Assembly: GCA_003999685.1 (NCBI GenBank)
Contig: CP021233.1
Location: forward strand, 992,001 to 1,056,000
Length of the DNA: 64,000 bases
Reading direction: 5' to 3'
Source: Taiwanofungus camphoratus
Taxonomy: Eukaryota > Basidiomycota > Agaricomycetes > Polyporales > Taiwanofungaceae
Positions 1 to 64,000 of the stretch are shown piece after piece. The translations under genes were made by a program, and so were the position numbers. Position 1 is the stretch's first letter. Each line of letters starts with the position of its first letter. A model generated the notes under the pieces. That model was not told where the DNA came from. It searched no databases and worked only from the letters and a program-made list of their open reading frames with translations.

Positions 1-2
1 GT

Positions 3-879
3 CAGGCTGGGATCGGCGCCAAGGGGCTGTATATGCAGGAGAATGGCAGCCTTGGCCAGGTGGATCTGCCTCCTATGGCACAGCTTCGGCCTGGAGCTCG
101 TACGTCTGCGTTTAGCGAGCGCACCTCCCGTGTATCTTTTGCACCTGACACCCGTCCATCTTCCGAGTATCGTCGCACCCGTGCATTCCACACAGGCCAC
201 GTTCCGCCTCTCCCTGAGAAAGATCCCGCCGAACTCTCGCCTACGCAGGCCGAGGGCCCCCTCAGTCTCACTGCAGAAGATATATATACACGTATGTCTG
301 TCCATGAGGCAGCCGTTCGCCCAAGTATGGATGAGGTCCTTCCTGCCCTTTCAAGTAGGTTCTATCGCTGCTGGTTAAATCGCCCCTCTGACATGTTTTG
401 GTCTTTCTCCAGTGATGCGTACTGGCGGTGACGACAGCGTCTGTACCAATGACATGCTTCTCCCAGCTCCTGCCCCTGCAACGTCATCCGCTGTCCCTGC
501 TACCATGCCTGCGCCCCCGGCACCTGCTCATCAGATTACCAAGTCCCCCATCATGGGTGTGATGCCCATGCAACCTATGCCTGCCAACGTGATGTCTCCT
601 GATGAGATGTTACGCGCGTATGCCGAGCGCCGCGCTCTCCGCTCTCCGCCTATTCCTGGTGGGCTCGCTGTCCCTGCCCCAGTTGCGAACTACAACGTCA
701 CCGGCATGCGCACGCTCTACTCGCCCACCACCACGGACTCGTCGGCTACCGTGGTGCCGCTAACACCTGAGTCGTTGTACCCTTCCACGCCGCAGGTTGC
801 AGGGTACCGACAGAGCATGGCGCCCACTGAAGATAGCCGATACGACGAGGAAAACGTGCAGCATGGCACTGCCGAGTAA
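3..879 (+). CDS. C-terminal part of an unrecognised Ser/Pro/Ala-rich protein, 5' end outside the window
   Basis: The reading frame is already open at base 3, so the gene starts upstream. A 58-nt intron (355-412, GTAGGT...TCCAG, with a CTGAC branch-like site near 389) joins two exons in frame, and the stop is at 877-879. The visible part has about 272 residues, is rich in Ser, Pro, Ala and Thr, and has no membrane segment. It contains an Arg/Ser-rich stretch, then a short RPSMDEVLPALS segment at the exon junction, then Pro/Ala-rich low-complexity sequence. Similar tails occur in fungal single-pass membrane proteins with a disordered cytoplasmic domain, but the part that would show this is missing. 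Function is therefore left open. The splice is well supported because both exons read through only when joined. Confidence 0.6.
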
Positions 880-1588
880 GCGCGATATGCGCAACTATAC
901 ATAGATGCCACTCAGCGATATCTTCCCTCCTTCCTTAGTTGCGGTTGTAGGATTTGTGATGTGGTGGGCCGTTCGTCTCCATAGTCGGTCGTAGGCAATC
1001 GCACGGAGACGAGCCGGCACTGATTGTTTCATTATGCGTATCGATATTCGATATTTGCCCATATTCTACTCATCTATCTTTACCCGGCCCTTGATTTCCT
1101 CCTGTTCTTGTCTCTCGCCCTGTTTCCGTCTGTTTTTTTGACGATCTTTACTGTGTGCTACCGGTATGATTTCCAATTCATACCCTCCGTTCTTCTTCCA
1201 AAACCTTCCCGCGCCAAAACGCCTTGGCCTACGACAGCGTCGTCTTCTATACCCGTTGGTACATTATTTATTTTTCACCCCTATTCGTACAATTCGTGAC
1301 TACTGTCCACGACGAATGCGCTGGTCTCTACTTCACGCCTGCGCCCACACTTATGGCACCCACGTACACTTGCTTTGTTTGACTGCTTGTTTTACTTTTG
1401 ACATCGGTGCCATGTAATTTGATCGCTGAATATTGTCATCTTGACATTTGTACATCCAGCCTTGGTGCGCCCTTGATCAGTATCGCCGCTGCAGAACATG
1501 ATTGGGGAGCATGCATGTCATTCTGCACCAATGTGTACACCGACGAACATTAAGTGAATGGATGGCAGAATGTCCTGCATGAGCAGAT
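880..1588. other. Intergenic, 3' flank of the first gene
   Basis: About 700 bases with no convincing coding region. The sequence is pyrimidine-rich on the plus strand between about 1050 and 1250. Short open frames here have no start context, splice sites or recognisable motifs. It ends at the insertion site of LINE copy 1. Confidence 0.5.
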
Positions 1589-1602
1589 GAGTCGCGTATG
1601 GT
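1589..1602. repeat. Target-site duplication of LINE copy 1
   Basis: GAGTCGCGTATGGT lies directly before the element and is repeated exactly at 7441-7454 after its A-rich tail. It fixes both ends of the insertion. Confidence 0.95.
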
Positions 1603-1653
1603 CGCCGCTTCTTGAACCAGTACCACCATCTCGATTTAGCGCCCGTGCCCAGC

Positions 1654-4600
1654 ATGTCTAAATCCCATCGTTCCCTTCCTTTTTCCCCCCATACTGGTGC
1701 CCCTATAGCCGCTGTTGGTCTTAGGACTGATGGTGCACCCACCTCGTCGAGTGCGATGTCGGTGCATGGCGGCTGCCCTGCTCATTGCACTCAAGTCGAC
1801 TCGGACCACCCGAGCTCTTGTCCTTTGGACACACCTTTGATCTCACCCTATCATGGGGAGAGATCCATTTCGAGTTCCTCCCTCTCGGGAGGTCCTCTCT
1901 CAGAATCAACGGCCACTGTGCTAGACGATTCGCAAAGGATTCACAGTAGGCCCTCTCCCTCTAGGGGAGGGGGCAACGAATACAATGGTATTGAAGACAG
2001 CCTTGCTGTCTCCATGCCCCTTGCCCACACTGGAAGTGCATGGCACACCAGTTCGGGCTTAGCGCCACTAACCCCTTGTGGGCTTAGTGAGTCAGTGTGT
2101 GAACCGGACTCTTCCGACGGTGCTTCGTCCCCACCGTTTGGAACTCTGCTGGCTTCACAACCTAATGAATGGCCCGATTCCCCCATGATGGGGGAAGCGG
2201 ACCCCTCCCGTATGCCCAGCCCTGTGACTGAGGGCGACAATCTGAGAAACGAGCCTACTAGGCCCATACTCACATGCATAAGTGCGAATGTTCAGAAATC
2301 TGCAGAGAATACGAGCATTCTACTTGAGAGACATAGGGACACCGACATTGTCTGCGTCCAGGAGATATTCTGGGGCCGCATCAAGGATGTGGCCTCAGCT
2401 AAGTCACGGGATGGAGAGGCGTATGAGAATACGTCTGCCCACGCCTCGTTCAAGTGCCTCGGGGCATCGAAAGATTCCTGGGTTGCAGTTTACGTCAACA
2501 AGCGGTGGGCTTCGGCTTCTCCGCAAGTTGTCACCCATAGCGTCTCCCATAAGGATTGCCTTCTGGTAGCACTCAAGCTTCTGTCCGGGGACTTCAATGT
2601 CCTGAACGTGTACAATGACAGCAACACCTTTGATGCTGTCCGATATTTGGAAACACGTGTACACGCGCTTCCACCCATTGCGTGTATGTGCGGGGATTTC
2701 AATCTCCGCCACCCATTGTGGGATACACGAGCTGTGGGATCTCGAGTGCGGCCTCCGCACTACGCTGATTCCAATCGCCTCATTGAGTTGGCCCAGGCCG
2801 AACTTGATTTGGTCTTGATGAATGTCCAGGATGATCCAGTCACTTGGCGTTCTCATAATATTGCTCTCACGCCCGGAGTCATTGACTTGGTGTGGATCGA
2901 CCCAGTGTACTATGAAGGCCAGGACCTTCATGTACTCATGTCACATCGCCACAACAGCGACCACGCGGTCCTGCGATGGGAGATGCTGATTGAGATTGTG
3001 CCAGAACCGGTGCAGGGTATTCCTCGCACCGGCGACGCGGCCCAACAATTTGTGACGGCAACGGTGAAATTGTTCGCTAATTACCCTACACATTTTAGCA
3101 GCGCTCAAGGCGTTGAACGAATGGGGGACCGCCTCAAGCGAGACCTCCAACGATTATGGATGGAGTTTTTGTCAGTAAAACGTCCATCCAAACAATCAAA
3201 GTCGTGGTGGGATGCTGCATGCTCCCGTGCGGCCACTAAGCTGGCGAACACCCAGCACCGCCTTAGTGCAGCGTCTGGGCAGTATCGCTACCTATGTCAT
3301 CAGTTGGGACCTGGCGCTCAGGCCACTGCAGACGCATATGATGTTGCCGCCAAACTCCGATCTGAACGGCATAAACAACGTGCAACACTCCGCCTTGCCA
3401 CGAAGCGGGCGAAGCGCGCACACTTTGATCGGATCATGGATGAATCCAATCCCCAACTGATCTCGAATTTTGTTGCCTGGACAAAGCCGAGACGGCAAGA
3501 GGCCACTATTCAGCTGCGCCAAGCTGACGGTGCGCCAGTCCAAGGTGCGGCTGATCTCAGTCGTGCTTTCCAAGCTCAGTTCACACCTGCCAACCCACGG
3601 CCGGTGGATCTGTCATTTGTAAACGACATTCCTCAACGAGAGGAATTGACTCTACCGGACATTAGTGAGTTTGAGATTCGTGAGAATCTCAAATCCACTA
3701 GCAATACGTCCGCACCCGGTCCTGATCACGTGAACTGGATGTGGATTAAATGGTTGGTGGACCGGATCGAGCGCTCTGAGGAGGGCATCGAAACCGATCT
3801 CGGTATACACGTGCGGCAATGGCTGCGCGCGTACTATAACGCTTGCCTCGATTTTGAGGTGTATCCGAGCGTCTTTAAACGGTCTGTTACGGTGGTTCTG
3901 CCAAAACCGAACAAACCGGACTATACGCTAGCAAAGGCTTATAGGCCTATATGCTTGCTAAATTGCTTTGGCAAACTGTTCGAAAAGATCATTGCCAAAC
4001 GAATGCAGTGGGATGCCCAAAAGTGGGGAATCCTACACCTGTGCCAGTTCGGTGGGGCTATGCAGCATAGTACCACTGACGCTGGCATCCAGCTTGTGCA
4101 CAATGTCAAAGAGGCATGGGCACGAAACCTTATCCCATCGGTGCTATTGCTCGATGTGTCACAATTCTACCCGTCTATCAACCATGATGCACTGGTAGGA
4201 ATCATGCGAAAGCAGGGCTTCAATAGCAAGCTCTGCAATTTCATGGCAAATTACTTGATCGGGCGGAAAACCCGATTCCTGTTCAATGGCACCCTGACCG
4301 ATCCATCTGACTTTGACGTCGGAGTTGGTCAGGGTTCAAGTTTATCCCCGATTCTATCTGGGGTTTATATTGCACCGGTCATATACAAGTGGGCGCCAGT
4401 CCATTTGGTACAACCGGGCCACACCGGGACCCAGTTCTATGTGGACGACGGTCTCATCATGGTGATACAAATTGGTATCTTGGATCCTAAATGTTGCCTC
4501 ACACGTGAGGGCCTGACCACGATAGAAGGTGGCGAGGTCTTATGGTCGATATAGACCGAGTGTCGTGAAGTCCGTAGACTCGAGCGAGTATCACTCAGAT

Positions 4601-7121
4601 ATGAGCGAGAGGATACAAGACACGAATATGATAGTCGAAAGACTAATGGTAACAAGATCAGACTTAAGGTCTGAGCTAAGCTAAGTACATGCTATATATA
4701 CAAATACCAATCATGAGCACGGACCAAGAACTACTCTAGGGCAGGAGGTCCGTAATGTGGTACGACTATAGATAAAATGCAAAGTGGTACGATCCGGGCG
4801 TATTAGCAATACGTATGAGTGATGAGGAATGTGGTAAGCGGCCCGGATATGAGTCAGAGTCCTATGCGTAAGCGGGGCCGATCCGGGGCCCGTATAGTAA
4901 TAGTCCATGAATAAGCAATGACCATGGTAATGACAAGAAATAGAAATTGTATCACATGGTGGCTTCGCCGAAGGCTGTTGACGACAGCCCGCAAGCCCTT
5001 GTTTTGAAGAACAACGCCATTTTGGCGGATGTCTTCCATGATCTCGTTGGTGATCTGAACCGTTTAGGTTTAGGCGTCGAAGGAGACAAGTTGGAGTTGA
5101 TGCACTTCTGGAAACGCCAGAAGGGGTATTCGACTTCTTGACCCCTTGGTCCAGATCTAACCATCTGAACTGATGGACATGACGTCACTTTGCGAGCAAA
5201 GGACACAATGCGCTATCTTGGGTTCTTTTTAGACCCCAAGCTTAGCTTCCATGCACACGTGCAGTTCTACGCCAACAAGGCGGCCAGCACGTGCAATGCA
5301 CTTCGCATGCTCGGCAATTCGGCACGCGGATTCCATCCCATTAACAAACGGCGGCTCTATATAGCGCACGTCGTTCCGTTGATGCTATACGGCGCTCAAC
5401 TGTGGTGGAACCCACAGTGGAAGGGCCTCAAATGGGCTGCAAAAGAATTGCAGACCGCTCAGTCGAGAGCAGCTAGGTGGATCACCGGCTGTTTTAAGAC
5501 CACACCGATCGGGGCGATGGAGATGTTGGGTGGGTTGGTCCCCATCCGCATCCAGGTCGACCGATACATGGAGAAAGCTGCGCTTCGAGCGCAGCGAGTT
5601 CATGAAGGGCACCCAATGAGGGCCACTCTCCCACCTTATTGGGCGACTAACGTCATCAATATCACTGCGCCATGGCCGCTTAACTCGCATCATGGCAAAA
5701 AACAGGCTATCACCCCCATGACGTTCATAGATCGCATCGGGCGGCAGTCATCAGAAGACTTTGCACCCCTCCACCCGGAGGCGTGGCCCGGTGATCGGGT
5801 CGTGGATCGGTACATTGATCGCTTCGAGCGGGTGTTCCTGGACGGAAAAGGTCCAAACAAAAGCTCACCAGAATTTGCCGACTGGTTGGAGTTCACCTGG
5901 TGGCCAGAATTCCGACGCCAGTTGGCCCAGCCAGAAGGGCGAATGCTATTCACTGATGGATCGTATGCAAATGCGCCACAAGTGAGATCCAGTAGCGCGT
6001 GGCTCGTCATTGACGGGGAAGATCATGTTGCCCATGGGAAGTTTGGGGCCGGTAAGGTCCAGAGCTTCGATGCAGAGATGCTGGCATTGGTGCGCGGGCT
6101 GTGTGAAGCAGTCCGTGACGTCCCTGTCCACATCACCACCCTTATAGTCTGTTCCGATAACCAATCGGCACTCAACCGAATTTTCAAGCCGGAGGTTGGA
6201 CCATCGCAGATGGTGGCGGTCATGGCCTCTCAACACGTCCGAGCGTTCCTCAATGCAGACGAACGCCGACGCATTGTCCTTTTTTGGGTTCCATCCCACA
6301 AAGGCATTTTTCAGAATGAGTTCGTTGACGAACTCGCGAAGAAAGCATTGGATGATCCCCAACCGGAATTCATCTCACAATCGATGGCCCTTGCTCGTGT
6401 CAAGGCAAGGGTCAAAAAGCGTTGGGGGACATTAGTCAACAATCCCAACTATCGCGGTCGACGGTTATGGAAAGTAACTGAGGACGCCCTACCGCTGCAC
6501 GGGACCACGGCTAAGGGCACGTGGGTCTTGAAGGCGGCTGGCAAGTCCAACAAGGAGGTGGCACGTGTGTGTCATGTGCTCACCAACCATTTTCCAGACG
6601 GTGAATACCGCTCTAGATTCAATATCCCTGGCCCTCACCTCTGTTTGTGCGGAGCGGAGGAAACCAGGGAACATGTGCTCTTTGACTGTCCATTCTGGAT
6701 CAGGACGAAGCGCCAACAGGGTCCTTGTGATCCGCTTCTGATGGGGCCCCCTGAACAAAGGGGATGGACCCCGGATGACATTATGGAGTTCCTTCGGCTC
6801 AACCCGATGGTCTCCACATTTGATTGGGCGGAGATTTTAGCAGAATCTCTGCTTGAAGCTGAAGCGGCGTGCACGAGAACGTTCACTCGTGCCCATCTTA
6901 TGTGCCACACTGTCGGAAGACAAGCGGCCTGGCAGCGGTTCCATGCGGACTGACATTTAGATCCTGGTATGACCACAGCCCTGGGTGGAAAGTACCGGGA
7001 TTTCTGCGAGTGGTACGACGCCGAAGCAAAGGCGTTTGAAATGTACCATAACTGGATAGATGAGGGGATAGCGGAACCCAGTATCCGCGACGACCCCCAC
7101 GTCTATCCAAACGATAACTGA
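1654..7121 (+). pseudogene. LINE ORF2 of copy 1 (endonuclease, reverse transcriptase, RNase H), broken
   Basis: The first ATG in frame is at 1654. About 200 Ser/Pro/Gly-rich residues come first, then the AP-type endonuclease (ISANVQKS, CGDFN, NSDH motifs), then the reverse transcriptase up to the FYVDD motif at about 4438. The solo LTR is inserted just after that motif. Past the LTR, the thumb, RNase H (TDGS, DAE, SDN) and C-terminal Cys/His motif are recognisable. Compared with copies 2 and 3, TGA stops lie at 5139-5141, 5166-5168 and 6951-6953. Each stands where the others have an arginine CGA or CGG codon, so CpG-type C-to-T change is the likely cause. The product cannot be made; this is a dead copy. 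Confidence 0.9.
4463..4954. mobile_element. Solo LTR of an LTR retrotransposon, nested in LINE copy 1
   Basis: A 492-bp insertion absent from copies 2 and 3. It starts TGATACAA and ends TTGTATCA, the usual TG...CA ends with an 8-bp inverted repeat, and is flanked by a 5-bp target duplication CATGG (4458-4462 and 4955-4959). A TATATATA-like stretch near 4692 could be the old promoter. No internal coding region is present, so this is the single LTR left after recombination between two LTRs. The superfamily (Gypsy or Copia) cannot be told from the LTR alone. It is younger than the LINE copy that holds it. Confidence 0.88.
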
Positions 7122-7669
7122 GGCCTGAAACCTGTAGGGCTACACTCAGTTCCTTAAGTGATTTACTGATGAAACGGGATTACCGGGCCGAGTAAACACA
7201 CAGAGCGTGAAAAGCGGGTCGGGCGGGGGTCGGGTATGGCTTCCTATGGATGACTGTACCCCTCCTTTTGCAGGCCTTGTTGAATTATATGCCCACGCCA
7301 CATAATGAGGCCACTGAAAACTGTAGGTGTGCCGCTCATGCGGGCGCGGATGCCCACTTACTATCATTATTACTCTACATGTACCTACGTCGTATGGAGT
7401 ATAAACCCGAGGAATTTAAAAAATAAAAAATAAAAAAAAAGAGTCGCGTATGGTACTTCGGATTTCAATGACCAGATAGCGGGCTTTGCATAAACTTAGT
7501 GCAGCGTGCATGTGACCGTGTCGTGCTCGTAACCGCGCCGGGCAGAGAACAATAGCCCTTGCCTTGTCTATGAGATTTAACACAAGACACTTCTTCCTTT
7601 TGTCCCTCGTCGTGCTCAAGTATCTCACTGATCCCAGTACCATCCGTTGATTGTATTGCAGGTCACACA

Positions 7670-10328
7670 ATGATGCAATCAGAGTTGCATGGGCTCCATC
7701 GTCACTTGCGACCAACACCTACAGATGGTTATCCCTCTCCAACCGCAGCTCTCCAGACAACCACTGAAAACCTAATTAAAACACACATACCTTTCCCTGT
7801 CTCACAAGAACTGGCAACATCGACGACACCGGGCAGCAGCGTTCCCGGCAAAGGACCGGTACTTCAGCGACAGTTGCACATTCAATTTCTCCTGCGCAAT
7901 CTACTTCAAGGATTTCCACAACGCTATATTAGTCAAGATGCAAGTCAGCCATGGCTGATATTTTGGACTCTTCAGGGCTTCAGTGCCTTGGGCATTGGAC
8001 TGGATGATAGAACAAAGACACGGTTGGTAGACTGAGAATCGCTTTATCTGATTATTCCCCGGCTTTACAGATGCTTTATCTGCGACATCTTTTACCTCTC
8101 CAAAACATTTCCTCCCCCATTGTCTCGTTTATATTCATTTGAACCGACTCAAGCTGATCTTTGCGAAACGACAGAGCAAGACAAACACTCCTTGCTTTGC
8201 AACACCCCTCGGGTGGATTCGCAGGGGGGCCTGGTCAAGCGGCGCACCTGCTTCCCACCTATGCTGCCGTCTGTTCACTTGCCATTGTTGGGCAACCGGG
8301 GAAAGGTGGAGGCTGGGAGGAGGTAGATCGGTGAGTCATCAGCACAGCATGCGTGTGGGATGACTTTCGAAGGGCCCCGTCACTTCGTATAAGTAAATTT
8401 TATCGCAGACGTCCACATCTTGAATGACCACACGTTTGAATTTGACATTGTGATCTCTTCATGTTTTCTCGCCGATCGCGTTTACGAACGTAGAATTATC
8501 CTGACATCTGGCTTTCGATGTTTGCTTATGTTCCGATTGCATCCCCTAAGGAAAAATATGTACGATTTCTTAATGTCACTCAAACAACCCGACGGGTCGT
8601 TTCTTGTAACTCATCATGGAGAAGTGGACGTTCGGTATGTGATTTTTGTATCCTTGTTGCAGGTATTTATCTGACCGTGTGGTCATCGTCATCGTCGGGT
8701 CCGACTTCTTGTAAATTCATCTATGACGATTCTGGTCTCTTCTCAGTGGCCTGTATTGCCTCATTGCTGTCGCAACACTACTCAATATTGCGACACCACA
8801 ACTCCTTGCGGGCATGCCAGAGTTCATTGCAAGCTGCCAGACATACGAAGGCGGTTTCGGCAATGCATCTTTCCCCGAATGGGCCTTCCAGGACAGTGCG
8901 TCATTCGCTCTGATATCACAGGCCTGCTTTACCTCGTCTGCGAATGCCCATGGCCCGTCCAGAATCTCATGACGTTACTCTGCAGATGGTAATGGCGTCA
9001 AGTTCAACCCCTCGGCGCTCCGTCCGGTCCTGGGCGAAGCGCACGGTGGATACACCTTCTGTGCAATAGCTACATGGGTGCTCTTACAGCCATACCTTCG
9101 CCTGTACTACCCGGCGTCGCCATCATCTGCTTCCGTGGCCGGTTCATCAGCCTCGCATGCGCCCTCAATCAATCTCCACACTCTTATGCGCTGGCTCACG
9201 CAGATGCAGGGCACCCCAATCGAGTTAGGCGGCTTCAGAGGGCGTACAAACAAGCTGGTAGATGGGTGCTATAGCTGGTGGGTCGGTGTCGCGGTCGTGC
9301 TCGTGGAGGGGCTGCTTGAGACGGGCACGAGTGCTGGCTCCTCGGCGGAAGGCAGAGCCGCAGCCACGCACCAAGAGGATGCTTGGGATGACGTTGATGG
9401 TGAGTTCCTCGATGGAGATTTGTTCGTGGAATTGATCATCACCACCAGACTCGCTTTTCAATCGTCATGCTCTTCAGGAGTATATTCTCTATGCTGGGCA
9501 ACATCCTGCAGGTGGCCTGAGGGATAAGCCTCCAAAGTAAGTCCCATGCCATTCTTCATCTCTTACATCTGCCACGTGCTTGTGGTTGGTTGCTGTATTT
9601 TTCGTCTTCTGCACTCTGATTCTTATATCACACCATCCCGATAATGCTGCAATTGTACTCATGGGGTTTGTAGACCAGCGGATTCTTACCACACACTATA
9701 CTGTCTCTCGGGTCTTTCTGCGGCACAACATCGTGTCATTCCTGACGAGGTCAGCAGGGCTGAACTGCTAGGCGGTTGGCAAGCTGACAAAGCCAGGAAT
9801 TATGAGGGTACGTGGCTAATGTGTAAGGTCTACAGATATTGACTGGGCTACCTATTCATTGTGGCTTACAATCTCATTCATATCACTTCCATCGACCCCT
9901 GACGTAATGGATACTCTTCTGTCGACATCCGGTCCCGACTTCTTTCATCCAGGTTCTACTGTTTTGTCTACCTCAGAAAGCGAGCACCTAAGGTTAGACC
10001 GTCTACGTCAGGAGCAGTTTGTGAACGCGCTATGTTGGCTTGAAGATGAAGGAACAGATAAGTATGTGGGTGGAGAGGCAAACCGTGTCGTAAGTGATGA
10101 CCTGCATATTACGTGTATCTGCGACACATGGGCCTTTCTTCTGGCCTAAGCCCCGTTTGCTATCCTTCATTTGAATACCAAATCAGTGATTGACGGTTTC
10201 ATTTTTCTCAACAGAACGCGACCCACCCTCTATTCAACCTGACTGTCACGCACACCGAAGCAATCATGGCGCATTTCTATGGTCAAAACGTGCCGCTACG
10301 GAAACCGAAAGCGCCGATCAGGAAGTGA
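7670..10328 (+). CDS. RAM1: Protein farnesyltransferase subunit beta
   Basis: Beta subunit of the zinc enzyme that attaches farnesyl to CaaX-box proteins such as Ras and mating pheromones, acting in the cytosol with an alpha subunit encoded elsewhere. Nine exons join in frame: 7670-8022, 8175-8330, 8551-8634, 8747-8895, 8986-9399, 9449-9536, 9674-9807, 9836-10089, 10215-10328, giving 581 residues. Family landmarks in order: DASQPWLIFW, QHPSGGFAGGPGQ, MSLKQPDGSFLVTHHGEVD, CQTYEGGFGN, GEAHGGYTFC, GRTNKLVDGCYSWW (zinc-binding Asp and Cys), YHTLYCLSGLSAAQH (zinc-binding His), and the C-terminal THPLFNLTVTHTEAIMAHFY. A Ser/Ala-rich insert of about 15 residues lies in exon 5. Intron 7 is only 28 nt (9808-9835), yet the frame and the family alignment require it. 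The gene sits between two LINE copies but shows no damage. Start: first ATG of a tandem ATGATG. Confidence 0.95.
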
Positions 10329-10857
10329 TGTCTAGAACGTTCGTTCATTGCACGTTTTGTTCTATTCCTCTCGCGACCGAACTTGAGCCACTCAGAACCT
10401 CCTTGGTTGACATAGTCTGAAGGCACATTCGGTGAGGTATCCAAATATTGTCTGAAAGGAAGGATCTATGTGCTGTATCACTATCACAAGCAGAATATCA
10501 AGTGTTGTATTGGCCACACTTCTCTGTGATAGGCCTCCATATATTTCTACATGACTTGATGGAATATCAATACGTAACCTTATCACAGTTCAGTGGTCCC
10601 GCGACCAATCCCAGCCTTGATCACAACAATCAACAAATCGACAGTGGTTCTCCGTTCCAATTGCAAAATGGGATGATAGAACGTCCTGAACGGTGGACTA
10701 GCGTTTAAATAGGTCTCATCTGGTGGTAGGATTACATCATCAGCACCCTGAGTACTGAACATGCACGCCTCTTATTACACTCATGCAAGTGAAAACACTG
10801 CAGTCGTTTCTTGCGGAATCAATGATTGATCCTCAAATCATGAAGTCAGTGCATCTC
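10329..10857. other. Intergenic, 3' flank of RAM1
   Basis: About 530 bases between the farnesyltransferase stop and LINE copy 2. One plus-strand open frame (10448-10708) has no recognisable motif. I see nothing functional beyond a likely 3' UTR. Confidence 0.5.
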
Positions 10858-10870
10858 AATTATCGACCAG
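10858..10870. repeat. Target-site duplication of LINE copy 2
   Basis: AATTATCGACCAG directly precedes the element and recurs at 18388-18400 after the poly(A). The first two A bases of the downstream copy merge with the tail. Confidence 0.93.
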
Positions 10871-10931
10871 CACCGCTTCTTGAACCAGTACCACCACTAT
10901 CTCCATTAGGCGCCCTAGCTTAGTCGTCGAA

Positions 10932-13556
10932 ATGGCCCCTACTTTCACTCCCTCTCCTCTCCCAACTGGCTCCCAACATACCGCTGGTGACTCGCAAGTC
11001 ACTGGGACGTCCTCGACTGGCAATTCGTCTTTGAGGGTGTCCGGCGGTACACCTCCAGGGCGACCTGCCCCATATCCTGCGCCTGATGCGCGGGGATCTC
11101 AAACCCAAGCCCAAGTTGAGGCTCTACGACTTTCTCGTGGAGCCTCCTTTGAGATGGAGATAATCCCAGAGACGTCTCCACCTCCTTCATCTGCTGCAGC
11201 GGCTTTCATGCCATCTCAGCCATTCATGCCCACCCCCACACCAGAGGTGAGCAACCCCCAGAGGGACATCGAGGACAACACGTTTATCGATTTCTCACAG
11301 GGGGGGCCTGCACCGCATGTCTCGGCATTACCCGAGGCCACGATGTATGCAATGGCCCCCAAAGTGCAGGTCTTCCAAGGCACCTGTTCGTCACAAGATG
11401 AGACTCCAGACTCCCTGCTAGCGGCCATCAGGGAATCGTTGCAACACATCTTGTACACTCTACATGTCGACCATGATGCGTACTTGCGTATCATACGGAG
11501 AGATGTCAACAAGTACCACGCTGAAGCCTATGGACTTGAGTGGAGAGATACGGCACAAGCTGCTTTGCAAGTGGCCAATCAAATGGTTGCTTTGATTGGA
11601 GCAGAACATATCGCGGACCTCAACGGGATTGGCCATCTGGCTACTCGTGTACGTGAACTAGTTGACATTCGGGTGGAGTTGGAAGCCACGATTGCCGAAC
11701 AACGCAGAACCATCGGTGAAATGTCGGTGGCACTTACATCGGTACTCCCCAAACCATCGGATCAATGGTTTGAGGGAGCACGCACAACGCTTGGGGCCAT
11801 CGCGACCTCAACCACTAACGATAGTGGCAAACTTATTCAAGCCGTCACTACGAACACGTTCACCCTACGAGCACTGTCGAAGAGAGTGGAAGGAATAGCG
11901 GCCGTAGCACCAGGTTATGCTGCTGTTACGGCATCATCGTCTGCAAAACAGACGCCCAAACAAGTGCGGATACAGTCACCGCCTAACCAAGGACCCAAAT
12001 CTGCACCCGCAGACAAGGGAAAGAAGCGCGCAGCTCCACCCTCTCCCACAAGGAGCAGGGCGACTTCGCCTGCAGCAAAAAGGACGAATACCGGCACAGT
12101 AATCGACCTTACGGCTGACGATGGTCCCAATTGGGATGACATACGGGGAGCGAGTGAGATCGCACAAATTGCCCCCAACATCTCCTTGTCAGACGCCTTA
12201 CGCATCGCACAAGGAATGGCTGCTCCCGCCCAATCGACAATTCGACGAGGCGATAGCAGATCTACGCGCGACCCCCGGCCACGTCCTGGACTAGGACGTG
12301 AACGTGGGAATGGCCCTACAATGATGGCACGGGATCCTACCCGTCCCATGATCACGATTGGCGATAACTCACCTGTTCGCCCACCTCCCGTAATTAAACA
12401 CGCGACACAACCGGCCCGGGGCGCAAGTCCCAAAACCGTGGTTCTTAGATTCGACCGAGCCCTAGAACTCGGAGACCTTCTGGATATCGACAACCTCAAG
12501 GTAGTCGTACAACAACTGTTGGCTGGAGCGGGAAACTCCGTCAACTATCTCGTTAACGCCATAGTACCACCTGAAAACGGGGAGGTACATTTGGTATGCA
12601 GTGAACGCCCTACCACAATGGAATTGGGCGCCCTAAGAGCTGGCATGGGACGACTAGTCGCACCGCATGTGGCACCGGACGGAATGAACCCAGTTGGGCT
12701 AACGCTCGACTGGGCACATATCATCACTCAAATGGCGATCAAGGCCTTCCCGTTGTACCGGGATGGAACTAGGGTTGAATACACACCGCTCGAAGTCTTC
12801 CAAGAACTCGTAAGGAACAATGAGTGGGCAGAGGAAATAGTCCTACACCCACATCATTCGCCCAAAGCTCGATACCAATCAGCTTCTGGCGGCAGTGGCT
12901 TATTCATTTTCGCCATACTCGACACCCGGTCTGGTTCTACGGCCATCCGGATCATGAAGAAACCGGTCCGTCTTTTCGGCAAAACGTACCGATTACAACC
13001 ATGGATTGAGACGACAGCCGTCCCACTCTGTCTCCGATGCTGGCGATGGGGTCATATTGCCCCATTATGCCAATCTGCACATGAGTGCTGCGTCAAATGT
13101 GGCGAACCTCATATTTTGGCACTACACGAAGAAAAAGCGTCGTGTTGCGCACAACGTAGGGCTGCAATGTCGGTAACAACGATTGTATGCCCACCGGAAC
13201 ACGCTAGTTGCCCTAATTGTGGCAAATCTGGCGATGATGGACACCAAGCTGATTCGCCCAAGTGCCAATGGGCAAAGAAGCGACGTGACCAACAATGGCA
13301 CAAGGCCCACCCGCCGGTGGTATCTGTTGCCAAAGGAAGGGCGGCAGCAGCGAAAGCTGCCACCAGAGGAAAGCTGCGTGGCCTTTCTGAAAAGGCACGA
13401 GGCAAACAACCTGCTCGGCCCGGACCGTCGGGCGAGTCATTTGAGATCACGGACCCCTCTGACGGAGAAGGAGTTTCTGATCATGAAAGTGGTGAGATAA
13501 ATTCCAGTGGCTCGAGCACGCCTAGGCCTCGAGTCATGGGAGAATCCACTACATAA
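10932..13556 (+). CDS. LINE ORF1 protein, zinc-knuckle RNA-binding (copy 2)
   Basis: An 874-residue protein, expected to coat the element's RNA in the ribonucleoprotein. The N-terminal 150 residues are Ser/Pro-rich. A helical stretch with heptad-like spacing follows (about residues 190-270), then a basic Ser/Pro-rich linker. Residues about 490-695 form a conserved globular region that could be the RRM-like domain of Tad ORF1, though I cannot prove that fold by eye. A Cys/His array follows: CX2CX4HX4C at C700-C703-H708-C713, a second CX2C cluster, and a third CX2CX7HX6C. The tail is basic, then acidic and serine-rich. It starts 61 bases from the element's 5' end and stops 22 bases before the ORF2 ATG. 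Copy 3 encodes a protein of identical length. Confidence 0.9.
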   Translation: MAPTFTPSPLPTGSQHTAGDSQVTGTSSTGNSSLRVSGGTPPGRPAPYPAPDARGSQTQAQVEALRLSRGASFEMEIIPETSPPPSSAAAAFMPSQPFMPTPTPEVSNPQRDIEDNTFIDFSQGGPAPHVSALPEATMYAMAPKVQVFQGTCSSQDETPDSLLAAIRESLQHILYTLHVDHDAYLRIIRRDVNKYHAEAYGLEWRDTAQAALQVANQMVALIGAEHIADLNGIGHLATRVRELVDIRVELEATIAEQRRTIGEMSVALTSVLPKPSDQWFEGARTTLGAIATSTTNDSGKLIQAVTTNTFTLRALSKRVEGIAAVAPGYAAVTASSSAKQTPKQVRIQSPPNQGPKSAPADKGKKRAAPPSPTRSRATSPAAKRTNTGTVIDLTADDGPNWDDIRGASEIAQIAPNISLSDALRIAQGMAAPAQSTIRRGDSRSTRDPRPRPGLGRERGNGPTMMARDPTRPMITIGDNSPVRPPPVIKHATQPARGASPKTVVLRFDRALELGDLLDIDNLKVVVQQLLAGAGNSVNYLVNAIVPPENGEVHLVCSERPTTMELGALRAGMGRLVAPHVAPDGMNPVGLTLDWAHIITQMAIKAFPLYRDGTRVEYTPLEVFQELVRNNEWAEEIVLHPHHSPKARYQSASGGSGLFIFAILDTRSGSTAIRIMKKPVRLFGKTYRLQPWIETTAVPLCLRCWRWGHIAPLCQSAHECCVKCGEPHILALHEEKASCCAQRRAAMSVTTIVCPPEHASCPNCGKSGDDGHQADSPKCQWAKKRRDQQWHKAHPPVVSVAKGRAAAAKAATRGKLRGLSEKARGKQPARPGPSGESFEITDPSDGEGVSDHESGEINSSGSSTPRPRVMGESTT

Positions 13557-13578
13557 GCGGACAATTTTATAATTGCCT

Positions 13579-16500
13579 ATGTATAATACACCGCAAAGAT
13601 CGGCTATATATAATACACGAGATAGATCTGAGTCTCCATTAGAGACGCCGGACTCTAACCGCACACCCAGTCCAACGAATGGAAGTGAGCAAATTGAGAA
13701 TGAACCGAACAAACAGCGTATTCTCACTATAATTAGTGCAAATGTCCAGAAATCGGCGGAAAACACTGGCATTTTGTTAGAAAGACATAGGGATGCTGAT
13801 ATAATCTGTATCCAAGAAATATACTGGGGACGCATCAAAGATGTAGCCTCAGCTAAGTCAAAGGACGGGGAAGCGTATGAGAATACGTCTGCCCATGCCT
13901 CGTTCAAGTGCCTCGGGGCATCGAAAGATTCCCGAGTCGCAATATACGTCAACAAGCGGTGGGCCGCGGCCTCTCCGCAAGTTGTCACCCATAGCGTCTC
14001 CCATAAGGATTGCCTTCTGGTAGCGCTCAAGCTTCCGTCCGGAGACTTTAATGTCCTGAACGTGTACAATGACAGCACCACCTTTGACGCTGTCCGATAT
14101 CTGGAAACACGTGTACACGCGCTTCCACCCATTGCGTGTATGTGCGGGGATTTCAATCTCCGCCACCCATTGTGGGACGCACGCGCTGCGGGATCTCGGG
14201 TGCGGCCTCCGCACTACGCTGATTCCAATCGCCTTATTGAGTTGGCCCAGGCTGAACTTGATCTGGTCTTGATGAACGCCCAGGACGGTTCTGTCACTTG
14301 GCGTTCCCACAACATCGCTCTCACACCTGGAGTCATTGACTTGGTGTGGATCGACCCAGCGTATTATGAAGGCCAAAACCTTCATGTACTCATGTCACAT
14401 CGTCACAACAGCGACCACGCGGTCCTGCGGTGGGAGATGCCGATTGAAGTTGAACCAGAACCGATGCGAGGGATTCCTCGTACCGATGACACGGCCCAAC
14501 AATTTGTGACGGCAACGGCGAAACTGTTCGCCGATTACCCTACACATTTCAGCAGCGCCCAGGGCGTTGAACGAATGGGGGATCGTCTCGAGCGAGACCT
14601 CCAACGACTATGGATGGAGTTTTCAGCAGTAAAAAGACCATCCAAACGTTCGAAGTCGTGGTGGGACGCTGCATGCTCCCGCGCGGCTACTAAGTTAGCG
14701 AACACCCAACACCGCCTCAGTGCGGCGTCAGGGCAGTATCGCTACATACGTCATCAGTCGGGACCTGGCGCTCAGGCCACTGCAGACGCATACGACATTG
14801 CTGCCGAACTTCGGTCCGAACGGCATAAACAACGTGCAACACTCCGCCTTGCCACGAAGCGGGCGAAGCATGCACACTTTGATCGGATCATGGATGAATC
14901 CAATCCCCAATCGATCTCAAACTTTGTTGCATGGACAAAGCCGAGACGACAAGAGGCCACTATCCAGCTGCGGCAAGCTGATGGTGTGCCAGTTCAAAGT
15001 GCGACTGATCTTAGTCGCGCTTTCCAAGCCCAGTTCACGCCTGCCAACCCACGGCCGGTGGATCTGACGTTCGTAGACGAAATTCCCCAAAGGGAGGAAT
15101 TGACTCTACCGGACATTAGTGAGTTTGAGATCCGCGAGAATCTCAAATCCACTAGCAATACATCCACACCCGGTCCCGATCATGTGAACTGGATGTGGAT
15201 TAAATGGATGGTGGACCGGATCGAGCGCTCCGAGGAGGGCATCGAGACCGATCTTGGTATACACGTGCGGCAATGGCTGCGCGCGTACTATAACGCTTGC
15301 CTCGATTTCGAAGTCTATCCAAGCGTCTTTAAGCGGTCTGTTACGGTGGTGTTACCCAAACCGAACAAACCAGACTATACAATAGCGAAGGCCTACAGGC
15401 CTATCTGCTTGCTGAATTGCTTCGGCAAACTGTTCGAAAAGATCATTGCCAAGCGAATGCAGTGGGATGCCCAGAAGTGGGGAATCCTACACCCATGCCA
15501 GTTCGGTGGGGCTATGCAACATAGCACCACTGACGCTGGCATTCAACTTGTGCACAATGTCAAAGAGGCATGGGCGCGCAACCTTATCCCATCGGTGCTA
15601 TTGCTCGATGTGTCTCAGTTCTACCCGTCCATCAATCATGATGCGCTGGTAGGAATCATGCGAAAGCAGGGCTTCAATAGCAAGCTCTGCAATTTCATGG
15701 CAAATTACTTGATCGGGCGCAAAACCCGATTCTCGTTTAACGGCACCCTGACCGAGCCATCTGACTTCGATGTCGGAGTTGGTCAGGGTTCTAGCTTATC
15801 CCCGATCTTATCCGGGGTTTACATTGCACCGGTTATACACAAGTGGGCGCCAGTCCATTTGGTACAACCGGGCCGAACCGGGACTCAGTTCTATGTGGAC
15901 GACGGTCTCATCATGGCGGCTTCGCCGAAGGCTGTTGACGACAGTCCGCAAGCCCTTATTTTGAAGAACAACGTCATTTTGGCGGATGTATTCAACAATC
16001 TTGTAGGCGACCTGAACCGTTTAGGTTTAGGCGTCGAAGGAGACAAGTTAGAGTTGATGCACTTCTGGAAGCGCCAGAAGGGGTATTCGACTTCCCGACC
16101 CCTTGGTCCAGATCTAACCATCCGGACCGACGGACATGACGTCAATTTGCGAGCAAAAGACACGATGCGCTATCTTGGGTTCTTTTTAGACCCCAAGCTT
16201 AGCTTCCATGCACACGTGCGGTTTTACGCCAATAAGGCGGCCAGCACATGCAATGCACTCCGCATGCTCGGTAACTCGGCACGTGGATTCCATCCCATCA
16301 ACAAACGACGGCTCTATATAGCGCACGTTGTTCCGCTGATGCTATATGGCGCTCAACTGTGGTGGAACCCACAATGGAAGGGCCTCAAATGGGCTGCGAA
16401 GGAATTGCAGACCGCCCAGTCTAGAGCAGCTCGATGGATCACCGGCTGTTTCAAGACCACACCGATCGGGGCGATGGAGATGTTGGGTGGGTTGGTCCCC

Positions 16501-18063
16501 ATCCGCATCCAAGTCGACCGGTACATGGAAAAAGCTGCGCTTAGAGCGCGGCGAGTTCATGAAGGACACCCAATGAGGGCTGCTCTTCCACCTTATTGGG
16601 CGACCAACGTCACCAATATCACTGCGCCATGGCCGCTTAACTCGCGACGTGGAAAAAAACAGGCTGTCACCCCGATGACGTTCATAGATCGCATCGGGAG
16701 ACAGTCATCAGAAGACTTTGCACCACTCCACCCGGAGGCGCGGCCCGGTGATCGAGTCGTGGATCGGTACATTGATCGCTTTGAGCGGGTGTTTTTGGAC
16801 GGAAAAGGTCCAAACAAAAGCTCTCCTGAATTCGCCGACTGGTTGGAGTACACCTGGTGGCCGGAATTCCGGCGCCAGTTGGCCCAGCCAGAAGGGCGAA
16901 TATTATTCACTGATGGGTCGTATAAGAATGCACCCACAGTGAGATCTGGAAGCGCGTGGCTCGTCATCGACGGGGAAGATCACGTTGCCCATGGAAGATT
17001 CGGGGCCGGTAAGGTCCAGAGCTTCGATGCGGAGATGCTGGCATTGGCGCGCGGGTTGCGAGAAGCGGTTCGTGACGTCCCTGCCCACATCACCACCCTC
17101 ACGGTCTGTTCCGATAACCAATCGGCACTTGACCGAATTTTCAAGCCGGAAGTCGGATCGTCGCAAATGGTGGCGATTATGGCTTCTCAACACGTCCGAG
17201 CGTTCCTCGATGCAGATGAACGCCGACGCATTGTCCTTTTATGGGTCCCATCCCATAAAGGCATTTTTCAGAACGAGTTCGTTGATGAACTCGCAAAGAA
17301 AGCATTGGATGATCCCCAACCGGAATTCATCTCACAATCAATGGCCCTTGCCCGCGTAAAGGCAAGGGTCAAAAAGCGCTGGGGGACACAAGTTGATAAC
17401 CCCAGTTATCGCGGCCAACGATTATGGAAAGTAACCGAGGACGCCCTACCGCTACACGGGACTACGGCTAAGGGCACGTGGGTTTTGAAGGCAGCTGGCA
17501 AGTCCAATAAGGAGGTGGCACGCGTCTGTCGAGTGCTCACCAACCATTTCCCTGGCGGTGAATACCGCTCTCGGTTCAATATCCCTGGCCCTCACCTCTG
17601 CCTATGCGGAGCGGAGGAAACCAGAGAACACGTGCTCTTTAACTGTCCATTCTGGATCAGGACGAAGCGCCAACAGGGTCATCGTGATCCGCTTCTGATG
17701 GGGCCCCCTGAACAAAAGGGATGGACCCCGGATGACATCATGGAGTTCCTTCGGCTCAACCCGATGGTCTCCACATTCGATTGGGCGGAGATTCTGGCAG
17801 AATCTCTGCTTGAAGCTGAAGCTGCGCGCACGAGAACATTCACTCGAGCCCGTCTTATGTGCCACACCGTCAGAAGACAAGCGGCCTGGCAACGGTTCCA
17901 TGCGGACCGACATTTAGATCCCGACATGACCACCGCCCTGGGTGGAAAGTACCGGGATTTCTGTGAGTGGTACGATGCCGAGACAAAGGCGTTTGAAATG
18001 TACCATAATTGGGTAGACGAGGGGATAGCGGAACCCAGTATCCGCGACGACCCTCCCGTCTAA
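13579..18063 (+). CDS. LINE ORF2 polyprotein: endonuclease, reverse transcriptase, RNase H (copy 2)
   Basis: A 1,494-residue enzyme for target-primed reverse transcription. An AP-type endonuclease occupies roughly residues 48-285, with N55, E80, D191 and N193 (GDFN), and S278-D279-H280. The reverse transcriptase core follows, from LPKPNKPDYT through GQGSSLSPILSG to FYVDD (Y772-D775); most LINEs have FADD or YADD here. RNase H carries D1112 (TDGS), E1152, D1179 and D1236, so all four acidic residues are present. A C-terminal Cys/His motif (CLCGAEETREHVLFNC) ends the recognisable domains. Start: the ATG at 13579; an in-frame TTG lies two codons before it. The ORF1 stop lies 22 bases upstream in another frame, which suggests stop-restart translation. 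No break was seen. Confidence 0.95.
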   Translation: MYNTPQRSAIYNTRDRSESPLETPDSNRTPSPTNGSEQIENEPNKQRILTIISANVQKSAENTGILLERHRDADIICIQEIYWGRIKDVASAKSKDGEAYENTSAHASFKCLGASKDSRVAIYVNKRWAAASPQVVTHSVSHKDCLLVALKLPSGDFNVLNVYNDSTTFDAVRYLETRVHALPPIACMCGDFNLRHPLWDARAAGSRVRPPHYADSNRLIELAQAELDLVLMNAQDGSVTWRSHNIALTPGVIDLVWIDPAYYEGQNLHVLMSHRHNSDHAVLRWEMPIEVEPEPMRGIPRTDDTAQQFVTATAKLFADYPTHFSSAQGVERMGDRLERDLQRLWMEFSAVKRPSKRSKSWWDAACSRAATKLANTQHRLSAASGQYRYIRHQSGPGAQATADAYDIAAELRSERHKQRATLRLATKRAKHAHFDRIMDESNPQSISNFVAWTKPRRQEATIQLRQADGVPVQSATDLSRAFQAQFTPANPRPVDLTFVDEIPQREELTLPDISEFEIRENLKSTSNTSTPGPDHVNWMWIKWMVDRIERSEEGIETDLGIHVRQWLRAYYNACLDFEVYPSVFKRSVTVVLPKPNKPDYTIAKAYRPICLLNCFGKLFEKIIAKRMQWDAQKWGILHPCQFGGAMQHSTTDAGIQLVHNVKEAWARNLIPSVLLLDVSQFYPSINHDALVGIMRKQGFNSKLCNFMANYLIGRKTRFSFNGTLTEPSDFDVGVGQGSSLSPILSGVYIAPVIHKWAPVHLVQPGRTGTQFYVDDGLIMAASPKAVDDSPQALILKNNVILADVFNNLVGDLNRLGLGVEGDKLELMHFWKRQKGYSTSRPLGPDLTIRTDGHDVNLRAKDTMRYLGFFLDPKLSFHAHVRFYANKAASTCNALRMLGNSARGFHPINKRRLYIAHVVPLMLYGAQLWWNPQWKGLKWAAKELQTAQSRAARWITGCFKTTPIGAMEMLGGLVPIRIQVDRYMEKAALRARRVHEGHPMRAALPPYWATNVTNITAPWPLNSRRGKKQAVTPMTFIDRIGRQSSEDFAPLHPEARPGDRVVDRYIDRFERVFLDGKGPNKSSPEFADWLEYTWWPEFRRQLAQPEGRILFTDGSYKNAPTVRSGSAWLVIDGEDHVAHGRFGAGKVQSFDAEMLALARGLREAVRDVPAHITTLTVCSDNQSALDRIFKPEVGSSQMVAIMASQHVRAFLDADERRRIVLLWVPSHKGIFQNEFVDELAKKALDDPQPEFISQSMALARVKARVKKRWGTQVDNPSYRGQRLWKVTEDALPLHGTTAKGTWVLKAAGKSNKEVARVCRVLTNHFPGGEYRSRFNIPGPHLCLCGAEETREHVLFNCPFWIRTKRQQGHRDPLLMGPPEQKGWTPDDIMEFLRLNPMVSTFDWAEILAESLLEAEAARTRTFTRARLMCHTVRRQAAWQRFHADRHLDPDMTTALGGKYRDFCEWYDAETKAFEMYHNWVDEGIAEPSIRDDPPV

Positions 18064-18400
18064 ACAACAAATAACTGAGGCCTGAAACCTGTAAGGCTAG
18101 ACTCAGTTCCATAAGTGTTTTGCTGACGGAACGGGGTACCGGGCCGAGCAAACACACAGAGCGCGAAAGACGGGTTGGGGTCGGGTATGGCGTCGTATGG
18201 CGACTATACGCTTCCTGTCAGACCTTGTTGGATTACATGCCCACGCCACATATCGAGGCCACCGAAAACTGTAGGTGTACCGCTCATGCGGGCGCGGATG
18301 CCCACTTACTATCATTATTACTCTACATGTACCTACGTCGTATGGAGTATAAACCCGAAGAATTAAAAAAAAAAAAAAAAAAAAAAAAATTATCGACCAG

Positions 18401-19022
18401 CTTACTTGATCATATCCCGCGGAGAAGTCAAGTCTCGGCAGTCCCATTTCGGCTGACGCAGTTTCAAGGTTCCCTTTGATCACACCCGGGGTGGCGTCTC
18501 CTCCGAGACATGATCAGGTTCACATGTTCGACACCACGGTTTCTATCATTATTATCAGCGACTTGCCGCAAGGTCGTCGTTTCGACTCGAGGCCTCGGCT
18601 CTTAATCTACTGGCAGGTCTAAAAAGAAAAAAAATATACTTATTACATGTCCTAGTCTTAAGTCGTATCAATTGATTTGTACTTACCCGGATAGCGGATG
18701 AATTGCAATGGTTCGATTTAAACTCAGTCTCGCTCAGCAATGAAGTCGAATACTCGAAGCAACAATCTCTGATAACATAAAAACTATATGCTTCTATTAC
18801 TCGCAAGGGACATGGCGGTAATGCAGATTAACCAGGAGATGAATACAAATACAAGCGGTTTGTAACAGGTGCACTCAGACCGAAGCAGACAGTCTAGCTG
18901 TGAATTTCAATGATCAAAGCGCATGCTAGAACAGGTGTTTCCTCTTCCGCCCCATCTATCTGCCTGTGATCCAGTACAGATGGCTATCGCATAAATCGAT
19001 AGGCAGAAATGACCTATGTGTA
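18401..19022. other. Intergenic, 3' flank of F-box gene A
   Basis: About 620 bases after LINE copy 2. It holds no convincing open frame, tRNA or repeat; it is AT-rich around 18620-18800. It should contain the 3' UTR of the minus-strand F-box gene. Confidence 0.45.
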
Positions 19023-20865
19023 TCATATTGAAGGTGAATTAATCTCCGAACTCGGGAGTCCCAAGCGATTGCGTAACGCCTTCACCTCAAGTTCAAGCAT
19101 CAGCATCTTGTCTCTTTCGCGCTGTGAAGTAGACATATTATGGACCTTGTCTTGCTCCCATTTGCGCGAGGACTCCGCCGATCGAGTGGTCTCGTCAATT
19201 CGTGCTTTGATTATCATCGGAAGCACCTTTGCTACCTCGTTCCAGCGCACCCACGACTCCGTTATATGGGTGCGCCGCTCGTCCACTATCCCAGCATGGT
19301 CTAACGCAATGCCGAACGCGTCTGGCCAACGAAGCCCAGAGATAATCGTGCAACTGAGTGGGCATATTTTGCTAAGGAATAGCGCAGCGGGCTCGACGCG
19401 GCTAATATTTGACACACCAACATGAAGCTTCTGGAGCTTCGCAAATCTGGGCAATGCGTGGTCGTTGAAGGGGAGACGGTCTGCGTCTATGTATAATCCA
19501 AGCACGCGTAACTGCGGACAGCGGCTGGCAAGCGGTATGAGAGCTCCGAGGGTCAATGACGGCTTTGTGAACTCGATTATCGGCTCGCAATTCAGTAGCA
19601 AGAACTCCAGTGACGGCCAACTAGATGTAAATTCGTATATGTCGTCATCCGTGAGGTTGAGGGGGTAGTCCCATCTGAGCTCAAATGTGGTAAGGTGTCT
19701 GCATGCGAAAAGAGGGCGAAAGCACTTTATGTCAGCTCTTGTTGTTACAGGTGGAGCAGGAATCCTGATTGGAGAGCCAGGGCTGATCATGAAGTCGATA
19801 TGGAGCTCAGCGAGAAAGGGACACCTATCGCTTATGGCAGTGAAACATCGACCGAGCGTAGACGAGCTTGTGGCGTTCAACGCGTGGATATAGAGATGGG
19901 ACAGATGTGCAAGGGAGAATGGGTTCCTGAAAAATCGCTCCGCATCACATAATTCAGCGGCGAAGCATATCCGACGTGCAACCGGGAAGGCGCCTTCCTT
20001 GAGGGCTGGGGAGAAATCAACTACGTCTGTCCGATTTCCATTTCCCGCCTCGATTGGAGACCCAAGGGCCATCTCGTCGAGCTCTTGCAATGTCGAGAGC
20101 TCCGTGACAATATCGGATGTTAGGCAATACATGGGAGCTATAAAGCTGCGTAGGTTTCTCAACCCCTGCAGCAGAGATATAATGTCGCTTTCGATTTCCC
20201 TTATTGGTAGGTCGAAGTGCATAGTCAGATGTGTCAGTCGTGGCATGCGAGTTCTGACTTCCTGAAGATACGATGCAGTGGTGGGTGAATTGGATCTATG
20301 GAGCCGTACTTCGAAACGTCTAATCCGAGAATGCATGAAGACGACAGAGAAGTGTTGTTTCTGAGTGCAAGCATTCCAAGTAAGTGACTGAAGATTTGGA
20401 AAGACTCCCTGTATAGGACAAGTCCTCGCGATCTCGGAAAATACGCTAGGGTCAAGACATTTGCGTCTTGATTTTGTAGTTCGCTGGTCAACCGTCAATC
20501 TCCGTACGCGCCGAGAGAAATGTTGAAATCTGTCCCAATCGCGCCCAGAAGGAATCCTTTGAAATTTCTGGAAAGGAGAGACATTTAACATTTAAGAGAA
20601 ATGCACCATGACAGTCTGCTAGCAATCTCACATGATAATGCATATTTCCTTGAGGCCGAAGAACGACTGTTGGCTTTGCAAAAGGACAAAGCATGCTCAG
20701 AAGCCGTTGAAGATTATCAACATTTCTCCATAAGAGATCAAGTGCGATCTCGGACCATTGCTTGCATACGCAAGCGGCCCTGGCTAGAGACCTCTCATCG
20801 AGGTTGCAAAGTATAATATGCAGTACTTCGTCGATGTTCCAGGGAGAGTTGTCTGATACATCCAT
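19023..20865 (-). CDS. F-box protein with leucine-rich region (tandem paralogue A)
   Basis: Two minus-strand exons, 20865-20632 and 20567-19023, join across a 64-nt intron (GTGAGA...TTTCCAG) in phase 0, giving 592 residues. An F-box-like segment lies at about residues 8-50 (VLHIILCNLDERSLARAACV, then CKQWSEIALDLLW), the part that would bind Skp1 in an SCF ubiquitin ligase. The rest is a series of irregular leucine-rich units such as FPNLQSLTWNA, MPRLTHLTMHFDLP and CPQLRVLGLY, ending in a short coiled coil. The substrate is unknown. The intron sits at the same place as in the next gene, and the two align over their length with moderate identity, so they are tandem duplicates. Agaricomycetes carry many such genes. 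Confidence 0.82.
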
Positions 20866-22103
20866 AGAGGATCAGACTTGAGTCATTGTACAATGTAGCA
20901 AGAACGGGCGCACTAACCGGTCTATATACCGGTTTCAAATTCTCGATCGGCCCTCACAACTCACACGCAAGCATGTGCGGTTGATGGTACAGCCCGGCGA
21001 TTAACTGGCGATTCCCACTCGCTCCTTGAATTATTGAATTCCCGAAGTAACCGGTGCCGGAGTTAGGTTGAAGCCGCAGATGTGCTCTAATTCTGAGCGA
21101 CACACTTGGCCGCAAGTAAGCCAGAGCATGCTAATTTCTCAACCGCTACGCTCACGTACCGTAACCTGTTTGCCCACGGATCCTTGCCACAGCAACTGTC
21201 TATGGCGCCTAGGTGCTGACCGCTGCCCTGTGTTGCTACCGAGATCGTGAGCCTTGCACATCAACTATCCTGATGAGGACTTTGCTGACACCCGTAGGAA
21301 TCCTGCATACAGCATTCACGATTCAAAATCAGTCCGAAGTCTGGGCTCCTGCAGGACAGAAATGTTCGGGTCCTGAGAAATGTTTATACACTAAGCACCG
21401 ATCAAACTTATAATAGGCTGGTCCGTCAGTGTACTTTATCCAATATGAGGGCCACTCTTCCGTCCGGTAGGTCAGGAAACGCATGTGTCTGATGAACTCA
21501 CAAACAAAGTCCTACGTGGATGATCTGATGTCTCAATGGATGCCGGCAGCCGGTCCTACAAGTACACTTCGCACCGGGCTACTAGTCAGAAACAACAGGA
21601 ACAAATAGATAGAAGGCTTACAGCAAAGTCACTTCTAGACGAACCAAGACATTTTCAGGTTGCGTAGGCCACAGCGACAGATAAGTGCCAGCTTGTGAGG
21701 AGTAACGCAATCTGACTGATCCTGATGATAATAAAGACTCACTTGACGTGATTGGGCATCAGCCTCATATTTTCACTGATAGACCAAGATGTGCCCACTT
21801 GCCAGGTAGCGCTCCGGGAATCAGGTGTCGGCGACCGCTGTTTTTTCATATCGTGCAAGACAAGCGATAATCATAGGCACCATGGTTAAGAATACTCCGT
21901 CAGTATGCCTCGTCGACGAATACGCAATTATGTGATCACGCAGTCTAACATATCATGTATCCAGAAAATGCAACGTTCTGTCAGCAGAACCATTATAAAC
22001 CAAGTGTTTTTCCGCCCACACCACAGGAGACTTCATCTGCAATGAGAGCTCCGTAAATCAGTGTTAAGCCTATAGATCTCTCGTGTAATACCCGATAACA
22101 CCA
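20866..22103. other. Intergenic between the two F-box genes
   Basis: About 1.2 kb with only short open frames lacking motifs. It must hold the promoter of F-box gene A (minus strand, reading left from 20865) and the 3' end of gene B. I see no repeat or RNA gene. Confidence 0.45.
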
Positions 22104-23913
22104 TCACAACACCAAGCACGAGCTGTCCGCACCCAAACTAAGCGCCGAGCGCTCCTCCAATACTTTGAATCTCATGCGTAGATCCTCTAACTCCCTTTCC
22201 ATCAGCTTCCTGTTCTCGCGCTCTTCCATCCGCAGCCTCGTTAGTAGTGGGAGCACGCGTCCAACTTCTTGCCAGCGATCGTACCACTCTGTTGTGCGTA
22301 ACTGCATGTCCTCCTGGTACCTTGCCCGGAACGCACTGAACCCTTCCGGCCAACTCACTCCTGCGACCACCTCACATTCCAAGGGGAGCAGTTGACTCAG
22401 AAATAGCGCAATAGGTCCTGGCTCAGATATACTTGACGTACCGACGCAGAACCTGGTCAGTTGGCGGAAGGGCTGAAGAGGTGAGGAAGGGCCTGCGGTA
22501 ACAGCATCAAGGTCTGCAGCAGTTGCGGACACGTATAGCCCTAGTTCTCGAAGGTTAGGACAATGTCGTACAAAGGGGATGACTGCACGGAGGGTAAGAG
22601 ACGATAGTTGATCAGGACCAAGGGGCACCGGCTCGCAATTGAGCATGAGGATCTCAAGGTAAGGCCATTTAGATGCAAGCTCTTCAATGTCATCCTGAGA
22701 TATATTTAGAGGCAAATTCCATCGCAATTCGAATGCTGTGAGTCTGATGCATTTCAAGATGGGACGTAAATCATCAAATGTGAGTCGATCTCCTGGTGAG
22801 TGGGTGCCCTCCGGGATCATAGAGTCAATTGGAACGAAGGAGTCGATATACAAATGCGTGAGTAATAGACAATTTTCAGCGACGGCATCGAGAAAGTTGG
22901 TGACGGCAGATGGCTTGGCAACAGATAAAACATGGACATATAACGACGTCAGGTTGGTCGGCGAGAAGCTTCCACTGAGGAATTTGGTCATATCGTGAAG
23001 ATGACTGCTGAGCGATAGGTCCCATAAGGCCGGAAACGCACCCTCCCGCAGAGAAGGTGAGAACTTCTGTACATCTTGCACATCCCCTTCGCCTTGTTGC
23101 TCCATAAATTCGAACTGGATAGTGCCTAAATTCTGAAGAGTAGATAATACCTCGACTACTTTGGAGGTTAAACAGTAGAGGGGCACGACGAGTTTCTTGA
23201 GTTTCGGGAGGTGCTGAATGAGATCTGTCAAGTCATCTTCGATTTCTCGCACCGGAAAGTCGAAAGATAAGTCTAGGTGTGTAAGCAAGGGCATGCGCTC
23301 AAAAATGTCCTTGAAGAGATCAGCAGGAGGATAAACCTCCCCTTGATGAACGCGAATCGCGAGATGTTTGACGTTCTCACTCATGAACAAGAGCGAGAGG
23401 CGTGAACGGTCTCTGAGATGTGATTTCCATTCCAGAGTATGCAGATTTGGTAGAATGTTAAGAGTTGTACGTGTCCGCGCTATCTCGTCGAAAACGAGGG
23501 GGCCCAGCGTTCGGTGCGGTCTCGTTTCTCTATCTTCGATAAAGGACAATTTGCGCACTCGGCGAGCATAACGTGCGAATCTCTTCCAATCGTCAGGACA
23601 GAGTGTTCTATTGAAAGCCTGTAAAGCATATCGATCACCTCGTCAACCCGACTGAGCAGTGATAGCATCTTACGTGGAAGTAAAAGGGAGGGGAATCGTC
23701 CAGGGTAGAAAGTGGGGCCAACAACTTTACCAATCGGAAAAAATCATTGACACTACGCCACAGAAGGTCAAGAGCTATGTCCGACCATCGTTTACAGACG
23801 CATGCATTGTTTGCATTGTCTTTCTCGTCCATGAAAGCGAATATCAGCTCAACAATTTCCGGGATCTCGAGGACACGGTGTAGAGTCGATTCATACCCGA
23901 AAGAAAGTGCCAT
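22104..23913 (-). CDS. F-box protein with leucine-rich region (tandem paralogue B)
   Basis: Exons 23913-23674 and 23618-22104 join across a 55-nt intron (GTAAGA...TTTACAG) in phase 0, giving 584 residues. The start is the first ATG of the open frame, giving MALSFGYEST. The F-box-like part is EIPEIVELIFAFMDE...NNACVCKRWSDIALDLLW. It shares with gene A the intron position, the WxRFxxxxRRVR block after it, the FPVREIE and YCLTS blocks, and a C-terminal helix rich in Arg and Glu. This points to duplication followed by substantial divergence. Presumed role: substrate receptor of an SCF ubiquitin ligase; the substrate is unknown. Confidence 0.82.
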
Positions 23914-24202
23914 CGCGGAGTAGAGTAACCCTCTTCGTTCCAGTCTTTGATAATTAGCTGTATGAGAGCTTGAGAGTGACCATAAAATCAAGTTCAACCT
24001 GTCCTAACAACTCGTGCCAGTGGACTTGAATCGAACATAGATCACGTGGTGGAATTGGTCACAACGAGATCCAGCGCCCTATGGAATTGACCTCTACGGT
24101 AGAACTTATGAGATACATGAACTCAAGCGCTAGATTCACGCTACACAAGTAGACCGCAATATGTAAACAATTTCAGCAAGGTTGTTCGCAAAATTCAACG
24201 CG
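23914..24202. other. Intergenic with a decayed tRNA-like stretch
   Basis: On the minus strand, between about 24110 and 24013, sequence resembles an arginine tRNA: a GTAG..CAATT..ATAGGGCGCTGGAT-like block followed by TGTTCGATTCA, which matches 9 of 11 bases of the B-box consensus. The acceptor and anticodon stems do not pair, so no functional tRNA is called. It may be a tRNA relic or a SINE head. Confidence 0.25.
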
Positions 24203-26874
24203 TCAGACTTCTTGCTCATATGCATCCCAATCTGCATAATCATCTCCCTTCTCACTTCCTTCCTCATCCTCTTCTCCGGCAGCGTCCTCGTCAATGTTGC
24301 CTATGCCCTCTCGCCCACCGTCGCCTTGACGGACAGTAATTGTAGATTGCGGATGTAGCCGCGTCATTCCGACACCACCCCCACCTTCTTCAACTACTAA
24401 TGTCCCCTCACCATCACTTTTATCTTCGAATGTATACAGCCCTTCATCGTCCTTGTCATCTGGTCCAGGCGTTGTCGGTAACTTGATATTTGGACCTGTA
24501 TCGGTGAAGAGGTCCTTCAAGGCATCGTAGTTGATCCGCTTGCTATACTTCGGGTTCTTCTTGATGAGATTGCGCACAGACTCTGCAGTCGTGTTTCCAT
24601 GAGGGGTGGAGGTATCACGCGGTTTATTACTTGTCTTCCGACGCTGGAACACCAACAGTGGTTAGAACAGCCAATCATAAATCAATAGTGCCAAATATGG
24701 TATAACAGAAGAAATTGGTCGAAAAGTGTTCGTTGTCTTCGAGATACGAACCTTGCGATTCCTCCTTTCCTTTGCCTCATTTTGCTGTAACTCACTTTTA
24801 GCTGTTCAATTCGATTCAGCAATGCATGCATTAACTTCCATCTTATAAAAAATAAGAATATCGGATGAGTGGGCACTCACCTGCAATAGCTTCCAGGTAA
24901 TCTTTATTGAGCTCAACCCAAACGCGTTCCTTGATCTTTACCTCTTCCTCGCTGAGGATGAAGCGGTCCAGTTCCTCCTCGTCCAGCCCGAGAAGTTCAT
25001 CATCACCTGTAAATTGGGCCAGCCGGCGTTGCTCAGCCTCGTCAAGCGCCGACCTAAGCACAGAGCCCTGCGCATTCGTGAGGAAGTCCGCGACCTCTTC
25101 TGCAACAGCAGCATTCACTGTTTCTTCCAGCGGAGAGGGATGTCGAGGCATAGATAACACCTTGTCATGAGATAGGTCAGGGTTCTGCGGGGCTGACGAA
25201 GGTGGCAAGGAGTGTGACTTTAGCAGGCTGGGATCAATATTGGTGTCCATGTCCTCATTGTCTTCCGGAAGAAACAGAGGAGGTTGCGAAGAAGTTCCAA
25301 GTAAGATGCCCTGGTTCAACAGAGTAGGGTCAATTGCAGGATGCGAGACTAATGCCGGTTGTACATCTCCATGTCGCAACGTCTCGTCTTGTATTTCCTC
25401 TTCTTCGGTGCCTTCGTCTCGTTTCCGTTTCTTCCTTCTTCCTTTTCCTTTTCCTTTTCTTTTCCCCGTGCTCTTTTTGCCCCCGCCGTCTATCTCTATC
25501 TCCCTTTCTTCCCTTTCACGACCCTTTGTATATGCTGGAGGGTCCATCTCCTCTTCCAGCCACACGCTCCTAAAATCTGCGAGTGTCAAAGCGCCGCTGG
25601 GTGTACGCTTGAATTCCTCGAGACGTTTCTTCAATGTCGTATCAGCAATCTTCACTACCTGCACAATTTCCGCCACACTCCTGCGGAAATTGTTCATTCG
25701 CGCAGCGAGCAGGAGGCATGCGCCGCAAATTCCCGCCGGACGCCGGCCCCGTGCCATCCAGTCCCGGTCAAACCGCTGCACAAGGCGTACTGCATCCATT
25801 GCTACCTGATGTGTTTCCTCGCCGAATTCGAGCAATGCGGCAAAACGCGATATGTAATGAGACGGATCGACGAGCGGGAGACGTAAATTGAGTGTCTGCA
25901 CAAGCTGCAAGTAGGTATGCCCGAGCTCGAAGACATTCACCTGTGAAGATGGTGAGTATCACAGAGAGTTCAGTCGCACAAATTACAAAAGCGACCATAC
26001 CTGTAGGAGGTCTGAAAAGTCGATGAGCATGTAATTCCGAGTCTCCTTCTGGCGGCACGCGACATATAAACATACAGCAACCACATTCATGCTCCTGCGA
26101 CCCTTAGTGAATTTGTGTTCCACTGCGAGCGTGTACAGCCGTGTTGCAGCTAGTTGTACGACTTCAGAAAGACGTAATGCGCTCGCAACCTGTTGGATTT
26201 TCCTGGTCGCTGAAGTCAAGGATCTTATGTCAGTCGAATGATGTATAAAAATGTGAAAACAGGGAGGAACATCAAGGCTTCGCTCGATGCAAGTGCTGAG
26301 GGATGCATGTTATAGCAAGCTAATGGACATCTTGGGGAAAGCCAACACTTTATCACAACCGAGAGGTTTACTCACCGTTCGCAATAGTCTGCTCGCGACT
26401 CTCACTGTTCCCCCTGTTTCCAAACGGCCCACCCATCTTCGCACGGGCTATATACCAGCACATCAACAGCTTAGATACCACGACTAGAATGAGAATATTG
26501 CACATACTTGCACCCTGCCCAACAAAGCTTCCCTGTACCATCGCAGCACCAGTACTAGTCTCACCAAATGCAACCTAGAGATAGAGCACAGACGCTATCA
26601 GCCACGATTGCAGACTAAGACTATCGTCTCGAGTATGTGTCCATTCCAAATTCACTGCCCGTCCCATCTGCCTCCGCATCATTTGAATAACAGAGAAGGG
26701 GCTCAGCTATACAGCACATCGGAGAAAATCGAAGGTACATGAAGAGACTGAGAGATTACATACCTCGCTAACAATCGTATTTTCTTCGACAACCGTGCCA
26801 CACTGCACACAGAAGCCGTTGCCGGCTGCCGCATCATACTCGATGACAGTTCCACCGCAATCTGTGCATACGGT
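24203..26874 (-). CDS. BRF1: TFIIIB subunit Brf1 (TFIIB-related factor); first exon not found
   Basis: Brf1 with TBP and Bdp1 forms TFIIIB, which recruits RNA polymerase III to tRNA and 5S genes in the nucleus. Seven exons join in frame: 26874-26764, 26574-26508, 26447-26376, 26209-26001, 25940-24881, 24801-24752, 24643-24203, giving 669 residues. In order: a zinc ribbon ([12 protein letters not shown]...[17 protein letters not shown]), a linker [18 protein letters not shown], two cyclin folds (for example [20 protein letters not shown] and [20 protein letters not shown]), a Lys/Arg-rich tract, and the Brf1 homology block with [14 protein letters not shown] and [15 protein letters not shown]. 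The tail is acidic. An in-frame stop lies directly before the zinc-ribbon exon behind a TTAG acceptor, so a short upstream exon holding the ATG must exist. ATG|GTCAGG at 27109-27104 is one candidate, unproven. Confidence 0.94.
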
Positions 26875-29678
26875 CTAAGCGGTTCAGAAAAGTGTATGGC
26901 GCAGTTGTGTGAAACATAGGAAACATGATCACATGGACAGATCAGTATGTGAGAGAAAATCGAGCCGCAGCAGGATGAAGGTAACAGCATGGGCGTGAGA
27001 TAGGAGAAGATGGGAACGGGTAACATAAATCGAGCGGATAAGGAGATAAATGCATAAGCATTAGAACATTAGTGTTAGGCATAACAAATGCAACATGAGA
27101 CCTGACCATGACAGATTAAAAACAGTCAAACGGAGGGGCTTGATCGCTCTGTTGTCACTAGCGGCTATGACCCGGTCTGGCAAATTAAGAGTCACGTACT
27201 TAGCACCACGGTAAGCTCGAGGGATCGTGATACAGATATGATGACTTACTTTGGAGTCCAAAGCCTTATAAACTCAAATTAGGTCCTCGAACTGATCTCG
27301 ATTCAGGGCAATAGACCCAGAGAATGGTACATGTATACAAGACAATAAGTAGCAATAAAGATTCTGCAGAATTCGCTTTAGCTGCCTCGAAAGTCCGTGA
27401 AGCGAAGTACTTACATGATGACCCCTATAGAAAGAAGTATTGCACGCCTGGATGTTGAAACGTTGAAACAGCACGACTGAGAGTGGACAGTGATGTTGTC
27501 GCAAAATCAATGCAAATTATCGACCGAGAGTCAGTTTGAAGTTGTGAGCGCTTCCTTTCGAGGAATCTAATCTGTCACATGATCACGTTGTCTGATGCCG
27601 ATATCGCTTTTCGAAAGTTGATGCGCAAGGAACAATACCGATATACTCATTTGACCAGTGTTTGAAGATTTCCGTCATTCGATTTTTAGCTCCACAATGA
27701 CTGAATGGATTGCTCTCGGAGCAGTGTCATTTTGTGGTTATGGATCTTGGCTACATGGCCATATACTTACTTTTTTAATTATTTTCATAGTGAGGTGCCC
27801 AAGGACGTTCCGGTGGAGGGGACTAGTGTTTGACGATTTTTCCGAGGAATGTCACGAAGAGTCACCATACCAGGACAGTGCCACAATGAAGCTCCGACGT
27901 GGCTTTTGGGCATCCGCCTGCAGCATTGCAATGACAACGAAGTGCGTCTGCTGGCGGAGTTCAAATCCAGATTGAGGAAGTGTCACTCTTGCTCATGGAT
28001 TGTAACGCACAGCAACACATTTGCTGCTGTACACTCATTGCGCCCACGATAAGCTTCGGAAATATTGGGAGAGTGCATGTTATGGTGTGCTTGAGTTAGA
28101 CACAAGTGCAGGAACTAAGCGGCCATGGTTTGGGATGAGGCGAGAGGGTAGAAGAACGGCGATCGGCCTAATTAATAGATTTTCTGACACTCATATTGAA
28201 CTTGTTCTCTACACACTCCCTCTCTTTAAAATCGGAGAACACAGTTGTGTTGCATGATTTTCTAGACTATTTTAGATACCGTCTGATCTTGAGAATATCC
28301 CAAGGAGAGTTTGCGATAAGCCATTCTCAAACACTGGGTCCTTCTCAAAGTGGTGTCACACGATAGTATCGTATTTCAGATTTCGCGCTCAAGACAAGCC
28401 AAGGACTCGGGTAATGGAACCAAAAGGAATGTCCGATCGCTGAGCGCTGAGTCCCATAGACTACTGGTGGTAGTAGTTGAGGTGGTAACAGAGTACCATA
28501 CGTAGTTACTACAGTAGACCGTGCACCATAGGCGAGGCTTATGCGCCTGAAGCACGTAAATTGACTTCATCATCATCATACTGGTAGTAGTTTGCACCCG
28601 GCGAAACCACTGAGTCACGATAAACCTGACTTCGTGAGTTGATACTAACAAATTACCGCGCATCGAGCTATCGTAATTAATAATCTTACGGACGGTGTGA
28701 AGGTCAACAAAAGGCGTCTTCTACCGTTATAACTGTTTTGACAAGACCCGAAGCCTGGAAAACCTCGAACGAAATTTCGCAAGTACATATGGCCCATGGG
28801 AAAAGGGATGTCAATGTCATGTGGGAATAGTATGGCGAGGCCTCTTGCTCCAGGTGGTCTTGGTAAAACATCTTGCTCAAGTCCTTATTCAGAGCCTAAG
28901 GTTAGTTTTTGGTTTGCTATTCGGGATCATCGCTTCCAAGTCAAAAGTTTCGCGGGAGCAACCGTGACGTGCTTTCTTGTGCATGATTCGGACCACGGCG
29001 CAACGGGGTCCTGCAGAAGCCCTCATGCCTCTGGGTAAGCTAGGAAGAGATAGCAAGTTTAGGTGTGGCCGCTCAGTCAAGTGATATCTGACCCACCGAA
29101 AGCACTCCAAATAAATCACACCAGGACACGAGAAAACAGATTGTGGGTCTTGATTTAAGCGCGAAACCTCTTTCACAGATTCTGACTATTTTTCTTGAAA
29201 CTTATCGTACGATAGTATCAACTATCAAGCAGTTATGATCTATGGCAGTTGGGGTCTTGTCGTACTCCTCAGAATGGCCCTGTGCTAAATTCAGGAGGCT
29301 GAGCACCGCGAGCGCGCGCTGCACAGCGCGCTCATATGCCTTCTGAGCTGCCGTGTGTGTTCCCCTCCGGTCCGCCGTGGCCATGGCTCCGGATCAGGTT
29401 AAGCATCATATGTTGAGCATTGGAACTTAAGCGATGATGATCGTACAGTCCACTATGTCGCAATGTATGATGCACATTGAGATCTCCGAGAGTCTGACGC
29501 ATTCGCAGACTGACGCATTATTGTACGTGCAGCTCCAATCCGATCATTTACCCAAATAGTGAACTCAAATGCGAAAACTGTCTGTATTTACGATCGTATG
29601 GTACTTTCGCCTGTTCAACTTGAGATTTGAATAAATGTGAGTGTCTGAAAATCAAACGGGATGTAAATCGTGGCAGAT
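26875..29678. other. Gene-poor stretch upstream of BRF1
   Basis: About 2.8 kb. It should hold the missing first exon and promoter of BRF1. A plus-strand open frame at 27658-27975 has one hydrophobic stretch but no recognisable domain, and a 60-codon minus-strand frame at 29384-29202 has an ATG but no known match. Tri-nucleotide repeats (CAT, GTA/GGT) occur around 28460-28590. A near-perfect inverted repeat, GAGCGCGC...GCGCGCTC, lies near 29305-29331. None of these can be called a gene. Confidence 0.4.
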
Positions 29679-30828
29679 CTACCTCAAGCACAGGCCTGAG
29701 ACGTGCAGCAAAGACAAAAGACGCACCACGACAGTAGTAGACCCAAATTCCCCTTCGAAAGTTGTCACGTCACCAGTGAGGAAGAGATAATTGTCTTGGG
29801 CGGAGTACGCCAAGTACGTTGTTGGTTGACCTACGCACAGTCACATCCATCAGCAACTATCCTCCACGTGAGAGACACGGCCGCAGCAAGCCACAGTGCA
29901 AACGTAAAGAGATGAAGCAAGACTGTAACGCACTGCTATCAGCATTGATCCACTGTGCGCTCACTGTGTCGCTTGCGCGGTCGATGTGCCAGATGGCACT
30001 TTCCACCTGCTCGTCAACCCCGGTCGAAAACGAAAACGAGTTGTCCCTATTCATAGGGGGCGAGTTGGGCGGCGCTAAGCGGAAGGGCGGGGAAGGGCGT
30101 CAGCGCGTACCACATAGCAGTTACCAAAGGTGCATACTCTGCGCGGTGCCTCCAATATAGACATAGTTGTAGGACCCGGGCCCGATATCAGAGAAAGTGC
30201 TCGCATATCCAACAATCCCGCCTACGAGTGTGAAGTCTGCGATGCCGTTCTGTCGGATACTAATTACATTTCTTTCTTCATGGGGAAGGAGGGACAAAGA
30301 CGTACCAGAGACACAAGATCGACAGGTACACCCGTCCCACAGTCTGTGTATTGCACCTGAAGCGCATCACCGGCATCGCTCGTGATGCCGTACTCGCCAA
30401 ACTCGTTCGGGGTCCGCGATACGACCGAGGCTGGGTCGATCCCGCCGCCAGAGACACCGATGGTGCCGGTGCGGGTTGAGCACGGGTTTGGGGTGTTGGA
30501 TGCACGAGGTGCAATATTCCTCGCTGAACACGGAGACGGCGAGAAAGACGGTAAACAGCTATCAAGAGCGGAAACAGAGAGGGAGCGCACCTGCGTTTTT
30601 GAAGCGCGGTCTGTTAAGCGGCAAGCCCCTCGCCATGCGCTGAGCGTTTGTCATAGGTACGGCATGGGCGAGTGCTAAGGGGTTCAAAGCAATATTGATG
30701 GGATTCAGATGAGGCCCGCCTGAGTCTGCGCGTGGATCAATGACAATAGTGCGGGTCGGACTGGGGCCGGCGTTGGCGAGCACTGCAGCCGCGGTAACGC
30801 AGAGGAGTGCGAAACGAGAAGAACGCAT
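29679..30828 (-). CDS. Secreted protein of unknown function
   Basis: Five exons join in frame: 30828-30591, 30523-30306, 30249-30138, 30074-29934, 29830-29679, giving 286 residues. A signal peptide is clear (MRSSRFALLCVTAAAVLANA). A Pro/Asn-rich propeptide-like part with NAQRMARGLP follows, then a beta-rich domain with blocks RTPNEFGEYGITSDAGDALQ, NGIADFTLVGG, GPGSYNYVYIGGTAQT, ESAIWHIDRASDTVSAQWIN and YLAYSAQDNYLFLTGD. I recognise this block order from hypothetical secreted proteins of basidiomycetes, but no function is known to me. The last 25 residues after GEFGSTT are less typical, so a further splice near the C-terminus is possible. Likely extracellular. Confidence 0.75.
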
Positions 30829-32145
30829 TGCCGAATGTTAATGAATGAAAGGACTCCCTGAGAGGTGAGGGCAGAAAAGGAGCGTATGTGCGTTGGTGCG
30901 CGAGTGTCAGCGGTTGTCTTGAAGAGTCCCGGATATTTAAGGGGTAGAAAATGCTGGAAAGTGGAAACCAGCTAGGGCGGCCTGTACGTCGCATTCAGCA
31001 TTTATATGTATGGAGGCGGACATGGAGGCGGACAGTGGAGGCTCACAAGGCAGGGGCAGGACTCGTCGATCACAACGCTTACCATATTTATCCTGCGTCA
31101 GGTACAAATCGGATTGTACGGACAGTGTCGGTGATCACTGTCACCGTCACAGGACGCAATAAGCTCGAGTATGCTGTCGGCAATAATGTCCAAGCAAAGC
31201 GTCTCGCCAGTAGATTTGGCGTGTCCAGACGCAGAAATGAAGCAGGGAGCAGGAGGTACGATAGGCTTCAAGTGAACCGATTGGGTGAAGGTGAAGAAAG
31301 GTGAAGGCACGTTACAAGCCCTGGAAAGTCACGTTATGTTACCATTTCCTAAGCCTCAGCCCTCGGTGCTCGGCATGAAAGTAGGACACAGATGCTATGA
31401 TTTGGAGAGGTTGAGTACCAATATATGAGAGACTCAAGTGAGAATGCACAGGTGTGTCTCGGTGGAAGGATGTGAGGTCGATACGTTCCTACTCGACGAA
31501 GCATTTTTCGATCGGAATTACATATAAATAATGTTTCTGTTTATATATGTACTGTTGTAATTACACCGAATTATCCCAATGACATTTGTTTCGTGAAGAC
31601 GATTCGATAACCGCTATACATTTACTGTTGTGCTGAGCCCCGACTCCTCTCGGCGTAATGTGTTCGCAGCCAGCAAATGACTACAGTGTGAGGCACGAGT
31701 CGTACAGTACGCCCAGGGCCAGGACAACTACGTGCGCGCCCGATATACGAAGGTGCTCTCCCGCGGTGCGCCCAAACGCCATTCCATCCCAGTGAGTTAT
31801 GGCAGTAGGCGTCTCGCTGTCGATTTAAATCCCCTAAAAGCGGACGACCCCGGACGGCCTGTATATCATTCTAGCTCCAAGTGTCATGCATCCGGTACGA
31901 AGCTCTTCCCTCTTGACTCGAGCAGTCTGGTGGCGATGGGTGCTGGTCTTCTGCATACTTCTCGTGGTTCTGCCTCTTGTACGCAAGCTCACTCGGCTAG
32001 GACGACAGGTGCTCGGAAGCACTGCATGCTGTGCTCACGAGCGTCTATCACATATACAGCCTCCCTTCCATGACGACGGCGTGGCACTGAGACTAGCGGG
32101 AGTGGTGCGTATCACTTCCCATCTCCTTTTGACGCAGCGTTGCTC
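30829..32145. other. Intergenic between divergent genes
   Basis: About 1.3 kb holding the promoters of the secreted-protein gene (minus) and the membrane-protein gene (plus). Around 31505-31560 it is AT-rich with TATATA-like runs. A plus-strand frame from an ATG at 31886 encodes MHPVRSS and a hydrophobic stretch. It could be an alternative upstream exon of the next gene, but I found no splice of normal intron length joining it in frame. Confidence 0.4.
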
Positions 32146-33297
32146 ATGGCCCCTCGACTTTCCACTGCATCCCATCGCAACTTGCTCGCTCGGGACCAAT
32201 CGCCATCCCACGCCGACTTCGCCGCCGTCAAGCGGCAATGGCAGAATCCGAATGACATCCTCACATTGCTCATGATCATAGGCGGGGATATCGTCCAGCG
32301 TGCCCTCGCGCAGCTCGCTGGCTCCTCCTCGTTCCCCGTCGCACCCGTCGCCTTCTCGTTCGGATGGGTCGCGTATTCGTTCTCCGCCGTTTTGTCCGCC
32401 ATCGGCGACGGCCGCCTCATGCCTCCAGCCGAGCTGTCCGCCACTCTGATCAACGTCAAGTCGGGCACATCGCGCGACATCCAGTCGTGGATCCTCTCGC
32501 GTCTCATCCGCGACTTCGAGCCGCCAGAGGAGAGCGACCGAGGGCTCGCCGTCGTCTTCTTCCGCACGTCCGCAAATAAGATCGCTGGCATCTCGGACCG
32601 CGACTGGGTGTACTACAGCGGCATCACCGTGATCATCGCACAGCTTGGCATTGCTGCCATTCCGGGCGGGCTGAATGGCAACTGGATGATTCTCATCCTC
32701 ACTTTCGGCGGGACTATGCTCGCGCTCCTCGGCACCGCGCTCCCGCAGTGGGGGAAAGAGAAATGGGCCGCGCGTCGCCTGAAGGGGGGTCAGCGCGAGG
32801 TCGTGTGCCTAACTCGGGGGAACGGCTCTCCGTGTGTACTTGTAATCAGGAGTGAAGGCTGCGGGATCAAACTGGAGGACCTGGCGGTGGCGCGTGAGGT
32901 TCGATCGCGCATGACAGTTTTTGCAACACTTGCGCTTGTAGTGCTGTGGCTCGTTCATCTGCTGACCGCCGAGAGCCTCTCAACTGACGCATGGTACTCC
33001 CTTGCGGTCGGAGCGCTGGGTATGGCCCAGAATGCCGTCGCAGCGGGCGTGCGACGCTCACCAGGCGCCCTTGGATTCCACCTAGAGGACAAAATTGTGG
33101 TTTATGATAAGAAAGTGTTCAAGGCGCTTGTTAGGGCGGAGGATCTTGAGCCGCATGTGGGACTTGAGTTACTACCGGTTTTCTTTCCAGGAGGATTGCG
33201 TGCAGATGAAGAGTTATGGCGACAAGAGAAGGTGGCGCAGTATGCAAAGGAAAAGGAGATGGTAGAGAGCGGCTACAGTGCCAGTCAAAAGCTGTGA
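32146..33297 (+). CDS. Multi-pass membrane protein of unknown function
   Basis: A single exon of 383 residues from the ATG at 32146; an in-frame TTG lies two codons before it. About five hydrophobic segments are visible: roughly residues 63-86 (FPVAPVAFSFGWVAYSFSAVL), 159-173, 181-199, 257-275 and 283-302. Between the second and fourth lies a soluble loop with WGKEKWAARR and a Cys-containing part. The C-terminal 80 residues are charged and likely cytosolic. The opening (KRQWQNPNDILTLLMIIGGDIVQRALAQL) and the phrase GWVAYSFSAVLSAIGDGRLMP are familiar from uncharacterised fungal membrane proteins; no activity is known to me. The GC-rich codons and long intron-free frame support a real gene. Confidence 0.75.
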   Translation: MAPRLSTASHRNLLARDQSPSHADFAAVKRQWQNPNDILTLLMIIGGDIVQRALAQLAGSSSFPVAPVAFSFGWVAYSFSAVLSAIGDGRLMPPAELSATLINVKSGTSRDIQSWILSRLIRDFEPPEESDRGLAVVFFRTSANKIAGISDRDWVYYSGITVIIAQLGIAAIPGGLNGNWMILILTFGGTMLALLGTALPQWGKEKWAARRLKGGQREVVCLTRGNGSPCVLVIRSEGCGIKLEDLAVAREVRSRMTVFATLALVVLWLVHLLTAESLSTDAWYSLAVGALGMAQNAVAAGVRRSPGALGFHLEDKIVVYDKKVFKALVRAEDLEPHVGLELLPVFFPGGLRADEELWRQEKVAQYAKEKEMVESGYSASQKL

Positions 33298-33753
33298 CCG
33301 CGGTGTTCTTGCATACGTTTCGTCAGCCTACATCTTCCAAGGGGATTCAAAGACAATGAGATAGTTAAACATCGGCTTTTACTTGGGTACGGTGCTTGAC
33401 TCCCCTCTCGTGTCATAGCTCAAATGGGATTTTTAAGACCAGGGAAGTGGCTCAATACAATATATACTCACTCCTGTAGACACATGAGCATTCCATGCGT
33501 ACAGTTGCCCATCTGGTATGTGCTTTGAACGTTTTGCGCGCTGTATGAGATTAGCATCCCATGTTTTTAGCTATCGTCATTTCTATTACCTCTCGCCTCA
33601 CCCTTTGCTATGTTGCAACAGCGAGTTTTACCACTTATCTGTACATTATGTCTTCGATACTGCTAAACCTCTTCTCTGCGGCAGCAAGGAGTACAATGTG
33701 TGTGGTTCTTGGACAGCCTACACTGATATGACGCGCAGAGCTCTCGAACACTT
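33298..33753. other. Intergenic, convergent 3' flanks
   Basis: About 450 bases between the stop of the membrane-protein gene and the stop of the minus-strand secreted-protein candidate. Nothing recognised. Confidence 0.4.
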
Positions 33754-34334
33754 CTAATGTTCTCTAGACTTGGAAGACGTAGATCTCCAGGACGACTTCC
33801 ATGTTTCTCGGGCTTCTAATTGTCCATACTCATCCCACCAATAGATTGTCCAGGGATCCACGGGTCTGATTTGACCTGAAAATTGAGGTGACCCACCACC
33901 GAGGAGCTTACGCTGCTGGTGTTCGAAGATCCATTCAATCTGTTGAGGAGTCAGCGGACGTCCTATTGTACCGATCGCTTCTCGTCGGTGAGAGAGGGAT
34001 TTCGTAATACGGCTCCGCCGTCGTGTGCTTGGCCAGGACCGTGTCTCGAACGACCGTGATGTTCTGCAACAGGGACGTAGTCATCATGTTCTCGAGCAGG
34101 GAGGGGGCAAGAAAGCTTGATTCGGTTACTCATGGCAATTCACCCGTGCTATACCATGTCTTGTAGAGCTGTTCCGCCTTTGCAAGGCTTCCAGTCATGT
34201 TAGTATCAGCTTGTGAGCTTATCAGTGAATGGTACTTACTCTGGGAGACGTTCTAGTGCCTGCAGCCTAGCGGAAACGGGGACAAAAGTCATGGCAGCGA
34301 CAGTGACAGCGATCAGAACAGCAGAAGCACGCAT
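33754..34334 (-). pseudogene. Putative small secreted protein, reading frame not fully joinable
   Basis: On the minus strand, an ATG at 34334 opens a clear signal peptide (MRASAVLIAVTVAAMTFVPV, then SARLQALERLPE). A 52-nt intron (34239-34188) with GTAAGT donor and a TACTAACA branch site leads to DLAKAEQLYKTW. Further on, coding-like sequence continues in one frame (LLQNITVVRDTVLAKHTTAEPYYEIPLS) and then in another (IGTIGRPLTPQQIEWIFEHQ, then a Trp-rich end DPWTIYWWDEYG), stopping at 33756-33754. I found no pair of normal splice sites that joins these two parts. Either an unusual intron or a one-base frameshift near 33985 in a CTCTCTC run separates them. Function unknown; secretion is inferred from the signal peptide. 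Confidence 0.5.
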
Positions 34335-36301
34335 TTTAACTTGAAGGTGAGTGATCCCAAGTTTTCGGTGTCATAAAGTTGTGCAATAAGGCGGGGTATG
34401 TAATGAACGACAAAATAACAAAACAAGCAAGGCTGGGACGCGAAGGTCATTCACTGTATTCAAGCACATAGATTGCAAAGCGAGGGTGTCTCACTATCCG
34501 GCACCTGGCCTGTGATCTGAGCGAAATAGATAAAGTTGGAATCTAGAAGTCCTTATGCTACGTCTTTTATACTCATTTCTATGGTGCACCATAGGGCAGC
34601 GGCGCCGATGCATGCAGTGCCAATAGTACATGAGCGTCTGCGCCGGTGGCGATCATTGTACTGCAAGCTGAAGTCGTCACAGTCAACATTATTGTGTTTA
34701 GATGCGACTTTACTCACACTGGCCGTCTCGGGCCTTGCTATTTGTTTACTAGTTACATATGACAGCGGGAATCAAGAAGGCGCGTGAGACTATCACTTTC
34801 CAGTGTGAACTGACACCAATAGTTGGCAAATTTGGTATCGTCGATCTCCATGTCTTCGTCAATGTCTTGATTCATGAAAAAGGATGTTTCCGAGAATGTA
34901 TCGTCTTAATTGATCAAAACACATGGTGTGAGTGTTTCTGTGCAATCGTCATTCATCGTGCCGAGTTGGCCTGTACTTTCTGTCTCATGGCATCGATTAG
35001 GCGTATGTGGGTTTACCAGTGAATTGCCTGAGAACGCGTTCTGACGATGCTACAAGGTCTTTGTCACAGTTCCGGATCCAGGCATGACTCACAAAACTAG
35101 TGTTCCAGAACTCTGCACACGCGACCTTTGGCATTGCAAATGAAAACAGGCCTCAGTTCAGTCCTCACTGGATTCCGAAGACCTGTAGCGCTCTGTCTAG
35201 ACGACTGATTTACTGCCTAGATCTAGCACGTTCAGCAGGTGCTGAGGCCATCTTTCAAACTCGAGTTACTCGAGTTCAATCTCGCAGCACGGCCATCTGT
35301 CCGTTCCAGACCCCAATCTTGCTACGGTCCTACGTGATATGCGACTAGCATCGCCACTTATGGTTAAATATGTCTATCATTCGGGCACATTGGCAAGTCT
35401 TCCAGAAACGATGGAGCACCTGAGACTTTTGTAGCGTTCCAGTAGGCGAGTGACGTGAACATACCATCCCTCTATAGAATCAAATGCTTTTTACTGTTCA
35501 ACATCGGATATCCGTCTGAGACAGTCAAATTACGGTAAGGTGTTTGGCACCTGCTTCTGCAGGCAGTGATCATTCCCTTTACTAATTTGGGTAACACGGT
35601 AGATGTGAACGTCACGTTAATTGGAAGGTCAGTTTGCCGAGGGCCACGATTATGCGCCAGGACTTCTGCTGGGAAACCTCAATGTCGATGACTTTCGCTC
35701 GAGACTCATACGCATGGGGTGGCAGATCTCCAGTGTGAATATTGGGTACAGGTGGGCTGTTTTAGTCTGATCCTTCACGTCAGCCAGACATCCTCACACC
35801 CGCTAGTCTAAGAATATCCAAGTTCCTCACAGGTGGGCTTCCCTTTAGGGTGGCTGTAAGGGTATGACCTCAGACTACGGACTCACGCCAGGAGCGTTGA
35901 TTCACAACTGGCTAATTGATGATTGTGCAGACCTTAAATGGTCAAGTATGACTGGCTAGATGATCCATTATCATCCTTCACTTCCGATCTACACAGTCAA
36001 CAAAACGTTCTACTTTTAGCAGACATGCCAAGAGGTATCTCTGGCATATTCTCTGGCGGTGACTTTCAAGCTGCGGTGGTCATTCATCGTGTCCGAGACG
36101 ACCCACTTCAAGCAATAGCAAAATCACTAGTAGTTAGATGCTTCTAGCCTTTGTTGTCCTACGTCTTAATGTGCTAAAGGGATGGCCGAGATCCAATCTT
36201 TTGTAGCGTGCTGTTATTGACAGCGCTCAAGTACAAGTCTGATTGCTCTTCATACCAGTAGAACAGAGTAAACTTGGACCGTGATGCGATTGATGAGATA
36301 C
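34335..36301. other. Gene-poor stretch with coding-like fragments
   Basis: About 2 kb. Fragments such as EGHDYAPGLLLGNLNVDDFR (plus strand, near 35636-35695) and VIHRVRDDPLQAIAK (near 36080-36125) read like remnants of coding sequence. I could not connect them into a gene or assign a family. It ends at the insertion site of the short LINE derivative. Confidence 0.35.
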
Positions 36302-36315
36302 ATCATACATCATTG
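36302..36315. repeat. Target-site duplication of the short LINE derivative
   Basis: ATCATACATCATTG precedes the element and recurs exactly at 37237-37250 after its A tail. Confidence 0.93.
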
Positions 36316-37236
36316 CGACGCTTCTTGACCTCGAACCACCACCATCTCCTTGGGCGCTTGTCGCTCACCGAGGCTTTACTCTACCATCCCTCTCTTAATA
36401 CCACTCATTCTCGTGTCAAGATCATCCAACTTGACCCCCACATTCTCTTTCTGAGCATTGATTAACTCGATCATAGAATTGTCGCTGTCCTACACTGTCT
36501 ACGGCGACATTCTTCTCTCCCTTATCTGCCACCTGTCACTCAGAAGCGACAGCCTCCAAATCCTCTTGACCTTAAATGTGGTCAGCCCCAAACTTATCCA
36601 ATTGTTGATGAACACGGTCGCTTGTAGAAGGGGAGGGGAGCAATCGCTACTCGACAACACTCAACACCCATGCAAGATGCGCCGAAAAGAGGGCCTCCGT
36701 GTGTGGTTCATCATTATGGGAGTTAGGGCAAGTTGCCAGGGGATCGGGGTCGAAGGGGTGGGCCGATATACTGGTCCTGTCGGTATGAGGATTTCTGAGC
36801 CAGGCTGGGAGGGGAAGGGGGGGAACTTCAGTCAGTCGTTGGGTAAGTGGGCCTCCTTCAACGGGCCGCATGGAACACGGGAGGAATCCGCGTGGGAAGT
36901 TTATTTGGGTGCCAGTGACCATCCCTAATTGGGTCACCCATGAGGCGGGGAGAATAGCGACACCGAGAGCCGGCGATGACTCTTCCCGCCCACTTGATGA
37001 CTGAGGCCCGAAACCAGTAGGGCAAACTCAGTCCCTTACGGGTGCTGTCGGTACGGACAACCGAGCCGGGCAACCCTTCCGAGCGTGTGGATTTCCTGCC
37101 CACGCCACGTAACGAGGGCACCGATCGATAACGGTGCACCGCTCATGGGGGCGCGGAGCCTACTTACTATCCCTAACTCTACATGTACCACGGTGTACGG
37201 AGTATAAACCCGGTGAATTTAAAAAAAAAAAAAAAA
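36316..37236 (+). mobile_element. 921-bp non-autonomous LINE derivative
   Basis: It starts CGACGCTTCTTGACC, followed by CACCACCATCTCC and GGGCGC, which closely match the first 45 bases of the 7.5-kb LINE. It ends with a diverged version of the LINE 3' end. From about 36925 the remains of the ORF2 C-terminus can be aligned, then the 3' UTR (CTGAGGC..GAAACC, CCCACGCCAC, CCGCTCATG, CTCTACATGTACC, GGAGTATAAACCC) and an A tail of about 16. Everything between, some 580 bases, is unrelated to the LINE. A loose open frame (36458-36928) lacks an early ATG and matches nothing I know. Target duplications of 14 bp show that it moved as a unit. It is best read as a deletion or capture derivative moved by LINE proteins in trans. 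Confidence 0.85.
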
Positions 37237-37250
37237 ATCATACATCATTG

Positions 37251-37349
37251 TGCCGTTCCTGCTTTGACGAAGTTCTGACATCGCGACGACTCCCACAGTT
37301 CGAACTGTCATCTTTGCTGTTTTCTCAGGTCGGACTTCCCCCTCTACAC
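37251..37349. other. Short 5' flank of the methyltransferase pseudogene
   Basis: Only 99 bases separate the end of the short LINE derivative from the first ATG of the methyltransferase relic, so the insertion replaced or displaced its promoter region. Confidence 0.4.
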
Positions 37350-38683
37350 ATGCAGATATGCGACCGGGACCCTCTACCTGATGAAGGTCTTCCCTACGAC
37401 GAGTTGCCTAGAAAAGCGGTGTAAGACCAGACTGGATACGTGCGCAATTTATTTGAGCATGATGTACGTAGTCAGCTGAGCCTTGTGTTGGAAACACATA
37501 GTGACGGCGAAATCCTTTCGCCGGTTGACCGTTTTATTTTTCTTCTTCCAGCTCCGTAACCCAAGTCTGTAGTGCCCGGAATTTTGCATCACATCTTAAG
37601 TGCAGATGATCCAAGCTTTCGTCTCATCGTATCGGAGCCGCCTCTTCGGCGAGCTATCTGCCCTCCTGCCTAACCTAACCTAAGCTGCTACTTCTAAATT
37701 GATCGAACATCGGACAAGAGAGTACCGATCATTTCCTGGTGCACAGTACGTTCTTCCGTCAGACGCGCCGGAGAGAAACAGCTAAAATATATTTTCTGGC
37801 TTTTATCCAAGTTATCATATGTCTTATTCTTGGTCTATTCCAGACTAGCTCTGCAGCATGAATTGCTGAATAGACATTATAAGGGTCGTCTTATCCTTGC
37901 GCCCATATCAATAGCCTCGGGGGATCGTGTTTTGGACAGTGGAACTGGCTCATGTATGTCGTCTCCCGTCTTTTTTGTGATGTGCACAACTTATGAGTGA
38001 CCGCCGGTAGCATCTTGGCTGCTCGGCCTGATAAGCAGTGTTCCTCCATCGGTCGAGTTATTTGGGATTAACATCGAATCTCGTCTATTCCTACTCGAAG
38101 ACGAACGGATCACGTCTCGCGAGGGAAACACTCATTTCTCCGTCGGTACTATCACTAAGCTTCCAGTAGAATGGTCGAACATCTTCCTCCTTGTCCACCA
38201 GCGGCTTTTAGTTGCCGCCTTGCGATTTCCGGAATGGATTCACGCGATTAGAGAAATGTTCCGAGTTCTCGCCCCTGACGGGTGGGTACAGCTTGAAGAA
38301 GTCGGCGAATGGAAGGCCAGCGCCATCACTGACAAGCATAGATCGCTGGTCCAAACACTCTTCTATGCGAAGGATTACTCCTCAATTGTTCCAAACATAT
38401 GCCCGCTCTGCTTCGGGCCGAAGGGTTCGTGAACATCGATGTCGAGGAACGGACTATCCCCCTCGGGAGCTGGGCTGGACAAGATGGCACCGATGCTCGT
38501 GATAATTGCATAGGTGTCTTTAAGGGAATGAAGACACCGATTCTGAACTCTGGAGGGTTAGGATATGTTGAATCTGAAGAGGCATTTGATCATTTATTGG
38601 ATGCCGTGGAAAAGGAATGGGATGCGACGCAGGGCGCAACGATCAAATTCAACATAATTTCTGGTCAGAAACCTAGTGTGTAA
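37350..38683 (+). pseudogene. SAM-dependent methyltransferase of the fungal LaeA/UMTA-like type, decayed
   Basis: Ordered fragments of one methyltransferase are visible. They are MQICDRDPLPDEGLPYDELP (37350), IEHRTREYRSFPGAQYVLPSD (near 37697), ALQHELLNRHYKGRLILAP, the SAM-binding motif GDRVLDSGTGS joined by a good intron (37955-38011) to SWLLGLISSVPPSVELFGIN, then FSVGTITKLPVEWSNIF, LVHQRLLVAALRFPEW, FRVLAPDGWVQLEEVG, and from 38399 LLRAEGFVNIDVEERTIPLG to the stop at 38681-38683. Three defects are seen: no acceptor lets the first piece join the second; the expected donor after APERN reads CTAAAA, not GTAAAA; and two extra bases (an AT repeat near 38398) shift the frame before LLRAEGF. Such enzymes often lie near secondary-metabolite genes, but none is present here. 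Confidence 0.78.
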
Positions 38684-39176
38684 AATGACCTGCGAGTAGC
38701 TTGTCCAGCTTCTGTGAGTGTATTCAAATTTGCGTGGTAGGGTTGTTACGTGTTTGAAAGCTTGCTGCTCATAATGCCCACAAGGAGTCAACCCATTTTT
38801 ATCCATTGCAATCGGTGTCTCAATACTAGCGAAGCCTCGTCCCTGATGGTGTGCCACCATGTACTATCATGTCTCCAAGTTATGGACACGTCTGGCAAAA
38901 CTTCTCGCCGTCTCAGCTATTTTCTGTATATGTGACGGATGTCAACTCAAAAACGGGATTTCGATATTTTGCCTCTCACACTCGAGAATACGGACAAGCC
39001 GTAATGATAAATTCTCGTGCATCCCTCATCCCTGTGTGAATTCCAATTGATTGTGTGTCATATTGGTCCTGAATCACGGTTTACATTAGCTACCTCCATT
39101 CACCTCCTCCTGAAAGCCCAAGGCCTTCTTCAAAGAACTTGATATAACAATATCCGAGTAAAAGTGTGTGAATATG
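38684..39176. other. Intergenic, convergent 3' flanks
   Basis: About 490 bases between the methyltransferase relic and the end of the homeodomain gene. Only short open frames; nothing recognised. Confidence 0.4.
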
Positions 39177-42100
39177 TCATTCTCGCGTTCCAGAAGGGGC
39201 ATCATGATCTGAAGGTCGCATTGAGGGGCTGCGATGGTCATGAATGAGCAATTTAATGGTGAGGCCCCGCAAGAAGCACTGATATAGTGGCCGTGACGCA
39301 CCAGGTTGCAAATATCCAACCTGACCGGAAGAATCCTCTGTATTTTGTTCTAGAAATTTCGAGTTGCCCCCCTCCGGTGTGTCTCTTTTCACAGCGGCTA
39401 GCCAGCTTAGCGCGCTCAACTCCATTCTGTCAAACTCATCCTGTGACCACACAATCTCGTCAAAAACTGCTAGTGCAGCAGGAGAGTATGCAAACGGGTG
39501 TGGCGGGCGCTTCGGTGACTCAGTTCGCGAGACTGAAGCTGGCGAGTTTGGAAGCGGTGAGTCAGTAACCAAAGCTTGCACATTGCGGTCCTTTTCTTTG
39601 CAGTCATCTACGGCCTTGCAGGGGGGCTGTGCAGTTACGTTCGTTCCCAGAGCGTTTGCTGTGTCTACAGCCTCAATCCTGCAGGTTCTCGAGTCGAAAC
39701 TGCGACCCTGTGACGCACGCACGATGCGTCGAGGGGTTTCGGGCTCTACCTTAGTGTTGAGGGCAGGAGTCTCGTATCTGTTCTCATTCGGGTTGAGGGA
39801 AGGGAGTTCAACTGAGCCAGAATCCACGCAGGTGGGGATCATGACTTGGAAGTCCTGCTGCTCTGTCTTCACTTTTTCCATCGTCTTTGTTGTGAGCGTC
39901 GATTCATCGCGCGTCTTCACCTTTAGCTCGTCGACTTTCTTGTGCAATATTCTGTTTGACTTGCGTCTCAGCTTATCAACAGTATTTTGCGCTCGGGCTG
40001 TCGTCTGTTTGGCCTCCCCTATTCTTATCTTCGCCCTTTTCTGTTCTTTCACCGACGTCCTCCCGGCTGGAAATTAAACCCGTCAGAGTTGGGGTGAGTG
40101 CGAGGGCGCATAATGGAAAGCTCCAGAAAAGACACCCACACCGGTAAACAGGACAGGTAGTAGCTGCAGAGAGCGATGCACGTTGAGACGCTAATTCGAT
40201 CGCCATACCAGTTTCGTACTTGTCCTGCCTTCCTTCCCGGATTCCTCTCTTCTTGCCGCTTCCACTCTGCTTTGCACTTGAGATGTATGTCTCCTGGACA
40301 GGAGGCACACAAGTTTTTGCATTTGACTGGCGGTTCATATCCGTTCGGCGAGAGCTACCTCGCAGGACGACGACAGCCCGTGGTTCTGTAAAAATGGTCA
40401 GCGAAACAAGTATCAGAATGGAGACTTCAAGACAACGCTATGAAAAACCTACCTTCACCTTCCACTCCACTGAATCCTTCCTCTTTTCTTGAACTTATGA
40501 CATCTGTCGCTGCTTCTTTCACCCCCTGCTTCGTCACATATAACGGCATATCCTTGCAGTGTACATCTGCCACACATTCCTTAGAGCTCCCAGACTTTGA
40601 AATTTTGGCTTTCTTGATGTCTCCAAATCATAAGCCACAATATCTGATGGTTTGGCCAGACGGAAATCACTGACCTTCCCCTTCAATAATGGCCTTGCCT
40701 TGGTCTCTGTCATAGTCACATTATCTTCTCCGAGATCGTGTTTTGGTCCACGTTCCCATCCTGCGACCCCATCTTTCTCTTTCTTTTTCTCTTTCGGCTT
40801 TCTCCTTGCTACCTTCGCCTTCACACCTTCAATCTTCACCTGGCTCCCCAATCTCGTATCAGTAGGCTTTTTAGCTTCCTCTGGGGGCTCTGTATCATTG
40901 CCCTGTGCGCTAGGGGAGGCCGTGTAAGGAAGATCGTCAGGCATCTTGCTTCCTTGATTTGGATAGTGAGGCAGGCGTGCGGGAAATTTAGGTGCAGAAA
41001 TCCAGGTCTGGTCTAAAGCACGAGAGGATGCAGACGAAGTAGATACAAGCTCAGGGACACCGGCCGTAGTAATCATAGTGGTAGTATCAGCTATACCGAC
41101 TTTGAGTGCGGAAGCAGGTATCGACATCGATACTGGGACAGTAGTAGCAGAGAAGTTAAGAGGATGCATAGAGGGAAAAGACAAAGCTGAAGAATCTGTA
41201 GCAGTGAAAGCGCAGGAGGAGGCACTACGAATAGAACCAGCAGAGCCGTCGGTAGCCATATAACAATGCGAAGCCCCAGGTAATGTCAGATGCCAAGGTG
41301 CATAAGCATGGGAATGGGTCGCTGCGAGAGCTGGCGAATGCATGAAAGCGACGGGCGGCAGGATCGCAGTATGAGGCAGAGCTGAAGCGGGAGGGTTCGG
41401 AGTCAGACCAGGGCTTGATGCAGGTAGAATATCAATAAGTCGAGATGAAGCAACTGAACCGGAAGACGAAACGTTGGTGTGCGAGTACAACCGGGAAACA
41501 GTAGTTGTGTCACTGATGGCGTTCATTTGGAAAGCAGGATTAACTCTGTTCGTGTACCAGGCAGGGACGACACCAGCGCAGTCAGAAGCATTGAGCGAAG
41601 ACGAGAATCCAGCAGAATTAGGTATAGAAGTAGAAGATCCAGCAGAATAAGCAGATTCAGTTTCAAAAGTAGCACACTTGCGCTTCTGATCAGGGGGGAT
41701 GATTGAGCTTCTAGATGAGTTCATATATGCGCCATTTTGCGAGTCCATGTTGCTCAAATGTCGCATATATGCGCCTTGCTCGATACTCTTCTGCGTAGGT
41801 AAAGGCATCGGGACGCGCCGGGAGACGATTGGCACGAGATTTGCTCCTCCTGGAGAGGAGTAAGGCTGAACGGGGGCCTCAACTGCGCTGTAAGATAGGG
41901 AAGGCTCCCAGAGAGCGAGCTCGTCGACGTCGAATTCAGAGGACGGCAATGCGGAAGAGAATGCCAAATCGGGTGTATGCATTCGGGAGCTCAGAGGGGA
42001 CATTGATGTTATATTGGAAGGCTTAGTAAGTGAGGCTTGGTAAATCTGGGAACAGGAGAAGCCAGAAGGATGCGGGTTTGCGTTGTGTGCACGGATGTGA

Positions 42101-42678
42101 CAGACAGGCAGTGGTTGAGACTCGTTGATTGCGTTTGTATCCACGGATCGTAAAAGATGCAACTCCATGTCTGCTTGAGCGTGCACCCTAGTAGATTCTA
42201 GACCAATCTTCTGTCGTTTCTTCTTCACAGGTAAGCGAAGAGCAGGTGAAACAGCACGCTCTCGTTTGACTCCTTTAGGTTTGTCGAGACGTTCCTTCCC
42301 AGCACTTAGTAATTCTTTAGGTGCGTCAACCGGAAGCTCGTATGAGCCCTCAAACACCTGCCCTCCTTTGGCGAGAGTGTTGCATTTCCTGCGAGAGAAC
42401 CATGTGTGCACCTTGGCAGGGTCGATGTTACGCGCCTCTGCCCATGCACGGCGAGAGACAACAGAGGGGACCTCTGGGTTGGAAGCCCAGATAGCATTTA
42501 ACTCGTTGAGATGGACATTAGAGAGATGAGAACTATCAGCGTTTGAGGCTCTGATGTACTCGGTGCTTCGTTTGTTGTCGCAACTCGGACGTTGTTCAGG
42601 TGGCGCCCGTAGGGCCTGTCTTGTCTGGATAGTCGCGGAAGAGGACACAGGAGGACTAAGCCGTTCTCGCTTCATCAT
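39177..42678 (-). CDS. Homeodomain transcription factor, long form
   Basis: Four exons join in frame: 42678-40675, 40612-40453, 40385-40140, 40066-39177 (introns 62, 67 and 73 nt), giving 1,099 residues. Start: first in-frame ATG, MMKRERLSPP; an in-frame TTG-led extension lies upstream. The homeodomain is at about residues 50-110. Its helix 1 region is HLSNVHLNELNAIWASNPE, and the recognition helix carries PAKVHTWFSRRKCN, with the WF..R signature. A nuclear-type basic stretch (PVKKKRQK) follows. Most of the rest is Ser/Pro/Ala-rich and disordered. The C-terminal part is Lys/Arg-rich, then has an acidic, aromatic stretch (VFDEIVWSQDEFDRMELSAL, then SWL) that could be an activation region. It is not an evident mating-type HD1/HD2 protein, because no partner gene lies beside it. 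Targets unknown. Confidence 0.83.
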
Positions 42679-43506
42679 GGCAAGAGGCAAGAGCTGCCGC
42701 AATAGCGGATCTGAGTAGCATGTATATAGTCGCTTGCTGAGCTGTGTCGATGTCAAAATCGCGCGTTGACCACTTTTTCTTAATTAGGCAGGTTACTTGC
42801 CTGTTTCGTCAGTCTTCGTCGTAAGTGGAAAGTTCAGCCAGACATTCTGCCATGAAACGGCGTCATTTACACACGTACGTTCGTGCTAATCAGGTGTTGA
42901 GTCCAATGGTGATTCCTTAATGCAGTACGTCACACGTTTCGCATTCCTTCCAATGGCGACAGGCATCCAATGCGTTGTTGTTTCAACCGAGGCTCTGCCG
43001 ATTCCGATGGGATAGACTTTTTTGTACGTTTCTACCAAATACAAAAGCAAGTGGCCAGTGCTGCGCGTGCAGTATGCTACTGCTTCCACACCAGTAGCCC
43101 GAGTCTCACTCGAATGCTGATGTGCGCGTGTGCTGTCCATCACACGAGCCAGTGCCAGAGAAGTTCCCTGGACGCACCCGTGTATGCAAGACGCCGTTTG
43201 CGTATGCACTCTAGACGAATGAGACCGCGGACAGAGTAGCCGACGCCCGGCCTTCAGGCGCTATGCCACCACAATCCTGACCGTAGCTGCCTCAAACCAG
43301 GAACGACTCTCGATGGCTCATATCGAGCAAGGACATGGCGCCTAAGAAATGAGACTTGCAGAAGATAGTACTTGTTCAAGACACTCACCGTCAGGATTTT
43401 ACTTGAATATTCGCTCCCACTGCCGCATGCACGAATATCCCATGTAGTCTACACCGTATCTGATATCAGTCAGATGTCCACCACCGCAGATCATGTCCTT
43501 CGTCCG
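42679..43506. other. Intergenic, promoter side of the homeodomain gene
   Basis: About 830 bases between two minus-strand genes. It should contain the promoter and possibly a 5' UTR of the homeodomain gene and the 3' UTR of the mannosyltransferase gene. No other feature seen. Confidence 0.4.
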
Positions 43507-45463
43507 CTATGTAAAAAGACGGCGAACCAAGAACTTGAAAAACATGCCAAGCCCGACAAACCTGAACAAAAGTGGAGAACGCAAGTACTCACCGAAGCTA
43601 CGCCACCCACGACACGTGCACTGCTTCTTTTTGTGCACTCCCGGGCCGTGTGGGCAGTGCGTGAATGGATGATGTTCATACCCGATTTCGTCGAAGAAGT
43701 GGACCTGGTCCTTTCGCAGGAACAACGACGCTGCGATGCTGTGCACGGGCGCATCACCCCAGCGCTATGATGAACGGCACATGAGTACAACATATGACAC
43801 TGTACAATGAATGCACAACGCAGGGGGGCATGGCCATACCTCGTAGTAGAAACCGCCTTTGGTATCAAGGTAGTTGAAAAAGTCAGAGTAGGCGTCTCCC
43901 CGCCAGAAGTCCATGTTAGCGATCTCAAAGTTACTCCAGACTGTGAAGACAAGGCACGACGTCAGATGGTCATCAATCAACAAGACAACGTTGCAAGGGA
44001 ATCACAACGTACAGTGGCAGAGATTGTAAGTCTCTCCGCCGTCCTCTGATAAAAAGCCCATGGAGTTGTCAGAAGAGACATAGTGCGGATTTTGTTCCGT
44101 GAATTCTGTAAAGTAGGATAGAAGGATGAGTCCCAAACATGAACACGGGACAACAATCTCAGAGAAAATGATAACACAACGTACCCTTCACGGTCCTCCA
44201 CAAGGTCATAATGGTCTTTTCGAACTCAAGAAGTGCGATTGTGAAACCTGAGACACAAGCCCGACATCAAAAGCCTGTGGGCAACGATGGCCCCACAACA
44301 ATAGGATCATGAAAAGGGTTACACACCATAGACTTTGTCGTGCTGCTCCATGTACAAGAAGGGATCTTCGTCTATCACACAGTGGAAATGTACGTCGGGC
44401 CTGTACAACAATTGAAATCCGCCTAAAGGTGAGCATACGAGTAACTTACTCGACCCTCCAATACCACTTGTACTGCTGCAGGAGCGGATGACGATAGAAG
44501 AACTGTACACAACACAACATTCAGCCTGATTCAAGACCCATAATATGCGTACTTACACCAGAATTAAAGCGGCACATATTACGGTATCTGAAGGTAAAGG
44601 AAGCTTCAGTGGGGTTCAAGTTAACCTAATACAAATGCGCATACGAGACGCTGCCTGAGAGTAATTCGTATGCATGGAATGAGCAATGAAAGAGGGAGGA
44701 TTATTGAAGTCCATCACCTGCATAGATGATGCCGTCTTCCGTCATTTTTCTTCGGCCCTCCGTAGCTTTCTCCTCATCTATCCAGTCAGGTTGATACCAA
44801 TGGTGAGGCGGTATGAGGGCGAAGGTCACAGGCCCTGATACAATTGCACTCATCCGCCTTTGCAAACTTTAGCGTACGAGGACCACGAGTGGAATGTGGA
44901 CACCTACTCTTTGAATTCGTTGGAGAAGGGCACATTGTTGAGAAATATCCACGGATACCCAAACTGCTTGTTGAACTTCTCTTCTAGCTCCATCACGCTA
45001 GCAGCAGCCTTGTCAAGCTCGCTGTTTCGAGCCAGCATCAGCATAGTGGCATTCGCTCTACGAGTACTGTTATTGATCTGAGACTCGACAAGAGGGGTTG
45101 GACTGGGGTGAACATCAGGGTTGCCAGACATAGAATTATGGAGACCTTTTGAAAGTATGTCGTCATTCAGCGGTGTAGAAGATATGTCCGTAGGTGCCAC
45201 ATGAGAGAGGGACGGAGACGCTGAGATTTCCACTGTAAGATTTGATATAGATGTAGCAGGACTGTATATCCTATATGTGGTGTTGAATACAGTATACAGA
45301 ACAGTCTAAGATGTACTCGATCTGTCAGACCCTCTGAACTCGGAGTGCATAGAGGACGATAGGAATAGGTACGCACGGTAGCACAGAGCACAAAACAGAC
45401 GTAGCGTGCGGTTCTATTCTTCAAAAGCGGCCGAAAAATCGGTGTGAAGGTGGGTAGGGGCAT
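43507..45463 (-). CDS. Alpha-1,2-mannosyltransferase, KRE2/MNT1 family (GT15)
   Basis: A type II Golgi enzyme that adds mannose from GDP-mannose to protein glycans. Exons: 45463-45377 (start, with a membrane anchor around RYVCFVLCAT), 45232-44908, 44866-44718, 44654-44645, 44587-44557, 44502-44450, 44400-44327, 44247-44185, 44105-44013, 43940-43840 and a last exon from 43764. Landmarks: ANATMLMLARNSELD, FNKQFGYPWIFLNN, HHWYQPDWIDEEKA, GRRKMTEDGIIYAG, YRNMCRFNSGFFYRHPLLQQ, YKWYWRVEPDVHFHC (catalytic and metal region), SDNSMGFLSEDGGETYNLCH, FWRGDAYSDFFNYLD, RWGDAPVHSIAASLFL and FFDEIGYEHHPFTHCP. A 10-nt microexon is needed to keep the frame. Two points stay open: a small exon between 45376 and 45233, which the phase demands, and the last residues, which end at 43507 by read-through or at 43491 if a 31-nt intron is removed. 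Confidence 0.94.
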
Positions 45464-46228
45464 GCTGTGAAGTCCGAGTAGTATGGGGAGACTTCAGGGA
45501 ACATGTGTTTTTGATGGAGTCAGCACTGAAGTTTTGACGCTTTCCCTTATGAAACAACTGATAGCGACCCGTACGGCAATTTGAATATCACACTAGAGTT
45601 CAATGTATCGCACTGTAGCACAGCCTGTCAGTCGCTAGCACAGAGTTGAAGTCCCCCTTCTGTTTAATGAGACCAATACGTGAAGACGCACCTTGGTCTT
45701 TGGAGTCAGGACATAGGAATTTTAGTCGAGAAGGGCAAGCATACAACGTTAGGTTATCGAACAACAGCGGTGGTCATCTGTGCTGCGCACTGCGCAAATT
45801 ATGAACTCGAATCCGTGAGACCATCATGAGAAACTGCGGGGTACGGTACTCTCCGAAATGTAGCCGATGCACTGACGCAGACGATTATCATAATTACTAT
45901 GGTAATGGACAGGCAGACCTTGGTGAAATGCAGGCAAGCAGGTCCATTCGCTCGGATCCGTCTCACGAGTCCCGTCTGGTCCGTCTCTGTAGTACTACTT
46001 TGTAGCACATACTCGTCACATATACACGATGATTAGAATCGATAATTACTGTGGACAATTGTTCCTGAGATTACACGTGTTTATGGCAGGTTCTGTTCAA
46101 AATCCAGCGCGCTGTACAGCGAGCGCAATGACTGCGTATTGTCTTGCGGCCGGCCAACACAAACTTCGACTTCACTGGTTCTCCATAGGTCGCACTCGAC
46201 TCAACTAATCTCACATTGCTCATCTGCA
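45464..46228. other. Intergenic between divergent genes
   Basis: About 765 bases holding the promoters of the mannosyltransferase (minus) and the Emi1-like gene (plus). No other feature seen. Confidence 0.4.
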
Positions 46229-46613
46229 ATGTCCAACACTGATTTACAGACTGCCGTAAAGCAAGAAGAAGCCTACCTTCGTGAAGTACATCCTGCCCCA
46301 GAAGATATTCCGGGATGCATGAAGCTGTTCGATGATTTTCTAGCGTGCAACAGTACGTCTACCACGTTGTTGCGGTAATTTAACAACGCATTCTCAGCCA
46401 AGATCAGTTGTCGGCGTGCAGCTGAAGTCCCTGTACCGATACGGACACATGTCCGTGTGCGCCCCAAAACTCGAAGAGTTTAAGTTCTGTATGAGCATCA
46501 AGTCGAAGCATCCGGAGGAGAAGAGAGATGCGTGGATCCGGCGGCGGGCGGAGTGGTGGGCGCGCAGACGGCTGGCCAACAGCAGCGAGAACGTGTGGGA
46601 CATGAGGACGTAG
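46229..46613 (+). CDS. Emi1-like DUF3128 protein
   Basis: Exons 46229-46352 and 46408-46613 join across a 55-nt intron (GTACGT...GATCAG) in frame, giving 109 residues. The core reads IPGCMKLFDDFLACN, then LKSLYRYGHMSVCAPKLEEF, FCMSIKSKHPEEKRDAWIRR and RAEWWARRRL. The paired Cys residues (CMKLFDDFLAC and C...FC) and the WIRRRAEWWA end are the marks of the DUF3128 family. Its best-known member is yeast Emi1, needed for early meiotic gene induction and linked to mitochondria. The length is normal for the family. Alternative acceptors 6 and 15 bases upstream are possible, but only this one restores the frame. Confidence 0.87.
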
Positions 46614-47692
46614 GTCGTCCTCTTTGTAGTAACAGTCGTCTACTGATAGGCAGCTGAAAAGAGAACCGTTGACCAACTTCCCACCGGAGAGGGTGGATTC
46701 TGACGTCGTGACTCATACCATTGACTGAGGCTGATGCCAAAGGTATGGCTTCTAAACTGGGGTCTTTTTTCCAGTAGCATCCTCAAAATAGCTCCTCTCC
46801 AGAGTTGCGTATCATTTCGCATCCAGAGTGCCTGCTTTAATTTCTTCCCTATGGAACCACCATGCAGAGGCGCCTCTTGAGCACCGACACTGAGCTCTGG
46901 ATTTGAAGGGCTTCGTCTACCATCCGCTGCCTCGGCTTTCAATATGATCCTCTCTAGGACCAGATCACGTTCATGTGGGCAGGTTTTCGGCACTCAGTGC
47001 TCGCAAGGGCTTTGGATCCCAAGAACAAGTTTGAAGTCATGGAACAGGTAAAACACGCCTAAAAATTACCGTGAACTAAATTCGGAACAGCAGATATCCT
47101 TGTTCTTCGTCTTGCTTGTTTGTCATGTGTACTGAGTGTTAATTGCAAGTACTTATGAATCGATTTGAATATTGTACACGACTTCCAGATGCCACGAATA
47201 CAGTTACCGGAGAAAGTTACCAAAGTCACTGTGGTTCTAAAACGGCACAAATATGTACACGGTACTCGAGTTTACTCTCCAAGGTATACGTTTGACAAGC
47301 CATCAGTTGGCACCAGAGAACCTCGCACGCTGTGGACAGAAAGATGTTCATCATCCGACTCTGGTCACTCCCTGTAAAAAAGCGTAGTCAACATTTGTGC
47401 AAAATTTGCAGGGCAGTCATGCACTAGTCGTACAAGCTGATCATGGGTTGACTGGTGTATGGCTGTCCTGCGACTGACTGCTTCATATTCAGTCATCGAA
47501 AGGCAAGAAATTCGACTAGTTAGTCAAGTTATGCAATTTTGGTACCAGAAAGGCGACTAAGGCCGACTTTCTTTTTTACGGAGCGGCACTGTCGCAGCGT
47601 ATTAACTGGGCCAAGACTAGTGGCAGCGCGCACTGCTGACCTTGTGCGAGCAATAACGTCGCGCGCGGCATCGCTTGAAGCGAGGCTGGCCT
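46614..47692. other. Intergenic before LINE copy 3
   Basis: About 1.1 kb. Minus-strand open frames at 46640-46993 overlap the antisense of the Emi1-like gene's flank and show no motif. Nothing recognised up to the LINE target duplication. Confidence 0.4.
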
Positions 47693-47706
47693 AACGCCTC
47701 CCACTT
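47693..47706. repeat. Target-site duplication of LINE copy 3
   Basis: AACGCCTCCCACTT flanks the tail end of the element and recurs exactly at 55218-55231 beside its 5' end. Confidence 0.95.
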
Positions 47707-48024
47707 TTCTTTTTTTTTTTTTAATTCCTCGGGTTTATACTCCATACGACGTAGGTACATGTAGAGTAATAATGATAGTAAGTGGGCATCCGCGCCCGCA
47801 TGAGCGGTACACCTACAGTTTTCGGTGGCCTCGTTATGTGGCGTGGGCATGTAATCCAACAAAGTCTGACAAGAAGCGTACAGTCGCCATATGACGCCAT
47901 ACCCGACCCCGACCTGTCTTTCACGCTCTGTGTGTTTTGCTCGGCCCGTTACCCCGTTCCGTCAGCAAAACACTTAAAGAACTGAGTCTAGCCCTACAGG
48001 TTTCAGGCCTCAGTTATCTGTTGG

Positions 48025-51000
48025 TTAGACGGGAGGGTCGTCGCGGATACTAGGTTCCGCTATCCCCTCGTCTATCCAATTATGGTACATTTCAAACGCC
48101 TTTGCTTCGGCGTCGTACCACTCACAGAAATCACGGTATTTTCCACCCAGGGCGGTGGTCATACCGGGATCTAAATGTCGGTCCACATGGAACCGTTGCC
48201 AGGCCGTTTGTCTTCCGACAGTGTGGCACATTAGACGGGCCCGAGTAAATGTTCTCGTGCGCGCAGCTTCAGCTTCGAGCAGAGATTCAGCTAGAATCTC
48301 CGCCCAATCAAATGTGGAGACCATCGGGTTGAGCCGAAGGAACTCCATGATGTCATCCGGGGTCCAACCCTTTTGTTCGGGGGGCCCCATCAGAAGCGGA
48401 TCACGAGGACCCTGTTGGCGCTTCGTCCTGATCCAAAATGGACAGTCGAAGAGCACGTGTTCCCTGGTTTCCTCCGCTCCGCATAAGCAAAGATGAGGGC
48501 CAGGGATGTTGAACCGAGAACGGTATTCACCGCCAGGGAAATGGTTGGTAAGCACGCGACATACGCGTGCCACCTCCTTGTTGGACTTGCCAGCTGCCTT
48601 CAAGACCCACGTGCCCTTGGCCGTAGTCCCGTGCAGCGGTAAGGCGTCCTCGGTTACTTTCCATAACCGTCGGCCGCGATAACTAGGGTTATCGACTTGT
48701 GTCCCCCAGCGCTTTTTGACCCTTGCCTTTACGCGGGCAAGGGCCATCGATTGTGAGATGAATTCCGGTTGGGGATCATCCAATGCTTTCTTCGCAAGTT
48801 CATCAACAAACTCGTTCTGAAAAATGCCTTTATGAGATGGGACCCATAAAAGGACGATGCGTCGGCGTTCATCTGCATCGAGGAACGCTCGGACGTGTTG
48901 AGAGGCCATGACCGCCGCCATTTGCGACGACCCGACTTCCGGCTTAAAGATTCGGTCAAGTGCCGATTGGTTATCAGAACAGACCGTGAGGGTGGTGATG
49001 TGTGCAGGGACGTCACGGACCGCTTCTCGCAGCCCACGCGCCAGTGCCAGCATCTCCGCATCGAAGCTCTGGACCTTTCCGGCCCCAAATCTTCCATGGG
49101 CAACGTGATCTTCCCCGTCAATGACGAGCCACGTGCTACCAGATCTCACTGTGGGCGCATTTGCATACGATCCATCAGTGAACAACATTCGCCCTTCTGG
49201 CTGGGCCAACTGGCACCGAAATTCCGGCCACCAGGTGAGCTCCAGCCAGTCGGCGAATTCAGGAGAGCTTTTGTTTGGACCTTTTCCGTCCAAGAACATC
49301 CGCTCGAAACGATCTTTGTATCGATCCACGACCCGGTCTCCGGGCCGCGCCTCCGGGTGGAGTGGTGCAAAGTCTTCTGATGACTGCCTCCCGATACGAT
49401 CTATGAACGTCATCGGGGTGACAGCCTGTTTTTTGCCACGTCGTGAATTAAGCGGCCATGGCGCAGTGATATTGGTGACGTTAGTCGCCCAATATGGTGG
49501 AAGAGCGGCTCTCATTGGGTGCCCTTCATGAACTCGCCGTGCTCTGAGCGCAGCTTTTTCCATGTATCGGTCGACCTGGATGCGGATGGGGACCAGCCCA
49601 CCCAACATTTCCATCGCCCCGATCGGTGTGGTCTTGAAACAGCCGGTGATCCACCGAGCTGCTCTCGACTGAGCGGTCTGCAGTTCTTTTGCAGCCCATT
49701 TGAGGCCCTTCCACTGTGGGTTCCACCACAGTTGAGCACCGTATAGCATCAGCGGGACGACGTGCGCTATATAGAGCCGTCGTTTGTTGATGGGATGGAA
49801 TCCGCGTGCCGAGTTACCCAGCATGCGGAGTGCATTGCACGTGCTGGCCGCCTTGTTGGCGTAGAACCGCACGTGTGCATGGAAGCTAAGCTTGGGGTCT
49901 AAAAAGAACCCAAGATAGCGCATGGTGTCCTTTGCTCGCAAAGTGACGTCATGTCCATCAGTCCGGATGGTTAAATCCGGACCAAGGGGTCGGGAAGTCG
50001 AATACCCCTTCTGGCGCTTCCAGAAGTGCATCAACTCCAGCTTGTCTCCTTCGACGCCTAAACCTAAACAGTTCAGGTCTCCTACGAGATTGTGGAAGAC
50101 ATCTGCCAAAATGGCGTTGTTCTTCAAAATAAGGGCTTGCGGGCTGTCATCAACAGCCTTCGGCGAAGTCGCCATGATGAGACCGTCGTCCACATAGAAC
50201 TGAGTCCCGGTTCGGCCTGGTTGTACCAAATGGACTGGCGCCCACTTGTGTATAACCGGTGCAATATAAATCCCAGATAGAATCGGGGATAAACTAGAAC
50301 CCTGACCAACTCCGACATCAAAGTCAGATGGATCGGTCAGGGTACCGTTAAACAGGAATCGGGTTTTACGCCCGATCAAGTAGTTTGCCATGAAATTACA
50401 GAGCTTACTATTGAAGCCTTGTTTTCGCATGATTCCTACCAGTGCATCATGATTGATGGACGGGTAGAATTGGGACACATCTAGCAATAGCACCGATGGG
50501 ATAAGGTTGCGCGCCCATGCCTCTTTGACATTGTGCACAAGTTGAATACCAGCGTCAGTGGTGCTATGCTGCATAGCCCCACCAAACTGGCATGGGTGTA
50601 GGATTCCCCATTTTTGGGCATCCCACTGCATTCGCTTGGCAATGATCTTTTCGAACAATTTGCCGAAGCAATTCAGCAAGCAGATAGGCCTGTAGGCCTT
50701 CGCTAGCGTATAGTCTGGTTTGTTCGGTTTGGGTAACACCACCGTAACAGACCGCTTAAAGACGCTCGGATAAACCTCGAAATCGAGGCAAGCGTTATAG
50801 TACGCGCGCAGCCATTGCCTCACGTGTATACCGAGATCGGTCTCGATGCCCTCCTCAGCGCGCTCGATCCGGTCCACCATCCATTTAATCCACATCCAGT
50901 TCACGTGATCGGGACCGGGTGCGGACGTATTGCTAGTGGATTTGAGATTCTCGCGAATCTCAGTCTCACTAATGTCTGGTAGAGTCAATTCCTCCCTTTG

Positions 51001-52509
51001 AGGAATTTCGTCTACGAACGCTAGATCCACCGGCCTTGGGTTGGCAGGCGTGAACTGAGCTTGGAAAGCACGACTGAGATCAGCCGCACTTTGAACTGGC
51101 GCACCATCAGCTTGCCGCAGCTGAATAGTGGCCTCTTGTCGTCTCGGCTTTGTCCATGCGACAAAGTCCGATATTGATTGGGGATTGGATTCATCCATGA
51201 TCCGATCGAAGTGTGCTCGCTTCGCCCGCTTTGTGGCAAGGCGAAGTGTTGCACGTTGTTTATGCCGTTCGGACCGAAGTTCGGCAGCAACGTCATATGC
51301 GTCTGCGGTGGCCTGAGCGCCAGGTCCCGACTGATGACGTATGTAGCGATACTGTCCCGACGCCGCACTAAGGCGGTGTTGGGTGTTCGCCAACTGAGTA
51401 GCCGCGCGGGAGCATGCAGCATCCCACCACGACTTTGAACGTTTGGATGGTCGTTTTACTGCTGAAAACTCCATCCATAGTCGTTGAAGGTCTCGCTCGA
51501 GGCGATCCCCCATTCGTTCAACGCCCTGGGCGCTGCTGAAGTGTGTAGGGTAGTCGACAAATAGTTTCGCCGTTGCCGTTACAAATTGTTGGGCCGCGTC
51601 ACCTGTACGAGGAATCCCCCGCACCGGTTCGGGCTCAACTTCAATCGGCATCTCCCACCGCAGGACCGCGTGGTCGCTGTTGTGACGATGTGACATGAGT
51701 ACATGAAGGTCTTGGCCTTCATAGTACGCTGGGTCGATCCACACCAAGTCTATGACTCCAGGTGTGAGAGCAATGTTGTGGGAACGCCAAGTGACTGGAC
51801 CGTCCTGGGCGTTCATTAGGACCAAATCGAGTTCGGCCTGGGCCAATTCAATGAGGCAATTGGAATCAGCGTAGTGCGGAGGCCGCACTCTAGATTCCGC
51901 AGCGCGTGTATCCCATAATGGGTGGCAGAGATTGAAATCCCCGCACATACACGCAATGGGTGGAAGCGCGTGTACACGTGTTTCCAAATATCGGACAGCA
52001 TCAAACGTGTTGCTGTCGTTGTACATGTTCAGGACATTGAAGTCCCCGGATGGAAGCTTGAGCGCTACCATAAGGCAATCTCTATGGGAGACGCTGTGGG
52101 TGACAACTTGCAGGGATGCCGAAGCCCACCGCTTGTTGACGTAAACTGCGACCCGGGAATCTTTTGATGCCCCAAGGCACTTGAACGAGGCATGGGCGGA
52201 CGTATTCTCGTACGCCTCCCCGTCTCGTGATTTAGCTGAGGCCACATCTTTGATGCGTCCCCAGTATATTTCTTGGATGCATATTATATCAGCATCCCTA
52301 TGTCTTTCTAACAGAATGCCAGTGTTTTCCGCCGATTTCTGGACATTTGCACTAATTATAGTGAGGATAGGCCGATTATTCGGTTCATTCTCAATTTGTT
52401 CACTTCCAGCCAACGGGCTAGGTGTGTGGTTAGAGTCCGGCGCCTCAAATGGAGACTCAGATCTATCTCGTGTAATATTTATAGCCGATCTTTGCGGTGT
52501 ATTATACAT
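48025..52509 (-). CDS. LINE ORF2 polyprotein: endonuclease, reverse transcriptase, RNase H (copy 3)
   Basis: 1,494 residues, the same length as in copy 2, starting at the ATG at 52509 and ending DDPPV. All endonuclease (GDFN, NSDH), reverse transcriptase (GQGSSLSPILSG, FYVDD) and RNase H (TDGS, DAE, SDN, VDELAKK) motifs and the C-terminal CLCG...CPFW motif are unchanged. The substitutions relative to copy 2 avoid catalytic residues, as expected if the protein was under selection until recently. Confidence 0.95.
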   Translation of the reverse strand: MYNTPQRSAINITRDRSESPFEAPDSNHTPSPLAGSEQIENEPNNRPILTIISANVQKSAENTGILLERHRDADIICIQEIYWGRIKDVASAKSRDGEAYENTSAHASFKCLGASKDSRVAVYVNKRWASASLQVVTHSVSHRDCLMVALKLPSGDFNVLNMYNDSNTFDAVRYLETRVHALPPIACMCGDFNLCHPLWDTRAAESRVRPPHYADSNCLIELAQAELDLVLMNAQDGPVTWRSHNIALTPGVIDLVWIDPAYYEGQDLHVLMSHRHNSDHAVLRWEMPIEVEPEPVRGIPRTGDAAQQFVTATAKLFVDYPTHFSSAQGVERMGDRLERDLQRLWMEFSAVKRPSKRSKSWWDAACSRAATQLANTQHRLSAASGQYRYIRHQSGPGAQATADAYDVAAELRSERHKQRATLRLATKRAKRAHFDRIMDESNPQSISDFVAWTKPRRQEATIQLRQADGAPVQSAADLSRAFQAQFTPANPRPVDLAFVDEIPQREELTLPDISETEIRENLKSTSNTSAPGPDHVNWMWIKWMVDRIERAEEGIETDLGIHVRQWLRAYYNACLDFEVYPSVFKRSVTVVLPKPNKPDYTLAKAYRPICLLNCFGKLFEKIIAKRMQWDAQKWGILHPCQFGGAMQHSTTDAGIQLVHNVKEAWARNLIPSVLLLDVSQFYPSINHDALVGIMRKQGFNSKLCNFMANYLIGRKTRFLFNGTLTDPSDFDVGVGQGSSLSPILSGIYIAPVIHKWAPVHLVQPGRTGTQFYVDDGLIMATSPKAVDDSPQALILKNNAILADVFHNLVGDLNCLGLGVEGDKLELMHFWKRQKGYSTSRPLGPDLTIRTDGHDVTLRAKDTMRYLGFFLDPKLSFHAHVRFYANKAASTCNALRMLGNSARGFHPINKRRLYIAHVVPLMLYGAQLWWNPQWKGLKWAAKELQTAQSRAARWITGCFKTTPIGAMEMLGGLVPIRIQVDRYMEKAALRARRVHEGHPMRAALPPYWATNVTNITAPWPLNSRRGKKQAVTPMTFIDRIGRQSSEDFAPLHPEARPGDRVVDRYKDRFERMFLDGKGPNKSSPEFADWLELTWWPEFRCQLAQPEGRMLFTDGSYANAPTVRSGSTWLVIDGEDHVAHGRFGAGKVQSFDAEMLALARGLREAVRDVPAHITTLTVCSDNQSALDRIFKPEVGSSQMAAVMASQHVRAFLDADERRRIVLLWVPSHKGIFQNEFVDELAKKALDDPQPEFISQSMALARVKARVKKRWGTQVDNPSYRGRRLWKVTEDALPLHGTTAKGTWVLKAAGKSNKEVARVCRVLTNHFPGGEYRSRFNIPGPHLCLCGAEETREHVLFDCPFWIRTKRQQGPRDPLLMGPPEQKGWTPDDIMEFLRLNPMVSTFDWAEILAESLLEAEAARTRTFTRARLMCHTVGRQTAWQRFHVDRHLDPGMTTALGGKYRDFCEWYDAEAKAFEMYHNWIDEGIAEPSIRDDPPV

Positions 52510-52531
52510 AGGCAATTATAGAATTGTCCAC

Positions 52532-55156
52532 TTATGCGGCCGATCCCCCAGCTCCTCGAGGCCTAGGCGTGCTCGAGTCACTGGAATGTATCTCACCGCT
52601 TTCTTGACCAGATACACCTTCTACATCAGAAGGGTCCGTGATCTCAAATGACTCGCCCGAGGGTCCGGGCCTAGCAGGTTGTTTGCCTCGTGCCTTTTCA
52701 GACAGTCCACGCAACTTTCCTCTGGTGGCAGCTTTCGCTGCTGCCGCCCTTCCTTTAGCAACGGATACCACTGGCGGGTGGGCCTTATGCCACTGTTGGT
52801 CTCGTCGCTTCTTCGCCCATTGGCACTTGGGCGAGTCCGCTTGATGTCCATCTTCGCCAGTTTTGCCACAGTTCGGGCAGCTGGCATGTTCAGGTGGGCA
52901 TGCAATGGTTTTTACCGACATTGCCGCCCTTCGTTGCGCACAACATGAAGATTGTTCTTCGTGTAATGTCAATATATGAGGTTCGCCGCACTTGACGCAA
53001 CACTCATGAGCCGACTGGCATAATGGGGCAATATGGCCCCATCGCCAACACCTAAGACAGAGCGGGACGGCTGAGGTCTCGATCCATGGTTGTAATCGGT
53101 ACGTCTTGCCGAACAGGCGGACCGGTTTCTTCATGATCCGGATGGCCGTAGAACCAGACCGGGTGTCAAATATGGCAAATATAAATAAGCCGCTGCCGCC
53201 GGAGGCCGATTGATATCGAGCCTTGGGCGAATGGTGTGGGTGTAGGATTAATTCCTCCGCCCACTCATTGTTGCGCACAAGTTCTTGGAAGATTTCGAGC
53301 GGTGTGTATTCGACCCTAGTTCCGTCCCGGTACAACGGGAACGCCTTGATCGCCATTTGTGTGATGACGTGGGCCCAGTCAAGCGAAAGCCCAACTGGGT
53401 TCATACCATCCGGTGCCACATGCGGTGCGACTAGTTGTCCCATGCCAGCTCTGAGGGCGCCCAATTCCGTTGTGGTAGGGCGTTCACTGCATACCAAATG
53501 TACCTCCCCATTTCCAGGCGGTACAATGGCGTTAACAAGATAATTGACGGAGTTTCCCGCTCCAGCCAATAATTGTTGCACGACAGTTTTGAGGTTGTCG
53601 AGATCAAGGAGATCGCCGAGTTCGAGGGCTCGGTCGAATCTAAGAATCACGGTTTTGGGGCTTGCACCCTGGGCCGGTTGTGTCGCATGTTTGATTACGG
53701 GAGGGGGGCGGACATTTGTGGCCGCTCCAATTGTGATTATTGGTCGGGTGGGGTCCCGTGCCATCATCGTGGGGCCTATCCCACGTCCGCGTCCTGATCC
53801 AGGGCGAGGACGAGGGTCGCGCGTGTATCTGCTATCACCTTGCCGAGATGACATTTGGGCGGGAGCAGTCATTTCTTGCGCAATACGTAACGCATCGGAC
53901 AAGGAGATGTTGGGGGCGATTTGTGCGATCTCTGTCGCTCCCCGTATATCGTCCCAGTTGGGACCGTCGTCAGTTGTAAGGTCGATTACTTGTCCTGTAT
54001 TCGCCCTTTTTGCTGCGGGTGAAGCCGCCCTGCTCCTTGTGGGAGAAGGCGGAGCTGCACGCTTTTTACCCTTTTCCGCTGATGCAGAATTGGGTCCTTC
54101 TTTAGGTGGTGATTGGATTCGCACCTGCTTGTGTGTCTGTTTAGCAGACGATGATGCCGTGGCAGTGGCGTAGCCTGGTGCTGCGGCAGCTAAGCCTTCT
54201 ACTCTCTTCGACAAAGCACGTAGGGTAGAGGTATTCGTGGTGACGGCTTGAATAAGCTTGCCACTATCGTTCGTGGTTGAGGTCGCAATGGCCCCAAGCG
54301 TTGTGCGTGCTCCTTCAAACCATTGATCAGATGGTTTGGGGAGTACCGATGTGAGTGCCGTCGACATCTCGCCGATGGTTTTACGTTGTTCGGCAATAGT
54401 GGCTTCTAACTCCGCCCTAATGTCAACCAGTTCACGTACACGGGTGGCCAGGTGGCCTATCCCGTTAATATCCGCGATATGTTCCGCCCCAATCAGTGTG
54501 ACCATTTGATTGGCCACCTGCAGAGCGGCTTGTGCCGTGTCCCTCCACTCAAGTCCGTAGGCCTCAGCTTTGTACTTGTTTACATCCCTCCGTATGATAC
54601 GTGAATACGCATCCCGGTCGACGTTCAAGGTGTACGAGATGTGTTGCAACGATTCCCTGATGGCCGCTAACAGGGAGTCTGGAGTTTCATCTTGTGACGA
54701 ACAGGTGCCTTGGAATACCTGCACTTTGGGGGCCGTTGCATACATCGTGGCCTCGGGTAACGCCGAGACATGCAGTGCAGGCCCCCCCTGTGGGAAATCG
54801 ATAAACGTGTTGTCCTCGATGTCCCTCTGGGGGTTGCTCACCTCTGGTGTGGGGGTGGGCATGAAGGGCTGAGATGGCATGAAAGCCGCTGCAGCAGATG
54901 AGGGAGGTGGGGATGACTCTGGAATCGTCTCCATCTCAAAGGAAGCTCCACGAGCGAGTCGTAGGGCCTCAACTTGGGCTTGGGTTTGAGATCCCCGCGC
55001 ATCAGGCGCAGGATATGGGGCAGGTCGCCCTGAAGATGTACCGCCGGACACCCTCGAAGACGACGTGCCAGTCGAGGGCATCCCAGTGACTGGAGAGTCA
55101 CCAGCAGTATAATGGGAGCCAGTTGGGTGGGAAGTGGGAGAGAAAGCAGGGGCCAT
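52532..55156 (-). CDS. LINE ORF1 protein, zinc-knuckle RNA-binding (copy 3)
   Basis: 874 residues, the same length as the copy 2 protein. It has the Ser/Pro-rich N-terminus, the conserved middle region, CLRCWRWGHIAPLC and the further Cys/His clusters, and the basic-then-acidic tail. It starts 61 bases from the element's 5' end and stops 22 bases before the ORF2 ATG, as in copy 2. Confidence 0.9.
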   Translation of the reverse strand: MAPAFSPTSHPTGSHYTAGDSPVTGMPSTGTSSSRVSGGTSSGRPAPYPAPDARGSQTQAQVEALRLARGASFEMETIPESSPPPSSAAAAFMPSQPFMPTPTPEVSNPQRDIEDNTFIDFPQGGPALHVSALPEATMYATAPKVQVFQGTCSSQDETPDSLLAAIRESLQHISYTLNVDRDAYSRIIRRDVNKYKAEAYGLEWRDTAQAALQVANQMVTLIGAEHIADINGIGHLATRVRELVDIRAELEATIAEQRKTIGEMSTALTSVLPKPSDQWFEGARTTLGAIATSTTNDSGKLIQAVTTNTSTLRALSKRVEGLAAAAPGYATATASSSAKQTHKQVRIQSPPKEGPNSASAEKGKKRAAPPSPTRSRAASPAAKRANTGQVIDLTTDDGPNWDDIRGATEIAQIAPNISLSDALRIAQEMTAPAQMSSRQGDSRYTRDPRPRPGSGRGRGIGPTMMARDPTRPIITIGAATNVRPPPVIKHATQPAQGASPKTVILRFDRALELGDLLDLDNLKTVVQQLLAGAGNSVNYLVNAIVPPGNGEVHLVCSERPTTTELGALRAGMGQLVAPHVAPDGMNPVGLSLDWAHVITQMAIKAFPLYRDGTRVEYTPLEIFQELVRNNEWAEELILHPHHSPKARYQSASGGSGLFIFAIFDTRSGSTAIRIMKKPVRLFGKTYRLQPWIETSAVPLCLRCWRWGHIAPLCQSAHECCVKCGEPHILTLHEEQSSCCAQRRAAMSVKTIACPPEHASCPNCGKTGEDGHQADSPKCQWAKKRRDQQWHKAHPPVVSVAKGRAAAAKAATRGKLRGLSEKARGKQPARPGPSGESFEITDPSDVEGVSGQESGEIHSSDSSTPRPRGAGGSAA

Positions 55157-55231
55157 TTCGACGACTAAGCTAGGGCGCCTAATGGAGATGGTGGTGGTAC
55201 TGGTTCAAGAAGCGGTGAACGCCTCCCACTT

Positions 55232-56254
55232 GCCGCAGTATGCACATGCATGAAGCAGCTCTGCAGGCGGGATCAAGACCTCAACAACAGGCATCCCGCC
55301 TACAGTGGCACCAGTCGCCTTGACCGCCGGTTGCCCATTAACGTCGCGTGTGGACAAAAGTCTTCCAAGGTTTCGCCTGGAATGGTGCTACTGAATATGA
55401 AGCGGGGACGACCTTCAGGCGACGCAGCGGTAAACGTTTGCGTGTCATGTACGTTGATATAGTTTAAATAGTTGTGCATTCTGTATGAGCTTTGACCGTA
55501 GGGCCGGGCAAAGCAGAGGAAGCAGAACGCATGATTTCTGCCTGGTGCGAAGGGTGCATCTTCTATTTCGCCGGAACGTTTTAGAACGCGGAATAGGTGT
55601 TACTGAGCCATTGTTAGCTATTGTTTGTCGCGAAGATGACTGCAATACACTTGAGAGTGGAATGGTGATATCCGTGCTATCAAACCAGGAATGCGATGAA
55701 ATCCTGTCAATATATAGACATCGATACAGTCCCTGTCAGGTGGGGATATAGGGTGCTAGAATGTACCGCAATGTACGTACTCTCATCGTGACCTACTGAG
55801 ATAAAGAGGTGTTAATAATAAGGGCACGTGGGTAGGGATGCGAACAGCTTTAACAGTTACAGTTTCTAAAACTTGGCTACCTGCTGGAGTTACGAGTGTA
55901 CCAGTGTGTCTACAGGAGCATGGATTGCACTTTATATTCAGTATGGTTTATCTGGTATACATAATTAGATCAAGTTACATAAGTTGACAGATGATCCCAT
56001 ACCCATTCTTGAAGCTCGAAGTCGGTTCAACTCGTTAGACTATCCCTGCGACTGATGTTGGATGGGGAATATGACTGGAACCTCGACGCATTCAACATAC
56101 ATTGGTGCCTTGTCTTGAATCGGCTATTTGCGAGTATGTTGGCTTCCTTAGATGCCGATGTTTCTCGCGGTCACACAGCGTACATCGTGAGTCAGACCAT
56201 CCACAGGTTTAATAAGGCTGCAACTTCAGGTGCCACGGGAGCAGAGAGCTCGTA
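55232..56254. other. Intergenic, promoter side of the first GNAT gene
   Basis: About 1 kb. A plus-strand open frame of 88 codons (55485-55751) and one of 66 codons (56055-56255) have no recognisable motifs; the second ends where the GNAT gene starts. Nothing else seen. Confidence 0.4.
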
Positions 56255-57043
56255 ATGGCTACCGTCAACCTCTACAAGACGCCCGTAGCATCCACTGCCA
56301 CAGCAGATGGTCCACACTTGTATGGACCCGACCCATACGACATCAACTTCGCCTTCCCAGTCCATACAGAGTCACTTGAGACCGAGCGCGTCCAGCTCAC
56401 GCCTTTCGTTCCTGCCATCCATGCTGCGATTTACTGGAAGCATGTCGAAGCAAACATGCGTTCGCTCTTCCGTTATTACTACTCAGTATCCCATGCCACA
56501 CTCCACGAGTTCCTATCCTATCTGGAAACCATCCGGAATAATCCTGAGGACCTCTTCTTCGCTATCATCGATAAGACGCACCCGGATGCGGAGAACCCAG
56601 GGTTTGGCGGCAGCCTCGCGGGCGTGATGGCGCTCAGGGCGGCCTCGCCGGCGCAGCTGAGGGCGGAGATCGCATTCATGTTGGTATTCAACGAGTTCCA
56701 GCGCATGCACGTCGCGTCGACCGCGGTGGGCATCTTGCTGCGGTACTGTCTGGAGCTTCCGAGCGCCAATCCGCCGGGGCTGGGTCTACGACGTGTGCAA
56801 TGGTGCACGCACCCTGGAAACGCGCCGTCGATACGGTTGGCGACAAAAATGGGCTTCAAGCAGGAGGGACTTCTAAAATGGCTCTGGGTTTTACCGGAAG
56901 CGCTTTCAGGAGGAGGGGCTACGCCGCGGGATGGCGATCCGCACGCAACGAGAGATGGGCAAGACATTGTCGTCTTGGCCATGTATTGGGACATTTGGGA
57001 GAGTGGAGGAAGAGCAAATGTGAGGAAAATTATTGATCAGTGA
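56255..57043 (+). CDS. GNAT-family N-acetyltransferase (tandem copy 1)
   Basis: A single exon of 262 residues starting MATVNLYKTP. The opening LYGPDPYDINFAFPV is followed by ETERVQLTPFVPAIHAAIYW, the usual first strand and helix of RimJ/RimL-like (Acetyltransf_3) enzymes. FGGSLAGVMALRAASPAQLR and AEIAFMLVFNEFQRMHVAST form the central sheet. RRVQWCTHPGNAPSIRLATK, then MGFKQEGLLKWLWVL, is the acetyl-CoA-binding end (N..SIRLA..MGF..EG). Such fungal proteins acetylate unknown amines or small molecules; the substrate cannot be told. A paralogue follows 1.2 kb downstream in the same direction. Confidence 0.85.
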   Translation: MATVNLYKTPVASTATADGPHLYGPDPYDINFAFPVHTESLETERVQLTPFVPAIHAAIYWKHVEANMRSLFRYYYSVSHATLHEFLSYLETIRNNPEDLFFAIIDKTHPDAENPGFGGSLAGVMALRAASPAQLRAEIAFMLVFNEFQRMHVASTAVGILLRYCLELPSANPPGLGLRRVQWCTHPGNAPSIRLATKMGFKQEGLLKWLWVLPEALSGGGATPRDGDPHATRDGQDIVVLAMYWDIWESGGRANVRKIIDQ

Positions 57044-58287
57044 AGGGAGAGAGAACTTGAGTGAACACCACTGAATGACAACTTCATAATGTCGATACGA
57101 AGTTCCACACCTGCCGGGCTCTAGTGTGTATCTGGGAACTTTACTGTGCACACTGAATGCAATGTAGTCTTCGCCGTCAAATGTGCAAAGTGGAAAGTCC
57201 GTCAGTAGGGGAGATGGGCATCTAGCTGAGGAGGGCGCATGAGGGTCAGAGTTGATTGACTATTCAGCATTGTGAAAGCAGCAGCGGTGGTCTTCTTCCC
57301 AAAGGGGCACACACCGGCAGATGCCGAGACACAGTGTAGGAGGGAGTACCCCCAGGTTGACTTACATAACAGGGAAGGCAGTGGGCAGTAACTGCCGTGT
57401 TTCTGGCAGTGCAAGGGATTTGAGCAAAGCAAACTAATTAGCTTAGCGTATCGTGATGATCAGGTGAGGGTACCAACTCATACGTAGGCATAGTACGAGT
57501 ATAGAACGCCGTCTGGCGGACGATGCCGCTGGACACGAGAAAATGAGCGCTTGTCAAGTTGAAACGTGAATTTGCGATCCCAATTGGCGACCTTTCTACT
57601 ACATGCTCACCGTAAGTAGTACTCGAACCGTCGTTGCGCTGCCGTGTACGCACAGACAAGTGGTTCCCTCCCTTCAGCCATGTTGTCCGGTGCGTACTCA
57701 TGTCTCTGCTCTGACAATGCACCCAGCTGCAGAGATCCGAACTCATGTGCGATCACCCTTTCCTTGAAGTGCAGGTCAGGTTTGTCGGCAGAAGCCGAGA
57801 CCTCTGTTTGTCCAGTGCAGATATAAGTGCATTCATATGTATGCGTACACCAGAAAATGCGTCCTACTCGTATATGGTGGTTAGGGAACTAAAGGGAAGA
57901 GACGGTTTCCCAGGACAGATGGACTTGTGGATAGTAGAATACGAAAGTTTGGACTTTGATGTAATTGGAATGCATGTTTTGTCGTAAGCGGTATCATTTG
58001 GATAGCTGCAACCCACGTTCGTACCATCTGCAAGCCAACTCACAGCACAGTGCATCAATCGGAGTAGCACAGTATGACTCGATCGCTGCTGATCACGACA
58101 TAAAATTTATGACATTTCGAGGGCTGAGATCACCGGTGTTCACTCGAGTGCCCAGGCCTTCGCCTCTGCGCATGATCGAGTCAGTGCGTTAATAAGCGAG
58201 AGTGACTCCGAGAGCTACGCATCTGATATAACGAAGGACTGACCGAGTTGAGCGGAAGTAAACAATTGGTTGTCGTTACCACCCGCC
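57044..58287. other. Intergenic between the two GNAT genes
   Basis: About 1.2 kb, clearly less GC-rich than the second GNAT gene. Several short frames on both strands (for example 57438-57746 minus, 57745-57987 plus) lack motifs. No repeat or RNA gene recognised. Confidence 0.4.
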
Positions 58288-59073
58288 ATGTCCTTCCTCA
58301 ACCTCTACAAGCCGCCGGTCGTGTCCACCCCAGCCGCAGACGACCCCAGCCTGTATGGCCCGGACCCGTACGACATCAACTTTGCCTTCCCGGTGCACCT
58401 CGAGTCGCTCGAGACAGCACGCGTCCGGCTGACACCCTTCGTCCCCGCCGTGCACGCCGCAGCCTACTGGGCACACGTCGCGCCGCACAACCTCGCGCTC
58501 TTCCGCTATTACCCGTGGTTCCACACATCGCTGCCGGAGGTCCTCGCGTACGTCGAGACCGTCCGGGCGAACCCAGAGTACATCTTATTCGCCGTCATCG
58601 ACAAGACGCGCCCAGACCCCGCGCGCCCCGAGCTCGGCGGCAGTTTCGCGGGCGTGATGGGGCTCATGGCCGCCTCGCCGGTGCAGCTGCGCGCCGAGGT
58701 CGCGTTCGTGCTCATATTCAAGGCCTTCCAGCGCACCCACGTCGCGTCGAACGCGGTCGGCGTCCTCATGCGGTACTGCCTAGAGCTCCCGAGCGCGTCC
58801 CCACCTGGACTGGGTCTGCGACGCGTGCAGTGGTGCGCGCATCCAGGGAACGCGGCGTCGATACGGCTGGCGACGAGGATGGGTCTGAAACAGGAGGCAC
58901 TGCTCCAGTGGTTGTGGGTGCTCCCGGAGGCACTCTCGGAGGAGGGGAGAAAGCCACGGGAGGGCGACCCACACGCGCCGAGGGCTGGGCGGGATTCGGT
59001 GATGTTGGCCATATATTGGGAAGACTGGGAGGCAGGAGGAAGGGAGCATGTGCAGGCGGTTATTGATCGATGA
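58288..59073 (+). CDS. GNAT-family N-acetyltransferase (tandem copy 2)
   Basis: A single exon of 261 residues from the ATG at 58288 (MSFLNLYKPP); an in-frame TTG-led stretch of six codons lies upstream. It aligns with the first GNAT protein along its whole length: LYGPDPYDINFAFPV, FAGVMGLMAASPVQLRAEVA, YCLELPSA.PPGLGLRRVQW, HPGNAASIRLATRMGLKQEA. So this is a tandem duplicate. The codons are far richer in G and C at third positions than in copy 1, and this produces long open frames on other strands that are only shadows. The substrate is unknown. Confidence 0.86.
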   Translation: MSFLNLYKPPVVSTPAADDPSLYGPDPYDINFAFPVHLESLETARVRLTPFVPAVHAAAYWAHVAPHNLALFRYYPWFHTSLPEVLAYVETVRANPEYILFAVIDKTRPDPARPELGGSFAGVMGLMAASPVQLRAEVAFVLIFKAFQRTHVASNAVGVLMRYCLELPSASPPGLGLRRVQWCAHPGNAASIRLATRMGLKQEALLQWLWVLPEALSEEGRKPREGDPHAPRAGRDSVMLAIYWEDWEAGGREHVQAVIDR

Positions 59074-60034
59074 ATAGGAACATCAGACGGCGGGGAGACT
59101 CTAGAATTTACAAGTATGTATCAGACAGTGTGTGATGCTATATAGTATAAGCATCCAACCAACACGGATTGTAAGCCCGGTTGACCCAGAGCACCTGCCT
59201 GTCGGTGCTCAGAGCATCGTCTGTCCAAACCGGGCAATCTGTTTGACAAATAAGGCATGCATGTCGCTCACCGCCGATCGCGAGCTGATCGCTGAGGAGC
59301 ACAGAAGAGGGGAACACGTGGCAGACACCGATCGCAAGAAGTACTGCAGCCGTGTGACGTCAAAAGGCAAGACAAGAGAACGGTATATAAAGTGGCTCAA
59401 AGCACTGGGAGTCGAGTTCCATCTTCTCCCCGTGCCCTCTCTTGTATGGCCTGCATAAGGACTGGACGCGAAAGGCCACGACAACAGGCAATAATTACGA
59501 TTGCCCGAACAAATCAGCAGAAAGGATATGATCGAGAGAAACACTCGCACCAGAAGCACGCCGACCAGATACAAGACATGACACGGACAGGAAAGGGTTC
59601 CTCAAGTCCTCGATCATAACCAATTAAGCAACCACGCACAGCAAACATTCACCGACCACGAGAGGGCAATCAGCCACTCGCATGATGCAAATATTATCGA
59701 CAGTCAGACAAGAATTGTATATATGATCCTTATGAACCTGTTCGCTCGCAGAATTGACTAAACATAATGAGGTATCAATGGCAGGCTGATACAGTTGGCG
59801 AAGGCCGCGTAAGAATCAAAAGCGAATCAAGAAATGACATCATGAGATCATGCTGCACTGAGAAGTGAAACCCTAAAATTCGTTCGATGGCTGTCGAACG
59901 GCAGAAGACAATGTTGAAAGGAGAGAGACGGTATATAAGGACATCTTGGTCAAAGAGACAAATCATCAACATTCTCCCCTTATCCTGATTCTTACCGTCC
60001 TCAACCAAACATTTTCCACATCTCGAAATATACG
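59074..60034. other. Intergenic with promoter elements of the DUF2945 gene
   Basis: About 960 bases. It holds a perfect CRE-type palindrome TGACGTCA at 59355-59362, a TATATAAAG at 59384-59392 not followed by any gene I can find, and a second TATA box near the next gene. The open frame at 59132-59458 shows no motif. Confidence 0.4.
59932..59939 (+). promoter_or_regulatory. TATA box of the DUF2945 gene
   Basis: TATATAAG lies about 95 bases upstream of the ATG at 60035. The pyrimidine-rich stretch between them, with CATCAACATTC, would be the transcription start region and a short 5' UTR. Inferred from position and consensus only. Confidence 0.5.
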
Positions 60035-60462
60035 ATGGCAGACAAACTCGAAGAAGGGCAAGAAGTCTCGTGCGTAAATTTACAACCGCTGAATACACGT
60101 ACTCTGACCCGATCTCTGTGGCCACATATAGCTGGCGGTGGGGAGGAGGGAACCCCTCTGGCAAAGTCGCCGAGATCGTAGACGACGGGAAGGCCTCGGT
60201 GACCAGTAACAAGGTTCGCATCCCAGCAAGGCTCGCACGGCGCCCGCCAGTCACTGACCAGACTCGCGTAGGGAAACACTGTGAGCCGCACAGCTCGAGA
60301 GGGGGATCCCGCCGTCAAGATAACCCGCAAAGGCGTGAGTACTAGTGCAGTGCAGTCTTAACGCCTCGAGACCAGTGCGAATACTGATGCACATCCTAGA
60401 ATGACGTTGTGAAATTGGCCCACGAGTTGAACGAGGTAAAGGACGGCTTGGAAGCTGAGTAG
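60035..60462 (+). CDS. DUF2945 (Tudor-like, hypervirulence-associated family) small protein
   Basis: Four short exons join in frame: 60035-60069, 60132-60213, 60272-60334, 60400-60462, giving 80 residues. The product reads MADKLEEGQEVSWRWGGGNP, then SGKVAEIVDDGKASVTSNKG, NTVSRTAREGDPAVKITRKG and NDVVKLAHELNEVKDG, ending EAE. This is the complete DUF2945 pattern: W.WGGG.PSG.V.E at the front and GNDVVK...EL at the end. The family is small, single-domain and found in fungi and bacteria; its molecular role is unknown to me. All three introns are of normal size (58-65 nt). A TATA box lies about 95 bases upstream. Open frames on the opposite strand are shadows. Confidence 0.88.
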
Positions 60463-61069
60463 GCCGGGCGGGAGACCGCCATTCGGTCAGAAAGGGGAAC
60501 GTTAGGTATCCTCAGTCCCCTCTTGTAAGTTTAAAGCAACCTTGATTGTCCCCAAGGCAGTACCAAGTGCTTACCGGGCACGTACGAGCGTATCCAAGAC
60601 GGCGCCATTTAATTTCTGAAAGACTACATATCATATCAGCGGATGTCCGTACGAGCGTCATCACAAGTCAGTGCAGGATCAGAGCGAGAGGGGTGGTTTG
60701 TTGGCATCGTCTTGTCGCCCTGTAGCAGAACTGGCAAGAAATGCGAGTGATTGTAGCCTATGAAATGTCCGGGGGTTGCCTTGAAGCGTGAGAATATATA
60801 CAACATGAGGTAGAAGCGCCCAAATCATTATTTACGTAATGAGCTTAGGGTGCCTTTTCTAGTCGCCAAATATCTCAAAAGTATCGTCACAGTCGATACT
60901 CTCCAAGCTCAACCCCACAAGACCTGCGGGTAGCAGTGGCCCGTGCACGTTAGACTGAGGAGTTTAGTGCCATAAAGAGGTAATATCACTTGACGAATAT
61001 CATATATCCCTCAGCAGATAGACGTCGCCTCGTTTCCCACTGGTGACTGAGTTCACCAATAAGGACATA
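60463..61069. other. Intergenic, promoter side of the PXR1-like gene
   Basis: About 600 bases with no open frame of note and no repeat recognised. It should hold the 3' UTR of the DUF2945 gene and the promoter of the PXR1-like gene. Confidence 0.4.
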
Positions 61070-62825
61070 ATGGGACTTTCAGGCAGGAAAAACAAACAGC
61101 GTATTCCTGCAGATCCAAGGAACTTATCTTGGGCAAACGGTATGCCAGATTCGATCTGTTAGTTGCAATCACTATCCCACTAATGAATACATTCCTGTTC
61201 AGATGCGAACAAATTTGGCACATCGTATCTTCAGAAATTTGGGTGGGATCCCTCAGCTGGTCTGGGACCATCCTGTGAAGGACGCACAAAGCACATTTCT
61301 GTACACCAGAAGCTTGACATGCTCGGAATCGGCGCGGACCACAGGAATAGCCAAGATGGAACTGCGTGGAAACAGGGCAGGGATTTTGAAAACCTGTTGC
61401 GCAGGCTGAACGAGAGTGCTGGTAAGGAGGGTGGGGTGGATATAGCGACTGATGAGACGAAAGTGGACGGTTTCGTCAAGCCTTCGATGATCTCGGGGCC
61501 TTCGACCCAGGAATCGGAAGCTCTGACTACGGTTGACACTCTAACCGGAGAGCCGAAGAAGAGCAAGAAGAGGAAGCAGGCTGTCCATCGCGATGTCGAG
61601 GCGTCTCGTGAAGAAGAAGAAAAGGAGAGAAAGAGAAGAAAAAAATCCAGATCTGTTGACGAGAGTCTTGGTGACGAAAAGCCAAAAATGAGGGGTAACA
61701 GGAAGCCCAAGAATGAAAAGAGCGAGAAGAATATATCCACAGCCCCCAAAGATGACTATTCAACGGCTTTTTCGAATATCCCCAAAACTCTGGAAAACGA
61801 GTCGGAGATTAGGGCAATTATCCAACCGCCTGTCGTACCTCGCCCGTACGTTTATCTCGCTTGTCCCTGCCTACCCTGTCTGTTGCCTATTCTACTATCT
61901 ACAGTATCGCTCTCTTTGAATTCGATACACTATTCGCTATTTTTCTTCTGAGACGTTACATTCATTTCCTTGCTCACTTCATGTTTCTGATTCACACAGC
62001 CTTCGCGCCCACCGCGCACGTCACATCGCCTCAAAGGGGCTTATCTCAAAGTCCGCAGCCGCTATTTCCGAGATTCTTGGGTTGGCTCCGGCTTCCTCTA
62101 CTTCGGCTTCGCTTTCAGCATATTCCTCTAGGCCCTCCTTTGACCCTATTAGCAGTGTTCCATCCGGGTCTACCACTCCTTCACCGGAACTCAAATTGCA
62201 AGATTTGACCACATCGAGCAAGAGCGTTATGGATTATTTCCGTGAGAAGCTTGCTGCAAAAAGTGGTATGCAGCCATCCGTGTCATCCAATGTTTCCATA
62301 AATGGGACACCCGCAACTCAGGCAGATGAAGAAGAGGATCGTCCTAGAATTGGTCTAGGGGGTTCGAGGGCACGTATGGAGATGCATTTCCAGGCAACTC
62401 AGCAAGCTTCTCCAGAGCCAGATGGTCGGTCCATCAAAACGTCAGAAATCAAAACTTACGAGAACAACAGCAAGGCCAAGAAGGACAGGAAACGCAAGCG
62501 GCTGGAACCAGATAACGAAGTCCATGTCAGCGATGGCAGTAACACTGTTAAGCTGTTAGAGGCAGGAAATAATTCAGAACCCGGGCAAACAGTCCTGAAG
62601 TCGTCGAAAACAAAGCGACACAGGAAAGAGAAAAAAAGGAAGAAAGAGGACGGAGAGGCAAATAGCTCTGACATTTCGCCTGGGGCTCTAGCTGAGACGG
62701 AAGTAGCAGCAGCTCGTCTAAATGAGTTAGCACCCGATATAGAACCTGGGAGATATACAGAGAGGAAGAAGTCGAAGAGAAGTCGGGAAAAGGAGGAGCG
62801 GAAGAGGAAATGTGAAAAGGCATAA
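61070..62825 (+). CDS. PXR1: PXR1/PINX1-like G-patch protein
   Basis: Three exons join in frame: 61070-61139, 61203-61845, 62000-62825, giving 512 residues. Yeast Pxr1 is a nucleolar protein needed for rRNA and snoRNA processing that also restrains telomerase; it activates the helicase Prp43 through its G-patch. The G-patch is at about residues 22-75: WANDANKFGTSYLQKFGWDP, then SAGLGPSCEGRTKHISVHQK and LDMLGIG. The motif around DGTAWKQGRDFENLLRRLNE follows, then RAHRARHIASKGLISKS, which is the family's conserved middle. The linkers and the C-terminal tail are very rich in Lys, Arg and Glu, with KKSKKRKQ- and RKEKKRKK-type nucleolar signals. The start MGLSGRKNKQRIPADPRNL matches the family. 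Confidence 0.94.
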
Positions 62826-63588
62826 TGGAGCAGGTTTGCGTGTGTACCTTCTTCTCTTCGCTCAGTGCACTGTTACCGTCGAGCGGCGTATTCTGAGCTT
62901 TCCTCGTTGTCCACACGGGAGGCACTCTAGACCTTTTTCCATGTCATACCTACGACTGCAACTTGGACTCGAGACGTGCTTTCCAATTCATTTAGAATGG
63001 GCCAATGTACAGTTTCTGTTCAGTTAGGCACGCTTTGACTTGAGACAACCGCCTAGCCTAGGAATTTATCGCCCTTCGAAGCAGATAAACCAAGGTGTCA
63101 GTATATGCTTTGTTCGTCATTCTGCGCCAGCATCGTGCTTAGATAAAGTGTTCTGCAGAGATGCATTACAAAGCCGATTCTTATAGTGTATGTTAATTAA
63201 TGAGCCCATAGGTTGGCAGTGACTTATGCAAACGAAAACAGCTTGCTTCCCCTACGACGGTTCTGGTTCATACAAAGGCGAGAATTGTGTTTACTAAATC
63301 GCGACCTGCGGTATCTGATAGAACTGCCGCTGCATGATTCAGTCAGACGGAAAATTACTGGATCCAAGAATTGTGCGCTATGCTACAGATCTGCCGCAAG
63401 GTCAAATAAATGTGTACCAGGGACGCCAAGCACTGACAGAAAAATGTGGGTATCAACACGGTAAACTACTGGTCCCATCGCGATGCCATACAACAGTTGG
63501 TTGACATAAGGGAAATGATTATGGACCGGCACTGGTCAGTACAACAAAACTGGAGTGATTCGAAGCAAAGAATCTCTTCACACAGACA
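62826..63588. other. Intergenic or intronic, right part of the window
   Basis: About 760 bases. It may include later exons or the 3' UTR of the minus-strand gene that starts at 63999, but I could not find in-frame exons with confidence. Confidence 0.35.
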
Positions 63589-63999
63589 TCAAGAGGCATA
63601 CCAATTACCCCTGGCAAAAGTATCATATCCGGAGCCATCAGGGACATCACCTTGATGCCCGTTCCATTGGGGCTCCTTATCCTGAACCATACCTGATACG
63701 AAATCGTGCTGCTGAAAAGGATAGCTTATCTGCTGGAGCGAGTGAAGCTGGTGTGGAGAATATGTTGATGCAAATCCCTGTCCAAGGGCATGGTTAGCGT
63801 TGGATGACTGTGAGCCAGGTACGGGACTTGGAAGGCTCGCAGTCATAGACGCCTGCATCGCCCCTGAACGCACTGCTTCTTCGAAGCGTGCATTGACAAA
63901 TGCCTCGTATTCAGGGGTGACAATGAACGGCTGATCTTCAGAGTTGTCAAGGAGACTCGTTGGCTCTGTTAGGCTGGGCGAGGGAAACGGCGTAGACAT
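63589..63999 (-). CDS. Unrecognised protein, N-terminal exon at the window edge
   Basis: A minus-strand frame starts at the ATG at 63999 (MSTPFPSPSLTEPTSLLDNS) and runs 136 residues to a stop at 63589-63591. It contains PFIVTPEYEAFVNARFEEAV, which looks like a short folded helix, followed by a Gln/His/Ser/Pro-rich disordered part. No known domain is seen. The frame may be a complete small protein, or its last codons may run into an intron: a GTATGC near 63601 is one possible donor. The start is trusted because the sequence before it is Met-free in frame within the one base left. Confidence 0.5.
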   Translation of the reverse strand: MSTPFPSPSLTEPTSLLDNSEDQPFIVTPEYEAFVNARFEEAVRSGAMQASMTASLPSPVPGSQSSNANHALGQGFASTYSPHQLHSLQQISYPFQQHDFVSGMVQDKEPQWNGHQGDVPDGSGYDTFARGNWYAS

Positions 64000-64000
64000 C

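Follow-up and report, generated by a model that had tools for sequence, protein, structure and literature searches.

The insertion at positions 36316-37236 represents a family of dispersed elements (EL is our label for this family) whose copies share both ends with a LINE, are flanked by target duplications, occupy targets similar to those of the LINE and have been active recently. EL is very probably a non-autonomous retroposon family living on an APE-type LINE of the same genome, with a promoter in its own 5' end and a 3' end through which LINE proteins recognise and copy it. EL and the LINE make up a recently active pair of LINE and parasite with dispersed copies in what seems to be a mushroom-type fungus. 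The very short ends common to both (~29 nt at the 5' side and ~45 nt at the 3' side) point to what a LINE RNA needs, and their shortness makes the promoter and the recognition by reverse transcriptase directly testable.

Structure of the insertion

The window, by which the whole stretch of 64,000 nucleotides is meant, corresponds to C14:992001-1056000 of a 33.19-Mb genome in 15 contigs. The window sequence and blastn revealed at 36316-37236 a complete insertion: it is bounded by target duplications, closes with an A tail and has LINE-like ends around an interior unrelated to the LINE. The 14-bp sequence ATCATACATCATTG flanks it at 36302-36315 and at 37237-37250, and the A tail and 14-bp target duplications described in the earlier note were thus found in place. 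The parts of the insertion are as follows.

36302..36315, + strand: left target-site duplication ATCATACATCATTG (sequence)
36316..36319, + strand: CGAC, four bases separating the duplication from the conserved 5' block (copy comparison)
36320..36348, + strand: 29-nt 5' block GCTTCTTGA-N7-CCACCACCATCTC, common to both LINE classes, the relative EL2 and helicase genes near contig ends; proposed downstream promoter / 5'UTR
36349..36362, + strand: weaker continuation of the LINE-like 5' end (blastn and direct score)
36363..36953, + strand: EL interior, unrelated to the LINE (blastn, tblastn, Rfam, genome copies)
36954..37219, + strand: LINE-like 3' part with a trace of the ORF2 end and the 3' UTR, 73-84% identity (blastn)
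37175..37219, + strand: most conserved 3' terminus with a possible hairpin; proposed recognition site of the LINE reverse transcriptase (comparison of 3' ends)
37220..37236, + strand: A tail, one T and then A (sequence)
37237..37250, + strand: right target-site duplication ATCATACATCATTG, whose first A may be part of the tail (sequence)

The first ~40 bases of EL match the LINE 5' end with 85% identity over 40 columns (E 8e-6, blastn within the window). When the start of EL was scored directly against the start of the two-ORF LINE described below (LINE-A), it reached 22, as compared to 13 for the best of 83,402 other 45-mers of the window (both strands, outside the LINE and element regions) and 15 for the best of 20,000 shuffles; the next 100 bases of EL score 5. 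A coarser first control gave 22-23 in 2 of 11,986 windows, and both of these (1583-1627 and 1590-1634) overlap the start of the LINE at 1602. At the other end, EL and the 3' UTR of the window LINEs share 81-82% identity over the last 150 bp of EL. Further upstream the match weakens, and against LINE copy L041 it begins at 36954 and extends into the end of ORF2. The LINE-like start, 3' UTR and ORF2 tail claimed earlier from the letters alone are therefore real.

Over the ~590 bases of the interior, which had also been called unrelated, blastn found nothing in common with the LINE, and tblastn with the LINE proteins gave nothing credible, merely a match of 12 residues with an E-value of 0.57; a LINE-derived interior was rejected on these grounds. 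Since the interior is not LINE sequence, a 5'-truncated or internally deleted LINE copy was rejected as well. It is very improbable that EL is an ordinary pol III SINE which gained LINE ends. Its short length, LINE-like 3' end, A tail and lack of TTTT on the sense strand would suit such an element, and a B-box-like GTTCGAGG lies near the 5' end on the opposite strand, but no tRNA was found, Rfam gave no match up to E 1 and the sense strand shows no A- or B-box pattern. A head derived from tRNA, 7SL or 5S was rejected for want of any tRNA or Rfam match. EL also has its own 5' end, and it is, as had been proposed, neither a 5'-truncated LINE nor a tRNA- or 7SL-headed SINE.

No reverse transcriptase is present in EL, as judged from its frames and from comparison with the LINE proteins. 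Its longest frames have 157 and 126 codons, and no ORF is common to both EL subfamilies. The longest frame is broken by two stops in the old subfamily, and a shared ORF was rejected for that reason. In 8 of 14 young copies a 155-codon interior frame contains no stop, and there is some slight chance that the interior has a young coding function.

EL copies in the genome

A search with the interior gave 31 matches genome-wide (all 31 candidates scored), and 28 of them cover essentially the whole interior; two others are limited to the first 249 bases, and the remaining one is a fragment of 55 bases from a broken copy. The whole element gave at least 45 matches genome-wide among the best 40 of 158 candidates scored, and the counts of EL and LINE repeats are lower bounds in so far as they come from the best-scoring candidates. 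End-to-end copies number 23 (L001-L022 and L027), and target duplications were found for all of these except L012. In 16 of the 23 a script found exact duplications of at least 11 bp; in L002 and L005 they were seen by eye to be exact over 13 and 14 bp, and those of L009, L017, L019 and L027 contain a mismatch or are shorter. The interior search suggested in the earlier note thus revealed a family with independent insertions: the interior is multicopy and the 5' match to the LINE is kept in other copies.

Copy L024, not counted among the 23, is interrupted by a LINE-B that carries a 13-bp duplication of its own; a chimera made by template switching was rejected there, as AAATCGGTGCGCC stands on both sides of the LINE, the rest of EL resumes beyond it and the insertion is nested. 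The outer flanks of L024 agree at 12 of 13 bases by eye. The locus C7:1553884 was rejected as a parent LINE because it is an EL copy truncated at the 5' side, and the 5.2 kb around it contain no LINE ORF. Copy L038 is 5'-truncated and has an A tail and a duplication of its own (by eye). A separate repeat, marked by TGATGAGTCCCGTAGCC and CGTATCA at its opposite ends, breaks copies of EL, LINE-B and the helicase genes (L028, L030, L104-L107) and resembles a solo LTR.

For alignment 22 copies were used, and L023-L030 were left out as broken, shortened or, in the case of L027, more divergent. The 14 young copies (L001-L014) are 97-99% identical (mean 98.5%), eight older ones are 96.1% identical within their group, and young and old copies are 92.0% identical to each other. 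The young copies show 102 departures from the majority sequence, of which 79 are C-to-T or G-to-A changes at a CpG. The high identity of the 14 copies and this CpG decay show that EL activity is recent. With the CpG changes set aside, hardly any differences are left between the young copies, and this suggests cytosine methylation together with recent movement. The CpG ratio of EL is 0.79 as against 0.99 and 0.97 in the two LINE-A copies, which again points to DNA methylation. One divergent relative, EL2 (C12:970744-971835), resembles EL in three stretches, namely the first ~165 bp (76-81%), ~70 bp of the inner part (74-81%) and the last ~55 bp, and has an imperfect duplication in its flanks (by eye). 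Since EL2 keeps these pieces of EL, the plan of the element is older than the present subfamilies.

The existence of subfamilies bears on how EL copies arise. If each were newly made by a template switch from a cellular RNA to the LINE 3' end, they would be chimeras of the MINE type, which according to the available text of PMC2104539 occur in Magnaporthe. No second source of the interior was found in the 33-Mb genome, where all 31 matches are EL copies or pieces of broken ones, and this would fit such an origin. However, all 22 aligned copies have one layout and fall into subfamilies, and the reading already fails at this point; the divergent EL2 exists as well, and the LINE pieces in chimeras of Magnaporthe vary in length between 230 and 5461 nt in the part of PMC2104539 available. 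Repeated formation of this kind is thus highly unlikely, but a single founding template switch is a likely origin of EL.

It could also be imagined that EL goes back to a third LINE family and was left over when the coding part was deleted, so that the interior is old LINE sequence and the element moves in the same manner as proposed here. LINE-B makes the idea conceivable, as it shows that a different segment of ~600 bp can stand behind the common 5' block. All 31 interior matches, however, lie in EL copies or broken pieces, with none joined to LINE ORFs, and this reading is considered unlikely.

Probable partner LINEs, 3' ends and targets

The likely partner of EL is LINE-A, a 7.5-kb LINE with two ORFs. 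The window has two copies of it and one copy of a second class, LINE-B.

10872..18388, + strand: LINE-A copy, proposed helper; open ORF1 of 890 aa, open ORF2 of 1496 aa with endonuclease, RT and RNase H; target duplication
47705..55218, - strand: second LINE-A copy; both frames open; target duplication
1602..7440, + strand: LINE-B copy; same 5' block, without ORF1, own N-terminal segment fused to ORF2; frame broken

ORF1 of LINE-A contains motifs like zinc knuckles by eye and gave no match to Pfam; the endonuclease of ORF2 is of the Exo_endo_phos type. The partner may belong to the Tad-like fungal LINEs, which it resembles in the endonuclease, RT and RNase H of ORF2 and in the motifs of ORF1; EL itself has no such ORF and LINE-B has no ORF1. 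In LINE-B (1602-7440 and L031-L037) the block is followed by a Ser/Pro-rich segment of its own, ~600 bp long, leading into ORF2; the frame is open over 1330 codons in L035 and stops after 284-621 codons in the five others checked. Elsewhere in the window, two adjoining paralogous genes (56265-57044 and 58298-59074) share 72% DNA identity and look acetyltransferase-like by eye.

Comparison of 3' ends had been suggested as a way to find the parent LINE. Homologous LINE 3' ends were found, but the EL 3' end is at most ~84% identical to any LINE 3' end seen among the best 40 of 158 candidates scored. EL therefore did not arise by recent deletion from any of the present-day LINEs seen. A terminus of ~45 nt is common to EL, EL2, LINE-A, LINE-B and a third, distant LINE, in a comparison of ten distinct 3' ends selected among those obtained. 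The third LINE (L048:2253-3211) is 43% identical over 236 residues of ORF2, yet its 3' terminus matches those of LINE-A and EL. The terminus can be drawn as a hairpin in which 92% of cells pair, as compared to at most 59% when it is slid. Supporting covariation was absent (93 of 500 shuffles reach the score), because the pairing positions hardly vary, and three of four 3' ends folded no better than shuffles.

EL and the LINE also resemble each other in their targets. The first base of the EL duplications is R in 22 of 22, the second is A in 20 of 22, and C precedes the start in 17 of 22. All seven LINE duplications fit Y/RA, one of them (WA1) after a one-base shift by eye; the seven are the three window copies and four with a 3' end, out of ten part-fetched of 33 long LINE-A 5' matches. 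Part of this agreement is bias, since wherever possible a duplication was extended into the A tail, and A as the first base with a base other than A before it is thereby favoured. Duplications beginning with G are unaffected, and so is the predominance of C over G and T at the preceding base. The similar choice of targets, as read from the sequence, would point indirectly to the use of LINE proteins. The idea that LINE proteins recognise the common ends has indirect support for the 3' end, whereas the 5' end more likely serves another function.

The 5' block and helicase genes near contig ends

The conserved core of the 5' end is a block of 29 nt. The pattern CTTCTTGA-N7-CCACCAYCATCTC with up to two mismatches gave 106 matches genome-wide and its reverse gave none; among 100 listed matches we counted 69 with the LINE-type N7, 28 with the EL type, one in EL2 and two at helicase genes. 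The block is retained in the end-to-end EL copies, of which L002 and L005 begin a few bases late, and 2-6 variable bases separate it from the duplication in 19 of 22 copies (12 bases in L008). In the two LINE classes it makes up most of the 5'UTR, the first ATG lying at about base 53 in LINE-B and 62 in LINE-A.

At helicase genes the block lies upstream at C7:11529 and C6:27676, and a third occurrence at C10:39416 has two mismatches to a narrower pattern. All three lie 11-39 kb from contig ends.

C7:3400-11640: helicase locus L103/L108 with upstream block
C6:25450-27790: helicase locus L104 with upstream block
C10:39300-39540: helicase locus L109 with upstream block

The C7 gene behind the block matches the domains OrsD (E 2.6e-13) and DEAD helicase (E 1.2e-7); the C10 helicase is 99% identical to it and the C6 copy is interrupted. 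These genes look like telomere-linked helicases, and the contig ends may be telomeres. The block stands ~100 bases before the likely helicase ATG, in flanks common to these genes, and no LINE match was seen beyond it. Over 45 nt the helicase genes score 12-14 against LINE-A, which is inside the control range or hardly above its maximum of 13, and for this reason the link to the helicases is carried by the 29-nt block. Near the contig end in the same C7 region, an open frame with the motif RYIDDVF (L108:2-1060, C7:3401-4459) had no Pfam match; it is perhaps, we presume, the RT of a Penelope-like element.

As the block accounts for most of the 5'UTR in both LINE classes and is present upstream of a helicase gene family, it is more likely, from sequence comparison, to be a promoter or 5'UTR than an integration end recognised by protein. 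Binding of the block by LINE proteins at integration would agree with its position next to the target duplication in most EL copies, but the same block stands upstream of helicase genes where no LINE is visible, and such a role seems rather improbable. The occurrence of the block in the ORF1-less LINE and upstream of helicase genes suggests a modular exchange of 5' ends. Tentatively, the block could be a portable promoter/5'UTR module which heads three kinds of retroelement whose following sequences are unrelated, namely the two-ORF LINE, the ORF1-less LINE and EL/EL2, and which also stands upstream of OrsD-helicase genes near three contig ends. New retroelements might then be made by keeping the block and swapping the sequence behind it, and a gene at the chromosome end might have donated the promoter or taken it.

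Proposed mechanism

The first ~29-45 bases of EL, i.e. the LINE-like 5'UTR, would most likely serve RNA polymerase II as a downstream promoter that is copied along in each full-length insertion. The last ~45 bases together with the A tail would be where reverse transcription by the LINE ORF2 protein begins. The LINE proteins would nick targets of the form Y/RA, copy the EL RNA and leave duplications of mostly 12-16 bp. The interior of ~600 bp may be a passenger, perhaps acquired through a template switch to another transcript. Because a promoter located downstream of the start site forms part of the RNA, a short chimera that contains it could be transcribed wherever it is inserted, which would explain how EL became a family.

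Comparison with known systems

A search of the literature, judged from titles and the beginnings of abstracts, gave no system closer to EL than those below, and neither EL nor its block was found in print. The nearest is MoTeR2 of Magnaporthe oryzae. As far as the available text of PMC7367193 describes it, MoTeR2 shares 860 bp at the 5' end and 77 bp at the 3' end with MoTeR1 around an unrelated 786 bp and is, like EL, a non-autonomous fungal element with both ends of a non-LTR retrotransposon and an unrelated interior. With ends matching MoTeR1 around an unrelated interior, MoTeR2 shows that the class already exists in fungi, and the earlier remark on its rarity there has to be corrected by this precedent (PMC7367193, available part). 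In the same account MoTeR2 resides in telomere repeats and is paired with an element that encodes a restriction-like endonuclease, whereas EL copies are dispersed between target duplications and the endonuclease of the EL partner is of the Exo_endo_phos type; the common 5' part is ~29-45 bp in EL as against 860 bp in MoTeR2. FoTeRs of Fusarium are reported next to telomere-linked helicases (PMC12857005), and the text of that paper contains none of the terms non-autonomous, nonautonomous, MoTeR2 and SINE.

Other short RNAs are moved by a fungal LINE through its 3' end, namely the MINE chimeras and Mg-SINE, and in this they are like EL (PMC2104539, available part). The MINE elements there combine a WEIRD 5' part with 5'-truncated LINE pieces of many lengths, whereas EL has one layout; Mg-SINE is described in that text as similar at the 3' end, whereas EL is similar at both ends.

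For the proposed promoter at the EL 5' end, a tested precedent may be seen by analogy in Pr77 of trypanosomatids. RIME, one of the elements that carry it, is LINE sequence from end to end, whereas the interior of EL is foreign. According to the parts of PMC4748587 and PMC8190864 available, Pr77 is a short 5' sequence in coding and non-coding retroelements (L1Tc, ingi, NARTc, RIME) that drives pol II transcription and has a downstream promoter element at +25 to +28. It also contains an HDV-like ribozyme (PMC4035085, available part), whereas EL matches nothing in Rfam. EL differs from these systems in its very short common 5' end, the dispersed insertion with duplications, a partner in two forms and a block that it shares with a gene family near contig ends.
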